64,000 nt of DNA from Burkholderiales bacterium (lineage in GTDB: Bacteria; Pseudomonadota; Gammaproteobacteria; Burkholderiales; SG8-41), in the NCBI GenBank assembly GCA_019744975.1, contig JAIETP010000013.1, forward strand, positions 1-64,000, in the 5' to 3' direction. Positions within the stretch are counted from its first letter, which is position 1; the number at the start of each line of letters is the position of its first letter. Shown here in pieces: positions 1 through 64,000 of this stretch. The position numbers were made by a program, and so were the translations under genes. The notes under the pieces were generated by a model. It had not been told where the DNA came from. It did no database searches and saw only the letters and a list, made by a program, of their open reading frames with translations.

Positions 1-30
1 CCCAGTTTTTGCAGCACCCCCGCAGCACGG

Positions 31-106
31 GGCCGGGTAGCTCAGTCGGTAGAGCAGAGGATTGAAAATCCTTGTGTCGGCGGTTCAATTCCGTCCCCGG
101 CCACCA
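31..106 (+). tRNA. tRNA-Phe (anticodon GAA)
   Basis: A 76-nt cloverleaf with a 7-bp acceptor stem (GGCCGGG pairing with CCCGGCC), D-loop, anticodon GAA at 64-66, TTCAATTCC in the T arm and an encoded CCA end. The 3' end is copied several times immediately downstream (see the tandem repeat). Confidence 0.95.
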
Positions 107-287
107 TCGGTTTGCTGAGCGCAGCGAAGCAAAATCGATAACAGGCCAATTCCGTCCCCGGCCACCATCGGTTTGCTGAGCGCAGCGAAGCAAAATCGAT
201 AACAGGCCAATCCCGCCTAAGGCAGCATCGGTTTGCTGAGCGCAGCGAAGCAAAATCGATATAGGCTAATTCCGTCCCCGGCCACCA
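88..287 (+). repeat. Tandem repeat of the tRNA-Phe 3' end with hairpin spacers
   Basis: The last 19 nt of the tRNA (88-106) recur exactly at 149-167 and 269-287 and in diverged form at 210-227, giving a period of 60-61 bp. The spacers are nearly identical and each holds an imperfect hairpin (106-139, 167-200, 227-260) with arms around TTTGCT and AGCAAA and outer ATCG/CGAT bases. Duplicated tRNA 3' ends are typical of integrase attachment sites, but no integrase is present here, so slippage is also possible. Confidence 0.85.
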
Positions 288-1630
288 TTCATCAATGCAA
301 TAACTGACTCAACCGCTCGCGCATCGAGCGCTTCAAGCCGATCCAGTTGTTCGAGCAGGGTTACTCCTGCCGCCTCGGGCAATGCATATTGCAAACAATC
401 CCGGAGTTTTTCCTGATGATCGGCGTCATCCATCGGCGCGTTCCATGAGCCGCGCGGGCCACGGCACAGGGCACTGCGGCTGCTGCCGTCTTCAAGGTCA
501 ACATGCACTTCCACGTACATCGAGTGGAAGTCGCCAGGGATGGCTTCGTCCTGGCGTAATTCAAATTTGCCCAGCAAATCGACCATGTCCGCGCGAAAGC
601 GACGTTCGTCGGTAAAGCTGGCGATTTTTACAGTGCCGTCGAGCAGCGCGGCTGCGGTGGTGTACTGCAGGCTGAACTTGCCGTCGAGCCCGGTGGCCGG
701 TTGGGGGCGGTCGACATATTTCATCACCGGGGAGACCATGCGTACGCGCCGGATGTCTTTGCGACCACCCAGTGCACGGTGCAGTTCAATTGCAGCGGTG
801 ATGCCGTAATGGGTGCCGTATTGCGAAGGAAAAAGTTTGATCGCGAGACCGGGATCGACCACGCGGTGTGGTTTGCCATAGCTCAGCAGCCGGTCGGCGT
901 CGAAGTGTTCAGGGTAGTAGGTATTGATGAAACCCTTGTGCGCTTCCAGTACATCGGGGTTGGCAGTGAAGCCCCGCTGCGCGAGCAGCGCCGCGTCCAG
1001 TCCCGCGGCGGCGGCATTGCCGCAATGGCTGGCCTTGGTCATCGAACCCACGTTGGCCAGCAATGCGCCGGCGCTTGACGCGGCCAGTCCGATGGCGTGT
1101 TGCATGGTCATCACATCCAGCTGCAGCAGGTCGGCCGCGACGACAGCGCTGCCGATGACGCCCGCCACGCCCGGCGGATGGAATTTCAGGTCTTCGGGTA
1201 CATACTGGTTGCCGGCATATTGCAGGCGCCCCTGGATTTCGAGACCCTTGGCCACGGCGGTGATGATCTGCCGGCCGGTCAGCCGGTTCATTTCGGCAAG
1301 CGCGAACGCAACCGGCACGGTGGGCGAAACGGAATGCGTGGGCGGGCTCCACATCGGTTCGAAATCGAGCACATGGGTGGCGACGGAATTGATGCGAGCC
1401 GCCTGCACCATGGAAACCTTGCGGCCCGTTCCCCAGATTGAAGCCTGTGGCAGGCTGCCGAGCGAGAGCAGATGCTCCGTCAGGATCGTGACCGCCGGTT
1501 GCCCGCTGCCAGCCAGGGCAACGGCAATGCCGTCCTTGATCGCCTGTTTGACACGGTGCACGCAGGCTTCACCCAGCGACTCATGGCTGCTTGCATGGAT
1601 GATGTTGCAGATATCCCGGGTCAGTCCCAA
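266..1630 (-). CDS. MmgE/PrpD family protein
   Basis: A 454-residue member of the MmgE/PrpD fold, the family of 2-methylcitrate dehydratase, cis-aconitate decarboxylase and many uncharacterised dehydratases or isomerases. The N-terminal helical domain contains the conserved HVLDFEP...THSVSPTVP region (about residues 86-107), where the PrpD family has its conserved D...H signature. The start is a TTG preceded by AGGAG at good spacing. The last seven codons and the stop lie inside the fourth copy of the tRNA-Phe repeat, so the C-terminus was probably remodelled when that repeat formed. The gene is about 30 kb from prpB and is not part of a complete methylcitrate operon, so the substrate cannot be assigned. 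Confidence 0.85.
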   Translation of the reverse strand: MGLTRDICNIIHASSHESLGEACVHRVKQAIKDGIAVALAGSGQPAVTILTEHLLSLGSLPQASIWGTGRKVSMVQAARINSVATHVLDFEPMWSPPTHSVSPTVPVAFALAEMNRLTGRQIITAVAKGLEIQGRLQYAGNQYVPEDLKFHPPGVAGVIGSAVVAADLLQLDVMTMQHAIGLAASSAGALLANVGSMTKASHCGNAAAAGLDAALLAQRGFTANPDVLEAHKGFINTYYPEHFDADRLLSYGKPHRVVDPGLAIKLFPSQYGTHYGITAAIELHRALGGRKDIRRVRMVSPVMKYVDRPQPATGLDGKFSLQYTTAAALLDGTVKIASFTDERRFRADMVDLLGKFELRQDEAIPGDFHSMYVEVHVDLEDGSSRSALCRGPRGSWNAPMDDADHQEKLRDCLQYALPEAAGVTLLEQLDRLEALDARAVESVIALMNGGRGRN

Positions 1631-1704
1631 TACAGCACTCCTGATGGTGATGAAAGCTGCAGCAATGGCAAAAACGATGGTTCAGAGGGGGGTGCCGCGA
1701 CCGT

Positions 1705-4700
1705 CTATTTGAGCGGTTCGAAGGACAATTTTATCGGTACACCGTTTTTGGTTGTTTCATCCGTCGCCACGGGGGGTTTGCCGGCCAGGCGCGCCGGGTC
1801 GAATTTGAGGCGATTGATGAAGCCGTTGGTGATGGCGGCGGCGCGTGCTTTGCCGAGATCTTCCAGTGCAGCCGGCGGCAGGGGTTGCAGTTCAATCAGC
1901 TTTTGATGCATGGCGATGTAGAGCTCCCGATCACCGGCGCCGCGCCCGAGCAGCGCCAGTGCGGCGTTGACGCGCGGGGTTTCACGTTCCGCGGTTTTCT
2001 GGAATGCCGTGGCGAACTGCGCGGCGGCATCACCACCACTGCGTTCATTCAGCATGTTCTCCAGCGCGCGTTGCACTTTGGCACTGTCAAAACCGATCGG
2101 CCCCGGATCTTCGCCCGGGGCCAGCTTGAGTCCCTCGCGGTTGGCGAGGTCGGCGCGTACGGCGATGGTGCGTAATCCCAGACTGTCGTTTTGCACATGG
2201 TAGCTGCCTTGCACCACCAGCCGGAGCTGCTCGCGTTTTTTCAAACCTTCGGCGACGCGGCGTATTTTCTCGTACTCGGTGGGCAGGATGCGCGCGCTGC
2301 CGGGGTCGAACACGATGTCGCCCAGAGTTTCGGCGTCGGCTCCGAACAGGGAACCCAGCGCACGGAACGGTGCGGTCACGATGCGCGTGATCACCGTGCG
2401 GATCGCCTGCCAGATGACATGGCCGTAGCTGAATTCCGGGCTGTCGACATTGCCGCTGACCGGCACGGCGAGGTCGATCCTGCCGTTGCTGTCGGTCAGC
2501 AGCGCGATGGCGAGATCCAGCGGCAGGTTGACCGCGTCCGGGCTTTCGACCCGTTCACCCAGCGTGAATTTTTCCAGCAGCACCTTGTTGTCGCCGGCGA
2601 GCTGGCTGTTGTTGATTTTGTATTGCAGGTCGAGCGACAAACGGCCCGAGGCGATTTTGCGTCCGGCGAAAGTCGCGGTGTAAGGGCTCAGCGGCAGCAG
2701 TTCAACGTTGCGGAATGCCACCGCGATATCGGTGAATTTTTTCGGTGCAAAGGGCTGTACCGTGCCTTCGGCGCGGGCCAGGCCGGAATCCTCGATGCGG
2801 CCTTCGAACTTGAGGTTGGCGCGCGCCTCTTCCGCCGACGACAGGCCATTGATCGATCCGCTGAGTGATTTGACATTGGTTGCGAAGGGCAGCACCAGAC
2901 TCAGGTCGGCGAAATCCACTTCGCCGCGTTCAACGCCGACCCGCTCTATATTGATCGCCATCTTTGATGTACCGGGCTCATTGCCTGCCGCAGGCGCTGC
3001 TGCTGCGGAAGCCGGACGCGGACGCAGGATAGCGCTGAAATTGGTCGAGCGATCCTTGGCGATGACCAGTTTGGCATAAGGCCGGGCGAGGCTGACCTGT
3101 CCCACGGTCAGCTGGTTTTTCCCGGTATCGAGATCGATGTCCGCAACCAGCAGCTTTTGCCAGCTGACCAGACGTTCGGCGGAACTTTCGATTTTCACGT
3201 CCAGGTCGGTGATGCTTGCATTGCCCTTGTACTGCAATGCGACGGGATTGTTTTTGGCGTTTGCGCTGACACGCCCGGCGGAACCGGCCTTGCCCGAGAT
3301 GATCGTCAACGTGGTATCACGTTTGAGCATGGTGTCCAGCGGTGTCAGCGCGAGGTCGGTCGCTTCAAAGCGCACATCAGCAGACTGCCGCAGCAGATCA
3401 ATCGTGCCCTTGGCCTGCGCTGATCCGCCCTGTTTGATTTTCAATGCAAGTTCAACCGGACTGGGGGCCTTTGCCGGGGGGAGCGTGACTTTTGAAACGG
3501 CGGCACTGAGCTGTTCAATGTCGTAGCTGACCGCCGGCGTGAATGATTTGTCCGTCAGCACCACGCTGTAACCGGCAAGTTCCGCGCGGTCGATGGTGAT
3601 GTTGAAGCCTGCCTCCTTTGACGGTTTCTGTTTGCGGGCGACAAACATGCTGGCCAGACGAAGGCTGCCGTCGGCTTCGCGCACGACCCAGGTCCGTCCG
3701 CCTGACAGGCGCACCAGCCCGACATGAATGGTTTCTTTCTGCAAATCAAATGCGCCGCCGGTCACTTCGGCCGTGGCCAGCGTCACCGCGGGCTCTTTTT
3801 CATCCTCCGACATGAGGCGGATGTCATTGATCATGAGTTTCCCGTCTTCGACGGCGACCTGGACTTGATCGCCCACCGTGGCTGCCGCGCCGAGTTTGAG
3901 CTGGACGGCGCCTGCCGTGATGCGCAGCGGTTTGGTCCGGCTGTTGTCCGTCAGATTGAGCGCCAGCGGACCAATGCTGATCTGGGGCAGTGCCAGTTGC
4001 CAGGATGCGCCGGCCGGCACCGGTGTTTCTACTTTGGATGTGGCATTTCCGGTTTTAGCCGGCTTGGGATCAGCAGGTTTGCTGCGCAGTAGTTTTGCCC
4101 AGTCCGCTACGCCGTCTTCATCGAGCGCGACGTTGAGCACGCTGTCGGCAATGTGAAAATCCTTGAATGCCAGTTTGCGTTGCTGCAAATCAAAGCTGCC
4201 GCCTTCAAGGCTGATGCCGGCAATCCTGCCCAGTGCCGCGCCGCTTTTTTGCTGCGCCAGCGCGACATCTTTCATGCGGAAGGCCAGATCATCGGCCTGC
4301 ACGTCCAGTGCGCCCTTGCCGTAACGCACACGGTAACGCAAGGCCATTTCGTAAGTTCCTGCCGGCTCGGCAATCGTCAGATGGTCGCGTACGAATTGCC
4401 ACAGGGTTGCGAGTTTTGCGTTTTTCAGCGTCATGGTGCCGCTGGAGTCCAAGGGTGACAGGGCGAGTTTTCCCTGCCATTGCAGGCTGCCGCCGTCGGG
4501 AAAACGCGCGGTAAGCGCGTGTTCGCCGCTGCGGTCAGGCAGCGTCGAAATGTCATTCATGTCAAAGTTGAACGGACTGACCTGCGTACGGGCGGCGGGC
4601 TGCAGCGTATGATCGGTAAAACGGAATACGCCGCCGGTGATGGCCAGTTGTTGCAGCAGCAGTCGCGGCAGTGATGCCGGTTTCGTTTCCGGGGTTGCCG

Positions 4701-5130
4701 TCTCCTTGGTATCCCCGGTCTTCGGCAGCAGGCGCAGCAGGTTCAGGCTTTCCTTCGCATCCAGCTCGGCATTGAGCACCGGTTGTTCGATGCGGATTTC
4801 GCTGAAGGTCCAGGCCCGGCGCAGCAGGCTGCTCAGTTCGAAATTGACCAGCACGCGCCCCACCTGCAATACCGGGGCGCCGCTTTTTTCGGTGATCACC
4901 AGATCTTTGGCGTCGAAGATCATCAGGTAGGGGTTGATGTATACGGCCCCCACCGACCCCTGTGCGCCCAGGTGTTTGTCCACCAGGCCCGGCAATTGCT
5001 GGCGCACCAGCCACGGCGCGACCAGGAAACCGCAGATCGTGTATATCACCAGCAACACGCCGATGATCTTCGCCGGCCGTGTCAGCAGCAGTGCGCGCAG
5101 GCGGGCGAGTCGGTCGGCGGTTTTGCCCAT
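1705..5130 (-). CDS. AsmA-like DUF748 domain protein
   Basis: An 1141-residue protein with one N-terminal membrane anchor (about residues 19-42) followed by a very long periplasmic part rich in beta-strand repeats, as in AsmA/YhdP/TamB-type proteins. Known members of that superfamily span the periplasm and affect lipid transport or outer-membrane integrity. The C-terminal 200 residues, starting near DIVFDPGSARILP, resemble an OmpA-like or DUF748 tail. Its ATG lies 12 bp downstream of the stop of the acyl-CoA dehydrogenase gene, so the two may be cotranscribed. The substrate is unknown; the family call rests on length, topology and composition. Confidence 0.75.
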   Translation of the reverse strand: MGKTADRLARLRALLLTRPAKIIGVLLVIYTICGFLVAPWLVRQQLPGLVDKHLGAQGSVGAVYINPYLMIFDAKDLVITEKSGAPVLQVGRVLVNFELSSLLRRAWTFSEIRIEQPVLNAELDAKESLNLLRLLPKTGDTKETATPETKPASLPRLLLQQLAITGGVFRFTDHTLQPAARTQVSPFNFDMNDISTLPDRSGEHALTARFPDGGSLQWQGKLALSPLDSSGTMTLKNAKLATLWQFVRDHLTIAEPAGTYEMALRYRVRYGKGALDVQADDLAFRMKDVALAQQKSGAALGRIAGISLEGGSFDLQQRKLAFKDFHIADSVLNVALDEDGVADWAKLLRSKPADPKPAKTGNATSKVETPVPAGASWQLALPQISIGPLALNLTDNSRTKPLRITAGAVQLKLGAAATVGDQVQVAVEDGKLMINDIRLMSEDEKEPAVTLATAEVTGGAFDLQKETIHVGLVRLSGGRTWVVREADGSLRLASMFVARKQKPSKEAGFNITIDRAELAGYSVVLTDKSFTPAVSYDIEQLSAAVSKVTLPPAKAPSPVELALKIKQGGSAQAKGTIDLLRQSADVRFEATDLALTPLDTMLKRDTTLTIISGKAGSAGRVSANAKNNPVALQYKGNASITDLDVKIESSAERLVSWQKLLVADIDLDTGKNQLTVGQVSLARPYAKLVIAKDRSTNFSAILRPRPASAAAAPAAGNEPGTSKMAINIERVGVERGEVDFADLSLVLPFATNVKSLSGSINGLSSAEEARANLKFEGRIEDSGLARAEGTVQPFAPKKFTDIAVAFRNVELLPLSPYTATFAGRKIASGRLSLDLQYKINNSQLAGDNKVLLEKFTLGERVESPDAVNLPLDLAIALLTDSNGRIDLAVPVSGNVDSPEFSYGHVIWQAIRTVITRIVTAPFRALGSLFGADAETLGDIVFDPGSARILPTEYEKIRRVAEGLKKREQLRLVVQGSYHVQNDSLGLRTIAVRADLANREGLKLAPGEDPGPIGFDSAKVQRALENMLNERSGGDAAAQFATAFQKTAERETPRVNAALALLGRGAGDRELYIAMHQKLIELQPLPPAALEDLGKARAAAITNGFINRLKFDPARLAGKPPVATDETTKNGVPIKLSFEPLK

Positions 5131-5142
5131 GGCTTCAGAGCA

Positions 5143-6072
5143 TCAGTCGTTGTTGGCACGCAGGATGGCAAAGCCGGCCTGCAATGCGCGTTCGATGCGG
5201 GCTTTTTCCTTTTTGATGGTTTCGTCATCCCAATCCCACATGCCGGCCTTGACCTTCATGCCGGTGCGCCCCCTGGCCACCAGGTCTTTCAACCACTGTG
5301 GCGGGCCTTTTTCGTCGTGCAGATGCGGGTAGAGCGCGCTGGCGACCAGATCATGCGTGTCCCAGCCGGACATTTCCTTCTGTTTCATCGGTCCGCAGGC
5401 GATGAAGCGGAAACCGAAACCGTAACGCACGGCGGTATCGATGCCCTCGGCGTCGGTGACGCCGTCATCAATCAGGTACAGCGCTTCGCGCATCATCGCG
5501 TGCTGCAGGCGGTTACCGACAAAACCGGGCACATCCTTTTTGACCCAGATCGGCGCCTTGTCGAGGTCTTTCAGCAATTGCACCAGGCTTTCGGCCACTT
5601 TTGCGGCGGTCAGCGGTGAACTGACCACTTCGACCAGCGGTACCAGGTGCGCGGGCATGAAAAAATGCAGGCCGGCAACGCGCTGCGGATGTTTGAGACC
5701 CTTGGCGATGTCACCGATCGGGAAATTCGAGGTGTTGCTGGTCAGCGGAATGCCGGGTTTGGCGAGTGCTTCCACTTCGGCAAACAGTTTCTGCTTCAGC
5801 GGCAGGTCTTCGGTCGCGGCTTCGATGACGATGGCGACGTCCGGCCACGGGATGGATTTCAGGTCGGCATAACAATGCACGGCCGCGCCATGGCTCGCGG
5901 GTGCGCCGAGTTTGGCGAGGCCGCCACTGATGCGCGCGGGCAGTGCGTCGCGGGTCTTCGCCGAAGGGCTCATGACATGCACGGTCCAGCCGTGCGCTGC
6001 GAACAGGGTGGCGATATCGCCGCCCATGATGCCGCCGCCGATGACGACGGCGTGTTGTGGAGTGCTGGGCAT
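5143..6072 (-). CDS. 3-hydroxyacyl-CoA dehydrogenase (NAD-binding)
   Basis: A 309-residue stand-alone 3-hydroxyacyl-CoA dehydrogenase, without the fused enoyl-CoA hydratase of FadB. The Rossmann motif GGGIMGGDIA is at residues 12-21, IEAATED at 83-89 and the likely catalytic histidine is His136 in LHFFMP. The C-terminal helical domain has the usual KDVPGFVGNR element. It should oxidise a 3-hydroxyacyl-CoA (or a related 3-hydroxy acid such as L-gulonate or carnitine) with NAD. It is probably the first gene of a two-gene unit with the DUF748 gene downstream. The exact substrate is not determined. Confidence 0.85.
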   Translation of the reverse strand: MPSTPQHAVVIGGGIMGGDIATLFAAHGWTVHVMSPSAKTRDALPARISGGLAKLGAPASHGAAVHCYADLKSIPWPDVAIVIEAATEDLPLKQKLFAEVEALAKPGIPLTSNTSNFPIGDIAKGLKHPQRVAGLHFFMPAHLVPLVEVVSSPLTAAKVAESLVQLLKDLDKAPIWVKKDVPGFVGNRLQHAMMREALYLIDDGVTDAEGIDTAVRYGFGFRFIACGPMKQKEMSGWDTHDLVASALYPHLHDEKGPPQWLKDLVARGRTGMKVKAGMWDWDDETIKKEKARIERALQAGFAILRANND

Positions 6073-6241
6073 TATGATTTCCTTGAATTATTTCCGGGAG
6101 TCCCGGCAGTCGTGTGAGGAATTATAGCGTCCGCTGCCGCGTACCCGCTGTCGCGTACCTTGTGCATCGCGCCGGCAGGAGTGGTTAAATGCCGTTGAAT
6201 CAACCCGGACCGAACCAAGCGAACTGAACCAAGGGGGGCAC

Positions 6242-7939
6242 ATGCCGCAGAAAAAAATTCACCGATCCCGTCCCGTACTGAGGATTGTAATGAGGGCACT
6301 GCTGGCGCTGGCCGTGCTGCATGCGCCGCAGCTGCAAGCCCAGTTTGATCCGGAACGCGCCTACAAACAAAGCGCCGAGGTGCGCCAGCGTTATCCCGAT
6401 CCGCAAATCGTCTATGACACGCCCGGGTTCAAGCCGGGCCGGCAGGATTTCACTTCGCACGAGGAAATGCTCGCGTTCACCGAGGATCTGGCGCGCCGCT
6501 CCGATGTCGTGAAACTGCGCAGGATCGGCACTTCACAGGAGGGCCGGGCGATGCCGGTGCTGGTGTTGTCGGCCGATGCCGTGCAGACCGGCGCGCAGGC
6601 GCGGCGCCTCGGCCGTCCGGTGGTGGTGATGGCCGGGCTGCAGCATGGCAACGAGCCGGCGGGCGGCGAAGCCATGTTGGCGCTGGCGCAGGAACTGGCG
6701 ACAGGCCGCCTGCGACCGCTGCTTGACAAACTGACGGTGGTCATCGTGCCGCACTCGAATCCCGATGGCGCCTATTATTTCCGGCGTTCGCCGTACAGCA
6801 CCACCGACATCAATCGCGACCACGTCAAGCTCGACCTGCCGGAAACCCGTGCAATACATCGCGTGGTCAATGAATTCGAACCGCAGCTGTTCATCGATGC
6901 GCACGAGTTCAGCGTCGCCAACCGCTGGATCGAGAAGTTCGGAGCCATCCAGTCCTATGACCTGATGGTGCAGTACGCGACCAATCCCAATGTCCATCCG
7001 TCCCTGACGGCCCTCGCCGATGGCAAATTCATGACCGGGTTTCGTGAGGCCGCCGATCGCGCCGCTTACAGCCATTTCTGGTACTACACCACCAGTTACA
7101 ACATGAAAAACCTGCTGGTGTCGATGGGTGGCACCACGCCGGACATCGGGCGCAACTTCGGCGGCCTGCAAAACGCGGTGTCGTTCCTGATCGAGAGCCG
7201 CGGCGTCGGCATTGGCCGCGAAAATTTCGGCCGGCGCGTGCACAGCCAGGTGGTGTCGATCACCAGCCTGCTCGAGACCGCGGCGGCGAACGCCCGAGAG
7301 CTGATGGACACCGTGGCCGCGGCGCGTGCGGATACGGTGCGCCGCGGCCGTGATCCGCAGCCCGGCGACACGGTGGCGGTGCGCCTGAAAAGCCCGGTGG
7401 TCAAACAGAAACTCGACATGCTGGATCCGGCGAGCGGCGCCATCAAGGTGATCGAGGTCGACTGGTCGGATTCGCTGAACGTAACGGCCGACATCGCGCG
7501 ACAGCGGCCCTGGGCCTATGTGCTGCCGCCGGTGTTCCACGAGGTCGCGGAGCGCCTCGCGATGTCGGGTGTCGAAGTGCGGCGGCTGGCGAAACCCGTG
7601 GAGCTGGAGGTCGAAACTTTCCAGGTCACCGAACGCCGCGCCAGCGCCACTTTTATTGAAGGCCGCATTACCCACCAGGTCAGCACCGAGGTGGTGGCGA
7701 AGAAGGCGCGTTTTCCCGCCGGCAGTTACGTTTTTCCGATGGCGCAGGCCAATGCCGGTGTCGTGGCGGTTGCGCTGGAGCCTGAGTCGCCGAGCAGCTT
7801 TGTGTCCTTCGGCATGATTCCGGTGGACAAACGGGGCTCGCCGGTGACTGCATCGGCGCCGAGCGAGGTCCCGGTTTATCGCGTGTTGCGTCCGGTGGAG
7901 CTGGAGTTCATGCGCGGGGTCCGGGCACCGTCGCCCTGA
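6242..7939 (+). CDS. Exported M14-family zinc carboxypeptidase
   Basis: A 565-residue secreted metallopeptidase. The signal peptide is about residues 11-33, with predicted cleavage after LQA. The M14 zinc ligands are visible as His135 and Glu138 (HGNE) and His221 (IDAHEF), with NPDGAYYF and NRDH motifs between them. The region after residue 330 is an additional C-terminal domain without a recognised function. AAGGGGGG just before the ATG is a strong ribosome binding site. The gene stands alone between convergent and divergent minus-strand genes. Substrates of this bacterial M14 subgroup (peptidoglycan stem peptides or ordinary peptides) are not predictable from sequence. Confidence 0.85.
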   Translation: MPQKKIHRSRPVLRIVMRALLALAVLHAPQLQAQFDPERAYKQSAEVRQRYPDPQIVYDTPGFKPGRQDFTSHEEMLAFTEDLARRSDVVKLRRIGTSQEGRAMPVLVLSADAVQTGAQARRLGRPVVVMAGLQHGNEPAGGEAMLALAQELATGRLRPLLDKLTVVIVPHSNPDGAYYFRRSPYSTTDINRDHVKLDLPETRAIHRVVNEFEPQLFIDAHEFSVANRWIEKFGAIQSYDLMVQYATNPNVHPSLTALADGKFMTGFREAADRAAYSHFWYYTTSYNMKNLLVSMGGTTPDIGRNFGGLQNAVSFLIESRGVGIGRENFGRRVHSQVVSITSLLETAAANARELMDTVAAARADTVRRGRDPQPGDTVAVRLKSPVVKQKLDMLDPASGAIKVIEVDWSDSLNVTADIARQRPWAYVLPPVFHEVAERLAMSGVEVRRLAKPVELEVETFQVTERRASATFIEGRITHQVSTEVVAKKARFPAGSYVFPMAQANAGVVAVALEPESPSSFVSFGMIPVDKRGSPVTASAPSEVPVYRVLRPVELEFMRGVRAPSP

Positions 7940-7957
7940 CCCCGCGGGGCGCCTGTC

Positions 7958-8782
7958 TTATTTGACGAGGTTGGCGCTCCACGACGTGCCCTGGGCATCA
8001 GGGCGCGGCCGCATGGTTCCTTGCATGATCGGGCCGCTGACGCGGCCGGTGTAGGTCGCGGCGCCGGCGCTGAAACTGATCTGGTCACCGCGCAGGTTGG
8101 TTTTGGTGAGGCGGTACGTCATGCCGTCGGCGGTGGTGAAAATGCCGTTGATGTCCTGGAATTTCTGTTTGAACTCCACCGAAGCGTTACCGATGGCCCA
8201 TTTGCCCTCGACCTTGGCCGGCACGATCCACAGGTACGCGGTGCGGCCTTCGGTGGAATCGGTCTGGTCCGCCGCCCAGTCATCCATCGTGAAGGCATGC
8301 GACACCACGCGGGTGCCGGGTTTCATGTTGAGGATGGTCGGCCGCAGTTTCAGGTTCAGGTACGGCAGCAGGTACATGGTGACCACGGTGGCCTTGCTGA
8401 AATCGGTGGCGAAAATGTCGCCACGAATGAATTCCACCTTGTCCGCAACACCTTCACGCTGTGCATTGCGTTTGGCCAGCTCCACCATGTCCGGGTTGTA
8501 TTCGATGCCGGTGGCGCGCACGCCGAACTGTTTGGCGGCGGTGATCACGGTGATGCCGTCACCCGAACCAAGATCGAACACGACATCGCCGGGTTTGACA
8601 TCGGCCATTTTGAGCATTTTTTCAACCAGGCTTTTCGGCGTCGGCACCCAGATCACGTCCTTGCCGGCCTGTCCGACCTGCGGCTTGAATTCGGTGGCAG
8701 CGGTCTGTGCCTGTGCGGAACCGGTGAGTACGACGGCAGCGAGCAGCGACGTCAAAAGCGTGTGACGGAAAAACGGAAACAT
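7958..8782 (-). CDS. Class I SAM-dependent methyltransferase with a signal peptide
   Basis: A 274-residue protein. The start chosen is the ATG preceded by GGAG 7 nt away; a longer reading frame upstream lacks support. Residues 1-26 are a clear signal peptide ending in AQA. The mature part has WVPTPKSLVEKML (45-57) and the SAM-binding motif I DLGSGDG (70-76), followed by an acidic residue in GIEYNPD. The C-terminal 80 residues form an extra domain. SAM is not known to be available in the periplasm, so the export signal is odd for a methyltransferase; related exported proteins exist in betaproteobacteria without known function. Confidence 0.8.
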   Translation of the reverse strand: MFPFFRHTLLTSLLAAVVLTGSAQAQTAATEFKPQVGQAGKDVIWVPTPKSLVEKMLKMADVKPGDVVFDLGSGDGITVITAAKQFGVRATGIEYNPDMVELAKRNAQREGVADKVEFIRGDIFATDFSKATVVTMYLLPYLNLKLRPTILNMKPGTRVVSHAFTMDDWAADQTDSTEGRTAYLWIVPAKVEGKWAIGNASVEFKQKFQDINGIFTTADGMTYRLTKTNLRGDQISFSAGAATYTGRVSGPIMQGTMRPRPDAQGTSWSANLVK

Positions 8783-8846
8783 TTTAATCTCCATGGAGGG
8801 GGTCAAACGATTATGCCTGAACGAAAATTGCGTGGCGTTACACCGA

Positions 8847-9830
8847 TCAGTCCGGTTTTGCGCCTGAGGCTTTGACCACCGGGGCCCAGCGCGCGATCTC
8901 CGCCTTGATGTGCGTGGCGAACTGTTCCGGGGTATTGGCGACCGCTTCCGCGCCGTCGGCGGCGAGACGTTCTTTGACATCGGCGCGTGCCAGCACCTTG
9001 ACGATATCGGCATTGAGTTTCATCACGATGTCGCGCGGCACGGCGGCCTGCGTCAGTACGCCGTACCACTGGTTGGCGTCATAACCGGGTACGCCGCTTT
9101 CGTTGATGGTCGGGATTCCCGGCATGATCGACAGACGTTTCATCGTCGCCACGCCGAGCAGTTTGAGGCGGGCGGATTTGACGTGGGGCATCAGTGCAAC
9201 CATGCCGGTGATGGTCATCGTGGTCTCGCCTGAAATCATGCTGATCATGGCGGGGGCCGTGCCTTTGTACGGCACATGCACCATATTGATCCTGGTGAGC
9301 AGTTTGAAATATTCCCCGGCGAGATGTGATGCGCTGCCGCTGCCGCCGGAGGCATAAAGCAGTTCACCCGGCTTGGCTTTGGCGAGCGCGACAAAGTCAC
9401 GCGCGGATTTGACCGGCAGCGAGGGATGCACGGCCATGCCGTTGGGTACCGTCGCCAGCACGGTGACCGGCGCAAAATCCTTGATCGCGTCATACGGCAG
9501 TTTGGGATAAAGCGTCGGGTTGACGCCGAAGGTGCCGACATGGCCCATGACGATGGTGTAGCCGTCGGGGGCCGCGCGTGCGGCGAGTTCGACACCGATG
9601 GTGCCGGCGGCGCCGCCGCGGTTTTCGACCAGGACCTGCTGACCCCAGACCTCGGTCAGTTTTTGCGCGACCAGTCGCGCCAGCAGATCGGTGCTGCCGC
9701 CGGGCGGGAAGGGTGCGATGAATCGCACCGCTTTGGTCGGATAGCCGGCCGCGCCTTGAGCCCATGCCGGGCTAACGGTGATGCTGGCTGCGATCAGGAT
9801 GAAGCAATATAAATATTTGATTTTATTCAT
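8847..9830 (-). CDS. Bug/TctC-family solute-binding protein (first copy)
   Basis: A 327-residue periplasmic receptor of the tripartite tricarboxylate transporter family. After a signal peptide ending AWAQ comes YPTKAVRFIAPFPPGGSTD, the Bug-family start, then VENRGGAAGTIG and HVPYKG, both family hallmarks. No TctA or TctB membrane gene is nearby, as is common for Bug receptors, which may act with distant permeases or as sensors. The first codons overlap the dispersed AT-rich motif and no Shine-Dalgarno sequence is visible. Its neighbour is a CoA-transferase, so the ligand is probably a carboxylic acid that is activated to its CoA ester. Confidence 0.9.
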   Translation of the reverse strand: MNKIKYLYCFILIAASITVSPAWAQGAAGYPTKAVRFIAPFPPGGSTDLLARLVAQKLTEVWGQQVLVENRGGAAGTIGVELAARAAPDGYTIVMGHVGTFGVNPTLYPKLPYDAIKDFAPVTVLATVPNGMAVHPSLPVKSARDFVALAKAKPGELLYASGGSGSASHLAGEYFKLLTRINMVHVPYKGTAPAMISMISGETTMTITGMVALMPHVKSARLKLLGVATMKRLSIMPGIPTINESGVPGYDANQWYGVLTQAAVPRDIVMKLNADIVKVLARADVKERLAADGAEAVANTPEQFATHIKAEIARWAPVVKASGAKPD

Positions 9831-9833
9831 TTT
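9810..9833 (+). repeat. Dispersed AT motif, copy 1
   Basis: Matches the consensus set by copies 2 and 5 at 21 of 24 positions and the IHF consensus (WATCAA-N4-TTR) on the minus strand at 9810-9822. It covers the start codon and first codons of a Bug receptor. Confidence 0.7.
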
Positions 9834-9849
9834 TTTAACGGCACGGGCT

Positions 9850-11061
9850 TTACGTTTTGGGCCGCCCGTCCAGCGTGGCGCCACTGGCCAGCATGGCGCT
9901 GATGTCGGCTTCCGACAGACCTGCTTCACGCAGCACTTCCAGGCTTTGCTCACCGATTTTCGGCGCGAAGCGGAAATCCCGGCGTGCGCCGCGCGACAGT
10001 TTGTTCGGCAGTTTCATGTTCCAGATCTTGCCCTCGGTCGGATGATCCAGTTTTTCGAAAAACCCGATGTCCTTCAGGTGCGGATCTTCCATGATCTGAT
10101 CGAGGGTCTGGAAGGGCATCGCCGGCACGTCGGTGCGGTCAAAAATTTCCATCCATTCCGCGGTGGTTTTCTGTTTCAGGCCTTCGGCGCGAATGCTGAA
10201 ATATTCCGGCGTGTGTTTGAAGCGCGCGGCAACGGTATTGAAGCGCGGATCGGTTTTGAGTTCCGGTCTGCCGATGGCGTCGAACACCGCAAAGGCCTGG
10301 GCGTCGGTATTGGCGGACACACAGACCCAGCCGTCCCTGGTCGGCAGCGGCCGTGATTGTGGGTCGATCAGGCGCGGGTCACCCACGTCGCCCAGCGGCG
10401 GATCGAAGGTTTTCAGGTACATGTGTTCTTCAAGCACCGACTTCACCATGTTTTCGAACATCGGCAGTTCGATGGATTGACCTTCGCCCGTGCGTTCGCG
10501 ATGCAGCAGCGCCATCAGGATCATCTGCACCGCGATCAGGCCGACGGTGCGGTCGGCCACCACCATCGGCAGGTAGCGCGGTTCGCCGGTCGCCATGTGA
10601 TACAGCGCTGCAATACCCGAGGAACCCTGAATGATCGAATCATAGGCGGGCTTTTCACGATAACGGCCGTCCTGGCCGAAACCGAACATGCCGCAGTAAA
10701 TGATTTTCGGATTGACCTTGCACACGTCTTCGTACGACAGCTTCAGCCGCGCCATCGCCGGCGGCCGCATGTTCCAGATCAGCACATCCGCCGTTTTCAG
10801 CAACTTCATCAGTGCGTCATGGGCGCCGGATTTTTTCATGTCCAGCACCAGTGAACGTTTATTGCGGTTCAGGTGCAGATACTTGGCAGACATGCCGGCG
10901 GTGCGGCCGCGGCCAGCGAGGAAGCGTACGATGTCGCCGCCGGGCGCTTCGATCTTGATCACGTCCGCGCCATGATCGGCGAAGGTCTGCGTGGCCAGCG
11001 GTCCGACCACCACCGACGTCATGTCGATGATCTTGATGCCTTCGAGAGGTCCGCCACTCAT
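9850..11061 (-). CDS. CaiB/BaiF (family III) CoA-transferase
   Basis: A 403-residue family III CoA-transferase, which moves CoA between carboxylic acids through an aspartyl-CoA intermediate. The N-terminal signature GIKIIDMTSVVVGP and the likely nucleophile Asp170 in VVADRTVGL (equivalent to Asp169 of formyl-CoA transferase) are present. Translation is coupled to the MaoC-type gene upstream: the stop and start codons share one base. With that hydratase and the Bug receptor it forms an acid uptake, CoA activation and hydration unit. The acid (itaconate, mesaconate or similar) is an inference. Confidence 0.88.
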   Translation of the reverse strand: MSGGPLEGIKIIDMTSVVVGPLATQTFADHGADVIKIEAPGGDIVRFLAGRGRTAGMSAKYLHLNRNKRSLVLDMKKSGAHDALMKLLKTADVLIWNMRPPAMARLKLSYEDVCKVNPKIIYCGMFGFGQDGRYREKPAYDSIIQGSSGIAALYHMATGEPRYLPMVVADRTVGLIAVQMILMALLHRERTGEGQSIELPMFENMVKSVLEEHMYLKTFDPPLGDVGDPRLIDPQSRPLPTRDGWVCVSANTDAQAFAVFDAIGRPELKTDPRFNTVAARFKHTPEYFSIRAEGLKQKTTAEWMEIFDRTDVPAMPFQTLDQIMEDPHLKDIGFFEKLDHPTEGKIWNMKLPNKLSRGARRDFRFAPKIGEQSLEVLREAGLSEADISAMLASGATLDGRPKT

Positions 11062-11912
11062 TATTGAAACTCCGCTTCTGCGCTGAGCGCCACCGCGCCG
11101 GTATCGTCCTGCGCCCACAGCTTCGCCGTCTTGTTGTCAGTGGAAGGTTCGCCGCACAACGTGATGGTGCGGCCGACAAACAGCGCGCGCACATTGCGTG
11201 AGGACATGAACCTGATGGGGGTCGTGCCGTGGGTGCGGGCCAGCTCGTACACCAGCAGCGTCGTCAGCCCGCCGTTCATCACCAGGTTGGGATAACCCTC
11301 GGTGCCGGTGACATAGGGGTGGTCGTAATGAATACGGTGACCGTTGAAGGTCAGCGCCGAGTAGCGGAACAGCATCACCGGGTCCGGCGTGACCTGGTGC
11401 TGCCACACCGCTTTGCCGGGTGCCGGCATCGGTGCTGCGGGTGCTGCGTTTTTATCCGGTTCGCCGCGGTAGACGATGTCCTGTTCTTCGCTGATGGCGA
11501 GGCCGCGCGGGCTCCGGATGTCGGTTTTCACCGTGACAAACACCATGCGCCCGCTGCGCCCGTCCTTGATGGAGACGTTCTGGATCGTCGATTCACGCTG
11601 CACTTCGTCGCCGACCAGCAGGGGGGCGATGAAGGTCGTGCGTTTGCCGGCGAACATGCGCCGCGGCAGCGGCACGGGAGGCAGAAAATCGCCGCGCTGC
11701 GGATGGCCGTCGGGGCCGATCTGTGAATGGCGCACGATGCGCGGGAACAGGATCGAGTGCCAGCCGACCGGCAGCGGACCGCTCACCTTGGGAAACGGAT
11801 CGTCGCGGTCCAGTGTCGCCGACAGGCGGTCGACAGACGGGATGGTCACGTAGTCGATGGCCGTTTCCGCGCGGCCTATCCATTGTTTCAGGGATTCCAG
11901 ATCTGCGGACAT
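11061..11912 (-). CDS. MaoC-like / FAS1-type acyl-CoA hydratase
   Basis: A 283-residue double hot-dog protein like mesaconyl-C4-CoA or itaconyl-CoA hydratases. The C-terminal half carries FRYSALTFNGHRIHYDHPY (residues 182-200), with the His192/His195/Asp197 cluster expected in the hydratase motif, followed by YPNLVMNG. The N-terminal half is the second, degenerate hot-dog domain. It is translationally coupled to a CaiB-type transferase, which fits hydration of an unsaturated dicarboxylic acyl-CoA. It could also be a dehydratase working in the reverse direction. Confidence 0.82.
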   Translation of the reverse strand: MSADLESLKQWIGRAETAIDYVTIPSVDRLSATLDRDDPFPKVSGPLPVGWHSILFPRIVRHSQIGPDGHPQRGDFLPPVPLPRRMFAGKRTTFIAPLLVGDEVQRESTIQNVSIKDGRSGRMVFVTVKTDIRSPRGLAISEEQDIVYRGEPDKNAAPAAPMPAPGKAVWQHQVTPDPVMLFRYSALTFNGHRIHYDHPYVTGTEGYPNLVMNGGLTTLLVYELARTHGTTPIRFMSSRNVRALFVGRTITLCGEPSTDNKTAKLWAQDDTGAVALSAEAEFQ

Positions 11913-11991
11913 GCTTGATTGACCTTGGTTGTTGCAGGGGGAGCGTAATTTTACGACAGGGGACGCGCGCGGCGGTTAATGGTGCGGCTTT

Positions 11992-12846
11992 TCAACACCC
12001 AGTCAGGCGGAAGTCGAACTCCACACTGTGATAAGGCAGCGGCAGGCGGTAACGCTTTGCCAGCGCGGTGTCGCTGTCGAGACGTGTCTGTACCAGCAAT
12101 GATTCGCGTACGCCGAATACCGCGTCTTCGTCGATGTACTGATCGTCGGCAAAAAACACTTCGGTGGTCAGCGCCCGGCAGTCTTTTGCGCTGACAATGA
12201 AATGGAAATGCGCGGGCCGCCAGGCGTGACGGCCGCCGGCGCGCAGCAGATCACCGACCGGGCCGTCATAGGGCACGGTGTATGGCGCGGGTCGCACGGT
12301 CGTGAAGGCGTACTGGCCGTCATCGCCGGTGATCATGCGAAAGCGCAGATTGTGCGGATCCTGCGCCGGGTCCTGCTGCCAGTATTTGCCGTTGATCGCA
12401 GCCTGCCAGAAATCGAGCTGCGCGCCGGCGACGGGACGCCCATCCCCGTCCGTCACGCATCCCCGCACCAGCATCGGCTCGCCGTCGTTGTCCTTTTTGA
12501 TGTCGCCGCCGACCTCGATCAAGGGTGAGCCCTCGGCGTGGAACGGTCCGAGCGCGCTGCGTTCGGTGCCGCCGGCGTCGCTGGCGAGCAAATCGACCAG
12601 CGATGACAGGCCCAGCACATCGGAGGTGAGCACAAACTCGCTGCGCGCGTCATCCGAAATTTTGCCGGCGCGGTAGAGAAAGTCGATGCCGGCCTTCCAT
12701 TCCTCCGGCGTCAGCTTCACGTCGCGGGCAAAGGCATGCAGGTGGTGCGTCAGGCGCTCAATCAGATGTTTGAAACGCGGATCGGCGGCGCCATCGAAAG
12801 ACTGTACGACAGCCTGGGTAATGCTTGTGGCGTTGACGTTGCGCAT
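11992..12846 (-). CDS. Intradiol ring-cleavage dioxygenase
   Basis: A 284-residue non-haem Fe(III) dioxygenase of the catechol / hydroxyquinol 1,2-dioxygenase family. It has the N-terminal dimerisation domain and then the catalytic beta-sandwich. Likely iron ligands are Tyr155 (NGKYW), Tyr189 (APYTVPYDGPVG), His213 and His215 (RPAHFHF), with the spacing usual for the family. It ends 12 bp upstream... of the next minus-strand gene's coding region boundary, placing it directly downstream of the Bug receptor at 12859-13833. Together they suggest uptake and ring cleavage of an aromatic acid metabolite. Catechol versus hydroxyquinol specificity cannot be read with confidence. Confidence 0.88.
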   Translation of the reverse strand: MRNVNATSITQAVVQSFDGAADPRFKHLIERLTHHLHAFARDVKLTPEEWKAGIDFLYRAGKISDDARSEFVLTSDVLGLSSLVDLLASDAGGTERSALGPFHAEGSPLIEVGGDIKKDNDGEPMLVRGCVTDGDGRPVAGAQLDFWQAAINGKYWQQDPAQDPHNLRFRMITGDDGQYAFTTVRPAPYTVPYDGPVGDLLRAGGRHAWRPAHFHFIVSAKDCRALTTEVFFADDQYIDEDAVFGVRESLLVQTRLDSDTALAKRYRLPLPYHSVEFDFRLTGC

Positions 12847-12858
12847 TTGTCGTTGCGT

Positions 12859-13833
12859 TCAGTCGACGCGCGCGCCGGACTGTTTGACGATTTGCGCGTA
12901 TTTGGCGACTTCAGTTTTCAGCCGGGTCGCGAATTCGGCCGGCGTGTTCGGTGCAAATTCCAGCGACAACGCAGCAAGCCGTTCTTTCGCCGCCGGTGAT
13001 TGCAGTGCGGCAGTGAAGTCGCGATTCACCTGGTTGACGACGGCCGCGGGTACGCCGACGGGCGCGAACACCGAGAACCAGGTGTAATCATCAAAGCCGG
13101 GGAAACCGGATTCGGCGACGGTCGGTACATCAGGCAGCACCGCGGAGCGTTTGGCCGTGGTCACGGCGATGGCGCGCAGGCGCCCGCTTTTGACAAAGGG
13201 CACCGCCGGCGGCATCGAGGTCGAACCCACCGGCACCTGGTTGCCGACCACCGCGGAGGCCGCGGCCGCGGGGCTGTACGGCACATGCGTGATGTCGACC
13301 TTGGCCAGCGTTTTGAACAACAGCTCCATGTCGAGGTGCGGCGTGGTGCCGGTGCCCGATGAGCCGTAACTCAGCGGTTTCGATTTCGCCAGCGCGATCA
13401 GTTCCTGCAATGTTTTGACGTTCAGCGACGGATGCACCGTGATCAGGTTGGGCGTGGTCGGCCCTTGCAGGATGGGCACGATGTCTTTCATCGCGTAGCC
13501 CGGCTTCGCATACAGGCTGACGTTGACCGCGATCGCCGAGCTGTTCATGAACAGCGTATGGCCGTCGGGGTTGGCACGCAGCGCGACCTGGGTGCCGATG
13601 TTGCCCGAGGCGCCGGGACGGTTTTCGATGATCACGTTCTGGCCCCAGAGTTCGGTCAGCCGTTCGCCAACCACGCGCGCCACGATGTCGGTGGAACTGC
13701 CCGGCGGGAAGGCGACGATGATGCGTACCGGTTTGGTCGGGAATTTGGCAGCGGGTTGTGCCAATGCCGGTGCTGTATTGACGGCGAGCGCGACAAAAAA
13801 CAGTAAGTATTTGATTTTATTGATATTGTTCAT
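12859..13833 (-). CDS. Bug/TctC-family solute-binding protein (second copy)
   Basis: A 324-residue periplasmic receptor with signal peptide ending ALAQ, then FPTKPVRIIVAFPPGSSTD, IIENRPGASGNIG and HVPY, all Bug-family landmarks. I chose the ATG (N-terminus MNNINKIKYL) because the purine-rich GGGGGGAG lies just upstream; a TTG 12 nt earlier would fall inside that site. The codons for INKIKYL are part of the dispersed AT-rich motif. It is the promoter-proximal gene of a minus-strand group that continues with the intradiol dioxygenase. No permease genes are adjacent. Confidence 0.9.
   Translation of the reverse strand: MNNINKIKYLLFFVALAVNTAPALAQPAAKFPTKPVRIIVAFPPGSSTDIVARVVGERLTELWGQNVIIENRPGASGNIGTQVALRANPDGHTLFMNSSAIAVNVSLYAKPGYAMKDIVPILQGPTTPNLITVHPSLNVKTLQELIALAKSKPLSYGSSGTGTTPHLDMELLFKTLAKVDITHVPYSPAAAASAVVGNQVPVGSTSMPPAVPFVKSGRLRAIAVTTAKRSAVLPDVPTVAESGFPGFDDYTWFSVFAPVGVPAAVVNQVNRDFTAALQSPAAKERLAALSLEFAPNTPAEFATRLKTEVAKYAQIVKQSGARVD
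13802..13827 (+). repeat. Dispersed AT motif, copy 2
   Basis: Identical over 26 bp to copy 5. IHF consensus on the minus strand at 13804-13816. Lies in codons 3-11 of a Bug receptor, encoding part of INKIKYL. Confidence 0.8.
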
Positions 13834-14058
13834 AACTCCCCCCAAGGCGTCCGTTGGCTACCGCCACCGTGACACTGCATCGTAGCCGACGAGTCAGCGA
13901 AAGAGAATCTACTTGCACAAAGATTTGCCTCTACATAGTTGTGAGTGGGTCAATCGTCACTGCGCGCCACGAAGTCCGGATTGTATTGGTAGAGGTTGTC
14001 GGCTGTTGCGGCCATTGCCATTTAAATAAAGAGGCGCGGGTAGAATGATCGCGTCATC

Positions 14059-14226
14059 ATGGAAAAGCCACGCGACAATCATTCGCTCAACGAAGGCCAG
14101 CCTAGATACATTTTGATCACCCCGACCCTGCGTGTTGCAGGCTGGAAAATCGATGACCGGGCCAGTGTGACTGACTTCGGTTGTAAACATACAATGATCG
14201 CGTTTGACCATGGCTATTCATCCTGA
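14059..14226 (+). CDS. Small ORF, possible HsdR N-terminal remnant
   Basis: A 55-codon ORF that overlaps the start of the res gene in another frame. Its middle, NEGQPRYILITPTLRVAGW, resembles the start of type I restriction (HSDR_N) subunits, which often read NEA.TR...I.P.L..AGW. It could be a relic of an older restriction gene, a leader ORF, or chance. The rest of the stretch from 13834 to 14209 holds no other gene I can support; it marks the left edge of the defence island. Confidence 0.3.
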   Translation: MEKPRDNHSLNEGQPRYILITPTLRVAGWKIDDRASVTDFGCKHTMIAFDHGYSS

Positions 14227-16933
14227 GTTACCCGAATCTCCGTACGCCATTCTCAATCCGGACCATCGCTGGTTCCCGGCGGCGGAGGAACTGCGGGAGA
14301 AATCCTACGAAAAACTGCTGCCGCCGCTCGTCGCGAAAGTCCGCGCCGAGGTCAAGGCATGGCGGGATGCCGGCTATGCAGGCGCTACCGATACTTCGCG
14401 TGCCTTGCTCCGCTGGTGGTTCGATACCGAACATTTGACTGAACAAGCCAACGGTTCGCTCGCATCTTTCCGCTATTACTTCGCGCAGCGCGAGGCCGTC
14501 GAGACGGTCATCTGGCTGCACGATGTGCGTCGCGCGCGAGACAAATTCGACCTGCTCCGGTTTGATGCCTCAGGCGCGGTATCGGCAGGCATGTTTTCGG
14601 AAGAGTGGCCTCGTTACGTCGTCAAGATGGCTACCGGTGCGGGCAAGACGAAAGTGCTCTCGCTGTTGATCGCGTGGAGCTACTTCCATAAGTTGTACGA
14701 ACCTGACTCGACACTCGCTCGCAATTTCCTGCTGATTGCACCCAATATCATCGTGCTTGATCGCCTGCGCGCGGATTTTGACGGGCTGCGCATCTTTTTC
14801 AACGACCCGATCCTGCCCGACAACGGCCATGAGGGGCGCAACTGGCGGGATGACTTTCAGATTACGCTGCACATCCAGGACGACGTGCGTGTGGTGCGGG
14901 ATACCGGCAACCTCTTCCTGACGAACATTCATCGCGTATATCTCGGTGATACCGTCGATCCCTCGCTGGAGGACGACGACCTGCGCGATTACTTCCTCTC
15001 GCCGTTCGGTCCGAAACCCGTCGGCAAGACGACTGACAGCAAGACGGATCTTGGTGAAGTCGTCCGTGAAATCGAGGAGCTGGCGGTCTTCAATGACGAA
15101 GCCCATCACATCCACAACGAAAAGATGGCGTGGTTCAAAAGCATCCAGGACATCCACCACCGCATGTTGCAGAAAGATGGCCGCCTTGCATTGCAGGTGG
15201 ACGTTACCGCCACGCCGCGCCACGACAACGGCGCGATTTTTGTGCAGACAGTGTCTGACTATCCGCTGGTAGAAGCCATCCACCAGAACGTAGTGAAACA
15301 TCCGGTGCTGCCTGACGCAGCGAGCCGCGCCAAGCTGCAAGAGCACAAAAGTGCATTGTTTACCGAGAAACATGCCGATTACCTCGCACTCGGCGTCGAG
15401 GAATGGCGCAAGACCTACGTGGAACACGAGAAGCTCGGCAAAAAAGCGGTGCTGTTCGTAATGGTGGACGACACCCGCAACTGTGACGAGGTTGGCGCGT
15501 ATCTCGAAAAAATATGCCCTGAACTAGAAGGGTCAGTGCTGGTCATTCACACCAAAACCAATGGTGAGATTTCCGAAGCGGCATCCGGCAAGAGCAAAGA
15601 AGAACTCGAAGTCCTGCGTGCTGCCGCGAATTCCATTGACGGCTGGAAAAGTCCCTACAAGGCCATCGTGTCGGTCCTGATGCTCAAGGAAGGCTGGGAC
15701 GTGCGCAACGTCACCACCATCGTCGGGCTGCGCGCCTACGCCTCGAAAAGCAACATCCTTCCGGAGCAGACGCTGGGCCGCGGTTTGCGGCGCATGTATT
15801 TCGGCACAGATATGGCAGAAACTGTCTCGGTCATGGGTACCCCCGCATTCATGGAGTTTGTCGAATCGATACAGAGCGAAGGTGTGCAACTCGAATACCG
15901 GCCGATGGGTGGCGGCGGTGGCGGGCGCGAAGATTCGCTGATTGTTGAAGTGGATACAGAAAACAAACAGAAGGACATCGACGCGCTCGACATCGCCCTG
16001 CCCAAACTGACGCGCCGCTTCAACCGCGAATACAAGGAACTGGACGCACTCGATCCGGCGCAGCTCGGCAATCCGCAGTTGCCGTTAAAACCATTCACCC
16101 CGGAAGAAACCCGCGAGATCGTGTTCAAGACCATGCTCGACGCGGAGATTCATCACACCATCCAGCTCGACGGCGCGGGACCGGCCGACTACCGCTCGGT
16201 GGTTGGTTTCTTCGCGCGGCAGTTGTTGAAAGACCTGCGGCTGGTCGGCGGCTATGACATCCTCTACGGAAAAGTTAAAAATTTCCTTCAAAATCAATTA
16301 TTTAAGTCATCGCCCGTCAATCTGGAAGATCCGGTCGTGCTGCGCAATCTCTCCGAGCCCGAGGCGGGGAAAATACTGTTCGATGCCTTCAAGGCTGCAA
16401 TCAACGCGCTGACCGTGCACGACACCGGCTCCGCCCGGATCGAAGACCACATCCGCTTGCGCAACACGCGGCCGTTCCGCACCGAGCACCGGCCGTTTCT
16501 GACGGCGAAGAAATCGATTTTTTCCAAAATCGTTGGCGAACCGCATTCCGGCGGCTTCGAACTCCGCTTCAGCAAATTCCTCGACGATGCGCCGGATGTC
16601 GCCGCATTTGCGAAAAACTATCTTGCGGTCGGCTTCAGGATCGACTACGTCAAGGCCGACGGCGATCTTTCCACTTACACGCCGGACTTCATCATTCGCA
16701 CCACTGACGGCACGGTTTGGATCGTCGAAACCAAGGGACGCAAGGAGCTTGATCTGCCGCAGAAAATGGTCCGCCTCCGACAATGGTGCGAAGACGCCAC
16801 CAGCGCAGGCAAGGCTGATAATGGACCCAACTACCGGTTTGTCTATGTCGATCAGGAGGGCTATGAACGACATCCGCCACTGGATTTTGCCGGGCTGGCA
16901 TCCGCTTTCCGGGAATATCAAGACACGCCATGA
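14210..16933 (+). CDS. Type III-like restriction endonuclease subunit (SF2 helicase-nuclease)
   Basis: A 907-residue DEAD/DEAH helicase with a C-terminal nuclease. Walker A is ATGAGKT (141-147), the Walker B box is DEAH (296-299), and motif VI is near 520-530 (QTLGRGLRRM). The nuclease is a PD-(D/E)xK site: Asp826 in TPDFI, then Glu840 and Lys842 in VETKG. It should translocate on or remodel DNA and cut it unless the partner methyltransferase has modified the sites. I use the ATG at 14210; a TTG two codons earlier is possible. The stop overlaps the start of the AlbA_2 gene by ATGA, so the genes are translationally coupled. Confidence 0.9.
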   Translation: MAIHPELPESPYAILNPDHRWFPAAEELREKSYEKLLPPLVAKVRAEVKAWRDAGYAGATDTSRALLRWWFDTEHLTEQANGSLASFRYYFAQREAVETVIWLHDVRRARDKFDLLRFDASGAVSAGMFSEEWPRYVVKMATGAGKTKVLSLLIAWSYFHKLYEPDSTLARNFLLIAPNIIVLDRLRADFDGLRIFFNDPILPDNGHEGRNWRDDFQITLHIQDDVRVVRDTGNLFLTNIHRVYLGDTVDPSLEDDDLRDYFLSPFGPKPVGKTTDSKTDLGEVVREIEELAVFNDEAHHIHNEKMAWFKSIQDIHHRMLQKDGRLALQVDVTATPRHDNGAIFVQTVSDYPLVEAIHQNVVKHPVLPDAASRAKLQEHKSALFTEKHADYLALGVEEWRKTYVEHEKLGKKAVLFVMVDDTRNCDEVGAYLEKICPELEGSVLVIHTKTNGEISEAASGKSKEELEVLRAAANSIDGWKSPYKAIVSVLMLKEGWDVRNVTTIVGLRAYASKSNILPEQTLGRGLRRMYFGTDMAETVSVMGTPAFMEFVESIQSEGVQLEYRPMGGGGGGREDSLIVEVDTENKQKDIDALDIALPKLTRRFNREYKELDALDPAQLGNPQLPLKPFTPEETREIVFKTMLDAEIHHTIQLDGAGPADYRSVVGFFARQLLKDLRLVGGYDILYGKVKNFLQNQLFKSSPVNLEDPVVLRNLSEPEAGKILFDAFKAAINALTVHDTGSARIEDHIRLRNTRPFRTEHRPFLTAKKSIFSKIVGEPHSGGFELRFSKFLDDAPDVAAFAKNYLAVGFRIDYVKADGDLSTYTPDFIIRTTDGTVWIVETKGRKELDLPQKMVRLRQWCEDATSAGKADNGPNYRFVYVDQEGYERHPPLDFAGLASAFREYQDTP

Positions 16934-18594
16934 CGCACGACCAGCTCCAGAGCCAGCTTGATAAGCTGATTGCAGATTGGGAAAACGAATGCGTCGAGTT
17001 CAAAGACGCAAACGATAATTTTTCGACTTCCGATATTGGTAAATACTTTTCGGCGCTTAGCAATGAGGCCAACTTGCGTGTACGCGAAGCGGCTTGGCTG
17101 GTATTTGGCGTAAATAACAAGACACGTACTGTCATTGGCACGACATACAGAGAGGACTCTGAGCGTCTGCACAGTCTCAAGCACCAGATCGCGCAAGGCA
17201 CCGATCCGTCGGTGTCCTTCCGCGAAATTCATGAACTGCAAACACCGCAGGGGCGCGTACTGTTGTTTGAAATTCCCCCAGCACCACACGGCATCCCCAT
17301 CGCATGTAATGGCCATTACTATGCCCGCCAAGGTGAGAGCCTCTCCGCCTTGGACCTTGCCAAACTGGATGAGATTCGCGCGCAGGGTGTCGCCGATGAC
17401 TGGTCTGCTGGCGTATGCGACAAGGCGACGCTGGCCGATCTTGATCCCGAAGCCATCGCCAAGGCTCGCGAAATTTTCCTCGGTAAATATCGCGACCGGA
17501 TTCCAGCCGATACCATGCAGGCATGGGACGACGCTACCTTCCTCGACAAGGCCAAGCTCACCATTGAGGGCGGCGTCACCCGTACTGCCCTGTTACTGCT
17601 CGGCAAGCCGGAATCGACCCACCACCTGAGTCCCTGTGTCGCCGAGTTAAGCTGGAAGCTCGAAGGCGAGGAGTTGGCCTACGAGCACTTCTATCCGCCT
17701 TTTCTGCTGTCCACTTCGCGCCTTTATCAGCGCATACGCAATATTCGCCTCACGATTCTTCCGCCGGGGCAGATGATTCCGCTGGAGATTTCCAAGTACG
17801 ATCAGCGAATTGTCCTCGAAGCGCTGCATAACTGCATCGCGCATCAGGATTACACGCGGGCCGAACGCGTGTTGGTGATTGAGCGCCCCGGTGAACTCGT
17901 TTTCCAGAATGCCGGTCAGTTTTTTGACGGCGCACCGGACGACTACATACTTCACAACCGTACGCCCAGCCGTTACCGCAACCGCTTTCTGGCCGAGGCC
18001 ATGGTGCATTTGCGCATGATCGACACCATGGGATTCGGCATACGCGAAGTCATGTTCCGCGGTCAGGCGCGCCGCTATCTGCCGCTGCCGGATTTTGATC
18101 TGAGTGATCCGAGCCATGTGGTGCTGCATTTGCCGGGCCGCTTCCTGGATGAAAACTACAGCCGTGCCCTTATCACGCACAGCGATTTTTCACTGGGAGA
18201 GATTCTCGCGCTGGACCGGATTCAGAAGGGTGAATTACCTGACGAATCCACGCTAAAGGTGCTGCGCAAACGCGGTTTGGTGGAAGGCCGCAAGCCTGCT
18301 TTTCATATCTCCGCCAGCGTCGCCGAAGCCACCGGGGAAAAGGCGGATTACATCCGTACCCGACGGCAGGATGATGCGCACTACCGCAAACTTATCGTTG
18401 ACTATATCGCGCAGTGGAAACAGGCCACGACAGGCGAAATCCGCGACTTGCTGGCCCCCAAGCTGCCTGACAACCTGAAACATACTCAGAAAGAAAACAA
18501 GGTGCGTAACCTGCTCAGCAGCCTGCGCGAGCAGGGCATCATCCGCAATGAGGGTTCCCGGCGCTACCCGCGCTGGGTGCTTGTCAATAACTAG
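16930..18594 (+). CDS. AlbA_2 domain / divergent ATPase protein with winged-helix tail
   Basis: A 554-residue protein with an N-terminal AlbA_2 domain (about 8-150; ENECVEFKDANDNF, then a FGVNNKTRTVIGT segment). The central HATPase_c_4-like region (about 285-380) contains EALHNCIAHQDYTRAERV and GFGIREV, and the C-terminal winged-helix region runs from about 460 to 550. Such proteins are annotated as RNA-binding-domain or ATP-dependent DNA helicase-like regulators. Its position between res and mod, with ATGA overlap to res, means it belongs to the restriction system, perhaps as a regulator or a specificity accessory. Its role in such systems is not established, so this is inferred from context. 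Confidence 0.8.
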   Translation: MTHDQLQSQLDKLIADWENECVEFKDANDNFSTSDIGKYFSALSNEANLRVREAAWLVFGVNNKTRTVIGTTYREDSERLHSLKHQIAQGTDPSVSFREIHELQTPQGRVLLFEIPPAPHGIPIACNGHYYARQGESLSALDLAKLDEIRAQGVADDWSAGVCDKATLADLDPEAIAKAREIFLGKYRDRIPADTMQAWDDATFLDKAKLTIEGGVTRTALLLLGKPESTHHLSPCVAELSWKLEGEELAYEHFYPPFLLSTSRLYQRIRNIRLTILPPGQMIPLEISKYDQRIVLEALHNCIAHQDYTRAERVLVIERPGELVFQNAGQFFDGAPDDYILHNRTPSRYRNRFLAEAMVHLRMIDTMGFGIREVMFRGQARRYLPLPDFDLSDPSHVVLHLPGRFLDENYSRALITHSDFSLGEILALDRIQKGELPDESTLKVLRKRGLVEGRKPAFHISASVAEATGEKADYIRTRRQDDAHYRKLIVDYIAQWKQATTGEIRDLLAPKLPDNLKHTQKENKVRNLLSSLREQGIIRNEGSRRYPRWVLVNN

Positions 18595-18615
18595 CAGCCT
18601 ATCGCTAACGCCGCG

Positions 18616-18680
18616 TTAGTAATAAATCCTAGCAATGAAATTAACTAACTATTTGATTTTTAATAATATTTAATTACTAA
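18616..18680 (+). promoter_or_regulatory. AT-rich inverted repeat upstream of mod
   Basis: TTAGTAATAAAT (18616-18627) is mirrored by ATTTAATTACTAA (18668-18680), with one base difference, in the 136-bp gap between the AlbA_2 gene and mod. The interval also contains a copy of the dispersed AT motif. This could be an operator or promoter that lets mod be expressed separately from res. Confidence 0.4.
18646..18670 (+). repeat. Dispersed AT motif, copy 3
   Basis: TAACTATTTGATTTT then a one-base insertion and a similar tail. IHF consensus on the minus strand at 18646-18658. In the AlbA_2/mod gap. Confidence 0.6.
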
Positions 18681-18730
18681 GTGCGTTCGTGAAAACTGGG
18701 CTTTATCAATGAAATCGGCATACTGAATCC

Positions 18731-21127
18731 ATGGCCAAACCAACCAAAACCGCCTACGAACTCACCGACGCCGAAAGGCGCGACCTGACGCAATTGATCC
18801 AAGAAGGCAAAGCGCTGCCGGAGAAATACCGCTTCGTGTTGTTCGAGGATAAGCGCGAAGTCGAATTGGTATGGAACGGCAAGACGCGCGACGTGTGCAC
18901 GACCGTGCTGCCGTTCCAATCGCTGGAACATATCGACGAGCCGCGCAAGGCCGCGCCGGAGTCGCAGCAAATCGACCTGTTCGATACACGCGGACGGCAG
19001 TTAAAGGGCTGGACCAACAAGCTGATCTGGGGCGACAACAAGCTGATCCTGTCGTCGTTGAAAAGCGGTGCGCTGCGCCAGCAGATCGAGGAGGCGGGCG
19101 GATTGAAGCTGATTTACATCGACCCACCGTTTGATGTCGGCGCTGATTTTTCAATGGACATCGAAATCGGCGGCGAGACTTTTCACAAGGAACCCAACCT
19201 GCTGGAGCAGATCGCCTACCGCGATACGTGGGGGCGCGGTGCGGACTCGTTCATAGCCATGATCTATGAGCGTTTGATATTGATGCGCGATTTGATGCAC
19301 AGCGAAGGCAGCATATACGTACATTGCGATTGGCGGGTGAATAGTCTAATCAAGGTAGCAATGGATGAGGTTTTTGGTAGCAATAATTTTCGAGCGACTC
19401 TTTGCTGGAAAAAGGCCACCAAGACAACCTCATTTAACGATTTCGGATCGGAACATGACACACTCATTTTGCATAGTCGTGACTATGAACATATTATTTT
19501 CAATCAGCAGTTCCGTGAACTTGCTGAAGAACAGATTGATAAAAATTATAAATTCGTCGAATTGCCAAACGGAGAGATTGCAAGATTAAGTAAAAAACAA
19601 ATTGAAGGGTTGGAGCCAATGCCAAAGGGCAGAAGGTTTCGTGCCATCCCGATTACAAACATGAACAAGAATCGACCAAATCTACGCTACGAGTTTCTTG
19701 GGCATACGCAGACTTGGGCTAAGTCGAAAGACAAGTTATTAGATGAACACGCAAAAGGGCTTATTTTCCAAACATCGCCAGATACCATCCCAGTCAAGAA
19801 GCAATATCTCGACGAAAATAAAGGTGTGAAAGTTAATGATCTTTGGATAGACATACCGCCAGTGCAGGGTGGTTCTGACGAAAACACAGATTATCCAACT
19901 CAAAAACCCGAAAAACTTCTGGAGCGAATAATTGAGTCTTCCACCAACTCAGGCGACCTCGTCGCCGATTTCTTCTGCGGTTCTGGCACTACCGCCGCTG
20001 TAGCCGAAAAACTCGGGCGCAAATGGATCGCCACCGACCTCGGCAAGTTTGGTATCCACACCACGCGCAAGCGCCTGATCCAGGTGCAGCGCGAGCGCGA
20101 AAAGGCCGGGTTGTCGTTCCGTTCCTTTGAGGTGCTGAATCTCGGCCGCTACGAGCGGCAGGCATATCTCAACGTCGGTGGGCGGCTGACCGGCGCGCAG
20201 AAGGAACAGGCGCTGGCGCAGAAAGAGCGCGAATTCCGAGAACTTATCCTGCGCGCCTACAAAGCCCAGCCGCTGGAGGGCGAAAGCTTCTTCCACGGCA
20301 AAAACGCCGGGCGTCTTGTTGTCATCGGCCCGATCAATCTGCCGGTCGGACGTCTGTTCGTCGAGGAAGTCATCACCGAATGCCGCAAACGCGGCGCCTC
20401 GCGCGCGGATGTGCTTGCGTTCGAGTTCGAGATGGGCCTGTTTCCCGCCGCGCTGGAAGAGGCGAAACAGAAAGGCATCGACCTTGTGCCGAAACAGATA
20501 CCTCCCGAGGTATTCGACAAGCGGGCGGTAGAGAAGGGGCAAGTGGTTTTTTTCGACATCAGCTTCGTCGAAGCCACACCGCGCTACGCCAAGGGCCGCA
20601 GCGCGCAGGACAAACTTACACTGTCCATCGAACTCACGGATTTCTCGGTTTACTACACGCAAGGCGCGATGGATGCGGCCATCGCCAGCCTCAAGGAAGG
20701 CAAAAGCGAGGTGGTGTGCGAGCAGGGGCGGCTGCTCAAGATCAGCAAGGACAAGATCGGCGCCGTCACGCGCGACGTGCTCACCAAGCATTGGACCGAC
20801 TGGGTGGATTACTGGGCGGTGGATTTTGACTACATGCAGCGCAAGGAAATCATCAAGGTCCAGAAAAGTCTCGGCGTCGAGGAAAAACTTCCCTTACCCC
20901 CTGCCCCGGTGGGCGAGGGGAGTCAAACGGAATTCGAGGAACGCTGGACCGGCGGTTATATTTTCGAGAACGAGTGGCAGAGCTTCCGCACACGGCAAAA
21001 TCGCAAGCTGGAACTCGCCACCGCACCGCATACCTATTCACAGGCCGGGCGTTACACCGTCGCCGTCAAGGTGATTGATATCTTTGGCAACGACACGATG
21101 ACCCTCGTGCCTGTGAGCGTAGGGTGA
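18731..21127 (+). CDS. Type III-like DNA methyltransferase (Mod), beta class
   Basis: A 798-residue site-specific DNA methyltransferase. Motif IV DPPF is at 131-134 and the SAM-binding motif I DFFCGSGTT at 413-421; this IV-before-I order defines the beta class, so the product is N6-methyladenine or N4-methylcytosine. The target-recognition domain should lie between them (about 215-395) and is encoded by DNA of much lower GC than the rest of the gene. The C-terminal 370 residues are the long extra domain seen in this Mod group, ending with a YSQAGRYTVAVKVIDIFGND element. A GC-rich repeat-like insertion encodes LPLPPAPVGEG near residue 721. It protects host DNA from the upstream nuclease. Confidence 0.9.
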   Translation: MAKPTKTAYELTDAERRDLTQLIQEGKALPEKYRFVLFEDKREVELVWNGKTRDVCTTVLPFQSLEHIDEPRKAAPESQQIDLFDTRGRQLKGWTNKLIWGDNKLILSSLKSGALRQQIEEAGGLKLIYIDPPFDVGADFSMDIEIGGETFHKEPNLLEQIAYRDTWGRGADSFIAMIYERLILMRDLMHSEGSIYVHCDWRVNSLIKVAMDEVFGSNNFRATLCWKKATKTTSFNDFGSEHDTLILHSRDYEHIIFNQQFRELAEEQIDKNYKFVELPNGEIARLSKKQIEGLEPMPKGRRFRAIPITNMNKNRPNLRYEFLGHTQTWAKSKDKLLDEHAKGLIFQTSPDTIPVKKQYLDENKGVKVNDLWIDIPPVQGGSDENTDYPTQKPEKLLERIIESSTNSGDLVADFFCGSGTTAAVAEKLGRKWIATDLGKFGIHTTRKRLIQVQREREKAGLSFRSFEVLNLGRYERQAYLNVGGRLTGAQKEQALAQKEREFRELILRAYKAQPLEGESFFHGKNAGRLVVIGPINLPVGRLFVEEVITECRKRGASRADVLAFEFEMGLFPAALEEAKQKGIDLVPKQIPPEVFDKRAVEKGQVVFFDISFVEATPRYAKGRSAQDKLTLSIELTDFSVYYTQGAMDAAIASLKEGKSEVVCEQGRLLKISKDKIGAVTRDVLTKHWTDWVDYWAVDFDYMQRKEIIKVQKSLGVEEKLPLPPAPVGEGSQTEFEERWTGGYIFENEWQSFRTRQNRKLELATAPHTYSQAGRYTVAVKVIDIFGNDTMTLVPVSVG
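19365..19900 (+). other. AT-rich block in mod covering the target-recognition region
   Basis: Counting bases, 19441-19560 is 42/120 G+C (35%), whereas 19021-19080 in the same gene is 36/60 (60%). The low-GC block starts after the FGSNNFRATLCWKKATKT codons and ends near STNSGDLVADF, just before motif I. This is the pattern expected from exchange of the target-recognition domain by recombination. Confidence 0.7.
20891..20921. repeat. GC-rich inverted repeat inserted in frame in mod
   Basis: The stretch has arms CCCCCTGCCC and GGGCGAGGGG around a CGGT loop, similar to C-rich intergenic repeats scattered in many proteobacterial genomes. Here it is read in frame as LPLPPAPVGEG within the C-terminal domain, which suggests a tolerated insertion. 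Confidence 0.5.
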
Positions 21128-21205
21128 TCTGGTTAAAGCTTGTGGCACTGCGCTCAGAAACCACAGGTTTACCCCTAGACTTAGTGTGGCCGTGGGAGTG
21201 ATTGC

Positions 21206-23167
21206 TTGATTATTCAACGCATTGAAGTAAAAAACTTTCGTTCACTAAAGGACGTGAGCATTGATTGTCATGAGCTTGTTGCAATTCTGGGGCGCAATGG
21301 AAGTGGAAAATCATCCCTGCTTAAGACGATTGAGGCGTTTTATGACGTTGGTTTTTTGGCGAATGCATTCGACTACTTTGGCAAGGACACCACTTCTGAG
21401 ATAAGTATTCGGATTACTTACGGGGAATTGCGCGATGATGAGCTAACTGAATTTAAATCATATTTGACGGGAAAAACGCTCACAGTAACCAAGGTAATAA
21501 ATGCTGGCGGCGCAAAATATTTCGGGGTAACTGGGCAGCTCGCGGAGTTTAGCGAATTCAGAAAGCTATCGGCCTTGCCGAAGCGTAAAGCGCTAAATGA
21601 GCTCATTGAGAGCAAGAAGTATCCAGAATTGGGGCCTTCCGTAAAGTCGGAACCTGAAGCCGATGCCTTAATGGGCGACTTCGAGAAAAAGAATCCACAA
21701 TTTCTTGTCCCCGTTCAGCGAGAGGAGCAATTCTTCGGCCCTAAGAATGTTGGGGGTGGCAAGATTGATCACTACACTCGTTTTGTCTTGGTTCCGGCGG
21801 TCCGAGATGCTACGTCCGAAACTGAGAGAAAAGGTGTCATTCTTCAGTTGATAGATGTTCTTGTGGCGCGAAGCGTGAATGCGAGAAAGGACGTACGCGA
21901 TCTAAACGAGGAGTTTGAAAAGAGAGTAAAGGCTGTATACAGCGCAGAGAATCTCACTGAACTAACAGCTCTTGCCAAGATGGTTACTAAGCTACTTTCG
22001 CAATACGCACCAGGCGCTGAGCTTGATTTGGCCTTTGGTGATGTAACTCCCCCAAAGATCTTATTCCCAACGGCACTAGCGTCTCTGGTCGAGGACAATT
22101 TCAAATCTCCAATTAGCTATTCCGGCCATGGATTGCAAAGGGCATTAGTTCTTGCCTTGCTCCAACAACTATCGCTAACTGATCTATCGGCACCCGCGAA
22201 GGAGCCGATAGCAGAGGGGGAGGATAAAGCCGAGGAACTCAAGAAGTTTCGTGTTCCTGATCTTATACTTGCAATCGAGGAACCTGAACTTTATCTACAC
22301 CCTTCTCGAAGCAGATTTTTGTCCTCTGTCTTGGATCAGTTGTCGACTAAGCCTGTGAAGGCGGAGGACGCACGTACCCAAGTCCTTTATGCGACGCACT
22401 CCCCGTATTTCATCAACTTGGGTCGTTTTGAACGAGTGCGGCTTGCCCGCAAGATACCCGCGAAGGATGTTCCGACGCTGCAATGCAAGATTACTGCATT
22501 CTCGAGAGATCAAGCAGCGGCAAGGCTGGCAGCTATCAGCCAAAAGGATCCAAAACTATTCACTGCCGATACCTTCTTAGCTCATGCAATACCGGTAATG
22601 AACGCGACCGTTAACGAAGGATTTTTCGCTGATGCTGTTTTTATTGTGGAGGGGTTAACTGAGTTCGGAATCTTTTGGGCTCTTCAGAACATCATGAATA
22701 AAGGCTGGGATCGTCGCGGAATTGTAATTGTTCCGGCTGAAGGTAAGACAAAGATTGATAGACCGGTTGTTGTGTTCCGTGGTTTGGAGATTCCTACTTA
22801 CTTTCTCTTTGATGGTGATTCCAAGCATAATGGGAAGGGGAACAAGGATGAAAAATCCACGGCGCAAACCAATCAACTATTGCAAAGACTGGCGGATGCT
22901 GCAGTCGTAGATTTTCCGAGTACCCAGGTAAACAAGGGATGGGCGGTTTTTGGTGATGATGTGGAAATGGAAATCAAAGCGGCCGTGGGTGAGAAATACT
23001 ACCAAGAGGTAAGGGCATTGATTGCCGACGATTTGGGCTATAGCGAACCATCCAAGGCATTGAAAAATCCGGAAGCGGCGGCGCGGTTAATACGCAGTAT
23101 TTATGAAACAGGTCGTAAAGTTCCTGTGCTTGAGGAGATAGTCGAAGCTGTCTCCGCCCAGATTTGA
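21206..23167 (+). CDS. OLD-family ATPase-TOPRIM nuclease
   Basis: A 653-residue protein with an N-terminal SMC/RecF-like ABC ATPase: Walker A GRNGSGKS at 29-36 and Walker B LILAIEEPELYLHP near 353-366. The C-terminal TOPRIM domain has FIVEGLTEFG around Glu482, then FDGDSKH about 50 residues later. OLD nucleases cut DNA and many act in phage defence, alone (class 1) or with a helicase as in Gabija (class 2). No UvrD-like helicase follows, so class 1 is more likely. The TTG start is preceded by GGGAG. Local GC is about 47% in the first lines, well below the flanking chromosome, which supports transfer. Confidence 0.85.
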   Translation: MIIQRIEVKNFRSLKDVSIDCHELVAILGRNGSGKSSLLKTIEAFYDVGFLANAFDYFGKDTTSEISIRITYGELRDDELTEFKSYLTGKTLTVTKVINAGGAKYFGVTGQLAEFSEFRKLSALPKRKALNELIESKKYPELGPSVKSEPEADALMGDFEKKNPQFLVPVQREEQFFGPKNVGGGKIDHYTRFVLVPAVRDATSETERKGVILQLIDVLVARSVNARKDVRDLNEEFEKRVKAVYSAENLTELTALAKMVTKLLSQYAPGAELDLAFGDVTPPKILFPTALASLVEDNFKSPISYSGHGLQRALVLALLQQLSLTDLSAPAKEPIAEGEDKAEELKKFRVPDLILAIEEPELYLHPSRSRFLSSVLDQLSTKPVKAEDARTQVLYATHSPYFINLGRFERVRLARKIPAKDVPTLQCKITAFSRDQAAARLAAISQKDPKLFTADTFLAHAIPVMNATVNEGFFADAVFIVEGLTEFGIFWALQNIMNKGWDRRGIVIVPAEGKTKIDRPVVVFRGLEIPTYFLFDGDSKHNGKGNKDEKSTAQTNQLLQRLADAAVVDFPSTQVNKGWAVFGDDVEMEIKAAVGEKYYQEVRALIADDLGYSEPSKALKNPEAAARLIRSIYETGRKVPVLEEIVEAVSAQI

Positions 23168-23180
23168 GTATGGAGGAGAT

Positions 23181-23477
23181 ATGCAGAATGATATCTGTCA
23201 AGCAATCGAAAAGCGGCGAGTAATTTCATTTTCGTACAAGAGTGGTGAACGTACGGTTGAGCCGCATATGGTTGCTTTTAGCAAAACGGGGAAGCTCGTG
23301 CTAAGTGCTTGGTTTCTCCAAGGCGGAAGCGAGTCCAAAGAAGGCCCGGGTTGGCGAACCTATGCTTTGGATGAGATGTCGCGGCTAACAGTCTCGAGCA
23401 AGACATTTAGTGGACCAAGGCCAGACTATCAAGCAGATGGTGGGAGGTCCTTTCGCCGGATTCAATGCGCGCTCTAA
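23181..23477 (+). CDS. Small WYL-domain-like protein
   Basis: A 98-residue protein that begins 13 bp after the OLD nuclease stop and is preceded by GGAGGAG, so it is probably cotranslated. IEKRRVISFSYKSGERTVEPHMVAF and the later WRTYALDEMSRL match the beta-barrel WYL domain, which senses ligands such as nucleic acids in regulators of CRISPR and other defence systems. There is no helix-turn-helix, so it would act through a partner, most simply the OLD nuclease. It is a bare WYL module; whether it regulates or is an effector subunit is unknown. Confidence 0.6.
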   Translation: MQNDICQAIEKRRVISFSYKSGERTVEPHMVAFSKTGKLVLSAWFLQGGSESKEGPGWRTYALDEMSRLTVSSKTFSGPRPDYQADGGRSFRRIQCAL

Positions 23478-23557
23478 TAGTGACGTTACTTAACCTTGAA
23501 CGGCCGAGCGTGTGGAATGAGGTCAGCGCATGGATTGACCAGGAAGATTTCATTTAA

Positions 23558-23736
23558 AACGCCAAACTGTACGAGATCGCCAAAGTCGATACGCTGAAAG
23601 CGTCAAAGCTGCTCGCGGGCTGGCGTGAGCAAGGGTGCTGGTGGCATTGCCCGGCCGCGGCAAACGCAACATGGCCTATACCAAGCCGGCGCAGGTGGAT
23701 AGCCCGAGCGAGGCGGGCGGTGTTGAGCCGCCATGA
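23558..23736 (+). pseudogene. Remnant of a winged-helix gene C-terminus
   Basis: One frame reads YEIAKVDTLKASKLLAGWREQG up to about 23635, then a single-base shift continues as VLVALPGRGKRNMAYTKP and stops at 23736. The joined peptide looks like the C-terminal winged helix of AlbA_2/ATPase-type or similar regulators. It lacks the rest of the gene. The surrounding stretch 23478-23807 has no intact gene and contains a copy of the dispersed AT motif. Confidence 0.5.
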
Positions 23737-23790
23737 TGGTGGCAGCGGTTGTTTTCCCGGCCGTCGGATAACAATCCAGAAAATTTAATA

Positions 23791-23816
23791 AATATCAATA
23801 AAAACAATTACTTAAG
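23791..23816 (-). repeat. Dispersed AT motif, copy 4
   Basis: Reverse orientation; 22 of 26 bases match copies 2 and 5. Located among the gene remnants, at the broken end of the ORF6N fragment. Confidence 0.65.
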
Positions 23817-24010
23817 CGGATCGTTATTTTCCAGGCGGCGACACTTTGGGAAAACGAGCATAAGGGGATAGCCCTTAAGGGCGTAGGCGAGCTGGAGGTG
23901 GTCGCAATTTGCGACCACCTCGTCGCGTGCGGTGCGGCTGAGCTGGAAGACAAAATCGGCTGGAAAACGACCGGGATTGCGTTTGACCTGCTCGGTCAGC
24001 CGTAGCCTAC
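23808..24010 (-). pseudogene. ORF6N-domain (KilA-N-like) gene fragment
   Basis: The translated segment RLTEQVKRNPGRFPADFVFQL followed by EVVANCDHL and YAL.GYPL closely follows the ORF6N pattern (L.EQVKRN..RFP.DFMFQL..EVVA.CDHL...). The family's start (the ELYGV region) and everything after the CDHL segment are missing or frameshifted. ORF6N proteins are DNA-binding proteins of phages and genomic islands. The fragment abuts the 3' end of the small gene at 24007-24438. Confidence 0.65.
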
Positions 24011-24438
24011 GGACAGCCCAGTCGCGCCTTCTGGTCGAGCAGCGCCTGATGTTGCTCGCGAGTCGTGTCCTCCGCGTTAGCAACGCACGTCAGCACCGCG
24101 CAAAGTACAGGCAGCGAAAGGTTCACGATGAGAGATAGGGTGCCGTTCGCGGTGTCGGTGTCAAAATCGCGCGAGTCGTAATCGTCCGCGGCACGCAGAT
24201 CGACCCAGGTGGGCCGCGTCAATGGATTGCCCGGGACGCCCAGATAGTAGCCGGGGTAGGGATCGCCGTGATAACACGGGGGGTTTTCGGGGCGTCCGTG
24301 CGGCGCACTCGTCAGAAGCCGGTAAATGATGTCCTGCCCCGGCGTAAAAGCGAACAGGACGAGATACTTCGCTTCCCACTCCCCCTGTGCGTTCTGGTAG
24401 TAACGATCGTGCCGGTAAATCTCGCCCGGCAGTGGCAT
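24007..24438 (-). CDS. Unknown small protein, candidate toxin partner of the Panacea gene
   Basis: A 143-residue protein that I do not recognise. It begins 6 bp after the Panacea-domain gene on the same strand, so the pair is probably one operon. MPLPGEIYRHDRYYQ, then a KYLVLFAF strand, GDPYPGYYLGVPGNPLTRPTWVDLRAADDYDSRDFD and a hydrophobic segment LSLIVNLSLPVLCAVLTCV are the visible features. The start resembles SH3-like (MazF/PemK) toxins only loosely. Panacea antitoxins pair with many unrelated toxins encoded next to them, so a toxin role is inferred from position. The 3' end joins the ORF6N fragment, so the C-terminus may not be original. Confidence 0.5.
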   Translation of the reverse strand: MPLPGEIYRHDRYYQNAQGEWEAKYLVLFAFTPGQDIIYRLLTSAPHGRPENPPCYHGDPYPGYYLGVPGNPLTRPTWVDLRAADDYDSRDFDTDTANGTLSLIVNLSLPVLCAVLTCVANAEDTTREQHQALLDQKARLGCP

Positions 24439-24444
24439 GCGCGC

Positions 24445-25041
24445 TTAGCCTGCAGCAAGCCGGTGCGGGGGGCGCGATGCGTTTGCCGCGTTTGCGCGTT
24501 CGACGGCCTCGTATTCGACGGCAGCCTGCAGAATGGCGTCGCGGTTCGGGTCGTTATCAGCCAGAACGAGACGGTAGTTGATCACCTGATCGTTTCCCGC
24601 ACCGTCCTGCCACACCCTCGCCCAGGCGCCGTTTTCGTCATGGGTGACGTCGATCAGTTTTTCCGACAAGTCTTCAGCATGGCTCGAAGCGAGTTCTCCA
24701 AGAATGCGCAGTTCACGCGGGGTGAAGTGCGAATTGTCGAATGTTCGCTTCGCGATCACGTTCTCTCGCACGTAGTCGTACACCTTCTCCGGCCGTATTT
24801 CGATGGCCTCATCGAGATCGGGGTCAAGGTCGTCCCAGATCTGCACCAGAGCGGCTGGTACCGGCCCCATCTTCCAGGCGCGGTATTCCATGCCGGTGAC
24901 CGGCCGGCCAGTCTGGCGGAAGTGCTCGAAGTCGAGCAGATAGAGCAGCTTGAACAGCTTGATTTTGCCAAGACCGCGCGTGTGCCCGGCGAAGTACAGA
25001 ATGGCGTTGATCAGCTTGTCGCGGGAGCGAGAAACGAGCAT
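24445..25041 (-). CDS. Panacea (SocA-like, DUF4065) antitoxin-type protein
   Basis: A 198-residue protein; the start at 25041 has GGAGG seven bases upstream, better than the ATG six codons earlier. KLINAILYFAGHTRGLGKIKLFKLLYLLDFEHFRQTGRPVTG and YRAWKMGPVP are the hallmark elements of the SocA/GepA DUF4065 (Panacea) domain. SocA is a proteolytic adaptor antitoxin in Caulobacter, and Panacea proteins are antitoxins for many toxin folds. C-terminal residues 150-198 are an extension that could provide toxin specificity. The unknown small gene follows immediately. A 34-codon ORF ends at the upstream ATG. Confidence 0.8.
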   Translation of the reverse strand: MLVSRSRDKLINAILYFAGHTRGLGKIKLFKLLYLLDFEHFRQTGRPVTGMEYRAWKMGPVPAALVQIWDDLDPDLDEAIEIRPEKVYDYVRENVIAKRTFDNSHFTPRELRILGELASSHAEDLSEKLIDVTHDENGAWARVWQDGAGNDQVINYRLVLADNDPNRDAILQAAVEYEAVERANAANASRPPHRLAAG

Positions 25042-25055
25042 GCGATTTCCTCCGC

Positions 25056-25160
25056 TCATGCCTGAATGGGCAAATTATCGTTCATAAGGCCCCGGACTTC
25101 AACCGCGGGACGAATCTTGGTCGCGGTAACGAGGCGTGCGGCAGATTGTGGTTTCTTCAC
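25056..25160 (-). CDS. Possible 34-residue leader ORF before the Panacea gene
   Basis: A GTG-initiated ORF with GGGAG about 9 nt upstream. It reads VKKPQSAARLVTATKIRP and ends LPIQA, with its TGA overlapping the first ATG of the Panacea gene (ATGA). It lies between the LexA-like gene and the Panacea gene and is basic. It may be a leader peptide or a chance ORF. Confidence 0.3.
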   Translation of the reverse strand: MKKPQSAARLVTATKIRPAVEVRGLMNDNLPIQA

Positions 25161-25175
25161 GATGATGTTCTCCCG

Positions 25176-25754
25176 TTACCGGTACGTCCTGAACTGCCCG
25201 ACCACCACCCCGAATATTTCCAACTCACCTTTGGGCCGGATGACCGGATAGGCCCTGTTCTCCGGCTTGAGCACAATCCGACCGCGCTCCTTGTGTAGCC
25301 GTTTGAGCGTGAATTCGTTATCGACGAAGGCAACAACGATCTCGCCAATGTTGGCGGAACCGCGTTTTTCCACGACGACCAGATCGCCTTCCTGGATGCC
25401 GGCATCGATCATCGAGTCGCCCTTGACCTTGATAAGCACTGAAATCGACGGATTTGGAATCAAACGCTCGTCGATGGTGATCGTGTCTGTGGCGATGATG
25501 TCAGGCGCCAGCGTCGGCAAGCCGGCTTGCACACTCTCGGTCATTGGTCGCTCGAAGAAGCGTCGCCCCGGCTTGAGGCGCCGGTCTGGCGTACTTTCGA
25601 CGTAACCCTCGGTCTTCAGGCGCTGAACCAGGCCAGCTACCGACGCCTTCGAATTCAGTCCGACGAGGAGGCCGACCCTTGCATAGGACGGCAGAACCCG
25701 GTGCCGGGCGTAGTAGTCCTGTAGCCGCGCGAGGTATTGACGGTCATCAGCCAT
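25176..25754 (-). CDS. LexA-like SOS-type repressor (S24 peptidase)
   Basis: A 192-residue repressor-peptidase. The N-terminal 70 residues form a winged-helix region (LPSYARVGLLVGLNSKASVAG looks like the helix-turn-helix). The autoproteolysis module has the catalytic Ser114 in KGDSM and Lys151 in FTLKRL, exactly the 37-residue spacing of E. coli LexA. A possible Ala-Gly cleavage bond is at 77-78. Such proteins self-cleave on RecA filaments and release their operators. The palindrome 13 bp upstream is a likely autoregulatory site shared with the divergent tcmP gene. It is probably an island-borne LexA, distinct from the housekeeping copy; that is an inference. Confidence 0.88.
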   Translation of the reverse strand: MADDRQYLARLQDYYARHRVLPSYARVGLLVGLNSKASVAGLVQRLKTEGYVESTPDRRLKPGRRFFERPMTESVQAGLPTLAPDIIATDTITIDERLIPNPSISVLIKVKGDSMIDAGIQEGDLVVVEKRGSANIGEIVVAFVDNEFTLKRLHKERGRIVLKPENRAYPVIRPKGELEIFGVVVGQFRTYR

Positions 25755-25767
25755 TCGCCTACGATAC

Positions 25768-25781
25768 CGAACGATCGTTCG
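25768..25781. promoter_or_regulatory. LexA-type operator, perfect 14-bp palindrome
   Basis: CGAACGATCGTTCG is a perfect palindrome and matches the GAAC-N4-GTTC SOS box of Gram-positive bacteria rather than the CTGT-N8-ACAG box usual in Beta/Gammaproteobacteria. It lies 14 bp upstream of the LexA-like gene and 20 bp upstream of the TcmP gene, so it could control both. Confidence 0.7.
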
Positions 25782-25800
25782 TTAGTCAACGAGGCTTGGA

Positions 25801-26709
25801 ATGGAAAGTACCAAACCGCACATTATGGCGACACACCGCTTCGGGGGCTCATGGACAGAGCACAAGCTAAATGCGCTTCGCGACTATCTTGTGCAGTATC
25901 AAAAAATCTTCACAACGAACCCGAACGCCAGGAAACTCAAGACTATTTACGTCGATGCCTTTGCTGGGACGGGTGATCGAGACACAGGCGAAGACTTGCG
26001 ACAGACTTCGCTTTTCGGATACGACGATGACACGCGGGGTTATCAGGAAGGTAGCGTCAGGGTTGCTCTGTCGCTGGAAAACAAATTCCACCAATACATA
26101 TTTATTGACAACAAGACGAAGCACGCGAGCGCGTTGCGTGATCTAGTCAATTCAAAATTCGCCGCACTGGCTGATCGTTGTGTGATCGAAAAGACTGACG
26201 CGAACCGCTGGCTCCAGGATTGGTGCCGTACGCAGAACTGGCGTGAACAGCGCGCTGTGGTTTTTCTGGACCCATACGGAATGGACGTCGAATGGGAAAC
26301 TATCGAGGCTATTGCCAACACGAAAGCCATAGACCTTTGGGTGTTGTTTCCGCTGGGGATCGGCCCCAGCCGCGTCCTGCCAAACCAAGAGGTGCCAGAT
26401 ACCCAATGGGCAAACCGTCTCACCAAGCTGTTTGGTACCGACGAGTGGGAATCCCAGTTTTATCGTGAGGGCGGGGACGTGGATCTATTTGGTGTGAAAC
26501 GCGAATCGGTGACAAAAATTGCGGGGGTGGACGAGATACTGGCGTTTTTTTTGGATCGATTAAATTCCGTTTTCGAGAAAACTGTCGAGCACCCGCTGAT
26601 ATTGTATAACTCCAAGCATTCGCCAATGTACGCACTGTGCTTTGCTGCGGGAAACAAAAAGGGTGCTCCCATCGCTGTGAAAATCGCCACCCATCTGGTT
26701 CGCGGCTAA
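25801..26709 (+). CDS. Three-Cys-motif partner protein TcmP
   Basis: A 302-residue protein of the TcmP family, conserved next to three-Cys (Gp37/Gp68) proteins. HRFGGSWTEHKLNALRDYL is the usual start; DAFAGTG (52-58) and FLDPYGMD (about 155-162) look like motif I and motif IV of a class I methyltransferase fold. GAGG lies 6 nt before the ATG; an ATG eight codons later is an alternative. It diverges from the LexA-like gene across the palindromic operator, which suggests DNA-damage induction. Its biochemical activity is not established. Confidence 0.85.
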   Translation: MESTKPHIMATHRFGGSWTEHKLNALRDYLVQYQKIFTTNPNARKLKTIYVDAFAGTGDRDTGEDLRQTSLFGYDDDTRGYQEGSVRVALSLENKFHQYIFIDNKTKHASALRDLVNSKFAALADRCVIEKTDANRWLQDWCRTQNWREQRAVVFLDPYGMDVEWETIEAIANTKAIDLWVLFPLGIGPSRVLPNQEVPDTQWANRLTKLFGTDEWESQFYREGGDVDLFGVKRESVTKIAGVDEILAFFLDRLNSVFEKTVEHPLILYNSKHSPMYALCFAAGNKKGAPIAVKIATHLVRG

Positions 26710-26747
26710 GCCGCTCAAGCTATACTGCGAAAAAATTCGCACCCAAT

Positions 26748-27497
26748 ATGCCGACACGATCAAACATCGAATGGACCGAGCAGACCTGGAACCCGACCGT
26801 GGGCTGCACGAAGGTCTCACCTGGTTGCAAGCACTGCTATGCGGAAACCATGGCCCGGCGACTTCAGGCCATGGGGGTAAATGGTTACGAAAACGGTTTC
26901 CGTTTGACGTTGATGCCCGACCGGCTTTCAGAGCCACTGGAGCGCCGCAAGCCGACGGTCTATTTCGTGAATTCCATGTCTGACTTGTTCCATGAAAAGG
27001 TGCCTTTCGATTACATCCGCCGTATTTTCGACGTGATGGCGCGTTCGCCGCAGCACACGTTTCAGGTGCTCACCAAGCGTGCGGAACGCATGGCTGAGTT
27101 CTGTCACGGAGTTGATGTGCCCAGCAACGTCTGGCTTGGTGTATCGGTGGAAAACAAGAAGCATGGTGTTCCGCGCATCGCGGTGCTGCGGACTATTCAG
27201 GCGAAAGTCCGCTTTATGTCTGTGGAACCGCTACTCGAAGATTTGGGTGCGATCGACCTCGAAGGAATTCATTGGGTCATTGTCGGCGGCGAGTCAGGCC
27301 ACAAGGCTCGTCCTATGCGCAATGAGTGGGTGGACAGTGTCAAACGACAATGCGACCAAGCCGAGGTCGCATTCTTCTTCAAACAATGGGGTGCGTGGGG
27401 CGCGGATGGCCAGAAGCGATCCAAGAAAGCAAACGGGCGAACCTACCGCGGCAAAATTTTCAATTCCATGCCGGACATGATGCCAGCGATGGTCTAA
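26748..27497 (+). CDS. Phage Gp37/Gp68-like three-Cys protein (DUF5131)
   Basis: A 249-residue protein with the three-cysteine motif Cys20, Cys27, Cys30 in WNPTVGCTKVSPGCKHCYAE, which resembles a radical-SAM iron-sulfur site. The rest forms a radical-SAM-like barrel, with KPTVYFVNSMSDLFHE and QVLTKRAERM as the other conserved elements, ending in FKQWGAW. It follows tcmP by 38 bp and the two always-paired families probably act together. The start is the ATG that gives MPTRSNIEWTEQTWNP, the standard N-terminus; longer forms overlap tcmP. It is the last island gene. Confidence 0.88.
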   Translation: MPTRSNIEWTEQTWNPTVGCTKVSPGCKHCYAETMARRLQAMGVNGYENGFRLTLMPDRLSEPLERRKPTVYFVNSMSDLFHEKVPFDYIRRIFDVMARSPQHTFQVLTKRAERMAEFCHGVDVPSNVWLGVSVENKKHGVPRIAVLRTIQAKVRFMSVEPLLEDLGAIDLEGIHWVIVGGESGHKARPMRNEWVDSVKRQCDQAEVAFFFKQWGAWGADGQKRSKKANGRTYRGKIFNSMPDMMPAMV

Positions 27498-27555
27498 AAG
27501 GCAGCGATGGCCACATCGACCGTTTCGCCACTTTTTCCTTCACGTCCCTCGCGCT

Positions 27556-28467
27556 TCAGCCCTTCATCGCGGCCAGGGTTTTTGACTCGCGTGCGGTGAT
27601 TGCATCAAAACGTTTGAGCAGGCGTTCGGCGCGGACGATGATCGGGATGTCGATCATCTTGCCGTCCAGCGCGAAGGAGCCGCGTCCAGCGGCGGCAGCT
27701 TCTTTATCCAGCGCGATGACCTTGCGCGCGTATTCGACTTCCGCCGCGCTGGGTTTGTATTCCTCGTTGACGATGGTGACCTGGCCCGGGTGGATGCAGC
27801 CGGCGCCCATGAAACCGAAATCGCGCGAACGCCGCACCATGTTGCGGAAGTTTTCCCAGTCGCCGAAGGTGGCGACGCTGTCGACAAACCCCAGCGGCAT
27901 GATGCCGGCGGCACTGGCGGCAAAAATCATGTGCTGCTTGGGATAGAACAGCGCGTCCCCGGTCGGCTGCATGTTGCAGTTCAGTGCGAAATCCTCGCCG
28001 CCGATGTTGCAGGCGATGATGCGGCTGCAGGCGGTGGTGATCTCACGGATCTTGAAAAACGCCTCCGGCGTTTCGATCATGGTGATGAATTGGGTGTGGC
28101 CGATCGTCATGCCGCGTTTCTGTTCCAGTTCGCTGACCAGTTCGTCGAGCAACTGCAGGTGCGACACGCCGGTGGCCTTGGTCACGGCGATGCCGTTGAC
28201 GTCGGGGCAGATCGCCTGCTCGAGGTCGCGCACCGCCAGCGACAGCGGCTGGTTGATGCGTACCACCACGTCGGCGCCGCCGCGTTTGACGCGTGCCGCA
28301 TTTTTTTCGATCAGTTTGCGCGCGTTGGCTTTTTCCGCCGGCGGCACACTGTCTTCGACGTCGAGTTGGATCACGTCGGCGCCGCGGGTGTGCGCCTTGT
28401 CGACGAATTTTTCGACGTTGACCGGGACGTACATCAACGAGCGCCAGACGGGAAGTTCACGGTACAT
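27556..28467 (-). CDS. HpcH/HpaI or CitE-like CoA-ester lyase
   Basis: A 303-residue TIM-barrel lyase of the CitE / malyl-CoA (citramalyl-CoA) lyase group. SLMYVPVNVEKFVDKA at the start, VIQLDVEDSVPPAEK and FITMIETPEAFF hold the metal- and CoA-binding residues typical of the family. It should cleave a beta-hydroxy dicarboxylic acyl-CoA to acetyl-CoA plus an oxo acid. It is the last gene after Bug and CaiB genes on the same strand, so the operon probably transports an acid, activates it to a CoA ester and splits it. The exact acid is not known. Confidence 0.85.
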   Translation of the reverse strand: MYRELPVWRSLMYVPVNVEKFVDKAHTRGADVIQLDVEDSVPPAEKANARKLIEKNAARVKRGGADVVVRINQPLSLAVRDLEQAICPDVNGIAVTKATGVSHLQLLDELVSELEQKRGMTIGHTQFITMIETPEAFFKIREITTACSRIIACNIGGEDFALNCNMQPTGDALFYPKQHMIFAASAAGIMPLGFVDSVATFGDWENFRNMVRRSRDFGFMGAGCIHPGQVTIVNEEYKPSAAEVEYARKVIALDKEAAAAGRGSFALDGKMIDIPIIVRAERLLKRFDAITARESKTLAAMKG

Positions 28468-28509
28468 GACGGAATCCTTCAGCAGTGGTTGGGCGGCGTG
28501 GCCGCAGGA

Positions 28510-29760
28510 TCATTCTTCGGCGGCAGGGGCAGCGTTGCCGGCGCAGACGATGCCCGCAGCCAGCAGTTTTTGATAAGTGGCTTCGTCGATGCCGAGTTCG
28601 GCGAGCAGTGCCGCATTGTGTTCGCCGATTCTGGGTGCCGGTGTGCGGATGGATGCGGGCGTGCCCGTCAGCCGCGGCACCACGTGGTGCATCGGATAAC
28701 GGCCCATGTCGGCATCGGGATAATCGGCAATCAGTTCACGCGCCAGCACATGCGGGTCTTCGACGAGCTGTGAAATATCGTAAATCGGGCCAATGGTGAC
28801 ATCGGCTTTTTCAAAAAAAGTGACGTTTTCCGCCTGTGTGCGTTGCGCGATGAACTCGCCGATGATGGCGTCGAGTTCCGCGGCGTGTTTCACGCGATCA
28901 GCATTGGTTTTGTAACGCGGATTGCTGATCAGGTCGGCGCGGCCGATGGATTCAAATACGCGCTCGGCCATTTTCTGGATCGACGCCGACAGGCCGACAT
29001 ATTTGCCGTCCCTGCATTTATAGGCATTGCGCGGCGCGGCATTGGTCGAGCGGCTGCCGGTGCGCGGCTTGATTTTGCCGGTCAGCCGGTAATTGGCGGC
29101 CTGCGGTCCGAGCACCGCGAACAGCGGATCGAGCAGCGGCAGATCGATGACCTGGCCTTTGCCGCCGTTGTGCTCCACTTCGCGCAGCGCAATCAGCACG
29201 CCGCTGACGCCGTACAGCCCGGCAATGGTGTCGGCGAGGTACATCGGCGGCAGCACCGGTTCACGGTCGTCAAAACCGTTCAGCGCGGCAAAGCCCGACA
29301 TGCCCTCGACCAGGGTGCCGAAACCCGGACGCCGTTTGTAAGGCCCCTCCTGCCCCCAGCCCGAGATGCGCACGATGACCAGCTTCGGGTTGCGCGCCAG
29401 CAGCACGTCGGGCCCCAGCCCCATTTTTTCCAGCGTGCCGGGACGGAAACTTTCGACAAACACGGCGGCTTTGGTCACCAGCTGCAGCAGGATTTCGCGC
29501 GCCTCGGGTTTGCGCAGTTCGAGGCCCAGGCTTTTTTTGTTGCGCGCGTACAGCTTCCAGTTGGTGTCGATCTGTTCGACTTTCCACGCACGCAGCGTGT
29601 CGCCGGCGGGCGGTTCAATCTTGATGACCTCGGCGCCGAAATCGCCCAGCACCTGGGTCAGGGTGTTGCCGGCGACCAACCGCGAGAGGTCGAGCACACG
29701 CAGGCCGTCGAGCGTGCCTGGCGCGTCCGGTGCATAACTTTTACGGGGCAGTTCAGCCAT
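28510..29760 (-). CDS. CaiB/BaiF (family III) CoA-transferase
   Basis: A 416-residue family III CoA-transferase. The chosen ATG (MAELPRKSY) overlaps the stop of the Bug gene by one base; the longer upstream frame is only an extension into that gene. GLRVLDLSRLVAGN and the likely nucleophile Asp177 in PPMYLADTIAG are present. It is followed 42 bp later by the CitE-like lyase gene. It differs from the CaiB protein at 9850-11061, so the two probably act on different acids. It activates the substrate delivered by the adjacent receptor. Confidence 0.88.
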   Translation of the reverse strand: MAELPRKSYAPDAPGTLDGLRVLDLSRLVAGNTLTQVLGDFGAEVIKIEPPAGDTLRAWKVEQIDTNWKLYARNKKSLGLELRKPEAREILLQLVTKAAVFVESFRPGTLEKMGLGPDVLLARNPKLVIVRISGWGQEGPYKRRPGFGTLVEGMSGFAALNGFDDREPVLPPMYLADTIAGLYGVSGVLIALREVEHNGGKGQVIDLPLLDPLFAVLGPQAANYRLTGKIKPRTGSRSTNAAPRNAYKCRDGKYVGLSASIQKMAERVFESIGRADLISNPRYKTNADRVKHAAELDAIIGEFIAQRTQAENVTFFEKADVTIGPIYDISQLVEDPHVLARELIADYPDADMGRYPMHHVVPRLTGTPASIRTPAPRIGEHNAALLAELGIDEATYQKLLAAGIVCAGNAAPAAEE

Positions 29761-30740
29761 TACTCGGGCTTGATGCCGGTCTCCTGCGCGACCTTGCGCC
29801 AGCGGGTGATTTCGTTGGAGACAAAGCGCTGGAACGCGTCGCCGTTCATCGTTGACGGTTCCGCGCCCTCGCCGGCGAAGCGCTGCCTGAGGTCGGCGGA
29901 CTGCAGCGCCTTGGCCAGTTCGCTGCCCAGCCGCGCAGTGATCTCGGCCGGCGTCTTCACCGGCACCACCAAACCCCACCAGAATTCGGCGGTGTAGCCG
30001 GGCACACCGGCCTCGGCGATGGTCGGCACCTGCGGCATGAAACTGCTGCGTTTTTCGCTGGCCAGGCCCAGCGCCTTCATCCGTCCCGCCTGCACCTGGG
30101 TCATCGCCGAGGGCAGGCTGGTCATCACCAGCTGGATGTGACCGCCCATCAGGTCGGTCAATGCCGGTGCTGCGCCCTTGTACGGCACGTGTACGATGTT
30201 GATGCCGGCCATGCGCTTGAACAGCTCCGTGGCCATGTGGTTGTGGCTGCCGGTGCCGGTGGAGCCGTAGTTGACCTGGCCCGGCTTTGATTTCGCCAGC
30301 GCGAGAAACTCGCGCACGGTTTTCACCGGCAGCGACGGATGCACCACCATCAGCAGCGGGCCGCGCGCCATCATCCCGACATAAGCGAAGTCGGCGATCG
30401 GTTCGTACGGCAGCTTCGCGCGCAGCGCGGCGTTGGCGACGAAGGACGCCTGGATGTTGAGCATGCTGTAGCCGTCGCCCGGCGACTTGGCGACATTCTC
30501 GGCGCCGACGATGCCGCCGCCACCGGGACGGTTCTCGACGACGATCTGCTGGCCGAGCCCGGGGCTCATGTTCTGCGCGGTGATGCGCGACAGCACATCA
30601 TTGCTGGCGCCGGGCGGGAAGGGCACGACCAGGCGAATCGGTTTTGCCGGCCAGGCTTGCGCCTGCGCGGGGCCGTGGGTTATTGCAGTGAATGTTGTCG
30701 CAAAAAGCAGGGCGCCGAGCCCGAGTCGCATGCACTTCAT
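29760..30740 (-). CDS. Bug/TctC-family solute-binding protein (third copy)
   Basis: A 326-residue periplasmic receptor with a signal peptide ending AQAQ, then WPAKPIRLVVPFPPGASND, VVENRPGGGGIVG and HVPYKGAAP, all Bug-family landmarks. A GGAG site lies 8 nt before the ATG. Its stop codon overlaps the CaiB start. Unlike the other two Bug genes it has no AT-rich motif at its start. The IclR regulator upstream on the same strand is a likely controller. No TctAB genes are adjacent. Confidence 0.9.
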   Translation of the reverse strand: MKCMRLGLGALLFATTFTAITHGPAQAQAWPAKPIRLVVPFPPGASNDVLSRITAQNMSPGLGQQIVVENRPGGGGIVGAENVAKSPGDGYSMLNIQASFVANAALRAKLPYEPIADFAYVGMMARGPLLMVVHPSLPVKTVREFLALAKSKPGQVNYGSTGTGSHNHMATELFKRMAGINIVHVPYKGAAPALTDLMGGHIQLVMTSLPSAMTQVQAGRMKALGLASEKRSSFMPQVPTIAEAGVPGYTAEFWWGLVVPVKTPAEITARLGSELAKALQSADLRQRFAGEGAEPSTMNGDAFQRFVSNEITRWRKVAQETGIKPE

Positions 30741-30818
30741 CCGTAATCTCCTCGTATCGCCGGGTGCTGCCGCGGGTCGTGGCGCCCGCTGACCGGGGCT
30801 GGTTGACAGACCCCAGTT

Positions 30819-31628
30819 CTACCGGATTTCCATGCCGTTGGCGATCTGGCGTTCGATCAGCCGCGATTCGTTGCGCAGCAGGGTCGACAGTTCCTGGATG
30901 CGGCGGTCGGCCATGCGGCTGGAAATCGCTGAAATCGACAGCGCGGCAAACGGCACGCCGCTTTGATTGCGCAAAACCTGGCCCAGTGAACGCACGCCCG
31001 CCAGCGTCGGAGTTTCGCGCAGGGCATAACCGAGTTTCTGCGCCTTGCGCGCCTGCGACAGCAGCGTGGGTCCGTTCAGGCCGTGCTCCTGCAGCCGCGG
31101 TTCGTTGCTGTTGATAATGCTGCGGAATTCTTCCTCGGGCAGCGCCGCGAGGATGGCGAGGCTGCCGGTGCCCACGCCCAGCGGCCGGCGTACGCCGATT
31201 TCGAGGGTGAAGGTTTTGATCGGGAAAGTGCCTTCGTGGCGATCGATGCAGACGGCATCGAGGCCGCTGCGCTGGGTCAGGAATATGGTGTCGCCGGTGG
31301 CTTCGGCGATACGCGTCATGGCGGGGTGGCAGATTTCGCGCAGGTTGAAGCGGGGTGCGGCGGTCAGCCCGAGTTCGAAGGCCATGGGCCCGAGGAAATA
31401 ACGGTGGGTCTCGGAATCCTGCTGCACCATGCCTTCGTGTGCCAGGCATTTCAGCATGCGGTGCACGGTCGGGCGCTGCAGGCTGGTGCGCGTGGCGAGA
31501 TCGAGCAGGCGCGAGCCGGAACGGTTGTGGGCGGCGATTTCGCGCAGCAGCAGCAAGGCGCGTTCAATACTTTGGGTGCCGGTGAGACGACCTTGATTGT
31601 CGTCGTCGGAGTTTTTCGCAGGGGCCAT
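30819..31628 (-). CDS. IclR-family regulator
   Basis: A 269-residue regulator with an N-terminal winged helix (about 15-80; SIERALLLLREIAAHNRSGSRLLDLATRTSLQRPTVHR) and a C-terminal ligand-binding domain that begins near FLGPMAFELG. It is in a position to control both the Bug-CaiB-lyase genes downstream and prpB and the dehydrogenase divergently. IclR-type proteins usually respond to aromatic or carboxylic acid metabolites. Whether it represses or activates cannot be told from sequence. Confidence 0.88.
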   Translation of the reverse strand: MAPAKNSDDDNQGRLTGTQSIERALLLLREIAAHNRSGSRLLDLATRTSLQRPTVHRMLKCLAHEGMVQQDSETHRYFLGPMAFELGLTAAPRFNLREICHPAMTRIAEATGDTIFLTQRSGLDAVCIDRHEGTFPIKTFTLEIGVRRPLGVGTGSLAILAALPEEEFRSIINSNEPRLQEHGLNGPTLLSQARKAQKLGYALRETPTLAGVRSLGQVLRNQSGVPFAALSISAISSRMADRRIQELSTLLRNESRLIERQIANGMEIR

Positions 31629-31756
31629 GGTATTTATCCGAATGAGTCCGAATCGTGAGACTTGGGAGGAGGGATTATGCCACCGTGTCCGTCCTAGCGG
31701 AATAGCCTGTCCTGTGCTATCTTTTCAGGGACTATTTTTCGCGTGTAAATCCGTTT

Positions 31757-31773
31757 TGTCCAGATACCGGACA
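31757..31773. promoter_or_regulatory. Inverted repeat between the IclR gene and prpB
   Basis: TGTCC and GGACA flank a 7-bp spacer (TGTCC-N7-GGACA) in the 246-bp divergent intergenic region. This is a weak but plausible operator for the adjacent IclR regulator. No other clear signal was found there. Confidence 0.35.
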
Positions 31774-31874
31774 GACCCCCTGGGCTGCCCGCCCTCAACC
31801 GCCCCCAAATTTTGTCCGCGTCCACATTCCGGCAGCCCTGAGGCTGCCGTTGTTACATACAGGAGCCCAGACCC

Positions 31875-32780
31875 ATGACCGCCTCATTGCCCCCAGCCAC
31901 CGTCCTCCCGTCGCCCGGCGCCCGGTTCCGTGCCGCGGTCGCCGCTGAAAAACCGCTGCAAATCGTTGGCGCCATCAATGCCTACCATGCCCGGCTGGCC
32001 GAACGCAGCGGCTTCAAGGCCATTTACCTGTCGGGCGGCGGTGTCGCCGCCGGTTCGCTGGGTGTGCCCGACCTCGCGATCACCACGCTGGACGATGTGC
32101 TGACCGATATCCGCCGCATCACCGACACCTGCAACCTGCCGCTGCTGGTCGATGTCGATACCGGTTTTGGCGGCGCCTTCAACATCGCGCGCACCGTGAA
32201 GTCGCTGATCAAGTTCGGCGCGTCGGCGATGCACATCGAAGACCAAGTCATGCAAAAGCGCTGCGGCCACCGGCCGAACAAGGAAATTGTCAGCAAGGAC
32301 GAGATGGTTGACCGCATCAAGGCCTCGGCCGACGCCAAGACCGACAGCAATTTTGTCATCATCGCGCGTACCGATTCACTGGCGATCGAAGGCCTGGAGG
32401 CCTCGATCGAACGCGCGGTGGCCTGCGTCGACGCCGGCGCCGACATGATTTTCCCGGAAGCGATCACCGAGCTGTCGATGTACAAAAAATTCGCCGATGC
32501 GGTGAAAGTGCCGATCCTTGCCAACATCACCGAGTTCGGCAAAACCCCGCTGTTCACCACCGAGGAACTCGCCGGCGCCAACGTCGCGATGGCGCTGTAC
32601 CCGCTGTCGGCCTGGCGCGCGGCCAATGCCGCTGCCCTGCAGGTGTACCAGAGCATCCGCAAGGAAGGCCATCAGAAAAACGTGGTCGGCCTGATGCAGT
32701 CGCGCGACGACCTCTACGACTATCTGGATTACCACGACTACGAGCAGAAACTCGACGCGCTGTTCAAGCGCGACAAATAA
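31875..32780 (+). CDS. prpB: 2-methylisocitrate lyase
   Basis: A 301-residue lyase of the isocitrate lyase/PEP mutase superfamily. The active-site loop [14 protein letters not shown] (128-141), the VDVDTGFGG metal-binding region (92-100) and PEAITEL are essentially as in E. coli PrpB. It splits 2-methylisocitrate into pyruvate and succinate in the methylcitrate cycle. No prpC or prpD-type gene is adjacent; the only PrpD-family gene is far away at the window's start. An AGGAG lies upstream of the ATG. Divergent to an IclR regulator. Confidence 0.9.
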
Positions 32781-32823
32781 TCCAGCGCATCCATTTTAAT
32801 TTTCAGCGGGAAAGCACACAGCG

Positions 32824-33816
32824 ATGACCGGCATATTGTTGTCCAGGGGTTTTGTGGCGCAGTTCGGCGCCGAACTGCAGGCGGCAGCCAAGGCAGCGGG
32901 TGTTACACCGAACATTATTCACCTGCCGGACGACGCATCGCAGCGTTTGCCGGCGGCCGAGATCGCGAAAATTGAGGCGGCGTACCTGACCCGTGATATC
33001 CGCTTCTCCGACTACTACGCCAGCTTCGGCGATACGGTGAAAGCGGCGGCGAACCTGAAATGGGTGCATTTCACCAGCACCGGCATCGACCAGCATCCCT
33101 TCCTGCCGGCATTGCATGAACGCAAAGTCCGTTTGACCACCTCAGCCGGCACCAACGGCGAACCGGTCGGGCAGACGGCGTTCTGCGGCATGCTGATGCT
33201 GGCGCGTGGTTTTCCGCGCTGGATTGCCGCGCAGCACGAAAGGCGCTGGGATCCCGCCCGCGGCAAGGACACGCCGCGCGACCTGCAGGGCCAGACGGTG
33301 GTGATCGTCGGCCTCGGCACTATCGGCGCGACGGTGGCCAAGCTGTGCCGGACACTGGGGATGAAAGTCATTGGTCTGCGCCGCAGCCCGAAACGCGACG
33401 GTGATCCGGTCGACGAAATGCACACCTTGGACAAGCTGCCGCTGTTGTTGCCACAGTGCGACTGGTGGGTGCTGGCTTGTCCATACACCAAAGAAACACA
33501 CCAGCTGATCAATGCCAAAACGCTGGCGCTGATGCCGAAACACGCCTACCTGATCAATGTAGCGCGCGGCGCGGTGGCGGATGAAAAGGCGCTGATTGCC
33601 GCACTGCAAAGCAAACAGATCGCCGGCGCCTATCTCGATGTGTTCGAAAAAGAACCGCTGCCGGCGGAATCGCCGCTGTGGAACATCCCCAACGTGATCG
33701 TGTCCCCGCACAATGCCTCGGCCTCCGACGGCAACGACAAGCGCGCGGCGAAGGTGTTTGTCGACAACCTGCAGCTCTACGCAGGCGGCAAAAAAATGCA
33801 CAACGAGCAGGGCTGA
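32824..33816 (+). CDS. D-isomer specific 2-hydroxyacid dehydrogenase
   Basis: A 330-residue NAD(P)-dependent dehydrogenase. The Rossmann motif GLGTIG is at 163-168, and the catalytic triad is Arg248 (NVARGA), Glu277 (DVFEKEP) and His296 (SPHNAS), all present. It follows prpB by 43 bp on the same strand, so it probably belongs to the same transcript. It would interconvert an alpha-keto acid such as glyoxylate or hydroxypyruvate with the D-2-hydroxy acid. The family does not tell the specific substrate. Confidence 0.87.
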   Translation: MTGILLSRGFVAQFGAELQAAAKAAGVTPNIIHLPDDASQRLPAAEIAKIEAAYLTRDIRFSDYYASFGDTVKAAANLKWVHFTSTGIDQHPFLPALHERKVRLTTSAGTNGEPVGQTAFCGMLMLARGFPRWIAAQHERRWDPARGKDTPRDLQGQTVVIVGLGTIGATVAKLCRTLGMKVIGLRRSPKRDGDPVDEMHTLDKLPLLLPQCDWWVLACPYTKETHQLINAKTLALMPKHAYLINVARGAVADEKALIAALQSKQIAGAYLDVFEKEPLPAESPLWNIPNVIVSPHNASASDGNDKRAAKVFVDNLQLYAGGKKMHNEQG

Positions 33817-33828
33817 ATACAAAATTTT

Positions 33829-33913
33829 CGTCATTCCGGCGCAAGCCGGAATCCAGGAGTTACTGATTTTCTCCAGAGAAGTCTTCTGGACTCCGGCTTG
33901 CGCCGGAGTGACG
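33829..33913. repeat. Long inverted repeat (REP-like) before the rubredoxin gene
   Basis: The 28-bp arm at 33829-33856 starts CGTCATTCCGGCGCAAGC, and the arm at 33886-33913 is its reverse complement with two differences; a 29-bp loop separates them. This type of element (ATTCCGGCGCAAGCCGGAAT) is a common interspersed repeat in betaproteobacteria. Confidence 0.7.
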
Positions 33914-33932
33914 ACTCTTAGGTGATGTGGTC

Positions 33933-34100
33933 ATGAAAAAATGGCAATGCATTCTCTGCGGCTTTGTCTATGACGAAGCCGCCGGCCTGCCCGATGAAGG
34001 CATCGCCCCCGGCACCCGCTGGGAGGACGTGCCGGCGGACTGGACCTGCCCCCACTGCTCGGCGACCAAGGCCGACTTCGACATGATCGCAATCTCCTGA
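33933..34100 (+). CDS. Rubredoxin
   Basis: A 55-residue rubredoxin encoded on the plus strand. The iron ligands are Cys6 and Cys9 (CILCG) and Cys40 and Cys43 (CPHC), with the usual WxCxxCGFVYDE start and the ADW segment. It carries single electrons to alkane hydroxylases, oxidases or peroxide-detoxifying proteins in the cytosol. An AGGTGA sequence precedes the ATG. The REP-like repeat separates it from the dehydrogenase gene upstream. It sits upstream of hemA, a common arrangement. Confidence 0.93.
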   Translation: MKKWQCILCGFVYDEAAGLPDEGIAPGTRWEDVPADWTCPHCSATKADFDMIAIS

Positions 34101-34195
34101 TTTTTCAGGGCTATACGCCGCTTTCATGGCTGGCGAGGGTGGCGGCAAGCGGTTAAAATACAAGGCCTTTTTCGGGACTAGCCGCCACCGCCGCC

Positions 34196-35449
34196 ATGCC
34201 GCTGTTTGCCTTCGGATTGAACCATCAGACCGCGCCGCTGGACGTGCGCGAACGGGTGGTGTTTGGCGCCGAACAGCTGACTCAGGCGCTGCGTGATCTG
34301 GTCGATCGCCGGCCGGTCAGCGAAGCCGCGATTATTTCGACCTGCAATCGCACCGAGGTTTATTGCTCTACGTCCGAGCCGCGCAAGGTGGTGGACTGGC
34401 TGGCGGGTTATCACCAGCTGAAGCCGGCGCAGATCGAGCCTTATCTCTACGAGCTGCCGCAGGATCGTGCGGTCAAACACGCCTTTCGTGTCGCCAGCGG
34501 CCTCGACTCCATGGTGCTGGGTGAACCGCAGATTCTTGGCCAGTTCAAAAACGCGGTGCGTTCAGCCGAAGCCGCCGGCACCCTCGGTTGGCTGCTGAAC
34601 AAACTGTTTCAACGCACATTTTCTGTTGCGAAAACCGTGCGCAGCGAAACCGAGATCGGCGCCAGCACGGTATCGATGGCCGCTGCGGCGGTGCGCCTCG
34701 CCGAACGCATTTATCCCAGCATTGCCGAGCAGAGCGTGCTGTTTGTCGGCGCCGGCGAAATGATCGACCTCGCCGCGACGCACTTTGCCGCGCATCATCC
34801 GCGGCGCATGACCTTCACCAACCGCACGGCTGCGCGCGCGCAACAACTGGCCGACCGCTTTTTCGGTCACGTGATTCCGCTGAACGACCTGGCCGCGCAG
34901 CTCGCCTTGTACGACATCGTGATCTGTTGCACCGCGAGCCCGCTGCCAATCATCGGCAAGGGCCTGATGGAAAGCGCGTTGAAGGCGCGCAAACACCGGC
35001 CGATGCTGATGTTTGACCTGGCAGTGCCGCGCGACATCGAGGCCGAAGTCGGCGAACTCGACGACGCCTTTCTTTATACCGTCGACGACCTCGGCCAGAT
35101 CGCACGCGAAGGCATGGACCAGCGCAGCAACGCCGTGGCCCAGGCCGAAGTCATTATCGAAAACCAGGTCTCCGATTTCATGCACTGGCTGGACAACCGC
35201 GAGCTGGTGCCGACCATCCGTGCATTGCGTGATACCGCGGAACGCGCGCGGCGCCACGAACTGGAACGCGCGCAGCGCCGCCTCGCGCACGGCGCCGATC
35301 CGCAGCAGGTGCTCGATGAGTTGTCGCAGGCGCTGACCAACAAGTTCATGCACCCGCCCTCGCATGCACTGAACCACGCGGCGCAGGACGAGCGCGATGA
35401 GCTGGCGGCGCTGATCGCACGGCTTTACCAGATTCAGCGGCCCGAGTAG
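34196..35449 (+). CDS. hemA: Glutamyl-tRNA reductase
   Basis: A 417-residue enzyme that reduces glutamyl-tRNA to glutamate-1-semialdehyde, the first step of C5 tetrapyrrole synthesis. Cys50 in [10 protein letters not shown] is the catalytic nucleophile, followed by the GEPQILGQ segment and an NADPH-binding domain with FVGAGEMI. The C-terminal dimerisation helix is complete. Heme synthesis genes hemC, hemD, hemX and hemY are clustered near 55000. Upstream is a TTAAAATACA stretch that may be a promoter. Confidence 0.97.
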
Positions 35450-35491
35450 CTGCGGTTGGCCATCAGGTTTTTATCCGGCAATATTTCACTC

Positions 35492-35585
35492 CCGTTCGCC
35501 CTGAGCCTGTCGAAGGGCGTGCTTAGGTACAACAGGGCTTCGACAAAGTCGGTCCTGAGCCTGTCGAAGGGCTCAGCCCGAACGG
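35492..35585. repeat. Interspersed repeat between hemA and prfA
   Basis: CTGAGCCTGTCGAAGGG occurs twice in direct orientation (35501-35517 and 35555-35571), flanked by CCGTTCG and CGAACGG arms at the outer ends, so the whole can fold. This is a known type of proteobacterial intergenic repeat. Confidence 0.7.
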
Positions 35586-35637
35586 TGTTTTAAAAAATTA
35601 ATTTCCGCTACACAATCCGTGGCCAGAACCTGCATTC

Positions 35638-36738
35638 ATGAAACCCAGTATCGCCGCCAAACTCGATCAACTGTCCAATCGCCTGGAGGAAATCAATCGC
35701 CTGCTCGGAGCCGAAACCGCGACGGCGAATATGGACAATTACCGCAAGCTCACGCGTGAACACGCCGAGCTGGGCCCGGTGGTCGAGTTGTACCGCGCCT
35801 ACCAGGGCAGCAATGCCGACCTGAAAACCGCCCAGGAAATGACGCGAGACCCGGCCAACGATCCGGCAACACGCGAGTTTGCTGAAGCCGAAGTTGCGGA
35901 AACGCGCGCAAAACTCGAAGGTTATGAAGCGGAGCTGCAGAAACTGCTGTTGCCGCGCGACCCCAACGACGAACGCAATATTTTTCTCGAAGTGCGTGCC
36001 GGCACCGGTGGCGACGAGTCCGCGCTGTTCGCGGCCGAGCTGTTCCGCATGTATGCGCGTTACGCTGAACGCAAACGCTGGCAGGTCGAAATCATTTCGG
36101 AAAGTGCGTCCGACCTCGGCGGTTACCGCGAGGTCATCGCCCGCATCATCGGCCAGGGCGCGTATTCAAAACTCAAATTCGAATCCGGCGGCCATCGCGT
36201 GCAGCGTGTGCCGGTGACCGAAACCCAGGGCCGTGTGCATACTTCGGCGTGCACGGTGGCGGTGATGCCCGAGGCCGATGCGGCCACCGAAATCGTGCTC
36301 AATCCGGCGGAGATGCGCATCGACACTTTCCGCGCATCGGGTGCCGGCGGACAACACGTTAACAAAACCGATTCGGCGATCCGCATCACCCATCTGCCCA
36401 GCGGCCTCGTCGTTGAATGCCAGGACGATCGTTCGCAGCACAAGAACAAGGCGCGCGCATTGGCAGTGCTGGCGGCACGATTAAAAGACAAACAAACCCG
36501 CGAGCAGCAGTCGAAGGAAGCCGCGACGCGCAAATCCCTAATCGGCAGCGGTGATCGCTCCGAACGCATCCGCACCTACAATTTTCCGCAGGGCCGCGTC
36601 ACCGACCATCGCATCAACCTGACGCTGTACAAGATTGCGCAGATCGTTGACGGCGACATCGATGATCTTGTCGACGCATTGGCGGCCGAACACCAGGCCG
36701 AACAGCTGGCGCAACTGGCTGAAGAGCAGGGTGTTTAG
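35638..36738 (+). CDS. prfA: Peptide chain release factor 1
   Basis: A 366-residue class I release factor that recognises UAA and UAG. The GGQ motif at residues 237-239 catalyses peptide release, and the [19 protein letters not shown] stretch is typical. Its stop, TAG, is itself a RF1 codon. The stop is followed immediately by a copy of the dispersed AT motif, then by prmC, which encodes the methyltransferase that modifies the GGQ glutamine of RF1. Start codon ATG. Confidence 0.97.
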
Positions 36739-36762
36739 TAAGTATTTGATTTTATTGATATT
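36737..36762 (+). repeat. Dispersed AT motif, copy 5
   Basis: Identical to copy 2 over 26 bp. It starts in the prfA stop codon and fills the leader of prmC. IHF consensus on the minus strand at 36739-36751. Confidence 0.8.
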
Positions 36763-36776
36763 TTTGTAATTCTCTG

Positions 36777-37610
36777 ATGCCCGGCGCACCAACCATCCGC
36801 GAAGCTTTGGACGCCGCCCAGCAGGCCACCAGCCGCATCGAGGCGCGTGTATTGTTGCGCGAGGTGTTGCAGCAATCCGATGTCTGGCTGCTGGCACATG
36901 ACGATGAGTTGCTGACCGCAGAACAGGCGCAGCAGTATGTCGCGCTGGTCGTGCGTCGTGTCGCCGGTGAACCCATCGCCTACATCACCGGCCGCCGCGA
37001 ATTCCACGGCCGCGAGTTCAAGGTGACGCCGGACGTGCTGATCCCGCGGCCCGAAACCGAATTGCTGGTGGAACTGGCTTTGCAGCGTTTGCTGGCCGGT
37101 GCACCTGCTCGCGTACTCGACCTCGGCGCCGGCAGCGGTTGCATTGGCATCACCATTGCTGCAGAACGGCCACAGGTGCAGGTCACCTTGGTTGATGCTT
37201 CGAAGGACGCACTGAAGATTGCTCAGGTCAATGCAAGGCAATGGGCACCTGCCAATACCACGCTGCTGCACAGTGACTGGTATTCAGCGATCGGTGAAGA
37301 ACGTTACGATCTGATCGTGGCCAATCCGCCCTATGTCGCGGAGGGCGACGCACATCTGCAGCAGGGCGATCTGCGGTTTGAGCCGCGCACGGCTCTGGCT
37401 GCCGGTGTCGATGGCCTGAGTGATCTGAGCCGCATCATTGCGCAGGCGCCGCAGCATCTGGCTGCGGGCGGCTGGCTGTTGCTGGAACATGGTTTTGATC
37501 AGGCGGTGGCGTGTGCGTGGCTGCTCGAGGCAGCGGGATTACAGGATGTCTTTAATGCGCCTGATCTGGCGGGGATGCCGCGGGTCAGTGGTGGGCGCTT
37601 GGATGTGTGA
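36777..37610 (+). CDS. prmC: Peptide-chain release factor glutamine methyltransferase
   Basis: A 277-residue SAM-dependent methyltransferase that methylates the GGQ glutamine of RF1 and RF2. Motif LDLGAGSG binds SAM, and NPPY at 183-186 is the catalytic signature. It follows prfA directly, the usual prfA-prmC order. There is no Shine-Dalgarno sequence; the AT-rich motif and a U-rich stretch occupy the leader, so translation may rely on the open AU-rich region or on coupling. Confidence 0.95.
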   Translation: MPGAPTIREALDAAQQATSRIEARVLLREVLQQSDVWLLAHDDELLTAEQAQQYVALVVRRVAGEPIAYITGRREFHGREFKVTPDVLIPRPETELLVELALQRLLAGAPARVLDLGAGSGCIGITIAAERPQVQVTLVDASKDALKIAQVNARQWAPANTTLLHSDWYSAIGEERYDLIVANPPYVAEGDAHLQQGDLRFEPRTALAAGVDGLSDLSRIIAQAPQHLAAGGWLLLEHGFDQAVACAWLLEAAGLQDVFNAPDLAGMPRVSGGRLDV

Positions 37611-37633
37611 AGTTCTCAAGCGTATGCTGTGAC

Positions 37634-38254
37634 ATGACTGACGATTCCAAATCCGCCGCGAACAGGGCTGCGCGCAACGAAAAAAAGGAAGCCTACCTGC
37701 GCGCAATCTATGATCGTTACACGACGGAGTTCCGCGCAACCGGTGATCAGGATCTGTTGTCAGTCGCGCGCAACACGCACATGGCGATGGACGAACTGCT
37801 GCAACGCGACCGCGCAAAAAATCCCGGCAGCGAAAATATCCAATGCGGCAAAGGCTGCAACCACTGCTGCCGTGAAGCGGTCGAAATCTGGCCGCAGGAG
37901 GCGGCCTTGCTGGCCGGTGTCGTGCGCGATACCGGCATGATGCTGGACATGGCGCGGCTGGAACGCCAGAGCCGATTCACCGTCGATACCTGGCGGCAAC
38001 AGCCGATGACTGACAAGGCCTGCCTGTTCCTCGGCAGTGATGGCGCCTGTACGGTGTACGAATCACGGCCCAACGCCTGTCGCAAGCTGCTGGTGGTGAC
38101 CGATCCGGCCTTATGCGATGCGGAGCAGAGCAAGCCGGACAGCGTCGGTCGCTGGTTCAGTTGGGAGGCGGAATTGATGGAATCAGCGGCGCTGGAAGTG
38201 TTTGGTGCGGCGCTGATGCCGGGTGCTTTGCTGGCAGCTTTGCACGCGAAGTGA
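37634..38254 (+). CDS. YkgJ-family cysteine cluster protein
   Basis: A 206-residue member of the zinc/iron-chelating YkgJ family. CGKGCNHCC is the N-terminal cysteine cluster (about 73-81), with later cysteines in KACLF, ACTVY and NACRK that complete a metal site. It starts 23 bp after prmC; a GTG overlapping the prmC stop would add nine residues. Function is unknown for the family; the metal site may hold Fe-S or Zn. It probably shares a transcript with prfA and prmC. Confidence 0.8.
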   Translation: MTDDSKSAANRAARNEKKEAYLRAIYDRYTTEFRATGDQDLLSVARNTHMAMDELLQRDRAKNPGSENIQCGKGCNHCCREAVEIWPQEAALLAGVVRDTGMMLDMARLERQSRFTVDTWRQQPMTDKACLFLGSDGACTVYESRPNACRKLLVVTDPALCDAEQSKPDSVGRWFSWEAELMESAALEVFGAALMPGALLAALHAK

Positions 38255-38353
38255 TCCGTCCGGTTCTTGACCGTGACCGCCTGCGTCGTTAAACTTATAT
38301 CCGATAATTTTGCTCAAGTAATTTTTTGAAGTGACTAATTTTTGGAGCAGCTC

Positions 38354-38662
38354 ATGTCCGTTCAAGACGAAATCAAGAAACAGGTGACCGGCAACAAGGT
38401 CGTGCTGTACATGAAGGGTTCACCCGACTTTCCGCAATGCGGTTTTTCGGCGAATGCGGTCAGCATTTTGCGCGCCTGCGGCGTGAATGAAATGTTCACC
38501 GTCAACGTGCTGGAGAATCCGGAAATCCGCCAGGGCATCAAGCAATACGCCAACTGGCCGACAATTCCGCAGCTGTATGTGAACGGCGAGTTTGTCGGCG
38601 GTTCGGATATCGTGACCGAGATGTACCAGAGCGGCGAACTGCAGAAAATGCTGCAGCCTTGA
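38354..38662 (+). CDS. grxD: Monothiol glutaredoxin (Grx4 type)
   Basis: A 102-residue CGFS-type glutaredoxin with Cys29 as the active site in FPQCGFSA. Grx4 proteins coordinate a [2Fe-2S] cluster with glutathione and deliver or store Fe-S. WPTIPQLYVNGEFVGG is the GSH-binding loop. It ends before a Rho-independent terminator. Its location near hemA-prfA-prmC is usual in betaproteobacteria. Confidence 0.96.
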   Translation: MSVQDEIKKQVTGNKVVLYMKGSPDFPQCGFSANAVSILRACGVNEMFTVNVLENPEIRQGIKQYANWPTIPQLYVNGEFVGGSDIVTEMYQSGELQKMLQP

Positions 38663-38678
38663 TTTGCATGAACCCCGC

Positions 38679-38706
38679 AAAAAAACCGGCGATTGCCGGT
38701 TTTTTT
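38679..38706. terminator. Bidirectional Rho-independent terminator
   Basis: ACCGGC-gatt-GCCGGT hairpin with A and T runs on both sides, between grxD and the convergent TauE-type gene. It can stop transcription from both directions. Confidence 0.9.
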
Positions 38707-38722
38707 GTTTGCAGTGTTTTCT

Positions 38723-39499
38723 TCAGCCGTTCAGGTAACGATAAGCGACCTGCACCAGCAGGATGATCGCCATCGCCATCAGCATGCGGCGCATCCAGGT
38801 CTTGTAGGTTTCGCCGTTGATGCGGCTGCGCACACGGGTGCCGATCAGGCTGGTGGCCGTGGCGATGGCCGCCAACGGCAGCGTCAGCAGCCACAGCGAC
38901 GGCGCGGCAATGTCGCTGGCGGCCAGCGTGCCGAACTGCGCGACCTTGCCGGCGAAAAACGAGATGTTCATTGCCGGCACCAGCAGCAGCGGCGGCAGAC
39001 CGATGCCGAAGTAATAAATGATCAGCGAGGGCGCCGCGATGTTGGCGGTGCTTTCGCTGATGCCGCCGAGCAGGCCGAACACCACGCCGAAAGCCTTTTC
39101 ATGACGGCGCATCAGGGCCGATTCGCCGCGACCCAGCCGCTCCATGTTCAGGTAAATGAGGATCACGCCGGCGAGCAGCAGGGCGTACGGAAATCCCGGG
39201 AACAGCACGAACAGCCGCGCGCCGATGATCGCCCCCGCCACTGCCAGCAGCGACATCCACCAGAAGCGGCGCAGCACATCGGCGAAACCGGGGCTGCGCC
39301 AGATGCTGATGATGACCGTGGCGATGCAGGGAATCAGCACCATGACCACCGCAAACTGCATGTTGGTGGCGGCTGCGATCAGTGGTGTTGCGATCATCGG
39401 GAAACCGAGACCCAGCGCGCCCTGCACCCAGCCGGCGACGGCGACGATGAGCACCACGTACGCGATCAGCCACGAAGAGTAGGATTCCAGACCGGACAC
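38723..39499 (-). CDS. TauE/SafE-family exporter (probable sulfite or sulfoacetate exporter)
   Basis: A 258-residue inner-membrane protein with about eight hydrophobic segments and two repeat halves, as in TauE/SafE proteins (former DUF81). TauE family members export sulfite and related anions during organosulfonate degradation. Start GTG. It lies 9 bp after the FAD/Fe-S dehydrogenase gene. With xsc in the facing operon it would remove the sulfite released by Xsc; that role is inferred from this context, since the family also contains exporters of other anions. Confidence 0.78.
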   Translation of the reverse strand: MSGLESYSSWLIAYVVLIVAVAGWVQGALGLGFPMIATPLIAAATNMQFAVVMVLIPCIATVIISIWRSPGFADVLRRFWWMSLLAVAGAIIGARLFVLFPGFPYALLLAGVILIYLNMERLGRGESALMRRHEKAFGVVFGLLGGISESTANIAAPSLIIYYFGIGLPPLLLVPAMNISFFAGKVAQFGTLAASDIAAPSLWLLTLPLAAIATATSLIGTRVRSRINGETYKTWMRRMLMAMAIILLVQVAYRYLNG

Positions 39500-39508
39500 G
39501 TTGGCGGC

Positions 39509-42439
39509 TTAGCGGCTGTCGCACGCGCGATTCAGCGCGAGCGCGACGACTTCGGCGACGTGGAGGGCATTGCGTTCGGTGAGTTGCGCAATCTGTTCGC
39601 GGCAGCTGTAACCGCTGGCGATGATCATGGTGTGTTCATCGGCGGCACGCACTGCGGGCAGCAGCGCGGCCTCGCCGGCTTTGACCGAGATGTCGTAATG
39701 CTTCGGGTTGAAGCCAAAGGCGCCGGCCATGCCGCAGCAGCCGGATTCGACAGTACGCGCGTTTATACCCAGCCGTTTCAGCAATGCCATTTCTGCAGCC
39801 ATGCCGAATACCGATTTCTGGTGGCAGTGGCCGTGCACCAGCGCCTCGCCGCCAAGCTGCGGCGCGTCCCAGTCGCTGATGTTCATCAGAAAATCGCTGA
39901 ACAAATGGCTTTGTCTGCTCAGGCGCTGCGCCAGCACATCGTCAGGAAAAAAATTCAGCAGTTCATCGCGAAACACCGACAAACAAGCCGGTTCGAGACC
40001 GATGATGGGCACTCCCGCGCGGATGTCGTCCTGCAGCGCGTTGAGGATTTCCTTCAGATGGTTGCGCGCGCTGTCGAGCATGCCGAAGTCGTACAGCGGC
40101 CGGCCGCAGCACAACTGTTTATGCGGAACAGAAACCGTGTAACCCAGCGCTTCCAGCACCTCGACCGCAGCGGCGGCCGAACCCGGCTGGAAATGATTGT
40201 TGAAGGTGTCGGCCCACAGGATGACCCGGCCGCGCGGGCCTGGTGCTGATGCGCGCCGGCGCGAGAACCATTTGCGGAACGTACGCCGCGCGAATTTCGG
40301 CACTTCACGTTGTTGTGCCACACCGCCGGCGAACTTGATCAGGCTGGCCAGCCCGGGGGTATGCGTCAGCAGATTGACCAGCCGCGGTGCAACCGAAGCG
40401 ATGCGCGACCAGCGCTTGATCAAGCCCATGGTGTAGGCCTGCACCGGGCGCAGGCGGCCGAGATAGTGATGGTACATGAACTCGGCCTTGTATGAGGCCA
40501 TGTCGGTATGTGTCGGGCAATCGCTTTTGCAACCCTTGCAGGCGAGGCACAGGTCGAGCGCCTCACGTACCTCTTCGTTGCGCCAGCCGTCATGGATGAT
40601 TTCACCGCGCAGCATTTCCGCGAGCAGCCGCGCGCGGCCGCGCGTCGAAAAACGTTCTTCGCGTGTCGTGCGGTAACTCGGACACATCACGCCGCCGGAA
40701 TGCGCCCGGCATTTGCCCATGCCGACGCAGCGCTCAATGGCGCGGTTGAAGCCATGTCCTTCCTGGCTGATGAAGGAAAACTGCGTGGCAGGGCGCACCG
40801 GGTGATAGTCGGGACCGTATTTCAGATTCTCGTCGGCGCGATAGGGATCAATGACCTTGCCCGGATTCATCCGGTTGTCGGGATCCCAGATCGCCTTGAA
40901 TTCGCGGAAGGCCTGCATCAGCTCTTCGCCGTACATGATCGGCAGGAATTCAGCCTTGGCCTGGCCGTCACCATGTTCGCCGGACAGGGAGCCGCCGTAT
41001 TTGACGACCAGTTCGGCCGCCGCGCGCAGGAAACTGCGCCAGACCTTGATGCCTTCGACGGAGCGTGTGTCGAAGGTAATGCGCGCATGGATGCAGCCGT
41101 CGCCGAAGTGACCGTAAAGCGAGGTCTGGTAACCGTGGCGGTCGACCAGCGCCTGGAATTCGCGCAGGTAATCGCCCAGGCGCAATGGATCGACGGCGGC
41201 GTCTTCCCAGCCGACGACGGGATCGGGCTGGTCGGGATGGATGGTCAGCGCGGTAGCCGATGCCGCGGTTTCGCGGATGGTCCAGACGCGCTCACACATG
41301 TTTTGATCAGTGATCAGCCATGAGGTCGGCGCATTTGTTTTGCCGGTGTAGTGATCGATCAGTGCCTGCGCTTGTGCGCTCGCCTGGTCCACGGTCTCGG
41401 CGCCGAATTCGATCATGATCCAGGCATTGCCCGCCGGCAGCAGCGCGATGTCGGCGCCGCGCAAGCCCCGCTCACGCAGGCCGCCGATGATGCGTTCATC
41501 GAGGCCCTCGGTGGCGATGGGTTTGAACGGCAGGATGTCCGGCACGGCATCGCCGGCCTGATAAATGTCGGGGAAACCGAGCACCAGAATCACCCGCGAG
41601 CGCGGGCTGTGCACCAGCCGGGTCTTGGCCTGCAGCGTGACCACGCAGGTGCCTTCGGTGCCGACCAGGGCGCGCGCGACGTTGAAACCGTTTTCCGGCA
41701 GCAGCTGGTCAAGGTTGTAACCGGAGACGCGGCGTTTGATTTTCGGGAAACGCGCGCGGATCAGGTCGGCGTATTTGTCGCGCAGCGCACGCAGCCGGCC
41801 GTAGATTTCACCGCGGCGGCCGCCGGCGCGGATGATGCGCACCAGTTCATCTTCGCCGGTCGGGCCGACAGTGAGGCGCAGGCCGTCATAAGTGATGATG
41901 TCCAGGGTCTCGACGTTGTCGACGGTTTTGCCCGCCATCACCGAATGCGCGCCGCAGGAATTGTTGCCGATCATGCCGCCCAGCGTGCAGCGGCTGTGCG
42001 TAGCCGGGTCCGGGCCGAAAGTCAGGCCGTGTAATTCGGCGGCATCGCGCAAAGTGTCGCAGACGGTGCCCGGCTCCACCCGCGCGGTGCGCGCGACCGC
42101 ATCGATTTCGAGTACGCGATTGAGGTATTTCGAAGTGTCGATGACCACCGCGATGTTGACGCACTGGCCGTTTTGCGAAGTGCCGCCGCCGCGCGGCAGG
42201 ATGGGCACGCCGAGTTCGCGGCAGATATCCAGGGTGGCGGCGATGTCCTCGATGCTGCGCGGGATCACCACGCCGATGGGCACCTGGCGGTAGTTCGAGG
42301 CGTCCGCGGAATAGGCGGCGCGGGCGCCGGTATCAAAACGGACTTCGCCGGCAATGCGGGCGGCCAGCTGTTTCGCGAGTGCTGCGGCTTCGGTCGCGGC
42401 ATGCGGCCCGCGGGAATGATTTGCTGTCGGCAGATCCAA
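39509..42439 (-). CDS. FAD-linked oxidase fused to Fe-S/CCG domains (D-lactate dehydrogenase-like)
   Basis: A 976-residue fusion of a GlcD-type FAD domain (PRGGGTSQNGQ and NNSCGAHS near the N-terminus) with a ferredoxin-like 4Fe-4S region (CLACKGCKSDCP) and a GlpC/HdrB-like tail with two CCG signatures (CCGRPLYDFG and ESGCCGMAG). The family oxidises 2-hydroxy acids (D-lactate, glycolate, or sulfolactate) and passes electrons to the membrane. The start is a TTG with GGAG 7 nt upstream. It is between the IclR/TRAP genes and the exporter on the same strand. Confidence 0.88.
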   Translation of the reverse strand: MDLPTANHSRGPHAATEAAALAKQLAARIAGEVRFDTGARAAYSADASNYRQVPIGVVIPRSIEDIAATLDICRELGVPILPRGGGTSQNGQCVNIAVVIDTSKYLNRVLEIDAVARTARVEPGTVCDTLRDAAELHGLTFGPDPATHSRCTLGGMIGNNSCGAHSVMAGKTVDNVETLDIITYDGLRLTVGPTGEDELVRIIRAGGRRGEIYGRLRALRDKYADLIRARFPKIKRRVSGYNLDQLLPENGFNVARALVGTEGTCVVTLQAKTRLVHSPRSRVILVLGFPDIYQAGDAVPDILPFKPIATEGLDERIIGGLRERGLRGADIALLPAGNAWIMIEFGAETVDQASAQAQALIDHYTGKTNAPTSWLITDQNMCERVWTIRETAASATALTIHPDQPDPVVGWEDAAVDPLRLGDYLREFQALVDRHGYQTSLYGHFGDGCIHARITFDTRSVEGIKVWRSFLRAAAELVVKYGGSLSGEHGDGQAKAEFLPIMYGEELMQAFREFKAIWDPDNRMNPGKVIDPYRADENLKYGPDYHPVRPATQFSFISQEGHGFNRAIERCVGMGKCRAHSGGVMCPSYRTTREERFSTRGRARLLAEMLRGEIIHDGWRNEEVREALDLCLACKGCKSDCPTHTDMASYKAEFMYHHYLGRLRPVQAYTMGLIKRWSRIASVAPRLVNLLTHTPGLASLIKFAGGVAQQREVPKFARRTFRKWFSRRRASAPGPRGRVILWADTFNNHFQPGSAAAAVEVLEALGYTVSVPHKQLCCGRPLYDFGMLDSARNHLKEILNALQDDIRAGVPIIGLEPACLSVFRDELLNFFPDDVLAQRLSRQSHLFSDFLMNISDWDAPQLGGEALVHGHCHQKSVFGMAAEMALLKRLGINARTVESGCCGMAGAFGFNPKHYDISVKAGEAALLPAVRAADEHTMIIASGYSCREQIAQLTERNALHVAEVVALALNRACDSR

Positions 42440-42539
42440 AAATTGCTCCGGAAGGCTCGAACGCTTACTGGGTCAGGGCAGCAGCGCCCGATATTGTATC
42501 GTGCAGTGTGCGCCCTTCCAAAAGCGGCCGGGCCGGGAC

Positions 42540-43358
42540 CTAGCCGACTGTCAGTGCCGGGGATGACTCCTGGATCAGGGCTTCGGACAGCCGATCCGCA
42601 GCATCACGGAGTCTGGGGACGTGGGTAAGAGCCTGCGGCAGCGACAGCCGGGCAGTCGGACCGTGGATTGCCAGTGCCGCGCAAACCTGCCGCCTGGCAT
42701 CCATCACCGGAACGGCAACGGCGACAAGTCCCATCAGGAATTCTTCGTTGTCAGTGCCGATGCCCTGTTTCCGGATGAGCTTCAGCGCGTCTTCCATCGC
42801 GCGAACCGTGGTGATGGTGTTCGCCGTGTGTTTTTCAAGCGGCAGGGCCGTCAGCAGGCGCCGGCGCACCGAAGCCGACAGTCCGGATAAAAACAGTTTT
42901 CCGCTGGCAGTGCAATGCAGCGGTACCCGTGAGCCCGGCTGCAAATGCAGCCGCAGCGGCCATTGCGCCTCGACACGGTCGATGTACAGAACCCTGTCTC
43001 CGTCGAACATCGTGAAATTGCAGGTCTCCCCGACCTCGTCGACAAGGCGTTGCATGATCGCGTGCCGGACGCCATGGCCGAAGGAATGGGTCATGACGGA
43101 CACGGCCAGCGACCGGAGGCGATGTCCGACGCCAAAACGCTTGCTGCCCGGCTCCCTGAGCAGCATGCCCTGCGTCTCCATTTCCAGCACGATGCGGTGG
43201 ACGGAGGCCTTGGGCAGTTTCATGGTTTCGCTGATTTCCACCAGCGACAGTGCCCGGCCGGAATTGGCCGCGAGTTCGAGGATCGCCAGCGCGCGCGCGC
43301 TGGCCGAGCCGGGGGCGGCGTCGGGCGCGAACGCTGCTACAGTACTTTTGGCAACCAT
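42540..43358 (-). CDS. IclR-family regulator
   Basis: A 272-residue regulator with an N-terminal winged helix (about 18-80; ARALAILELAANSGRALSLVEISETMKLPKASVHRIV) and ligand-binding domain beginning at FGVGHRLRS. Its start overlaps the end of dctM by 22 bp, so it is cotranslated with the transporter. Isethionate and other sulfonate operons often carry IclR-type regulators; this placement makes it a likely controller of the TRAP operon and perhaps of the divergent GMC-xsc side. Confidence 0.85.
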   Translation of the reverse strand: MVAKSTVAAFAPDAAPGSASARALAILELAANSGRALSLVEISETMKLPKASVHRIVLEMETQGMLLREPGSKRFGVGHRLRSLAVSVMTHSFGHGVRHAIMQRLVDEVGETCNFTMFDGDRVLYIDRVEAQWPLRLHLQPGSRVPLHCTASGKLFLSGLSASVRRRLLTALPLEKHTANTITTVRAMEDALKLIRKQGIGTDNEEFLMGLVAVAVPVMDARRQVCAALAIHGPTARLSLPQALTHVPRLRDAADRLSEALIQESSPALTVG

Positions 43359-44647
43359 GTCGCCAGCGCCGGAAATGCCAGAACCAAGGCCAGTCCGATA
43401 ATCTGAAGCACCATGAACTGCATCATACCGGCATAAATGTCCCTGAGTTCCCAGTCCGGGACCACGCCCTTCAGAAAATAGGCCGACAATGCCACCGGCG
43501 GAGACAGCCAGGCCGTCTGCAGGCAAATGGCAACCAGCGTGCAGAACCAGACCAGGTCAATGCCGAGTTTTTGCACCAGCGGCAGGAATATCGGGACCAC
43601 GATCAGGATGATCGGCACCCATTCCAGCGGCCAGCCCAGGATGAATATGATGGCCAGCATCAGGATCAGCATGACCGTTGGTGAAAACGGTAATCCGAGC
43701 ATGGCGTCGGCGATCATGTTTGCGCTGCCAAGACGGGAAAAAACGGAACCGAAAAAATTTGATGCCGCAACCAGCAGCAAGATCATGCAGGAGACCTCGA
43801 GCGTGGCGAAGGCGGCCTTCTTGAATTTTTCCCAGTCCATTTTGCGGTAGATCAGCGTCAGGATCAGCACGGCGAACGCCCCGCAGGCGCCGGCATCCGT
43901 CGGCGTCGCGATGCCGGCGAGAATGACGCCCAGGGTCGCGAGGATGACGACGACCACCGGAATGATGCCCAGCGCCAGTTCCTTGACCACCTCGCCGATG
44001 GAGGTTGCGCGTTCCTCCGGCGGCAGCGCCGGGCCGAGGGCGGGATTCAGATAACTTCGCGTCAGGGTATATGCGATGTAGAGGCCGGCGAGCAGCAATC
44101 CGGGGATGATGGCCGCCGCGAACAGGTCTGTGGCGGGCACGCCGACCACCGGGCCCATGACGATGAGCATCACCGAAGGCGGGATCAGGATGCCCAGCGT
44201 GCCGCCCGCCGCAATGGCGCCCGCCGACATGCGCACGTCGTAGTTGCTGCGTTTCATCGCCGGTGCGGCCATGACGCCCAGCAGCGTGACGGACGATCCG
44301 ACGATGCCGGTTGCCGCGGCAAAAATCGTCGCCGTCATCAGCACCGCAAGGTAGAGTGATCCGCGCACCGACGAAAACAGCAGCTGGATGCCGCGGAAAA
44401 GCCTTTCCATCAGCCCGGCCTGTTCCAGCAGGTACCCCATGAACAGGAAAAACGGCACGGATGCCAGCGTCGGGTCGCGCATCACGGAGAAGACCTGCAG
44501 CACCATCAGGTGCAGCACCAGATCGCCCAGGGCAAGGTATCCGAAGATCAGCGCCACGGCGATCAGCGTAAAAGCGATCGGGAAGCCGACGAAGATCGCC
44601 GCGAACAACACCGCAAGCGCGACAAACCCCATGAGTTCAGGGCTCAT
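43337..44647 (-). CDS. TRAP transporter large membrane subunit (DctM)
   Basis: A 436-residue membrane protein with about 12 segments, the ion-coupled transport unit of a TRAP system. It uses sodium gradients and works with the DctQ subunit and the periplasmic receptor. GIVGSSVTLLGVMAAPAMKRSNYD and GILIPPSVMLI are the family's conserved segments. I chose the start overlapping the dctQ stop (ATGA) because GGGGGA lies at proper distance; an earlier ATG would lie too close to it. C-terminal codons overlap the IclR gene. Confidence 0.92.
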   Translation of the reverse strand: MSPELMGFVALAVLFAAIFVGFPIAFTLIAVALIFGYLALGDLVLHLMVLQVFSVMRDPTLASVPFFLFMGYLLEQAGLMERLFRGIQLLFSSVRGSLYLAVLMTATIFAAATGIVGSSVTLLGVMAAPAMKRSNYDVRMSAGAIAAGGTLGILIPPSVMLIVMGPVVGVPATDLFAAAIIPGLLLAGLYIAYTLTRSYLNPALGPALPPEERATSIGEVVKELALGIIPVVVVILATLGVILAGIATPTDAGACGAFAVLILTLIYRKMDWEKFKKAAFATLEVSCMILLLVAASNFFGSVFSRLGSANMIADAMLGLPFSPTVMLILMLAIIFILGWPLEWVPIILIVVPIFLPLVQKLGIDLVWFCTLVAICLQTAWLSPPVALSAYFLKGVVPDWELRDIYAGMMQFMVLQIIGLALVLAFPALATWLPKVL

Positions 44648-45162
44648 AACCATTCCCCCTTGATGGCCGCGTGCATGCTTTTCAGAAACTCGGAAAATCC
44701 CTGCAGCAACAGCAGCAGCATCGCCGCCGGCAACACGCCCTTGAACGGGTAGACGATGGGCATCCAGGGGCTGGTGACTATCCGCTCGCCGCGTTGCAGC
44801 GCGACCCAGAAAAAGTCCCAGCTGACAATCGCGAACGCGATCAGTCCCGGGAAAAAGAACAGGGCATAACAAACGGCATCGACAATGCCCTGGCGCCGTG
44901 GCGACCAGTTTGCATACAGGATGTCGGTGCGGATATGGCCTTTGCGCTGCAGCGTAAAGGCCGATCCGAGCATGAAAAAACTCCCGTAAAGCATATAGGT
45001 CATGTCATATGCCCATTCGGTCGGCGCTGAAAACATGTAGCGGGCCACCACCTCGTAGACCAGTCCTGCAACCATCGGCAGGATCAGCCATGCGATGATT
45101 TTTCCGGACCAGATGCTGATGTTGTCGATAAAACGGATCAGCTTGATGAGTGATTTCGGCAC
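44644..45162 (-). CDS. TRAP transporter small membrane subunit (DctQ)
   Basis: A 172-residue protein with four hydrophobic segments and the family EVVARYMF...PTEWAYDMTYMLYGSFFMLG pattern. DctQ is required for function of the large subunit. It is separated from the receptor gene by 99 bp that include a terminator hairpin, which would lower expression of the membrane subunits relative to the receptor. Overlaps dctM by 4 bp. Confidence 0.9.
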   Translation of the reverse strand: MPKSLIKLIRFIDNISIWSGKIIAWLILPMVAGLVYEVVARYMFSAPTEWAYDMTYMLYGSFFMLGSAFTLQRKGHIRTDILYANWSPRRQGIVDAVCYALFFFPGLIAFAIVSWDFFWVALQRGERIVTSPWMPIVYPFKGVLPAAMLLLLLQGFSEFLKSMHAAIKGEWL

Positions 45163-45203
45163 GATGGCACTCCTGCAGTTTGTCGCGATAGCGCGCGGAC
45201 CAA

Positions 45204-45234
45204 CAAAAAAAGGGCGCGGTGAACTGCGCCCTTT
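45204..45234 (-). terminator. Terminator/attenuator between the receptor and DctQ genes
   Basis: On the minus strand the RNA forms AAGGGCGC / GCGCCCTT stems around AGTTCACC with a run of seven T after it. Partial readthrough would give more receptor than membrane subunits, a common arrangement in TRAP and ABC operons. Confidence 0.8.
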
Positions 45235-45261
45235 CCGTCGTAAGCCCGCGGCAATTACGGA

Positions 45262-46383
45262 CTATTTTTTCGCGCTGCCGGCCGGTGCCAGCGCCGCATT
45301 GCCGAGGTTGGAATAAAGATCCAGGATCTTTGTCCAGTACGGAACCACGGTTTTGGCAAAGGTGCGCTGCGAATCAAGCACTTCCTTGAAGAATGCGTCC
45401 TTTGCGGCATATCGCTCCAGCACCACGGTCGTCGCCTGCACGAATGCGGGGAAAAAATCGCGCGGCGTGTCGTGGATGGTGACCTTGAATTCGTCGCGGA
45501 GCTTTTTCACCGCCAGCGCATTGCGATAAACGTTATAGGTATAGGTTTCAGTCATTGAAGCCATCGCGGCGGTGCGGACGATTTCCTGGATGTCGGGAGG
45601 CAGCTTTTTCCAGAATGTCTTGTTGAACAGCACTTCGCCGATATCCGTCGATTGATGCAGTCCCTGCAGGTAGTAATTTTTCCAGACGGTGTGCAATCCC
45701 AGGTTCAAGTCGTCGGCGGGCCCGATCCACTCGGCGGCGTCGATCACCCCCCGTTGCGCGGCAGGCACGATTTCGCCGCCCGGCAGCGCCACCGCGGAAA
45801 TGCCCATTTCCTTGAAAATTTCGCCGGTGATGCCGGGCGGTGAGCGGTATTTCAGTTTCTTGAATTCCGCGACGTTCCTGATCGGCGATTTGAACCAGCC
45901 CAGGGGATCGGGTCCCATCGGTTGGATGAACAGCGGTTCAACATTGACCTTCAGCACGTCGGAATAGAATTTCCGATAAAGCTCGTAGCCTCCGCCCTCA
46001 AAAATCCAGGCGATGTGCGACAACTGGTCCAGACCGGCACCGGATCCTGCCATCGGATTGCTGAATATGCCCGCGGCGGGGTGTTTGCCGGACCAGTAAT
46101 GCGTCCAGGCATAGCCCGATTCGACGATGCCTTTGTCCACGGCGTCGAGAATTTCAAATGCCGGCACGATGGCGCCATCGGGCAGAACCTCTATTTTCAG
46201 CCGGCCGGCGCTCATTTTATCGATGCGGTCGCTGAATTTTTTCAGCAACTCAAAATAAATGCTGGATGTCGGTACCGCGGTCTGCATGCGGGCCTTGAAT
46301 TGCTGTGCTTGGGCCGCGCCGGAAAAAAGCAGGCTGCCTGCGATTAAGGCTGCCAGTACTGCGGATAGCCATTTTGTTTTCAT
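45262..46383 (-). CDS. TRAP transporter solute-binding protein (DctP family)
   Basis: A 373-residue periplasmic receptor. The signal peptide ends near AQAQ; the mature part begins FKARMQTAVPTSS. ALPGGEIVPAAQRGVIDAAEWIGP is typical of the subgroup that includes TakP and lactate receptors, whose ligands are 2-oxo or 2-hydroxy carboxylic acids. AGAGAGGAAC precedes the ATG. It captures the substrate for the DctQM permease. A sulfonate ligand would fit the xsc context, and lactate or an oxo acid would fit the FAD dehydrogenase. Confidence 0.9.
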   Translation of the reverse strand: MKTKWLSAVLAALIAGSLLFSGAAQAQQFKARMQTAVPTSSIYFELLKKFSDRIDKMSAGRLKIEVLPDGAIVPAFEILDAVDKGIVESGYAWTHYWSGKHPAAGIFSNPMAGSGAGLDQLSHIAWIFEGGGYELYRKFYSDVLKVNVEPLFIQPMGPDPLGWFKSPIRNVAEFKKLKYRSPPGITGEIFKEMGISAVALPGGEIVPAAQRGVIDAAEWIGPADDLNLGLHTVWKNYYLQGLHQSTDIGEVLFNKTFWKKLPPDIQEIVRTAAMASMTETYTYNVYRNALAVKKLRDEFKVTIHDTPRDFFPAFVQATTVVLERYAAKDAFFKEVLDSQRTFAKTVVPYWTKILDLYSNLGNAALAPAGSAKK

Positions 46384-46539
46384 GTTCCTCTCTCCACATG
46401 GGTATGAACCAATGAATCGCCAAGCCTGCGATCGAGGCGACATGCAGCTGTCAGTCGCCGGCGGCGTGGCCGATACGGTCCGCCGCTTATGTGTTTTTGT
46501 GCATCGATCGTTCAATCATCCTAGACAAGCCGATTCCGG

Positions 46540-46560
46540 TTTGCAATACTTTGTTGCAAA
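46540..46560. promoter_or_regulatory. Perfect 7+7 bp inverted repeat in the receptor/GMC intergenic region
   Basis: TTTGCAA-N7-TTGCAAA lies between the divergent receptor and dehydrogenase genes. The 308-bp stretch 46384-46691 has this and the tandem TGATCA site below as its only structured signals. A likely operator for the IclR or LacI regulator of this locus. Confidence 0.55.
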
Positions 46561-46590
46561 AAACGGGATGTAAAGTTCCATTTTTTGATA

Positions 46591-46612
46591 ATTTGATCAT
46601 GATTTGATCATG
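46591..46612. promoter_or_regulatory. Tandem 11-bp repeat containing TGATCA
   Basis: ATTTGATCATG is repeated twice head to tail, each copy with a TGATCA palindrome. It lies about 80 bp upstream of the GMC gene's chosen start. One turn of the helix separates the two palindromes, so it looks like a double operator. Confidence 0.5.
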
Positions 46613-46691
46613 TACTGCGCCGCTTCGCGCCGCAAAACCCGCTCCACTCCAGGCGGGATTGCACGATGCCGGCCTTCGAGGAATCGCCGGA

Positions 46692-48290
46692 TTGACCGTT
46701 TATGACTACGTGATCGTGGGTGCCGGTTCGGCGGGCTGCGTGCTGGCCAACCGGCTGTCGGCCTCCGGCCGCCACAGCGTGCTGTTGCTGGAGGCCGGTC
46801 CGGTCGATAACTATCCCTGGATTCATGTCCCCATCGGCTATGGCAAGACCATGTTTCACCCGGATTACAACTGGGGTTTTTATACAGATCCCGATCCCGG
46901 CATGAACAATCGGCGCATTTACTGGCCGAGAGGCCGTGGGCTCGGCGGATCGTCGTCCATCAACGGCCTGATCTACGTGCGCGGCCAGCCGGAGGACTAC
47001 GACCGCTGGGCTGCCGCAGGCAACAGCGGATGGGGGTGGCGGGACGTGTTGCCTTACTTCATCCGCAGCGAGAAAAACAGCCGCGGCGTGAGCGCCTGGC
47101 ACGGCGCCGCCGGCCCGCTGGCCTGTTCGGATATTCCGGAGCGGCATCCGTTGATGGACGCCATTATCCGGGGCGCCATGGAAATCGGCATTCCCGAAAA
47201 TCACGATTTCAATGCGGGCAACCAGGAAGGTGTCGGTTATTACCAGCTGTTCACGGAACACGGCATGCGCTGCTCGTCGGCCGTCGCCTATGTCAATCCG
47301 GCGCGCAACCGCGGCAATCTGCGGGTGGTCATCGGCGCCCATGCTACCCGCATCGTTTTTGACGGCATGCGCGCCGTGGGCGTCGAATATCGGCAGCAGG
47401 GCTTCACGCATGCGGTGCGCGCGGCGCGCGAAGTGATACTCAGCGCGGGGGCGATACAGAGCCCGCAGCTGCTGCAGCTGTCGGGCGTGGGTCGCGCGGC
47501 CATGCTGCAGGAAAAAGGTGTGCCGGTGGTGCATGACCTGTCCGGAGTCGGGGAAAATCTGCAGGATCACCTGCAGCTGCGGGTCATGTTCAAGGTTGGG
47601 AACGTGACGACGACAAACGACGAACTGCGTTCGGTGTGGGGCCGGATGCGGATGGGGCTGAAGTGGGCGCTGTTCCGCACCGGGCCGCTGGCAATCGGGA
47701 TCAATCAGGGCGGACTGTTCACAAAAGTGCTGCCTGAATCCGTCACGCCGGACATCCAGTTTCATTTTGCCACCTTGTCCGCGGACATGGCGGGGGCCGA
47801 GCCGCATCCCTGGCCCGGGTGCACATTTTCCGTCTGCCAGCTGCGTCCGGAATCGCGCGGGCGCGTCGCGATCCGTTCACGGGATCCGCTGGAGGCGCCC
47901 TCGATACAGCCGAACTATCTGTCCACCGCGCTGGACCAGCGTTGTGCGATCGAAAGCCTGCGTTTTTCACGGCGCCTGGCGGCTGCGCCGTCGTTGCGTG
48001 GAATTTTGATCGACGAGTACCGTCCCGGCCCGCAGGCAAATTCGGACGATGATTTTCTTGCGTTTGCCCGGGAGCATGGCGCGACCATTTTCCATCCGTC
48101 CGGCACCTGCAAAATGGGCACGGACGATACGGCGGTGGTCGATCCGCGGTTGAGGGTCAGGGGACTGGCGGCGCTGCGGGTGGTGGATTGTTCGGTGATG
48201 CCGACGCTGGTTTCCGGCAATACGCATGCCCCCGTGACCATGATTGCCGAAAAGGCCGCTGATCTGATTTTGGAAGACGTTAAAAGTTAA
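46692..48290 (+). CDS. GMC-family FAD dehydrogenase (possible isethionate dehydrogenase)
   Basis: A choline-dehydrogenase-like flavoprotein of 532 residues from the TTG preceded by GAGGA; a TTG 11 codons upstream is an alternative. GAGSAG is at residues 10-15, RGRGLGGSSSING follows, and the C-terminal HPSGTCKMG and GNTHAPVTMIAEKAADLI hold the active-site histidines. The isethionate dehydrogenase IseJ belongs to this family and converts isethionate to sulfoacetaldehyde. It lies directly upstream of xsc, with the LacI-type operator between. That substrate is inferred from neighbours; other alcohols are possible. Confidence 0.85.
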   Translation: MTVYDYVIVGAGSAGCVLANRLSASGRHSVLLLEAGPVDNYPWIHVPIGYGKTMFHPDYNWGFYTDPDPGMNNRRIYWPRGRGLGGSSSINGLIYVRGQPEDYDRWAAAGNSGWGWRDVLPYFIRSEKNSRGVSAWHGAAGPLACSDIPERHPLMDAIIRGAMEIGIPENHDFNAGNQEGVGYYQLFTEHGMRCSSAVAYVNPARNRGNLRVVIGAHATRIVFDGMRAVGVEYRQQGFTHAVRAAREVILSAGAIQSPQLLQLSGVGRAAMLQEKGVPVVHDLSGVGENLQDHLQLRVMFKVGNVTTTNDELRSVWGRMRMGLKWALFRTGPLAIGINQGGLFTKVLPESVTPDIQFHFATLSADMAGAEPHPWPGCTFSVCQLRPESRGRVAIRSRDPLEAPSIQPNYLSTALDQRCAIESLRFSRRLAAAPSLRGILIDEYRPGPQANSDDDFLAFAREHGATIFHPSGTCKMGTDDTAVVDPRLRVRGLAALRVVDCSVMPTLVSGNTHAPVTMIAEKAADLILEDVKS

Positions 48291-48291
48291 A

Positions 48292-48315
48292 TTAATTAAT
48301 AAAAACAAATATTTA
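48292..48315 (-). repeat. Dispersed AT motif, copy 6
   Basis: Reverse orientation, 18 of 24 matches; the weakest copy. It starts 2 bp after the GMC gene and lies 11 bp before the LacI-type palindrome. Confidence 0.4.
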
Positions 48316-48325
48316 TATTAATTTG

Positions 48326-48339
48326 TGCAAGCGCTTGCA
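48326..48339. promoter_or_regulatory. Perfect 14-bp palindrome, LacI-type operator
   Basis: TGCAAGCGCTTGCA is a perfect palindrome with the central CG typical of LacI/GalR-family operators. It is 131 bp upstream of xsc; a LacI-family gene follows xsc. Probably the site where that regulator controls xsc. Confidence 0.7.
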
Positions 48340-48470
48340 TTAAACAGAGAATTGGCTTAGCATCGGGCCTCGCACATGACCCGTGCCGGCGGCGGGATGA
48401 TGCGGATTAATATCATGGTTATATTCGCCAGCCTGTTCCAAACATGTTTCATGTCCACGGAGAATTTCCA

Positions 48471-50240
48471 ATGAATACGATGGCAGAAGGCAAAAAAATT
48501 GCCAAAGCATCCGCCGGCGGCAAAGCGCGCATGACGCCGTCCGAGGCCTTTGTCGAAACGCTGGTCGCGCAGGGCGTCAAGGATACTTTCGGCATCGTCG
48601 GTTCGGCATACATGGATGCGCATGACCTGTTCCCGCTGGCCGGTATTCGTTTTCTGTCGGTGGCGCATGAACAGAATGCCGCGCATATGGCCGACGGTTA
48701 TTCGCGGGTCACCGGCAAACACGGCGTGTGTATCGCGCAAAACGGTCCGGGCATCACCAACTTCGTCACCGGCATTGCCGCGGCGTACTGGGCGCATTCG
48801 CCGGTGGTGTGCGTGACGCCGGAGTCGGGCAGCCTGAGCATGGGCCTGGGCGGTTTCCAGGAAACCGAGCAGCTGCCGATTTTTTCCAAGATCACCAAGT
48901 GGCAGGTGCATGTCAATTCGCCGCTGCGCATTGCTGAACTGACCGGCCGCGCCTTCGACATCGCGATGGCCGAACGCGGTCCGGTGCAGGTCAACATCCC
49001 GCGCGATTATTTCTATGGCGAAGGCGATTACGACATTCCGCAGCCGCACAAGCTGGAGCGTGCGGCCGGCGGCCCGGAATCACTGGATGCTGCCGCCAAA
49101 ATGCTGGCCCGCGCCAAGTTCCCGGTGATCCTCTCGGGCGGCGGCGTGATCATGAGCAGCGGCATCAAGGAATGCGCGGCGCTGGCCGAGTACCTCACCG
49201 CACCCGTGGTGAATTCCTATTTGCACAATGATTCCTTCCCGGCCAGCCACGCCCTGTCCTGCGGCCCGCTGGGTTACCAGGGCTCGAAAGCCGCGATGAA
49301 CATCATCGCCAAGGCTGACGTGGTGCTGGCGCTGGGTTCGCGGCTGGGCCCCTTCGGCACACTGCCGCAGCACGGCCTCGATTACTGGCCGAAAAACGCG
49401 AAGATCATCCAGGTCGATGCCGATTCGCGCATGCTCGGGCTGGTCAAAAAAACCACCGTCGGCATCTGCGGTGACGCAAAACTGGCGGCGGTTGCGCTGC
49501 TCGAACGCGTCAAAGCCATCGTCAAGCTGACGCCCAACAAGGCGCGGCTCGCCGAAGTGCAGAAGGCGAAAAAAGCCTGGGCCGATGAACTCGACAAATG
49601 GCCTTCGCCGAACACCAAAACCCGCATCGGGCCGCGCCAGGCGCTGGCGGCGCTGGCGCGCGCGATGCCGAAAAACGCGATGGTCTCCACCGACATCGGC
49701 AATGTGTGTTCGGTGTCCAACAGTTATCTGCATTTCGAGCAGGCGCCTTCATTCCTCGCGGCGATGAGTTTCGGCAACTGCGGTTACGCCTTCCCGGCGG
49801 CGATGGGCGCCAAGGTCGGTCGTCCGGATCGTCCGGCCATCGCCTATGTCGGCGACGGCGCCTGGGGCATGAGCTTGAATGAAGTAATGACCTGCGTGCG
49901 TGAAAAAATTCCCGCGATCGCGGTGGTGTTCAACAACGGCCAGTGGGGCGCCGAGAAAAAGAACCAGGTCGATTATTTCGAAAACCGGTTCCTCGGCACC
50001 AATCTGCAAAACCCGAATTTCGCCGATGTCGCGGAAGCAATGGGCGCGCAGGGGCTGACGGTGGAACATGTCGATGAGGTTGGTGATGCGTTGCGCGCGG
50101 CAGTGCGTTCCAACAAGCCGACGGTGATCAACATGATGCTGACCCAGGAGCTGGGCGACCCCTTCCGTCGTGACGCCTTCCGCCAGCCGCAGCGGCTGCT
50201 GCCCAAGTATCGCAAACACAGTGCCAAGCAATATCGTTAA
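48471..50240 (+). CDS. xsc: Sulfoacetaldehyde acetyltransferase
   Basis: A 589-residue thiamine-diphosphate enzyme. The N-terminal MTPSEAFVETLVAQGVKDTFG, GIVGSAYMDAHDLFP and CIAQNGPGITNFVTGIAAAYWAHSP segments are characteristic of Xsc; GDGAWGMSLNE...NNGQWGAEKKNQ (from about 461) binds TPP. It converts sulfoacetaldehyde plus phosphate to acetyl phosphate and sulfite. ATG with GGAG 9 nt upstream. No pta gene is adjacent, so acetyl phosphate must be handled by an enzyme elsewhere. The sulfite would be exported by the TauE protein or oxidised. Terminated by a strong hairpin. Confidence 0.92.
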   Translation: MNTMAEGKKIAKASAGGKARMTPSEAFVETLVAQGVKDTFGIVGSAYMDAHDLFPLAGIRFLSVAHEQNAAHMADGYSRVTGKHGVCIAQNGPGITNFVTGIAAAYWAHSPVVCVTPESGSLSMGLGGFQETEQLPIFSKITKWQVHVNSPLRIAELTGRAFDIAMAERGPVQVNIPRDYFYGEGDYDIPQPHKLERAAGGPESLDAAAKMLARAKFPVILSGGGVIMSSGIKECAALAEYLTAPVVNSYLHNDSFPASHALSCGPLGYQGSKAAMNIIAKADVVLALGSRLGPFGTLPQHGLDYWPKNAKIIQVDADSRMLGLVKKTTVGICGDAKLAAVALLERVKAIVKLTPNKARLAEVQKAKKAWADELDKWPSPNTKTRIGPRQALAALARAMPKNAMVSTDIGNVCSVSNSYLHFEQAPSFLAAMSFGNCGYAFPAAMGAKVGRPDRPAIAYVGDGAWGMSLNEVMTCVREKIPAIAVVFNNGQWGAEKKNQVDYFENRFLGTNLQNPNFADVAEAMGAQGLTVEHVDEVGDALRAAVRSNKPTVINMMLTQELGDPFRRDAFRQPQRLLPKYRKHSAKQYR

Positions 50241-50259
50241 TCACTTCAAGCCGCCACGT

Positions 50260-50286
50260 AAAAAGCCGGCGTCAGCCGGCTTTTTT
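50260..50286 (+). terminator. Rho-independent terminator after xsc
   Basis: AGCCGGC-gtca-GCCGGCT hairpin followed by six T, 20 bp after the xsc stop and just before the LacI gene. Confidence 0.9.
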
Positions 50287-50300
50287 CAACTGTTTATCCG

Positions 50301-51329
50301 ATGAGAAGCCGGTCCAGCAAGGCGGCCCGGCTCGCTGATGTCGCGCGACTGGCCAAGGTGTCGACGGCGACGGTATCGCGCGCACTGACACTGCCGCACA
50401 AGGTCAAGGCGCGTACGCTGGAGCGGGTGCAGCAGGCGGCGCGCAGCCTGGGGTATGTCGCGCATGGCGCGGCGCGCGCGCTGGCGTCGCGGCGCACCCA
50501 TACCATCGGCGCCGTGGTGCCGACGCTGGACAATGCGATTTTTGCCAATACCATCCACGCGCTGCAGCGTACGCTGGACGCCGCCGGTTATGTGCTGCTG
50601 CTGGCCAGCCATGAATTCGATGCCGACATCGAAGCCCGCGTCACGCGTACGCTGATCGAACGCGGCGTCGACGGCCTGGTCTTGCTGGGCACCACGCACC
50701 ATCCCGACATCTACCACATGATCGAGTCGAATGGCGTGCCTTATGTGCTGACCTGGGCCTTCGATGAAAGCGGCAACCATCCCTGCGTCGGTTTTGACAA
50801 CCGCGCCGCCGCGGAGCGCATCACCAATTACCTGCTCGATCTCGGCCATCGCCGGTTCGCGATGGTGTCCGGCATCACCGCGCACAATGAACGCGCGCAG
50901 GAACGCCTCGCCGGTGTGCGCGAGGCACTGGCGGTACGCGGCATCACGCTGACTGCGGAACAAGTGGTGGAAAAACCGTACACCCATACCGGGGGCCGTG
51001 AAGGCCTGCGCGAACTGATGGCGGGGCGCGAGCGGCCGACCGCGGTGATCTGCGGCAACGACGTGCTGGCCATCGGCGCAGTGGCCGAATGCCATGTACA
51101 GGGATTGGTGGTGCCGGGCGAGGTGTCGATCACCGGTTTTGACGACATGGAAATTGCCGCGCTGATGACACCGGCACTGACCACCGTGCGTTTTCCGACC
51201 ACCGATCTGGGCATTTATGCCGCCAACCATCTGTTGATGCGGCTGGAAGGCAAGACGGTGGACCTGCGCTGCAAACTGCCGACGGAACTGGTGGTGCGAG
51301 AAAGCGCGGCTGCGCCGCGGCCGGACTAG
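50301..51329 (+). CDS. LacI-family regulator
   Basis: A 342-residue regulator. The helix-turn-helix and hinge are [19 protein letters not shown] (residues 11-29) and the hinge helix ARALASRR near 59-66, followed by a two-lobed periplasmic-binding-type ligand domain ([16 protein letters not shown]). It begins after the xsc terminator. It probably binds the palindrome upstream of xsc. Its 3' end shares CTAG with the argH gene on the other strand. The effector is unknown; a sugar acid or sulfonate intermediate fits. Confidence 0.9.
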
Positions 51330-52753
51330 ATCAGGCTTTTACGTGCCTTGGCGATCGCCGCCTTGACCCGTGCCGGCGCAGTGCCGCCGATGTGACTGCG
51401 GCTGTTCATCGAACCTTCCAGCGATAATGAGTCGAAAGCATCAGCCGTGATCAACTTTGAAAATTGCCGCAGGTCATCGAGCGACAGTTCGGCGAGGTTA
51501 CAGCCGCGGGTTTCGGCAAAACGCACCGCCAGCGCCACGGCCTCATGGGCTTCGCGGAAGGGCAGGCCTTTTTTCACCAGGTAGTCGGCGAGATCGGTGG
51601 CCGTGGCGTAGCCTTCGCGGGCAGCCGCACGCATCCGCTCGGCGTTGACCGTGATGCCGCCGACCATGCCGGCGAATACCGCCAGACTCATCATCAGCGT
51701 ATCGACGGTGTCGAGCAGCGGTTCCTTGTCTTCCTGATTGTCCTTGTTGTACGCCAGCGGCTGGCCCTTCATCAGGGTCAGCAGCGCCACGAGGTGACCA
51801 TTGACGCGTCCGGTCTTGCCGCGTACCAGCTCCGCGACATCGGGATTTTTTTTCTGCGGCATGATCGACGAACCGGTGCAGTAACGGTCGGCGATGTCGA
51901 TGAAACCGAAGCGCGGACTCATCCACAGGATCAGTTCCTCGCTGAAGCGCGACAGATGGGTCATCACCAGCGCGCCGGCGGCGACGAATTCAATCGCGAA
52001 GTCGCGGTCGGACACGGCATCCAGCGAATTTTCGCAGACGCCGTCGAAGCCCAGTTCCTTGGCCACCATCAACCGGTCAATGGGAAACGAAGTGCCGGCC
52101 AGCGCCGCGGCACCCAGCGGCAGGCGGTTGACGCGTTTGCGGCAGTCGGCGAAACGCTGGGCGTCGCGCGACAGCATTTCAAAATAGGCCAGCAGGTGGT
52201 GGGCAAACGACACCGGCTGCGCCACCTGCAGGTGGGTGAAACCCGGCATCACTGTGTCGGCATGATTCTCGGCAAGGTCGAGCAGTGCCCGCTGCAGCCC
52301 TTTGATCAGGGTCTGCACATGGTCGATCGCCGCGCGCAGGTAAAGTCGTACGTCAGTGGCGACCTGATCATTGCGCGAGCGCCCGGTGTGCAGGCGTTTG
52401 CCGGCGTCGCCGACCATGTCGGTCAGGCGGCGCTCGATGTTGAGATGCACGTCCTCGAGATCGACCGACCACGGGAAGGTGCCGGCGCGGATTTCATCAC
52501 CGATGGCGGCCAGGCCTTTTTCGATGGCCTCGAGATCGGCAGCGGTCAGGATACCGACGGCATGCAGCATGCGCGCATGTGCCACCGAACCCTGGATGTC
52601 GAATTCCGCAAGGCGCTGGTCGAAACCGACGGAGGCGGTGAAACGTTTGACCAGATCGTCAACCGGTTCGCTGAAACGCCCCGACCACGCTTTGGCAGCG
52701 TTCGGCTTCGCGCCGTTTTTTGTTTTGTCCGTTGCTTTGTCTTTTGCCGACAT
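51326..52753 (-). CDS. argH: Argininosuccinate lyase
   Basis: A 475-residue member of the fumarase/aspartase superfamily. The signature [12 protein letters not shown] is near 292-302, and [13 protein letters not shown] is the substrate-binding segment. It cleaves argininosuccinate to arginine and fumarate, the last step of arginine synthesis. The gene is convergent with the LacI gene and overlaps it by four bases. It is divergent from algZ, as in Pseudomonas aeruginosa, where argH, algZ and algR are also adjacent. Confidence 0.97.
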
Positions 52754-52820
52754 GGATGTTTGCAGCGATTTTTACAGAATTTACAGAAGCTTTTTACGGC
52801 CCTGCTAGAATGAAACTGCC

Positions 52821-53834
52821 ATGGCGCAGAGTATAAATCATATTGCCAACACCGGCCCCCTGCCGGACTTCCGTAATTTTGGAATCCTGTTGCGCATCGT
52901 GCTGATCGTGAACGGCATTGCACTGCTCGCGGCCCTGTTGCAGGTGCCGGCGGTGCGTGGATGGCCGGCGCAGTTCACGGAAAACGCCGCGCTGGTTGAA
53001 CCCCTGCTGATTCTGAGTCTGCTGGTGCTGGCCGCGGTGGGTAACAGGCTGCGCCGTTTGCCGTACGCGATGGCGATCGTCGCCATTCTGGTGATCGAAC
53101 TGGGTTTGACGACCGCGCTGCACTTCATCACCAGCGGCTTGTTTTTTGTCGAAACGCATTCCCTGCCGCGCTGGTTGTTCATCGTCGCGCTGTCCACCGG
53201 CATGCTGCTGGGGTATTTTGATCTGCGCGGGCGCGCGCTTTCACCGGCGCTGTCTGAAGCGCGGCTGCAGGCGCTGCAGGCGCGCATCCGGCCGCATTTT
53301 CTGTTCAACAGCATCAACGCCGTATTGTCACTGGTGCGCCAGGAGCCGCAGCGCGCCGAGGCGGCGCTTGAAGATCTGGCCGGACTGTTCCGCGCGCTGA
53401 TGGCCGACAACCGCCAACTGACGCCGATTTCCCGCGAGATCGAGCTTTGCCGCCAGTACCTGGATCTGGAGCAGTTGCGGCTGGGCGAACGCCTGCAGGT
53501 GGAATGGCATATCGAGAACATGCCGCCGGATGCGCTGGTGCCTCTGCTGGCCCTGCAGCCGCTGCTGGAGAACGCGGTGTATCACGGCATCGAGCCCGCC
53601 GAAACGCCCGGTGTGGTGAGCATCACCATTCATGTTGCCCGTGACCGCCTGCACGTGGTGCTGCGCAACCCGTACCGCCTGACCGGCGACCATCATGTCG
53701 GCAACAAGATGGCGCTGGCCAACATTCGTGAACGCCTGCAGCTGCATTTCGACGTCGCTGCGGAACTGACCACGCAGATCGGCGAAAACACCTTTGAGGT
53801 GCGCATGGTCATGCCGTACCTGAAAGCAAAATGA
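52821..53834 (+). CDS. algZ: AlgZ/LytS-type sensor histidine kinase
   Basis: A 337-residue membrane sensor of the HisKA_7TM-free LytS/AlgZ type. Four hydrophobic segments (about 22-42, 60-75, 84-105, 118-133) precede the kinase part, where ARIRPHFLFNSINAVLS has the phospho-acceptor His159. The ATP-binding N box is PLLENAVYHG and the tail has MALANIRERL. It passes a phosphoryl group to the AlgR-type regulator downstream. A TTTACAGAA 9-bp tandem (52771-52788) lies in the divergent argH/algZ region. Confidence 0.9.
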   Translation: MAQSINHIANTGPLPDFRNFGILLRIVLIVNGIALLAALLQVPAVRGWPAQFTENAALVEPLLILSLLVLAAVGNRLRRLPYAMAIVAILVIELGLTTALHFITSGLFFVETHSLPRWLFIVALSTGMLLGYFDLRGRALSPALSEARLQALQARIRPHFLFNSINAVLSLVRQEPQRAEAALEDLAGLFRALMADNRQLTPISREIELCRQYLDLEQLRLGERLQVEWHIENMPPDALVPLLALQPLLENAVYHGIEPAETPGVVSITIHVARDRLHVVLRNPYRLTGDHHVGNKMALANIRERLQLHFDVAAELTTQIGENTFEVRMVMPYLKAK

Positions 53835-53858
53835 GGACTGAATGAGGAGGATGGCGTC

Positions 53859-54617
53859 ATGACCATCGCGCCGCGTCGCGTACTGATCGTCGATGACGAG
53901 GCGCCGGCGCGCAGCCGCATGCGCGATCTGCTGGCCGACGTCAATGCCGGACTGCCGGTGGTGGTTGCCGGCGAGGCCGCCAATGGCCGGGATGCGCTGC
54001 AGATCGCCGGAGCCGGCGGTGTCGATGTCGCCCTGCTTGATGTGCGCATGCCCGGCATGGACGGCATCGAAGTGGCGCGCCACCTGCAGCAGCTGCAGCC
54101 GCCGCCGGCGGTGATATTCACCACGGCGTACGATGCCTATGCGATCCAGGCCTTTGAATTACACGTGGTCGATTACCTGCTGAAGCCGATCAAGGCATCG
54201 CGGCTGAAGGAAGCGCTGTCGCGGGTCGTGCAAAACACCGCGCTGAATCCCGAGGCCCTGCGCGAATTGCAACAGGCGCCGCGCAGCTGCCTCAGTGTGG
54301 CCGAACGCGGCCGGGTGCATCTGATCCCGGTGGAGGACATCCTGTTCCTGCGCGCCGAACTCAAATACATCACGGTGCGTACCGCCGGCCGGGAATACCT
54401 GATCGAGGAATCACTGACCCAGCTCGAACAGGAATTTGCGGAGCGTTTTGTGCGTGTGCACCGCAACTGCCTGGTGGCGCGTACGGCGATCCGCGGTTTT
54501 GAGCGGGTGGCTGCGGAGTCCGGTGAGGGGCCATGGCAGGTGGTGCTCGCCGGACTCGAGGAACGCATCCCCGTGAGTCGCCGCCAGCAGCACATCGTGC
54601 GCGAGTTTGCGCGCTGA
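53859..54617 (+). CDS. algR: AlgR-type LytTR response regulator
   Basis: A 252-residue regulator with a receiver domain (Asp12, Asp13, phospho-acceptor Asp61, and Lys in LLKPI near 108) and a C-terminal LytTR DNA-binding domain (from about 145; ERGRVHLIPVEDILFLRAELKYITV). It pairs with the sensor kinase 24 bp upstream. In Pseudomonas the AlgZ-AlgR pair controls alginate, motility and virulence and lies next to hemC; the same order here suggests a conserved role. It may autoregulate from the argH/algZ region. Confidence 0.93.
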   Translation: MTIAPRRVLIVDDEAPARSRMRDLLADVNAGLPVVVAGEAANGRDALQIAGAGGVDVALLDVRMPGMDGIEVARHLQQLQPPPAVIFTTAYDAYAIQAFELHVVDYLLKPIKASRLKEALSRVVQNTALNPEALRELQQAPRSCLSVAERGRVHLIPVEDILFLRAELKYITVRTAGREYLIEESLTQLEQEFAERFVRVHRNCLVARTAIRGFERVAAESGEGPWQVVLAGLEERIPVSRRQQHIVREFAR

Positions 54618-54641
54618 GAGCGCCTGACAGACCGAAGCGGA

Positions 54642-55121
54642 TCAGCGTCCGCGCCGCATGCGGGCCAGTCCTGCTTCTATCGCCTGCTCTATGTACAAAC
54701 GGTAAAAGTCATCGGCCAGCAAACCAATGATTGGCGGGGCGACTCGTTCGCCGTTGGCATCAAATACGATCAGCGTGGGCACGGTTTTGATGCCGAGGCT
54801 GCGCGCGTATTCGCGATGCGTGGTGGCGGTGCCGGCGAAGTCGCGCATGGCCGTGCTGCGATCGACATCGATTTCGCGGATCAGTACGCGATTTTTCCAT
54901 TTTGGGTCGGTTTGCAGGGGCACCAGATAATCGCGCCGCGCGACCGCGCAATACGGGCAGGACTGCTGCATGAAGGCGATCAGTACCGGCGCGCGGCGCG
55001 CCTTGGCCGTGGCGGCGGCTTGCGCCAGATCGTCTGCGGGCAGCAGCTGGGCTGTAGCCGGTGCTGCGATCAAGAGAGCCCATGCTACAATCAGGCAGCC
55101 CCAGTACTTAAAAATATTCAA
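54642..55121 (-). CDS. Thioredoxin-like secreted/membrane protein
   Basis: A 159-residue protein with a signal anchor (about 7-24, ending ATAQ) and a thioredoxin fold with CPYC active site at 55-58 ([16 protein letters not shown]) and the cis-proline segment KTVPTLIVF. Such proteins act as periplasmic thiol reductases or chaperones such as SoxW or DsbE-like. The start is not certain: only TTG codons are available, at 55121 and 55130. The gene is divergent from hemC with about 10 bp between starts; the AT motif covers the overlap. Confidence 0.75.
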
Positions 55122-55130
55122 TAAAATCAA
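55113..55130 (-). repeat. Dispersed AT motif, copy 7
   Basis: Reverse orientation with one inserted base; the 12-bp core CAATAAAATCAA is identical. It lies over the starts of the thioredoxin-like gene and next to the hemC ATG. Confidence 0.6.
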
Positions 55131-55131
55131 T

Positions 55132-56079
55132 ATGATACAGAGTCCTGCTAATCGCCGACCCGATTCCGTGGTGATTGCCACGCGCGAGTCCGCGCTGGCT
55201 TTATGGCAGGCCCGGCATGTGCAATCCGGGCTGCAGCGATTATATCCGGGGCTGCCGGTATCCATCCTCGGCATGACCACGGCTGGTGACCGTAATCTCG
55301 AAAGTTCCTTGTCCAAGATCGGCGGCAAGGGTTTGTTCGTCAAGGAACTCGAAGATGCGCTGGCCGACGGCCGCGCCGACATCGCGGTGCATTCGGTGAA
55401 GGATGTGCCGATGCACCTGCCCGAAGGTTATGCCCTGGCGGCGGTTCTTGAGCGTGCCGATCCGCGCGATGCTTTGGTCTCGAATGATTTCAGCAGTCTC
55501 GCCGCATTACCCGCGGGCACGCGGGTCGGCACTTCCAGCCTGCGTCGCGAATGCCAGTTGCGTACACAATTTCCCAAACTGGTGGTCGAGCCGCTGCGCG
55601 GCAATGTGCAGACGCGTTTGCGCAAATTGGATGACGGTCAGTATGGCGCAATCATCCTCGCTGCCGCGGGATTGAAACGGCTCGGCCTGGCTGATCGTAT
55701 TACCGCGCTGCTGACACCAGAGGAAAGCCTGCCCGCCGTTGGCCAGGGCGCGTTGGGTATTGAATGCCGCGCCGATCGCGCCGGTTTGTTTGAATTGCTG
55801 GCGCCGCTGGTACATCAGGCGACACAACAATGCGTGATCGCCGAACGCGCGTTTTCGCGCACCTTGGCCGGCAGCTGCAATGTGCCGCTCGCCGGGTTTG
55901 CCGAATTGAGTGGCGCACAGCTGCGCCTGCGCGGTCTGGTCGGCGCACCGGATGGCTCAAGGGTGGTGCGCGGCGAAATCGCCGGCCCGGCAACGAATGC
56001 CGAAGCACTGGGCATCACGCTGGCCGAAGACCTGAAACGCCAGGGTGCCGCGGACATCCTCGCGGCCCTTTCACCATGA
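55132..56079 (+). CDS. hemC: Porphobilinogen deaminase (hydroxymethylbilane synthase)
   Basis: A 315-residue enzyme that polymerises four porphobilinogens to hydroxymethylbilane. Catalytic Asp91 is in HSVKDVP, and Cys249 in LAGSCNVP carries the dipyrromethane cofactor. The ATG is at the edge of an AT-rich motif without a clear Shine-Dalgarno; no alternative start is better. Followed by hemD with 10 bp spacing, as usual in this cluster. Confidence 0.97.
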
Positions 56080-56089
56080 CTGCGGCGCC

Positions 56090-56860
56090 ATGACCGGCCC
56101 GCTGGCCGGGCGCGGCATCCTGATTACGCGGCCGGCGCACCAGGCGGGGCCATTGGCAGCCCTGATACATGCCGCAGGCGGCCGGCCGGTCATTTTTCCG
56201 ACGCTGGAAATTCTTGATCCTGTCGATCCGCAACCGCTGCTCGACGCCCTCGCGCGGCTGGAACGTTATGACCTGGCCATTTTCATCAGCCCCAATGCCG
56301 TGACACGGGTGATGGAACGCATGGCCGGGCGACGCGCCTGGCCGGCAGGTCTGCGCGTCGCCGCGATCGGCAAGGGCGGCGTCAGGGAACTCGAACGTCA
56401 TGGCATCCACGACGTCATTGCGCCGCAGCGCTCTTTCGACAGTGAACGGCTGCTTGAGATGCCGCAACTGCAGGGCGTCAGCGGACAGAGGGTGCTGATT
56501 TTGCGTGGCGACGGCGGCCGGGAATTGCTCGGTGATACCCTGGCGGCGCGCGGCGCACAGGTCGATTACGTGGCCTGTTATCGCCGCGCGCGACCACAAA
56601 CGGATCCGGCACCCCTGCTGCAGGCCTGGGCGCATGACGGGGTACATGCAATGGTCGTCACCAGCAGTGAAGGGCTGCGTAATCTGTTTGTGATGCTCGG
56701 CAAAGCCGGGGAATCACTGCTGCAGCGTACGCCCTTGCTGGTGCCGCATCCGCGCATCGCCGCCGTGGCGCGGGAACTCGGCTGCAGGGATGTCATTGAG
56801 ACCGCGCCCGGCGATGACGGCCTGATCGCGGGCCTGTTGCAGCAGTTCGCAGCGAAATAG
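56090..56860 (+). CDS. hemD: Uroporphyrinogen-III synthase
   Basis: A 256-residue enzyme that cyclises hydroxymethylbilane with inversion of ring D. The family is poorly conserved, but GRGILITRPAHQAGPL, FISPNAVTRVM, and VTSSEGLRNLF follow the typical pattern and the length is standard. The ATG is 10 bp after hemC. It precedes hemX and hemY, the conserved betaproteobacterial order. Confidence 0.92.
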   Translation: MTGPLAGRGILITRPAHQAGPLAALIHAAGGRPVIFPTLEILDPVDPQPLLDALARLERYDLAIFISPNAVTRVMERMAGRRAWPAGLRVAAIGKGGVRELERHGIHDVIAPQRSFDSERLLEMPQLQGVSGQRVLILRGDGGRELLGDTLAARGAQVDYVACYRRARPQTDPAPLLQAWAHDGVHAMVVTSSEGLRNLFVMLGKAGESLLQRTPLLVPHPRIAAVARELGCRDVIETAPGDDGLIAGLLQQFAAK

Positions 56861-56886
56861 CCTCCGCGCACGCATGTTATTCTTTG

Positions 56887-57963
56887 ATGATGAGTGAAGA
56901 ACACACACCAGCCGGCAATGGCGTGACACCGTCAGCGGCTGTCACGCCCGCTGCGCGCAACGCAGGGCGCGGTGGCGCCTGGCCGGTGCTGGCGCTGCTG
57001 TTGGCTCTGGCAGCCTTGGTTTTTTCCGCTTACCAGTGGTATCAGGATCGCAGTTCGGACAATATACTGCGCCGCGAACTGGCACAGCGCCTGGCGAACA
57101 TGGAAGAGCAAAACAAGGATGCCGGTGCGCGTGTACTGCAGGCGATGGCGGCCTTGCGCGAAGCCGAGGTCAAGGTGGGCGTGCTGGAAGCCAAACTCGC
57201 GGAATCGCAGAACCAGCAGGTTGCGCTCGAAGCGCTGTATCAGGAACTCTCGCGCAACCGCGATGAGTGGGCGTTTGCCGACATTGAACAATCCGTGCTG
57301 CTGGCCAGCCAGCAGTTGCAGATCGCGGCCAACGTGCGCACCGCGCTGATCGGCCTGGAGAACGTCGAGGCGCGGCTGCAACGCATGGACCAGCCGCGTT
57401 ACAGCGTGCTGCGCCGGGCGCTGGCGCGGGACATCGAACGACTGAAAGCGCTGCCGCTGGTTGACGTTTACGGCACCGGCGCGCGGCTGGATGACGCCAT
57501 TGCCGCGATCGATCGCCTGCCGCTGGCGATGGATGCGCGGGCGCGGCCCGATGCGGCTGTTGCTGCGCCGGCGCCCGTGGCGGAACCGGCGTGGGAGCGC
57601 GTGGTGCGCGAGGCCTGGCGCGAACTGCGCCAACTGGTGCGTGTGCAGAGTGCCGGCGTGCAGGATGCGGCGCTGCTGGCGCCGGATCAGGCTTTTTTCC
57701 TGCGCGAGAATCTGAAGCTGCGCCTGCTGGGTGCGCGCATCGCCCTGCTGTCGCGTGACGGCAGAAGTTATCAGGGCGACCTGCAGGCGGCCTTGTCCGC
57801 GCTGGAGCGTCATTTCGACAAGCGTGACAGCACCGTGATGGCGACAGCGGCGGCGCTGCGCAAACTGCAGTCGGCGCAGGTGCAGATCGATCTGCCGGAT
57901 CTGCAGGACACCCTGGAAGCGTTACGCAAGTTGCGCCTGCCCCGAGCCAAGGGGGCGGCGTAA
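56887..57963 (+). CDS. hemX: HemX-like protein (uroporphyrinogen-III C-methyltransferase family, membrane-anchored)
   Basis: A 358-residue protein with an acidic cytosolic N-terminus, one transmembrane segment (about 30-52) and a long periplasmic coiled-coil (LAQRLANMEEQNKDAGAR and onward). Despite its database name it has no SAM-binding methyltransferase domain; the role in heme synthesis is unproven. It precedes hemY and is probably cotranscribed with hemCD. Two ATG codons and a TTG are possible starts. Confidence 0.85.
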   Translation: MMSEEHTPAGNGVTPSAAVTPAARNAGRGGAWPVLALLLALAALVFSAYQWYQDRSSDNILRRELAQRLANMEEQNKDAGARVLQAMAALREAEVKVGVLEAKLAESQNQQVALEALYQELSRNRDEWAFADIEQSVLLASQQLQIAANVRTALIGLENVEARLQRMDQPRYSVLRRALARDIERLKALPLVDVYGTGARLDDAIAAIDRLPLAMDARARPDAAVAAPAPVAEPAWERVVREAWRELRQLVRVQSAGVQDAALLAPDQAFFLRENLKLRLLGARIALLSRDGRSYQGDLQAALSALERHFDKRDSTVMATAAALRKLQSAQVQIDLPDLQDTLEALRKLRLPRAKGAA

Positions 57964-57993
57964 GCGCGCCCGCAACCCGGTTTACAGACGACG

Positions 57994-59202
57994 ATGCGCT
58001 GGCTGATCTGGATACTGGTGGTGGCGGCCCTCGCAACGGGCCTGACGCTGCTGGCGCAACAGAATACCGGCTACGTGCTGGTGGCGCTGCCCGGGCACCG
58101 CATTGAACTGTCGCTGAATTTTGCGCTGGTGCTGCTGGTGTTGGGTTTTGCGTCGGGTTATTTTCTGGTGCGCCTGCTGGTCACCACGATCGAGTTGCCG
58201 GGGCGTGTGGCGCAGTTCCGTGCCGCGCGGCGCCGTGAAACCGCACATGGCACGCTGGTCGAGGCCTTGCGCGAGTTTTTTGCCGGGCGTTATGGCAAAG
58301 CCGAAAAAGCGGTGAACCGCGCGGTCGCGCTGGGGGAACCCGGTGATCTGGGCGCCGTCATTGCCGCGTGTGCGGCGCACGAACTGCGCGAGCCCGGACG
58401 CCGTGATGCCTATCTCGCGCAATTGGCCGCGGATCCCGCGCGACCTGACGCCGCCGCAGCGATCAGTACGGCGAAGATGCTGCTCGATGAACGGCGGCCG
58501 GAAGATGCGCTGGCGGCGCTGGCGATGCTGCCGAACAAACATACCGCAGCACTGCGCCTCGAATTGCGCGCGCGGCAGCGCATCGGACAATGGGAGCAGG
58601 TGCCGGCGCTGATCGACCTGCTGGAAAAACGCAATGTATTCAGCGCCGAGCAAGCCGATGCCGAACGCCGCCATGCCTGGCGGCAGTTGATCCAGCGCAA
58701 GTCAGGTGATGCGCAGGAGCTTGCTGCAACCTGGAAACTGGTGCCCGACCGTTATTGCCGTGACACCGCCGTTGCCGCCGCCGCGGCAGCGGCTTTTCTC
58801 GGACTGGGACAACATGCCGAGGCGGCGGCCATCATTGAGCGCAGCCTCGACCGGGAATGGGACAGCGGACTGGCCGCTTTGTATGGCGAGTGTGGCGGCG
58901 CCGATGTGCTGCGACAGATTGAACACGCGGAACGCTGGCTGAAGGCGCACCGCACGGATGCCGCCTTGCTGCTGGCACTTGGACGCCTGTGCGCACGGCA
59001 GCAACTGTGGGGCAAGGCGCAGAGTTATCTGGAGGCGAGTGTTGCGCTGGAACCGACGTACGCAGCGCATCTGGAACTCGCCCAACTGCATGAACGTCTC
59101 GAGCGCGGTGAGGCGGCGCGCGCCCACCATCAAGCCAGTCTTGAACTGGCGGTGGCACAACTGAACCGGACCGCCGCAGCGCGGCGGCGCAAACCGGGCT
59201 GA
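57994..59202 (+). CDS. hemY: HemY-family protein
   Basis: A 402-residue protein with two N-terminal membrane segments (about 3-22 and 40-62) and an alpha-helical TPR-like region that makes up the rest (AVNRAVALGEPGDLGAVIAACAAHELREP). HemY of this type is conserved at the end of hemCDXY clusters in Beta- and Gammaproteobacteria; it is not the protoporphyrinogen oxidase of the same name. The function is not known biochemically. Thirty bp after hemX. Confidence 0.9.
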   Translation: MRWLIWILVVAALATGLTLLAQQNTGYVLVALPGHRIELSLNFALVLLVLGFASGYFLVRLLVTTIELPGRVAQFRAARRRETAHGTLVEALREFFAGRYGKAEKAVNRAVALGEPGDLGAVIAACAAHELREPGRRDAYLAQLAADPARPDAAAAISTAKMLLDERRPEDALAALAMLPNKHTAALRLELRARQRIGQWEQVPALIDLLEKRNVFSAEQADAERRHAWRQLIQRKSGDAQELAATWKLVPDRYCRDTAVAAAAAAAFLGLGQHAEAAAIIERSLDREWDSGLAALYGECGGADVLRQIEHAERWLKAHRTDAALLLALGRLCARQQLWGKAQSYLEASVALEPTYAAHLELAQLHERLERGEAARAHHQASLELAVAQLNRTAAARRRKPG

Positions 59203-59208
59203 CCCCGA

Positions 59209-60222
59209 TTACGCAGCGGCGGCGGGTGTGAACGCGTCGGCGTAAAACGCCGTTTCCGGCAGGCCGCAGCGGGAGAGGAAGTCGCGGCGTGCGGCATCGA
59301 TCATCGCCGGTGCGCCGCAGGCATAGACCTCGTGCCCGGACAAATCAGGCAGATCGGCCATCACCGCTTCATGCACCAGGCCGCGGCGTCCCGTCCATCC
59401 ATCCTCCGGGCCTGCATCCGACAGCACCGGCACATAAGTGATGCCGTGTTCGCGCTGCCAGGCCGCAGGCAGCTCGTCCAGATACAGGTCGGCTGCGCTC
59501 CGCGCACCGCGGTACAGCAGCAGCGGCCGTCTGATCTTGTGGTGTATCGCGTGTTCGATGATGGCTTTGATCGGCGCGAAACCGGTGCCGCCGGCCACCA
59601 GCACCGCCGGTTTGTCATTGTCCTCACGCAGATAAAAGGTGCCGAGCGGACCTTCGAAACGCAGGATGTCCCTTTCTTTCATCTGCGTGAACACATGGAT
59701 GCTGAACGGGCCGCCGTAATTCCGCAGATGCAATTCCAGCAGGCCGTCGTCGTGCGGCGGATTGGCCAGCGACAGGCTGCGGCGCGTACCGTTCTTCAAC
59801 AGAATGTCGATGTACTGGCCGGCGAGGAACTGCAGGCGCTCCGAGGCGGGCAGGCGCAGGCGGATGCGCATCACGTCGGGGGCGACCAGTTCCAGCGACT
59901 GCACCCGGCACGGCAGCGTTTTTACCGGAATGTCCTTGGCCACGCCGATTTCGCGGCACTCGATGATCAGGTCGGAGAGCGGCTGCGCCTGACAGAACAG
60001 CGCCATGCCGGCGGCGCGTTCAGCGGTATTCAGAGTGGTGTCCTGGGATTTGCCATGATCAACGCCGCCTGCGGCGACCTTCCCCTTGCAAGAACCGCAG
60101 CTGCCGTTGCGGCAGCCGTAAGGCAGCCGGTAGCCTTCGCGCAGTGCGGCTTCGAGCACGGTTTCGCCGTCCCGGGCATGGAATACATGGCCGCTGGGCC
60201 GGAGGGTGATTTGGCGGGGCAT
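59209..60222 (-). CDS. Ferredoxin-NAD(P)H reductase, 2Fe-2S fused (CDP-6-deoxy-glucoseen reductase type)
   Basis: A 337-residue reductase. The N-terminal plant-type [2Fe-2S] domain has Cys37, Cys42, Cys45 and Cys77 (YGCRNGSCGSC...FCQ). FAD- and NAD-binding domains follow, with RRSLSLAN and GGTGFAPIKA, and a CGAP near the C-terminus. Such proteins pass electrons from NAD(P)H to oxygenases, deoxysugar dehydratases or similar. It is convergent with hemY with almost no gap. Confidence 0.88.
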   Translation of the reverse strand: MPRQITLRPSGHVFHARDGETVLEAALREGYRLPYGCRNGSCGSCKGKVAAGGVDHGKSQDTTLNTAERAAGMALFCQAQPLSDLIIECREIGVAKDIPVKTLPCRVQSLELVAPDVMRIRLRLPASERLQFLAGQYIDILLKNGTRRSLSLANPPHDDGLLELHLRNYGGPFSIHVFTQMKERDILRFEGPLGTFYLREDNDKPAVLVAGGTGFAPIKAIIEHAIHHKIRRPLLLYRGARSAADLYLDELPAAWQREHGITYVPVLSDAGPEDGWTGRRGLVHEAVMADLPDLSGHEVYACGAPAMIDAARRDFLSRCGLPETAFYADAFTPAAAA

Positions 60223-60260
60223 CGTTCGGGATCCGGGGTGCTGGGCTAAAATAGGACGTT

Positions 60261-61154
60261 ATGAAACGGTTGCTGATCATCGGCTGCGGCGATGTGGGTT
60301 TGCGTGTGGCATTGCTGCTGCGCGCACGGCATCGCATTTACGCGCTGACCCACAACGCGGAACGTGTTGCCGGGCTGCGCCGGAGCGGACTCACGCCGTT
60401 GTTCGGCGATCTCGACCGGCCGGATACGCTGGCCGGCCTCGCCGGCCTTGCGCATGACGTCATCCACCTTGCACCTCCGCCCGCGCGCGGCCGCAACGAC
60501 ACAAGAACGGCGCACCTGATCGCGGCACTCGGACGGGGCCGCAGTCTACCACGGCACTTTATCTACATCAGCACCAGCGGCGTCTATGGTGATTGCAGCG
60601 GTGCGCTGGTCGACGAAACCAGTCCCCTGCGTCCGCAGACGGATCGTGCGCGCCGCCGCGCCGATGCAGAGCAGCGGCTGCGCGACTGGGGCGCGCGCAC
60701 GGGGGTGTGCGTCAGCATCCTGCGCGTGCCGGGCATTTATGCCGCGGACCGGTTGCCGGTGGCGCGCATCGAACGCGGCACGCCGGCGTTGCGGCCGCAG
60801 GACGACACCTACGTCAATCACATACACGCCGATGATCTGGCGAACATGGTGGTCGCGGCTCTGCATCACGGCCAGGCCAACCGCAGTTACAACGCCAGCG
60901 ACGACGCGCCGCAGAAAATGGGCGACTATTTCGACCTGGTGGCGGATCGGTTTCACCTGCCGCGGCCGCCGCGCGTGACCCGGGCCGAGGCGAGGGTGGT
61001 GATGCCGGATAACCTGTACTCCTTCATGAGCGAATCGCGGCGCCTCGCCAACGGGCGCATCAAGCAGGAACTGCGCGTCAGGCTGCGTTACCCGACCGTG
61101 CGCGAAGGCATCAGCGCTGCGGACGCCCTGCAGGTTCCGCCCCATGTCCGCTGA
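60261..61154 (+). CDS. NAD-dependent epimerase/dehydratase family protein
   Basis: A 297-residue short-chain type protein of the YeeZ/SDR group. IIGCGDVGLRVA (7-18) is the nucleotide-binding motif, and YISTSGVYGDCSG has the Ser-Tyr pair usual for catalytic SDR enzymes. Its 3' end overlaps cutA by 11 bp. The substrate is unknown; it may be a nucleotide-sugar or a damaged metabolite. CTAAAATAG upstream may be a -10. Confidence 0.82.
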   Translation: MKRLLIIGCGDVGLRVALLLRARHRIYALTHNAERVAGLRRSGLTPLFGDLDRPDTLAGLAGLAHDVIHLAPPPARGRNDTRTAHLIAALGRGRSLPRHFIYISTSGVYGDCSGALVDETSPLRPQTDRARRRADAEQRLRDWGARTGVCVSILRVPGIYAADRLPVARIERGTPALRPQDDTYVNHIHADDLANMVVAALHHGQANRSYNASDDAPQKMGDYFDLVADRFHLPRPPRVTRAEARVVMPDNLYSFMSESRRLANGRIKQELRVRLRYPTVREGISAADALQVPPHVR

Positions 61155-61506
61155 CCATGAGGTGCTGCTGGTGATGTCCAGCCTGCCGGATCAGGCGGCG
61201 GCGCAACAACTGGCGCGCACGCTGATTGAGCGGCGGCTGGCCGCCTGTGTCAGCGTGCTGGCGCCGTGTACATCGGTGTATCGTTGGCGTGGTGTGGTGG
61301 AAGACTCCATGGAAGTGCCGGTGCTGATCAAGACCACGGCCGGACGTTATGCCGAACTCGAATCAGCCCTGCGCGCATTGCATCCCTATGAACTTCCGGA
61401 AATCGTCGCGGTCCCAGTGCTGCGCGGTTTGCCGGCCTATCTCGACTGGGTCACCGCAGAAACCGTCCTTCCCGAAATCTCTTCTCCCTTATCTTCTTCC
61501 ATATGA
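61144..61506 (+). CDS. cutA: Divalent-cation tolerance protein
   Basis: A 120-residue protein of the trimeric CutA1 family, with ARTLIERRLAACVSVLAPCTSVYRW and HPYELPEIVAVPV. It is implicated in copper tolerance; the exact role is unclear. Located just upstream of dsbD with ATGA overlap, an arrangement conserved in proteobacteria, where cutA is also called cycY-associated. Confidence 0.95.
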   Translation: MSADHEVLLVMSSLPDQAAAQQLARTLIERRLAACVSVLAPCTSVYRWRGVVEDSMEVPVLIKTTAGRYAELESALRALHPYELPEIVAVPVLRGLPAYLDWVTAETVLPEISSPLSSSI

Positions 61507-63320
61507 TCCTGCGCCGCTTGTTCCTGTTGCTGATGCTGTGCGCCGGTTTCGCGCATGCGGCCGAACCCGAATTGCTGGATCCGGAAAAAGCCTTTGCGTT
61601 CAGCGCCCGCGTTGCCGCGCCGGATGCGATCGAAGTGCGTTATGTGATCGCCAAGGGTTATTACCTGTACCGCGACAAGCTGCGTTTCACGCTGGAGCCT
61701 GCGACGCTGGGCAATGGTAACGCGCAACTGCCGAAGGGATTGGTGCACAGGGACGAGTTTTTTGGCGAGACCATGATTTACCGCGACGAGGTGCGCATCC
61801 GGTTGCCGGTCAATGCCGACGGCGGAATCGAGCGGGCGGTGCTGACCGCGGTGTCGCAGGGTTGCGCCGATGTCGGCGTCTGTTATGTGCCGGTGGAACA
61901 GAAGGCAGACTTGCGGCTGGCCGCCGCAGGGTCTGCGGCAGGCCCAGGCGATGGCGTAATGTCGCGGCTGTTTTCGGGCACAGGCAATGTTGTGCAGCCT
62001 GCGGCGACCGCAAAAGGCGAGGATGCGCTGATTGCCGAATTGTTTAACGGTGAGACCTGGCTGCTGATCCTGAGTTTTTTCGGTTTCGGCCTGCTGCTGT
62101 CGTTCACGCCCTGTGTATTGCCGATGGTACCAATCCTGTCCGGCATCATCATCGGCCAGGGCCGGCAGATGACCCGCCTGCACAGCCTGTTGCTGTCCGC
62201 CGCCTACGTGCTGGGTATGGCCATTACCTACACGCTGGCGGGGATTGCCGCCGGGTTGTCCGGTGCGCTGTTGTCGGCCGCGCTGCAGAATCCCTGGGTG
62301 CTCGGCACTTTTGCCGCGGTGTTTGTCGTGCTTGCTCTGTCGATGTTCGGTTTCTATGAGTTGCAGTTGCCGTCCTCGCTGCAGTCACGTCTGGCCGGGA
62401 CCAGCGGTCGCCTGCACGGCGGACACTACACGGGCGTTTTTGTGATGGGCGCCTTGTCGGCACTGATCGTCGGCCCCTGCGTTGCCGCCCCCCTGGCGGG
62501 CGCGCTGCTGTATATCTCGCAAAGCGGCAGCGCCGTGCTCGGTGGAGCCGCGCTGTTTGCGATGGCGCTGGGCATGGGCGTGCCCTTGCTGGCAGTCGGC
62601 GCCTCGGCCGGTGCTTTTTTGCCGAAAACCGGACCGTGGATGGAGACCGTCAAACGTTTTTTCGGCGTGATGCTGCTGGCGGTGGCGATTTACCTGGTGT
62701 CGCCTGTCCTGCCGGTGACCGTACAGATGCTGGCCTGGGCTGCGCTGCTGATTTTCACCGGCATTTACCTGCGCGCCATCGATCCCCTGCCGCCGGCTGC
62801 CGGCAGTTTTGCCCGGCTCAGTAAAGGCGCCGGCGTGATTGCGCTGGTCGCGGGCATCGCTTTTGTCATTGGTGCCTTGTCCGGCAGTCGCGACGTGCTG
62901 CAACCCTTGTCCGGATTGCGCGGTGCGGTGGCAGTTGCGCCAGGCGCCGGTCCTGGTGTGGCGTTTCAGCGGGTGGCCAATAATGCCGAACTGGATGCGG
63001 CCATTGCCGCCGCCAGGGGCAAAACCCTGATGCTCGATTTTTATGCGGACTGGTGTGTCAGTTGCAAGGAAATGGAGCGTTACACCTTCAGCGATCCGCA
63101 GGTGCAGGCGCGGCTTGCCGGCATGATCAAGATCCAGGCGGATGTCACCGCCAATACGGCCGAACACAAGGAACTGCTGAAACGGTTCCGGTTGTTCGGC
63201 CCGCCGGGCATTGTGTTTTTTGACCCGGCCGGACGTGAAATCCCGGGCTTGCGCGTGATCGGTTTCCAGCCGGCCGGCAAGTTCGCCGCCGTACTCGACC
63301 AGGCGCTCGCTGTCCGGTGA
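61503..63320 (+). CDS. dsbD: Thiol:disulfide interchange protein
   Basis: A 605-residue protein that moves electrons from cytosolic thioredoxin to the periplasm. The N-terminal periplasmic domain has Cys121 and Cys127 (GCADVGVC), eight transmembrane segments follow with SFTPCVLPM and GPCVAAP, and the C-terminal thioredoxin domain has WCVSC with Cys518 and Cys521. The signal peptide is residues 1-20. It reduces DsbC, and proteins of cytochrome c maturation. Its stop overlaps the start of the next gene (GTGA). Confidence 0.97.
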   Translation: MILRRLFLLLMLCAGFAHAAEPELLDPEKAFAFSARVAAPDAIEVRYVIAKGYYLYRDKLRFTLEPATLGNGNAQLPKGLVHRDEFFGETMIYRDEVRIRLPVNADGGIERAVLTAVSQGCADVGVCYVPVEQKADLRLAAAGSAAGPGDGVMSRLFSGTGNVVQPAATAKGEDALIAELFNGETWLLILSFFGFGLLLSFTPCVLPMVPILSGIIIGQGRQMTRLHSLLLSAAYVLGMAITYTLAGIAAGLSGALLSAALQNPWVLGTFAAVFVVLALSMFGFYELQLPSSLQSRLAGTSGRLHGGHYTGVFVMGALSALIVGPCVAAPLAGALLYISQSGSAVLGGAALFAMALGMGVPLLAVGASAGAFLPKTGPWMETVKRFFGVMLLAVAIYLVSPVLPVTVQMLAWAALLIFTGIYLRAIDPLPPAAGSFARLSKGAGVIALVAGIAFVIGALSGSRDVLQPLSGLRGAVAVAPGAGPGVAFQRVANNAELDAAIAAARGKTLMLDFYADWCVSCKEMERYTFSDPQVQARLAGMIKIQADVTANTAEHKELLKRFRLFGPPGIVFFDPAGREIPGLRVIGFQPAGKFAAVLDQALAVR

Positions 63321-63853
63321 CACCGGTCCGGCGGGCATTGCTGATGGCTGGGATCGGCGGCGTGGCTGCCGTAGCCGGCTATTTCACCAATGCCTGGCGT
63401 ATCGGCGCCCTGGGTCCAAGCGGCGATGGTGATGCGGCGGCCGCCATTCTCGGCAGCACCCTGCATTCACTTGACGGTGTACCGCAAACCCTGGCTGGGT
63501 TGCGCGGAAAGATCCTGGTGATCAATTACTGGGCAACCTGGTGCGCACCATGCCGGGAAGAAATCCCGCTGTTTGTCCGGCTGCAGCAGGAGTATGAAAC
63601 CAAGGGAGTGCAATTTGTCGGTATCGCCGTTGATCAGGTGGACAAGGTTCGGGATTTTGCCCAAGAGTTCAAGATCAACTATCCGCTGTTGATTGCCGGA
63701 CTCGACGCTGTCGAGCTGTCACGCAAGGCAGGCAACAAGGCCGGGGTTTTGCCTTACACGCTGGTGCTGGATCGGACAGGAAATATGGCTGCCAGCCTCG
63801 TTGGGAGCATATCCGAGGCCCGGATGCGGGCTCAGTTGGCCCCGCTGCTGTAG
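63317..63853 (+). CDS. TlpA/ResA-like thioredoxin
   Basis: A 178-residue membrane-anchored thioredoxin with WCAPC at 75-79 (Cys76, Cys79) and the KAGVLPYTLVLDRTG cis-proline loop. The N-terminal segment (about 6-22) is an uncleaved anchor. It is translationally coupled to dsbD by a GTGA overlap, so DsbD probably keeps it reduced. It likely serves in cytochrome c maturation or protein repair. It is the last gene of the window. Confidence 0.9.
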   Translation: MTPVRRALLMAGIGGVAAVAGYFTNAWRIGALGPSGDGDAAAAILGSTLHSLDGVPQTLAGLRGKILVINYWATWCAPCREEIPLFVRLQQEYETKGVQFVGIAVDQVDKVRDFAQEFKINYPLLIAGLDAVELSRKAGNKAGVLPYTLVLDRTGNMAASLVGSISEARMRAQLAPLL

Positions 63854-63870
63854 CTATCTTCCATTGAAAA

Positions 63871-63890
63871 TCGGTTAATTTCGGTTAATT
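63871..63890 (+). repeat. Tandem 10-bp repeat after the last gene
   Basis: TCGGTTAATT is repeated twice head to tail 17 bp after the TlpA-like stop codon. The remaining 110 bp hold no gene that can be supported. Confidence 0.6.
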
Positions 63891-64000
63891 CCCAGATTTT
63901 CTGCAAATACCCGGAAAGTAGGGCGGTGTGCCGGGCGCTCCAGCATGAGGTTGGTGCCAGGCCTGATTGTCCCCGAATGCGTGACACTTGAGGGATGGTA

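What the first reader, a model, noticed from the sequence alone, without database searches (positions are those of the whole stretch)
14210..21127. Type III-like R-M locus with an AlbA_2/ATPase protein between res and mod
The usual type III system has only mod and res. Here a 554-residue AlbA_2/HATPase/winged-helix protein is translationally coupled to res. It might regulate expression, prevent self-cutting or add a second effector activity.
Basis: partly seen in the sequence, partly recalled or inferred. Interest (0 to 1): 0.6.

Follow-up and report, generated by a model that had tools for sequence, protein, structure and literature searches.

The report
Swappable effector slot in restriction system
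A DNA-cutting anti-phage system carries, wedged between its cutting gene and its DNA-marking gene, a third gene shaped like mammalian antiviral RNA-cutting proteins; related systems hold different toxin-like genes in the same place, which suggests a built-in, exchangeable backup weapon.

Summary
The window has res (14210-16933), an AlbA_2/HATPase/winged-helix gene (alb, 16930-18594, ATGA overlap with res) and mod (18731-21127), inside a 13.7-kb island absent from that site in 9 of 12 same-genus genomes. The order res-alb-mod recurs in 11 of the 80 closest alb loci, from four phyla. The N-terminal domain has the SAMD9/Schlafen tRNase fold (VIA Z 7.4-10.3; first other fold 4.8). Two essential Schlafen glutamates are invariant (50 of 50); the third acidic residue is Asn in 36 of 50, window included. 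alb is not tied to one partner: of the 80, 40 sit in another type III-like setting, 11 near type I genes, 18 elsewhere. Conversely, Res relatives found without using alb carry other things between res and mod: a 28%-identical AlbA_2 protein, MNT-HEPN, a PIN/VapB-like pair, RhuM, a Bro-N protein, or nothing. Best reading: an exchangeable slot for backup, RNase-type effectors watched by the R-M enzyme, as PrrC is by EcoprrI. The principle is known; I found no description of the type III slot. No function has been tested.

The parts
14210..16933 (+). res: type III-like restriction subunit, 907 aa from ATG (SF2 helicase GAGKT/DEAHH, C-terminal PD-(D/E)XK-like PDF...ETK)
16930..18594 (+). alb: 554 aa, Schlafen/AlbA_2 domain (about 1-155), GHKL/HATPase_c_4 domain (about 237-405), C-terminal winged helix (about 478-553); ATGA overlap with res
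16981..17004 (+). codons 18-25 of alb (E18...E23-F-K25): the two glutamates that align with the essential E205/E210 of rat SLFN13 (mapping by spacing, inferred), invariant in 50 of 50 aligned proteins
17116..17118 (+). codon 63 of alb (Asn): aligns with the third acidic residue (D248) of rat SLFN13; N in 36, D in 14 of 50 aligned proteins
18595..18730 (+). 136-base gap between alb and mod; no significant tandem repeat here (p 0.335) and no promoter-like site listed in it
18731..21127 (+). mod: beta-class DNA methyltransferase, 798 aa (DPPF at 131, FCGSGT at 415)
13841..27559 (.). acquired island that holds the trio: the two flanking stretches lie 110-675 bases apart in 9 of 12 same-genus genomes

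Best explanation
A type III-like R-M operon carries an accessory effector in an exchangeable slot between res and mod. Proposed mechanism: Res and Mod mark and cut DNA in the usual way. Alb, made in step with Res through the overlapping start codon, stays inactive while the R-M enzyme is sound; when a phage inhibits or overwhelms restriction, its GHKL ATPase and winged helix release the Schlafen-like domain to cut tRNA or other RNA, so that translation stops and the infection is aborted, as PrrC does beside EcoprrI. Shown: the operon, its conservation, the -4 junction, the predicted fold, the two conserved glutamates, the differing slot contents of close Res relatives. Inferred: RNase activity, silencing by the R-M enzyme, the trigger, the abortive outcome.
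For: Order res-alb-mod in 11 of 80 alb loci; -4 overlap in the window and in 7 of 9 measured loci (the other two +9 and +5), and again where the slot holds a 28%-identical AlbA_2 protein (L145, L147; L114 and L143 by the ORF lists; the -388 printed for L114 came from a wrong frame in my script). AlbA_2 and HATPase in 50 of 50 aligned proteins. N-domain matches 3lmm (Z 11.3, rmsd 3.5, 136 aligned), SAMD9 including an entry titled tRNase domain (9o0d, Z 10.0, rmsd 3.4, 143) and Schlafens (Z 7.4-8.2), next fold Z 4.8. E18, E23, K25 and the HATPase residues E297, N301, D365, G368, G370 invariant in 50 of 50. Other occupants of the slot in the same Res clade include HEPN with MNT (L118) and a PIN-domain ORF with a VapB-like ORF (L122), which are RNase-type toxin modules. 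Three well-supported Res sister pairs differ in slot content; in L143/L144 (same genus) 92% DNA identity stops within about 10 bases of the res stop. PrrC precedent: PMC2610378 abstract, PMC12707154 passages.
Against: The third acidic residue is Asn in 36 of 50 aligned proteins including the window, so the domain may bind nucleic acid without cutting. Some copies follow housekeeping genes (L010, L012, L041, L018, L048; their other neighbours were not all scanned), so an R-M silencer may not always be at hand. RhuM, Bro-N and KilA-N occupants are not known RNases, and one of nine visible slots is empty (L148). None of those nine carries the window's own alb version. On the Res tree all labels together need only 7 changes (least possible 6), because the clade is largely unresolved, so frequent exchange is not shown. 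No toxicity, RNA cleavage or phage data for this family came from any call. HEPN/PIN occupants could be stabilising toxin-antitoxin pairs rather than backup effectors.
Confidence: 0.47

Rival explanations
1. Alb is a regulator: the winged helix binds DNA near res or mod and the protein sets the timing of restriction against methylation, protecting a new host; the AlbA_2 domain only binds nucleic acid.
For: Winged helix at 478-553; third acidic residue often lost; mod is separated from alb by a 136-base gap; 10-11-base tandem repeats in the alb-mod gap of 4 of 11 window-type loci tested, window included (L004, L005, L007, L013; 0 of 200 shuffles as good for each; 24 stretches tested in all).
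Against: No such repeat in the window (p 0.335) or in the six other window-type loci (p 0.065-0.825), and the repeats differ between loci; no conserved operator in eight aligned gaps; no promoter-like site listed in the window's gap. Alb homologues lie beside unrelated R-M types. Its replacement by HEPN or PIN genes is not what a needed regulator would show.
Confidence: 0.22
2. Alb is a working part of the restriction complex, for instance an extra ATPase that helps Res or checks for DNA ends.
For: Conserved -4 coupling to res; alb sequences cluster by R-M type more than shuffled labels do (21 changes against a mean of 37), as expected if Alb touches its partners.
Against: 21 changes is far above the minimum of 3, though truncated contigs inflate it; Res relatives of 77-83% identity come with an unrelated gene or none in the slot; the same family accompanies HsdR-type, RE_endonuc-type and window-type helicases. 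In an m4C type III system the extra (SF2) ATPase was not required for methylation and was not seen in a preparation that cut DNA (PMC8259958, Results and Discussion read).
Confidence: 0.16
3. Alb and the other slot genes are hitchhiking toxin-antitoxin or selfish genes that merely sit safely inside an operon.
For: HEPN/MNT and PIN/VapB-like pairs in the slot; exchange between close relatives.
Against: No separate antitoxin gene was recognised beside alb; its coupling to res is conserved across phyla; close alb relatives recur beside type I and other type III-like genes.
Confidence: 0.15

Closest known systems
PrrC in the EcoprrI type IC locus
   Same: A nuclease gene with its own ATPase embedded in an R-M operon; silenced by the R-M enzyme and released by a phage antirestriction factor (PMC2610378 abstract, PMC12707154 passages).
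   Different: PrrC is an ABC-ATPase with a HEPN nuclease (PMC3710099 passages) in a type I system; here a GHKL ATPase with Schlafen/AlbA_2 in a type III-like system, and no silencing or cleavage has been shown.
[quoted passage not shown] section 35, part 1 of 2, and passages read)
   Same: Same three-domain architecture in words, close linkage to the core genes, and a similar list of alternative effectors (Schlafen, HEPN, PIN, OLD); proposed there as backup suicidal effectors.
   Different: That survey covers BREX and BREX-related systems; here the host system is type III-like and the differing genes sit in one defined slot between res and mod. Sequence kinship to their proteins was not tested.
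m4C type III systems with a third, helicase-like ATPase gene (PMC8259958; abstract, Results, Discussion read)
   Same: Type III R-M with a conserved third gene of unknown function.
   Different: Their third gene is an SF2 helicase-like ATPase 5' of mod; Alb is not a helicase. The class B loci (SNF2 helicase, DUF4391, MTase, alb, ResIII/RE_endonuc) may be that group with alb added; I did not test this by sequence.
HEPN, RhuM and Doc genes embedded in R-M operons (PMC3710099, passages read)
   Same: Multi-level defence logic; RhuM and HEPN as R-M neighbours, as found here in the slot.
   Different: HEPN-centred; no Schlafen gene in a type III slot in the passages read.
Mammalian Schlafen (SLFN5/11/12/13/14) and SAMD9 AlbA_2 domains
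   Same: Same fold, Z 7.4-10.3; two catalytic glutamates conserved.
   Different: Third carboxylate replaced by Asn in the window; different C-terminal domains; activity untested.

Membership tests
Type III R-M system | Res with SF2 helicase motifs and C-terminal PD-(D/E)XK nuclease | tested here: met
   ResIII Pfam, GAGKT, DEAHH, PDF...ETK; no solved relative by sequence at E 0.01; NCBIfam BPTD_3080 family 260.7 bits, below its cut-off of 800
Type III R-M system | beta-class Mod related to EcoP15I Mod | tested here: met
   DPPF before FCGSGT; 4zcf E 8.9e-17 over residues 98-257; PADLOC MTase_III 370.7 bits
Type III R-M system | only mod and res | tested here: not met
   third gene between them in the window and 11 of 80 alb loci; therefore called type III-like with an accessory gene
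Type III R-M system | methylates one strand of an asymmetric site and cuts about 25 bp away | not testable with these tools
   needs long-read methylation calls and cleavage assays
Schlafen/AlbA_2 (PF04326) family | domain above the curated cut-off | tested here: met
   60.4 bits, cut-off 25.3; 50 of 50 aligned proteins match at E 0.001
Schlafen-type RNase | three-carboxylate active site (E205, E210, D248 of rat SLFN13) | tested here: inconclusive
   both E invariant 50 of 50; third position N in 36, D in 14 of 50, N in the window
Schlafen-type RNase | RNA cleavage | not testable with these tools
   no assay
PrrC-like guard of an R-M enzyme | accessory gene embedded in the R-M operon | tested here: met
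PrrC-like guard of an R-M enzyme | ABC-ATPase with HEPN nuclease (PrrC family itself) | tested here: not met
   domains are AlbA_2, HATPase_c_4, winged helix; it may work like PrrC but is not a PrrC
PrrC-like guard of an R-M enzyme | silenced by R-M, released by antirestriction | not testable with these tools
   no experiment
BREX | PglZ and other BREX core genes next to the trio | tested here: not met
   no PglZ or other BREX family among the Pfam rows of ten proteins of the island; PADLOC rows shown name none either, but for two proteins only the best 25 rows were shown

The most novel reading that the evidence does not exclude
One lineage of type III R-M enzymes has a dedicated cassette site between res and mod into which unrelated RNase-type effectors (two Schlafen-like subfamilies, HEPN/MNT, PIN/VapB-like) and RhuM or Bro-N proteins are exchanged, several of them read in step with res; the R-M enzyme acts as a general sensor that holds whichever effector is plugged in.
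Probability: 0.34. Interest if true: 0.68.

Novelty: new variant of a known kind. Interest (0 to 1): 0.5.

Why it matters
If right, type III R-M systems, usually described as two-gene machines, can carry a built-in second line of defence, and the slot between res and mod becomes a place to look for undescribed anti-phage effectors. It would also extend the guard logic known from PrrC to type III systems and give a direct test: does inhibiting the R-M enzyme switch on whichever protein sits in the slot?

Tried and rejected
OLD-family gene (21206-23167) as a fourth part: rejected, no OLD match (E 1e-8) in any of the 80 alb loci. TcmP as a part: rejected on the same ground. DUF5131, SocA-like and LexA-like genes were taken as separate island genes from their families; their conservation with the trio was not searched. 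Viral origin: the IMG/VR scan with Res gave 1 locus, a 21-residue match; the phage collection gave 22 records with Mod matches under 60% identity, none covering 80% of it. Conserved operator in the alb-mod gap: not found. Alb as part of a known PADLOC system: only a weak pAgo-model match, 16.5 bits. VIA-align on the whole Alb model was dominated by the winged helix and HATPase, so the N-domain was folded alone; no family is called absent on that basis. Class D means only that none of my reference proteins was found within 9 kb on the same strand; several D loci have under 1 kb of upstream sequence (L015, L061, L079). Res tree: L120 and L150 are long branches; L118 and L134 are partial and were kept; L005 and L009 (res in two frames) and L004, L008, L119, L121, L122, L123 were left out. 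The Alb search of 229 class genomes (9 with a match, own included) was not analysed for neighbours. Papers: no description of AlbA_2 or HEPN genes between mod and res of type III systems in the listings of searches (open-licence PMC only, no bioRxiv; at most 20 titles listed each, out of millions because of common words). The preprint on bacterial Schlafens cited in PMC12839542 was not held and not read. The rlo genes of Campylobacter are recalled; only listed papers.
Full report
OBSERVATION. The three genes are as described. res probably begins at the ATG at 14210 (homologues align from residue 2-3 of the TTG-started ORF) and ends at 16933. alb (16930-18594) overlaps it by ATGA. mod (18731-21127) follows after 136 bases. 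Domains: ResIII in Res, SLFN_AlbA_2 and HATPase_c_4 in Alb, N6_N4_Mtase in Mod; the winged helix is seen in the predicted model (pLDDT 81, pTM 0.58) by fold comparison. The segment is part of a lower-GC stretch (0.50-0.59 per 2 kb over 14-28 kb, against 0.59-0.66 elsewhere in the window). The flanking stretches are separated by 13,719 bases here and by 110-675 bases in 9 of 12 same-genus genomes (in two of the nine, G657 and G662, the left match stops short, so the gap is overstated); in the other three one flank was not found well. Of 18 same-genus genomes searched for Mod at E 1e-40, one has a 38% partial match and the other 17 none. So this is an acquired island.

CONSERVATION OF THE TRIO. 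Classified by reference proteins found within 9 kb on the same strand: window-type res-alb-mod 11; another type III-like setting 40, of which 36 show the ResIII/RE_endonuc protein downstream and 35 have alb between that system's methyltransferase and it (often preceded by an SNF2-type helicase and DUF4391); type I genes 11; other 18. The 'others' include copies that directly follow housekeeping genes (L010 transketolase-like, L012 tRNA-modification, L041 ribonucleotide reductase, L048 glucosamine-synthase-like, and L018 a few genes after a PEP-utilising enzyme), copies beside an SMC-like DUF3584 gene (L025; L027 by sequence cluster), an SbcC-like ATPase (L066) or a 1,409-aa Eco57I-type methylase (L081); their other neighbours were not all scanned. 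The 11 window-type loci come from records labelled Nitrospirota, Pseudomonadota, Verrucomicrobiota and Omnitrophota, mostly metagenome bins. This sample is biased to close alb relatives. In the less biased direction, 2 of 4 close relatives of the second system's Res have alb next to them (L153; L155/L162) and 2 have the methyltransferase directly (L152, L154).

PARTNER SWITCHING. On the Alb tree the four context labels need 21 changes (least possible 3, shuffled mean 37; 0 of 200 shuffles as low). Alb lineages thus tend to stay with one R-M type but change partner repeatedly; some label changes may reflect short contigs. The main window-type clade has 15 rows, 11 of them window-type and 4 'other'. 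L069, a window-type trio, lies outside it.

THE SLOT. I searched with Res instead of Alb: 274, 398, 78 (overlapping) and 349 genomes, plus plasmids. Besides the window, 22 genomes and 2 plasmids have matches at E 1e-80 or better; I did not fetch two (G734, 35% identity; G897, fragment). One genome (G028) has two places, so 23 places were read. On a Res tree of 27 rows the mod-first and the res-first systems are separated by a 100/100 branch; L121, L122 and L123 are not in the tree and are placed with the res-first clade by identity (L122 also by order). Res-first, 11 places, slot visible in 9: a second AlbA_2/HATPase protein, 28% identical to Alb, in 4 (L114, L143, L145, L147; in L143 the contig ends inside it); MNT plus HEPN in 1 (L118, res in two frames); a PIN-domain ORF with a VapB-like ORF in 1 (L122, whose res is broken; the VapB-like label is my reading, Pfam gave nothing for it); RhuM in 1 (L146); a Bro-N protein cut by the contig end in 1 (L144); nothing in 1 (L148). 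None of the 9 carries the window's own version, which outside the window was found only through the Alb search. Mod-first, 12 places: nothing in 6 (L116, L134, L142, L149, L150, L151), KilA-N in 3 (L117, L132, L133), DUF488 plus an unknown in 1 (L115), AAA_15 plus a small ORF in 1 (L120), and a longer insert with an AAA protein and another AlbA_2/HATPase in 1 (L119). Three well-supported sister pairs on the Res tree differ in slot content: L002/L118, L007/L148, L143/L144. For the last, same genus, 92% DNA identity ends within about 10 bases of the res stop. Against reading this as frequent exchange: most of the res-first clade is unresolved and all labels together need only 7 changes (least possible 6). 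The -4 junction with res recurs with both AlbA_2 subfamilies.

WHAT ALB LOOKS LIKE. The N-domain folded alone (pLDDT 79, pTM 0.75) matches 3lmm (Z 11.3, rmsd 3.5, 136 aligned), SAMD9 (7ksp Z 10.3, rmsd 3.3, 144; 9o0d, titled tRNase domain, Z 10.0, rmsd 3.4, 143), 2kyy (Z 8.6) and Schlafens (Z 7.4-8.2); the first other fold has Z 4.8. The profile aligns weakly by sequence with SLFN13 and SLFN11 (E 0.06). In that alignment E18 and E23 fall on the two glutamates of which single mutants were 'absolutely inactive', and N63 on D248, whose mutation diminished activity (PMC5862951 passages; I matched the chain numbering to the paper's by spacing). The alignment A1 holds the window and 49 of the 80 loci: E18, E23 and K25 are invariant in 50 of 50; position 63 is N in 36 and D in 14. 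The second AlbA_2 subfamily has Asp there in the three proteins aligned. The HATPase residues E297, N301, D365, G368 and G370 are invariant in 50 of 50. So ATP binding is likely and RNase activity plausible but unproven.

MECHANISM. I favour a latent RNase-type effector linked to the R-M enzyme. Shown: operon, conservation, predicted fold, conserved residues, differing slot contents. Inferred from PrrC/EcoprrI (PMC2610378 abstract; PMC12707154 passages), from Schlafen/histidine-kinase/wHTH genes beside BREX (PMC12839542, section 35 part 1) and from HEPN and RhuM in R-M operons (PMC3710099 passages): silencing, trigger, abortive outcome. Against it: the Asn at position 63, copies away from R-M genes, occupants that are not known RNases, and an empty slot in one of nine. 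The regulator, subunit and hitchhiker rivals are given with their evidence.

NOVELTY. The principle is known and the protein architecture is described beside BREX. A third gene in type III systems is described too, but as an SF2 helicase-like ATPase (PMC8259958). I found no description of a Schlafen-like gene or of exchangeable effectors between mod and res in type III systems in the listings (open-licence library); subscription papers and preprints were not searchable. I call it a new variant of a known kind.

Noticed in passing
window 21206-23167 and 23181-23477: OLD-family ATPase with TOPRIM domain (AAA_15, OLD-like_TOPRIM) directly downstream of mod, followed by a short WYL-domain ORF; no OLD match in the 80 alb loci.
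   Followed up: partly
window 25801-27497: TcmP (three-Cys-motif partner) gene and an overlapping ORF with DUF5131, matching PADLOC candidate system PDC-M41 A and B.
   Followed up: no
window 24007-25754 (- strand): SocA/Panacea antitoxin-like gene with an adjacent 143-aa ORF of no family, and a LexA-like S24 peptidase/repressor: possible toxin-antitoxin pair or island regulator.
   Followed up: no
L004, L005, L007, L013, gap between alb and mod: Perfect or near-perfect tandem repeats of 10-11 bases (0 of 200 shuffles as good), different in each locus, not significant in the window; possible operators or spacers of variable length.
   Followed up: partly
L117, L132, L133: KilA-N genes between mod and res in mod-first relatives of the system; function unknown.
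   Followed up: no
G000:C36:16303-17766 (locus L160): A second type III-like Res with a methyltransferase-like match beside it elsewhere in the window's own genome.
   Followed up: no
L025 and L027, downstream of alb: Alb homologue next to an SMC-like (DUF3584) gene and further shared genes in two Halomonadaceae, perhaps a different defence operon.
   Followed up: no
alb residues 478-553: The winged helix scores equally against Z-alpha (4kmf, Z 10.1, rmsd 1.5, 62 aligned) and many ordinary winged helices; Z-form nucleic acid binding is an open possibility only.
   Followed up: no
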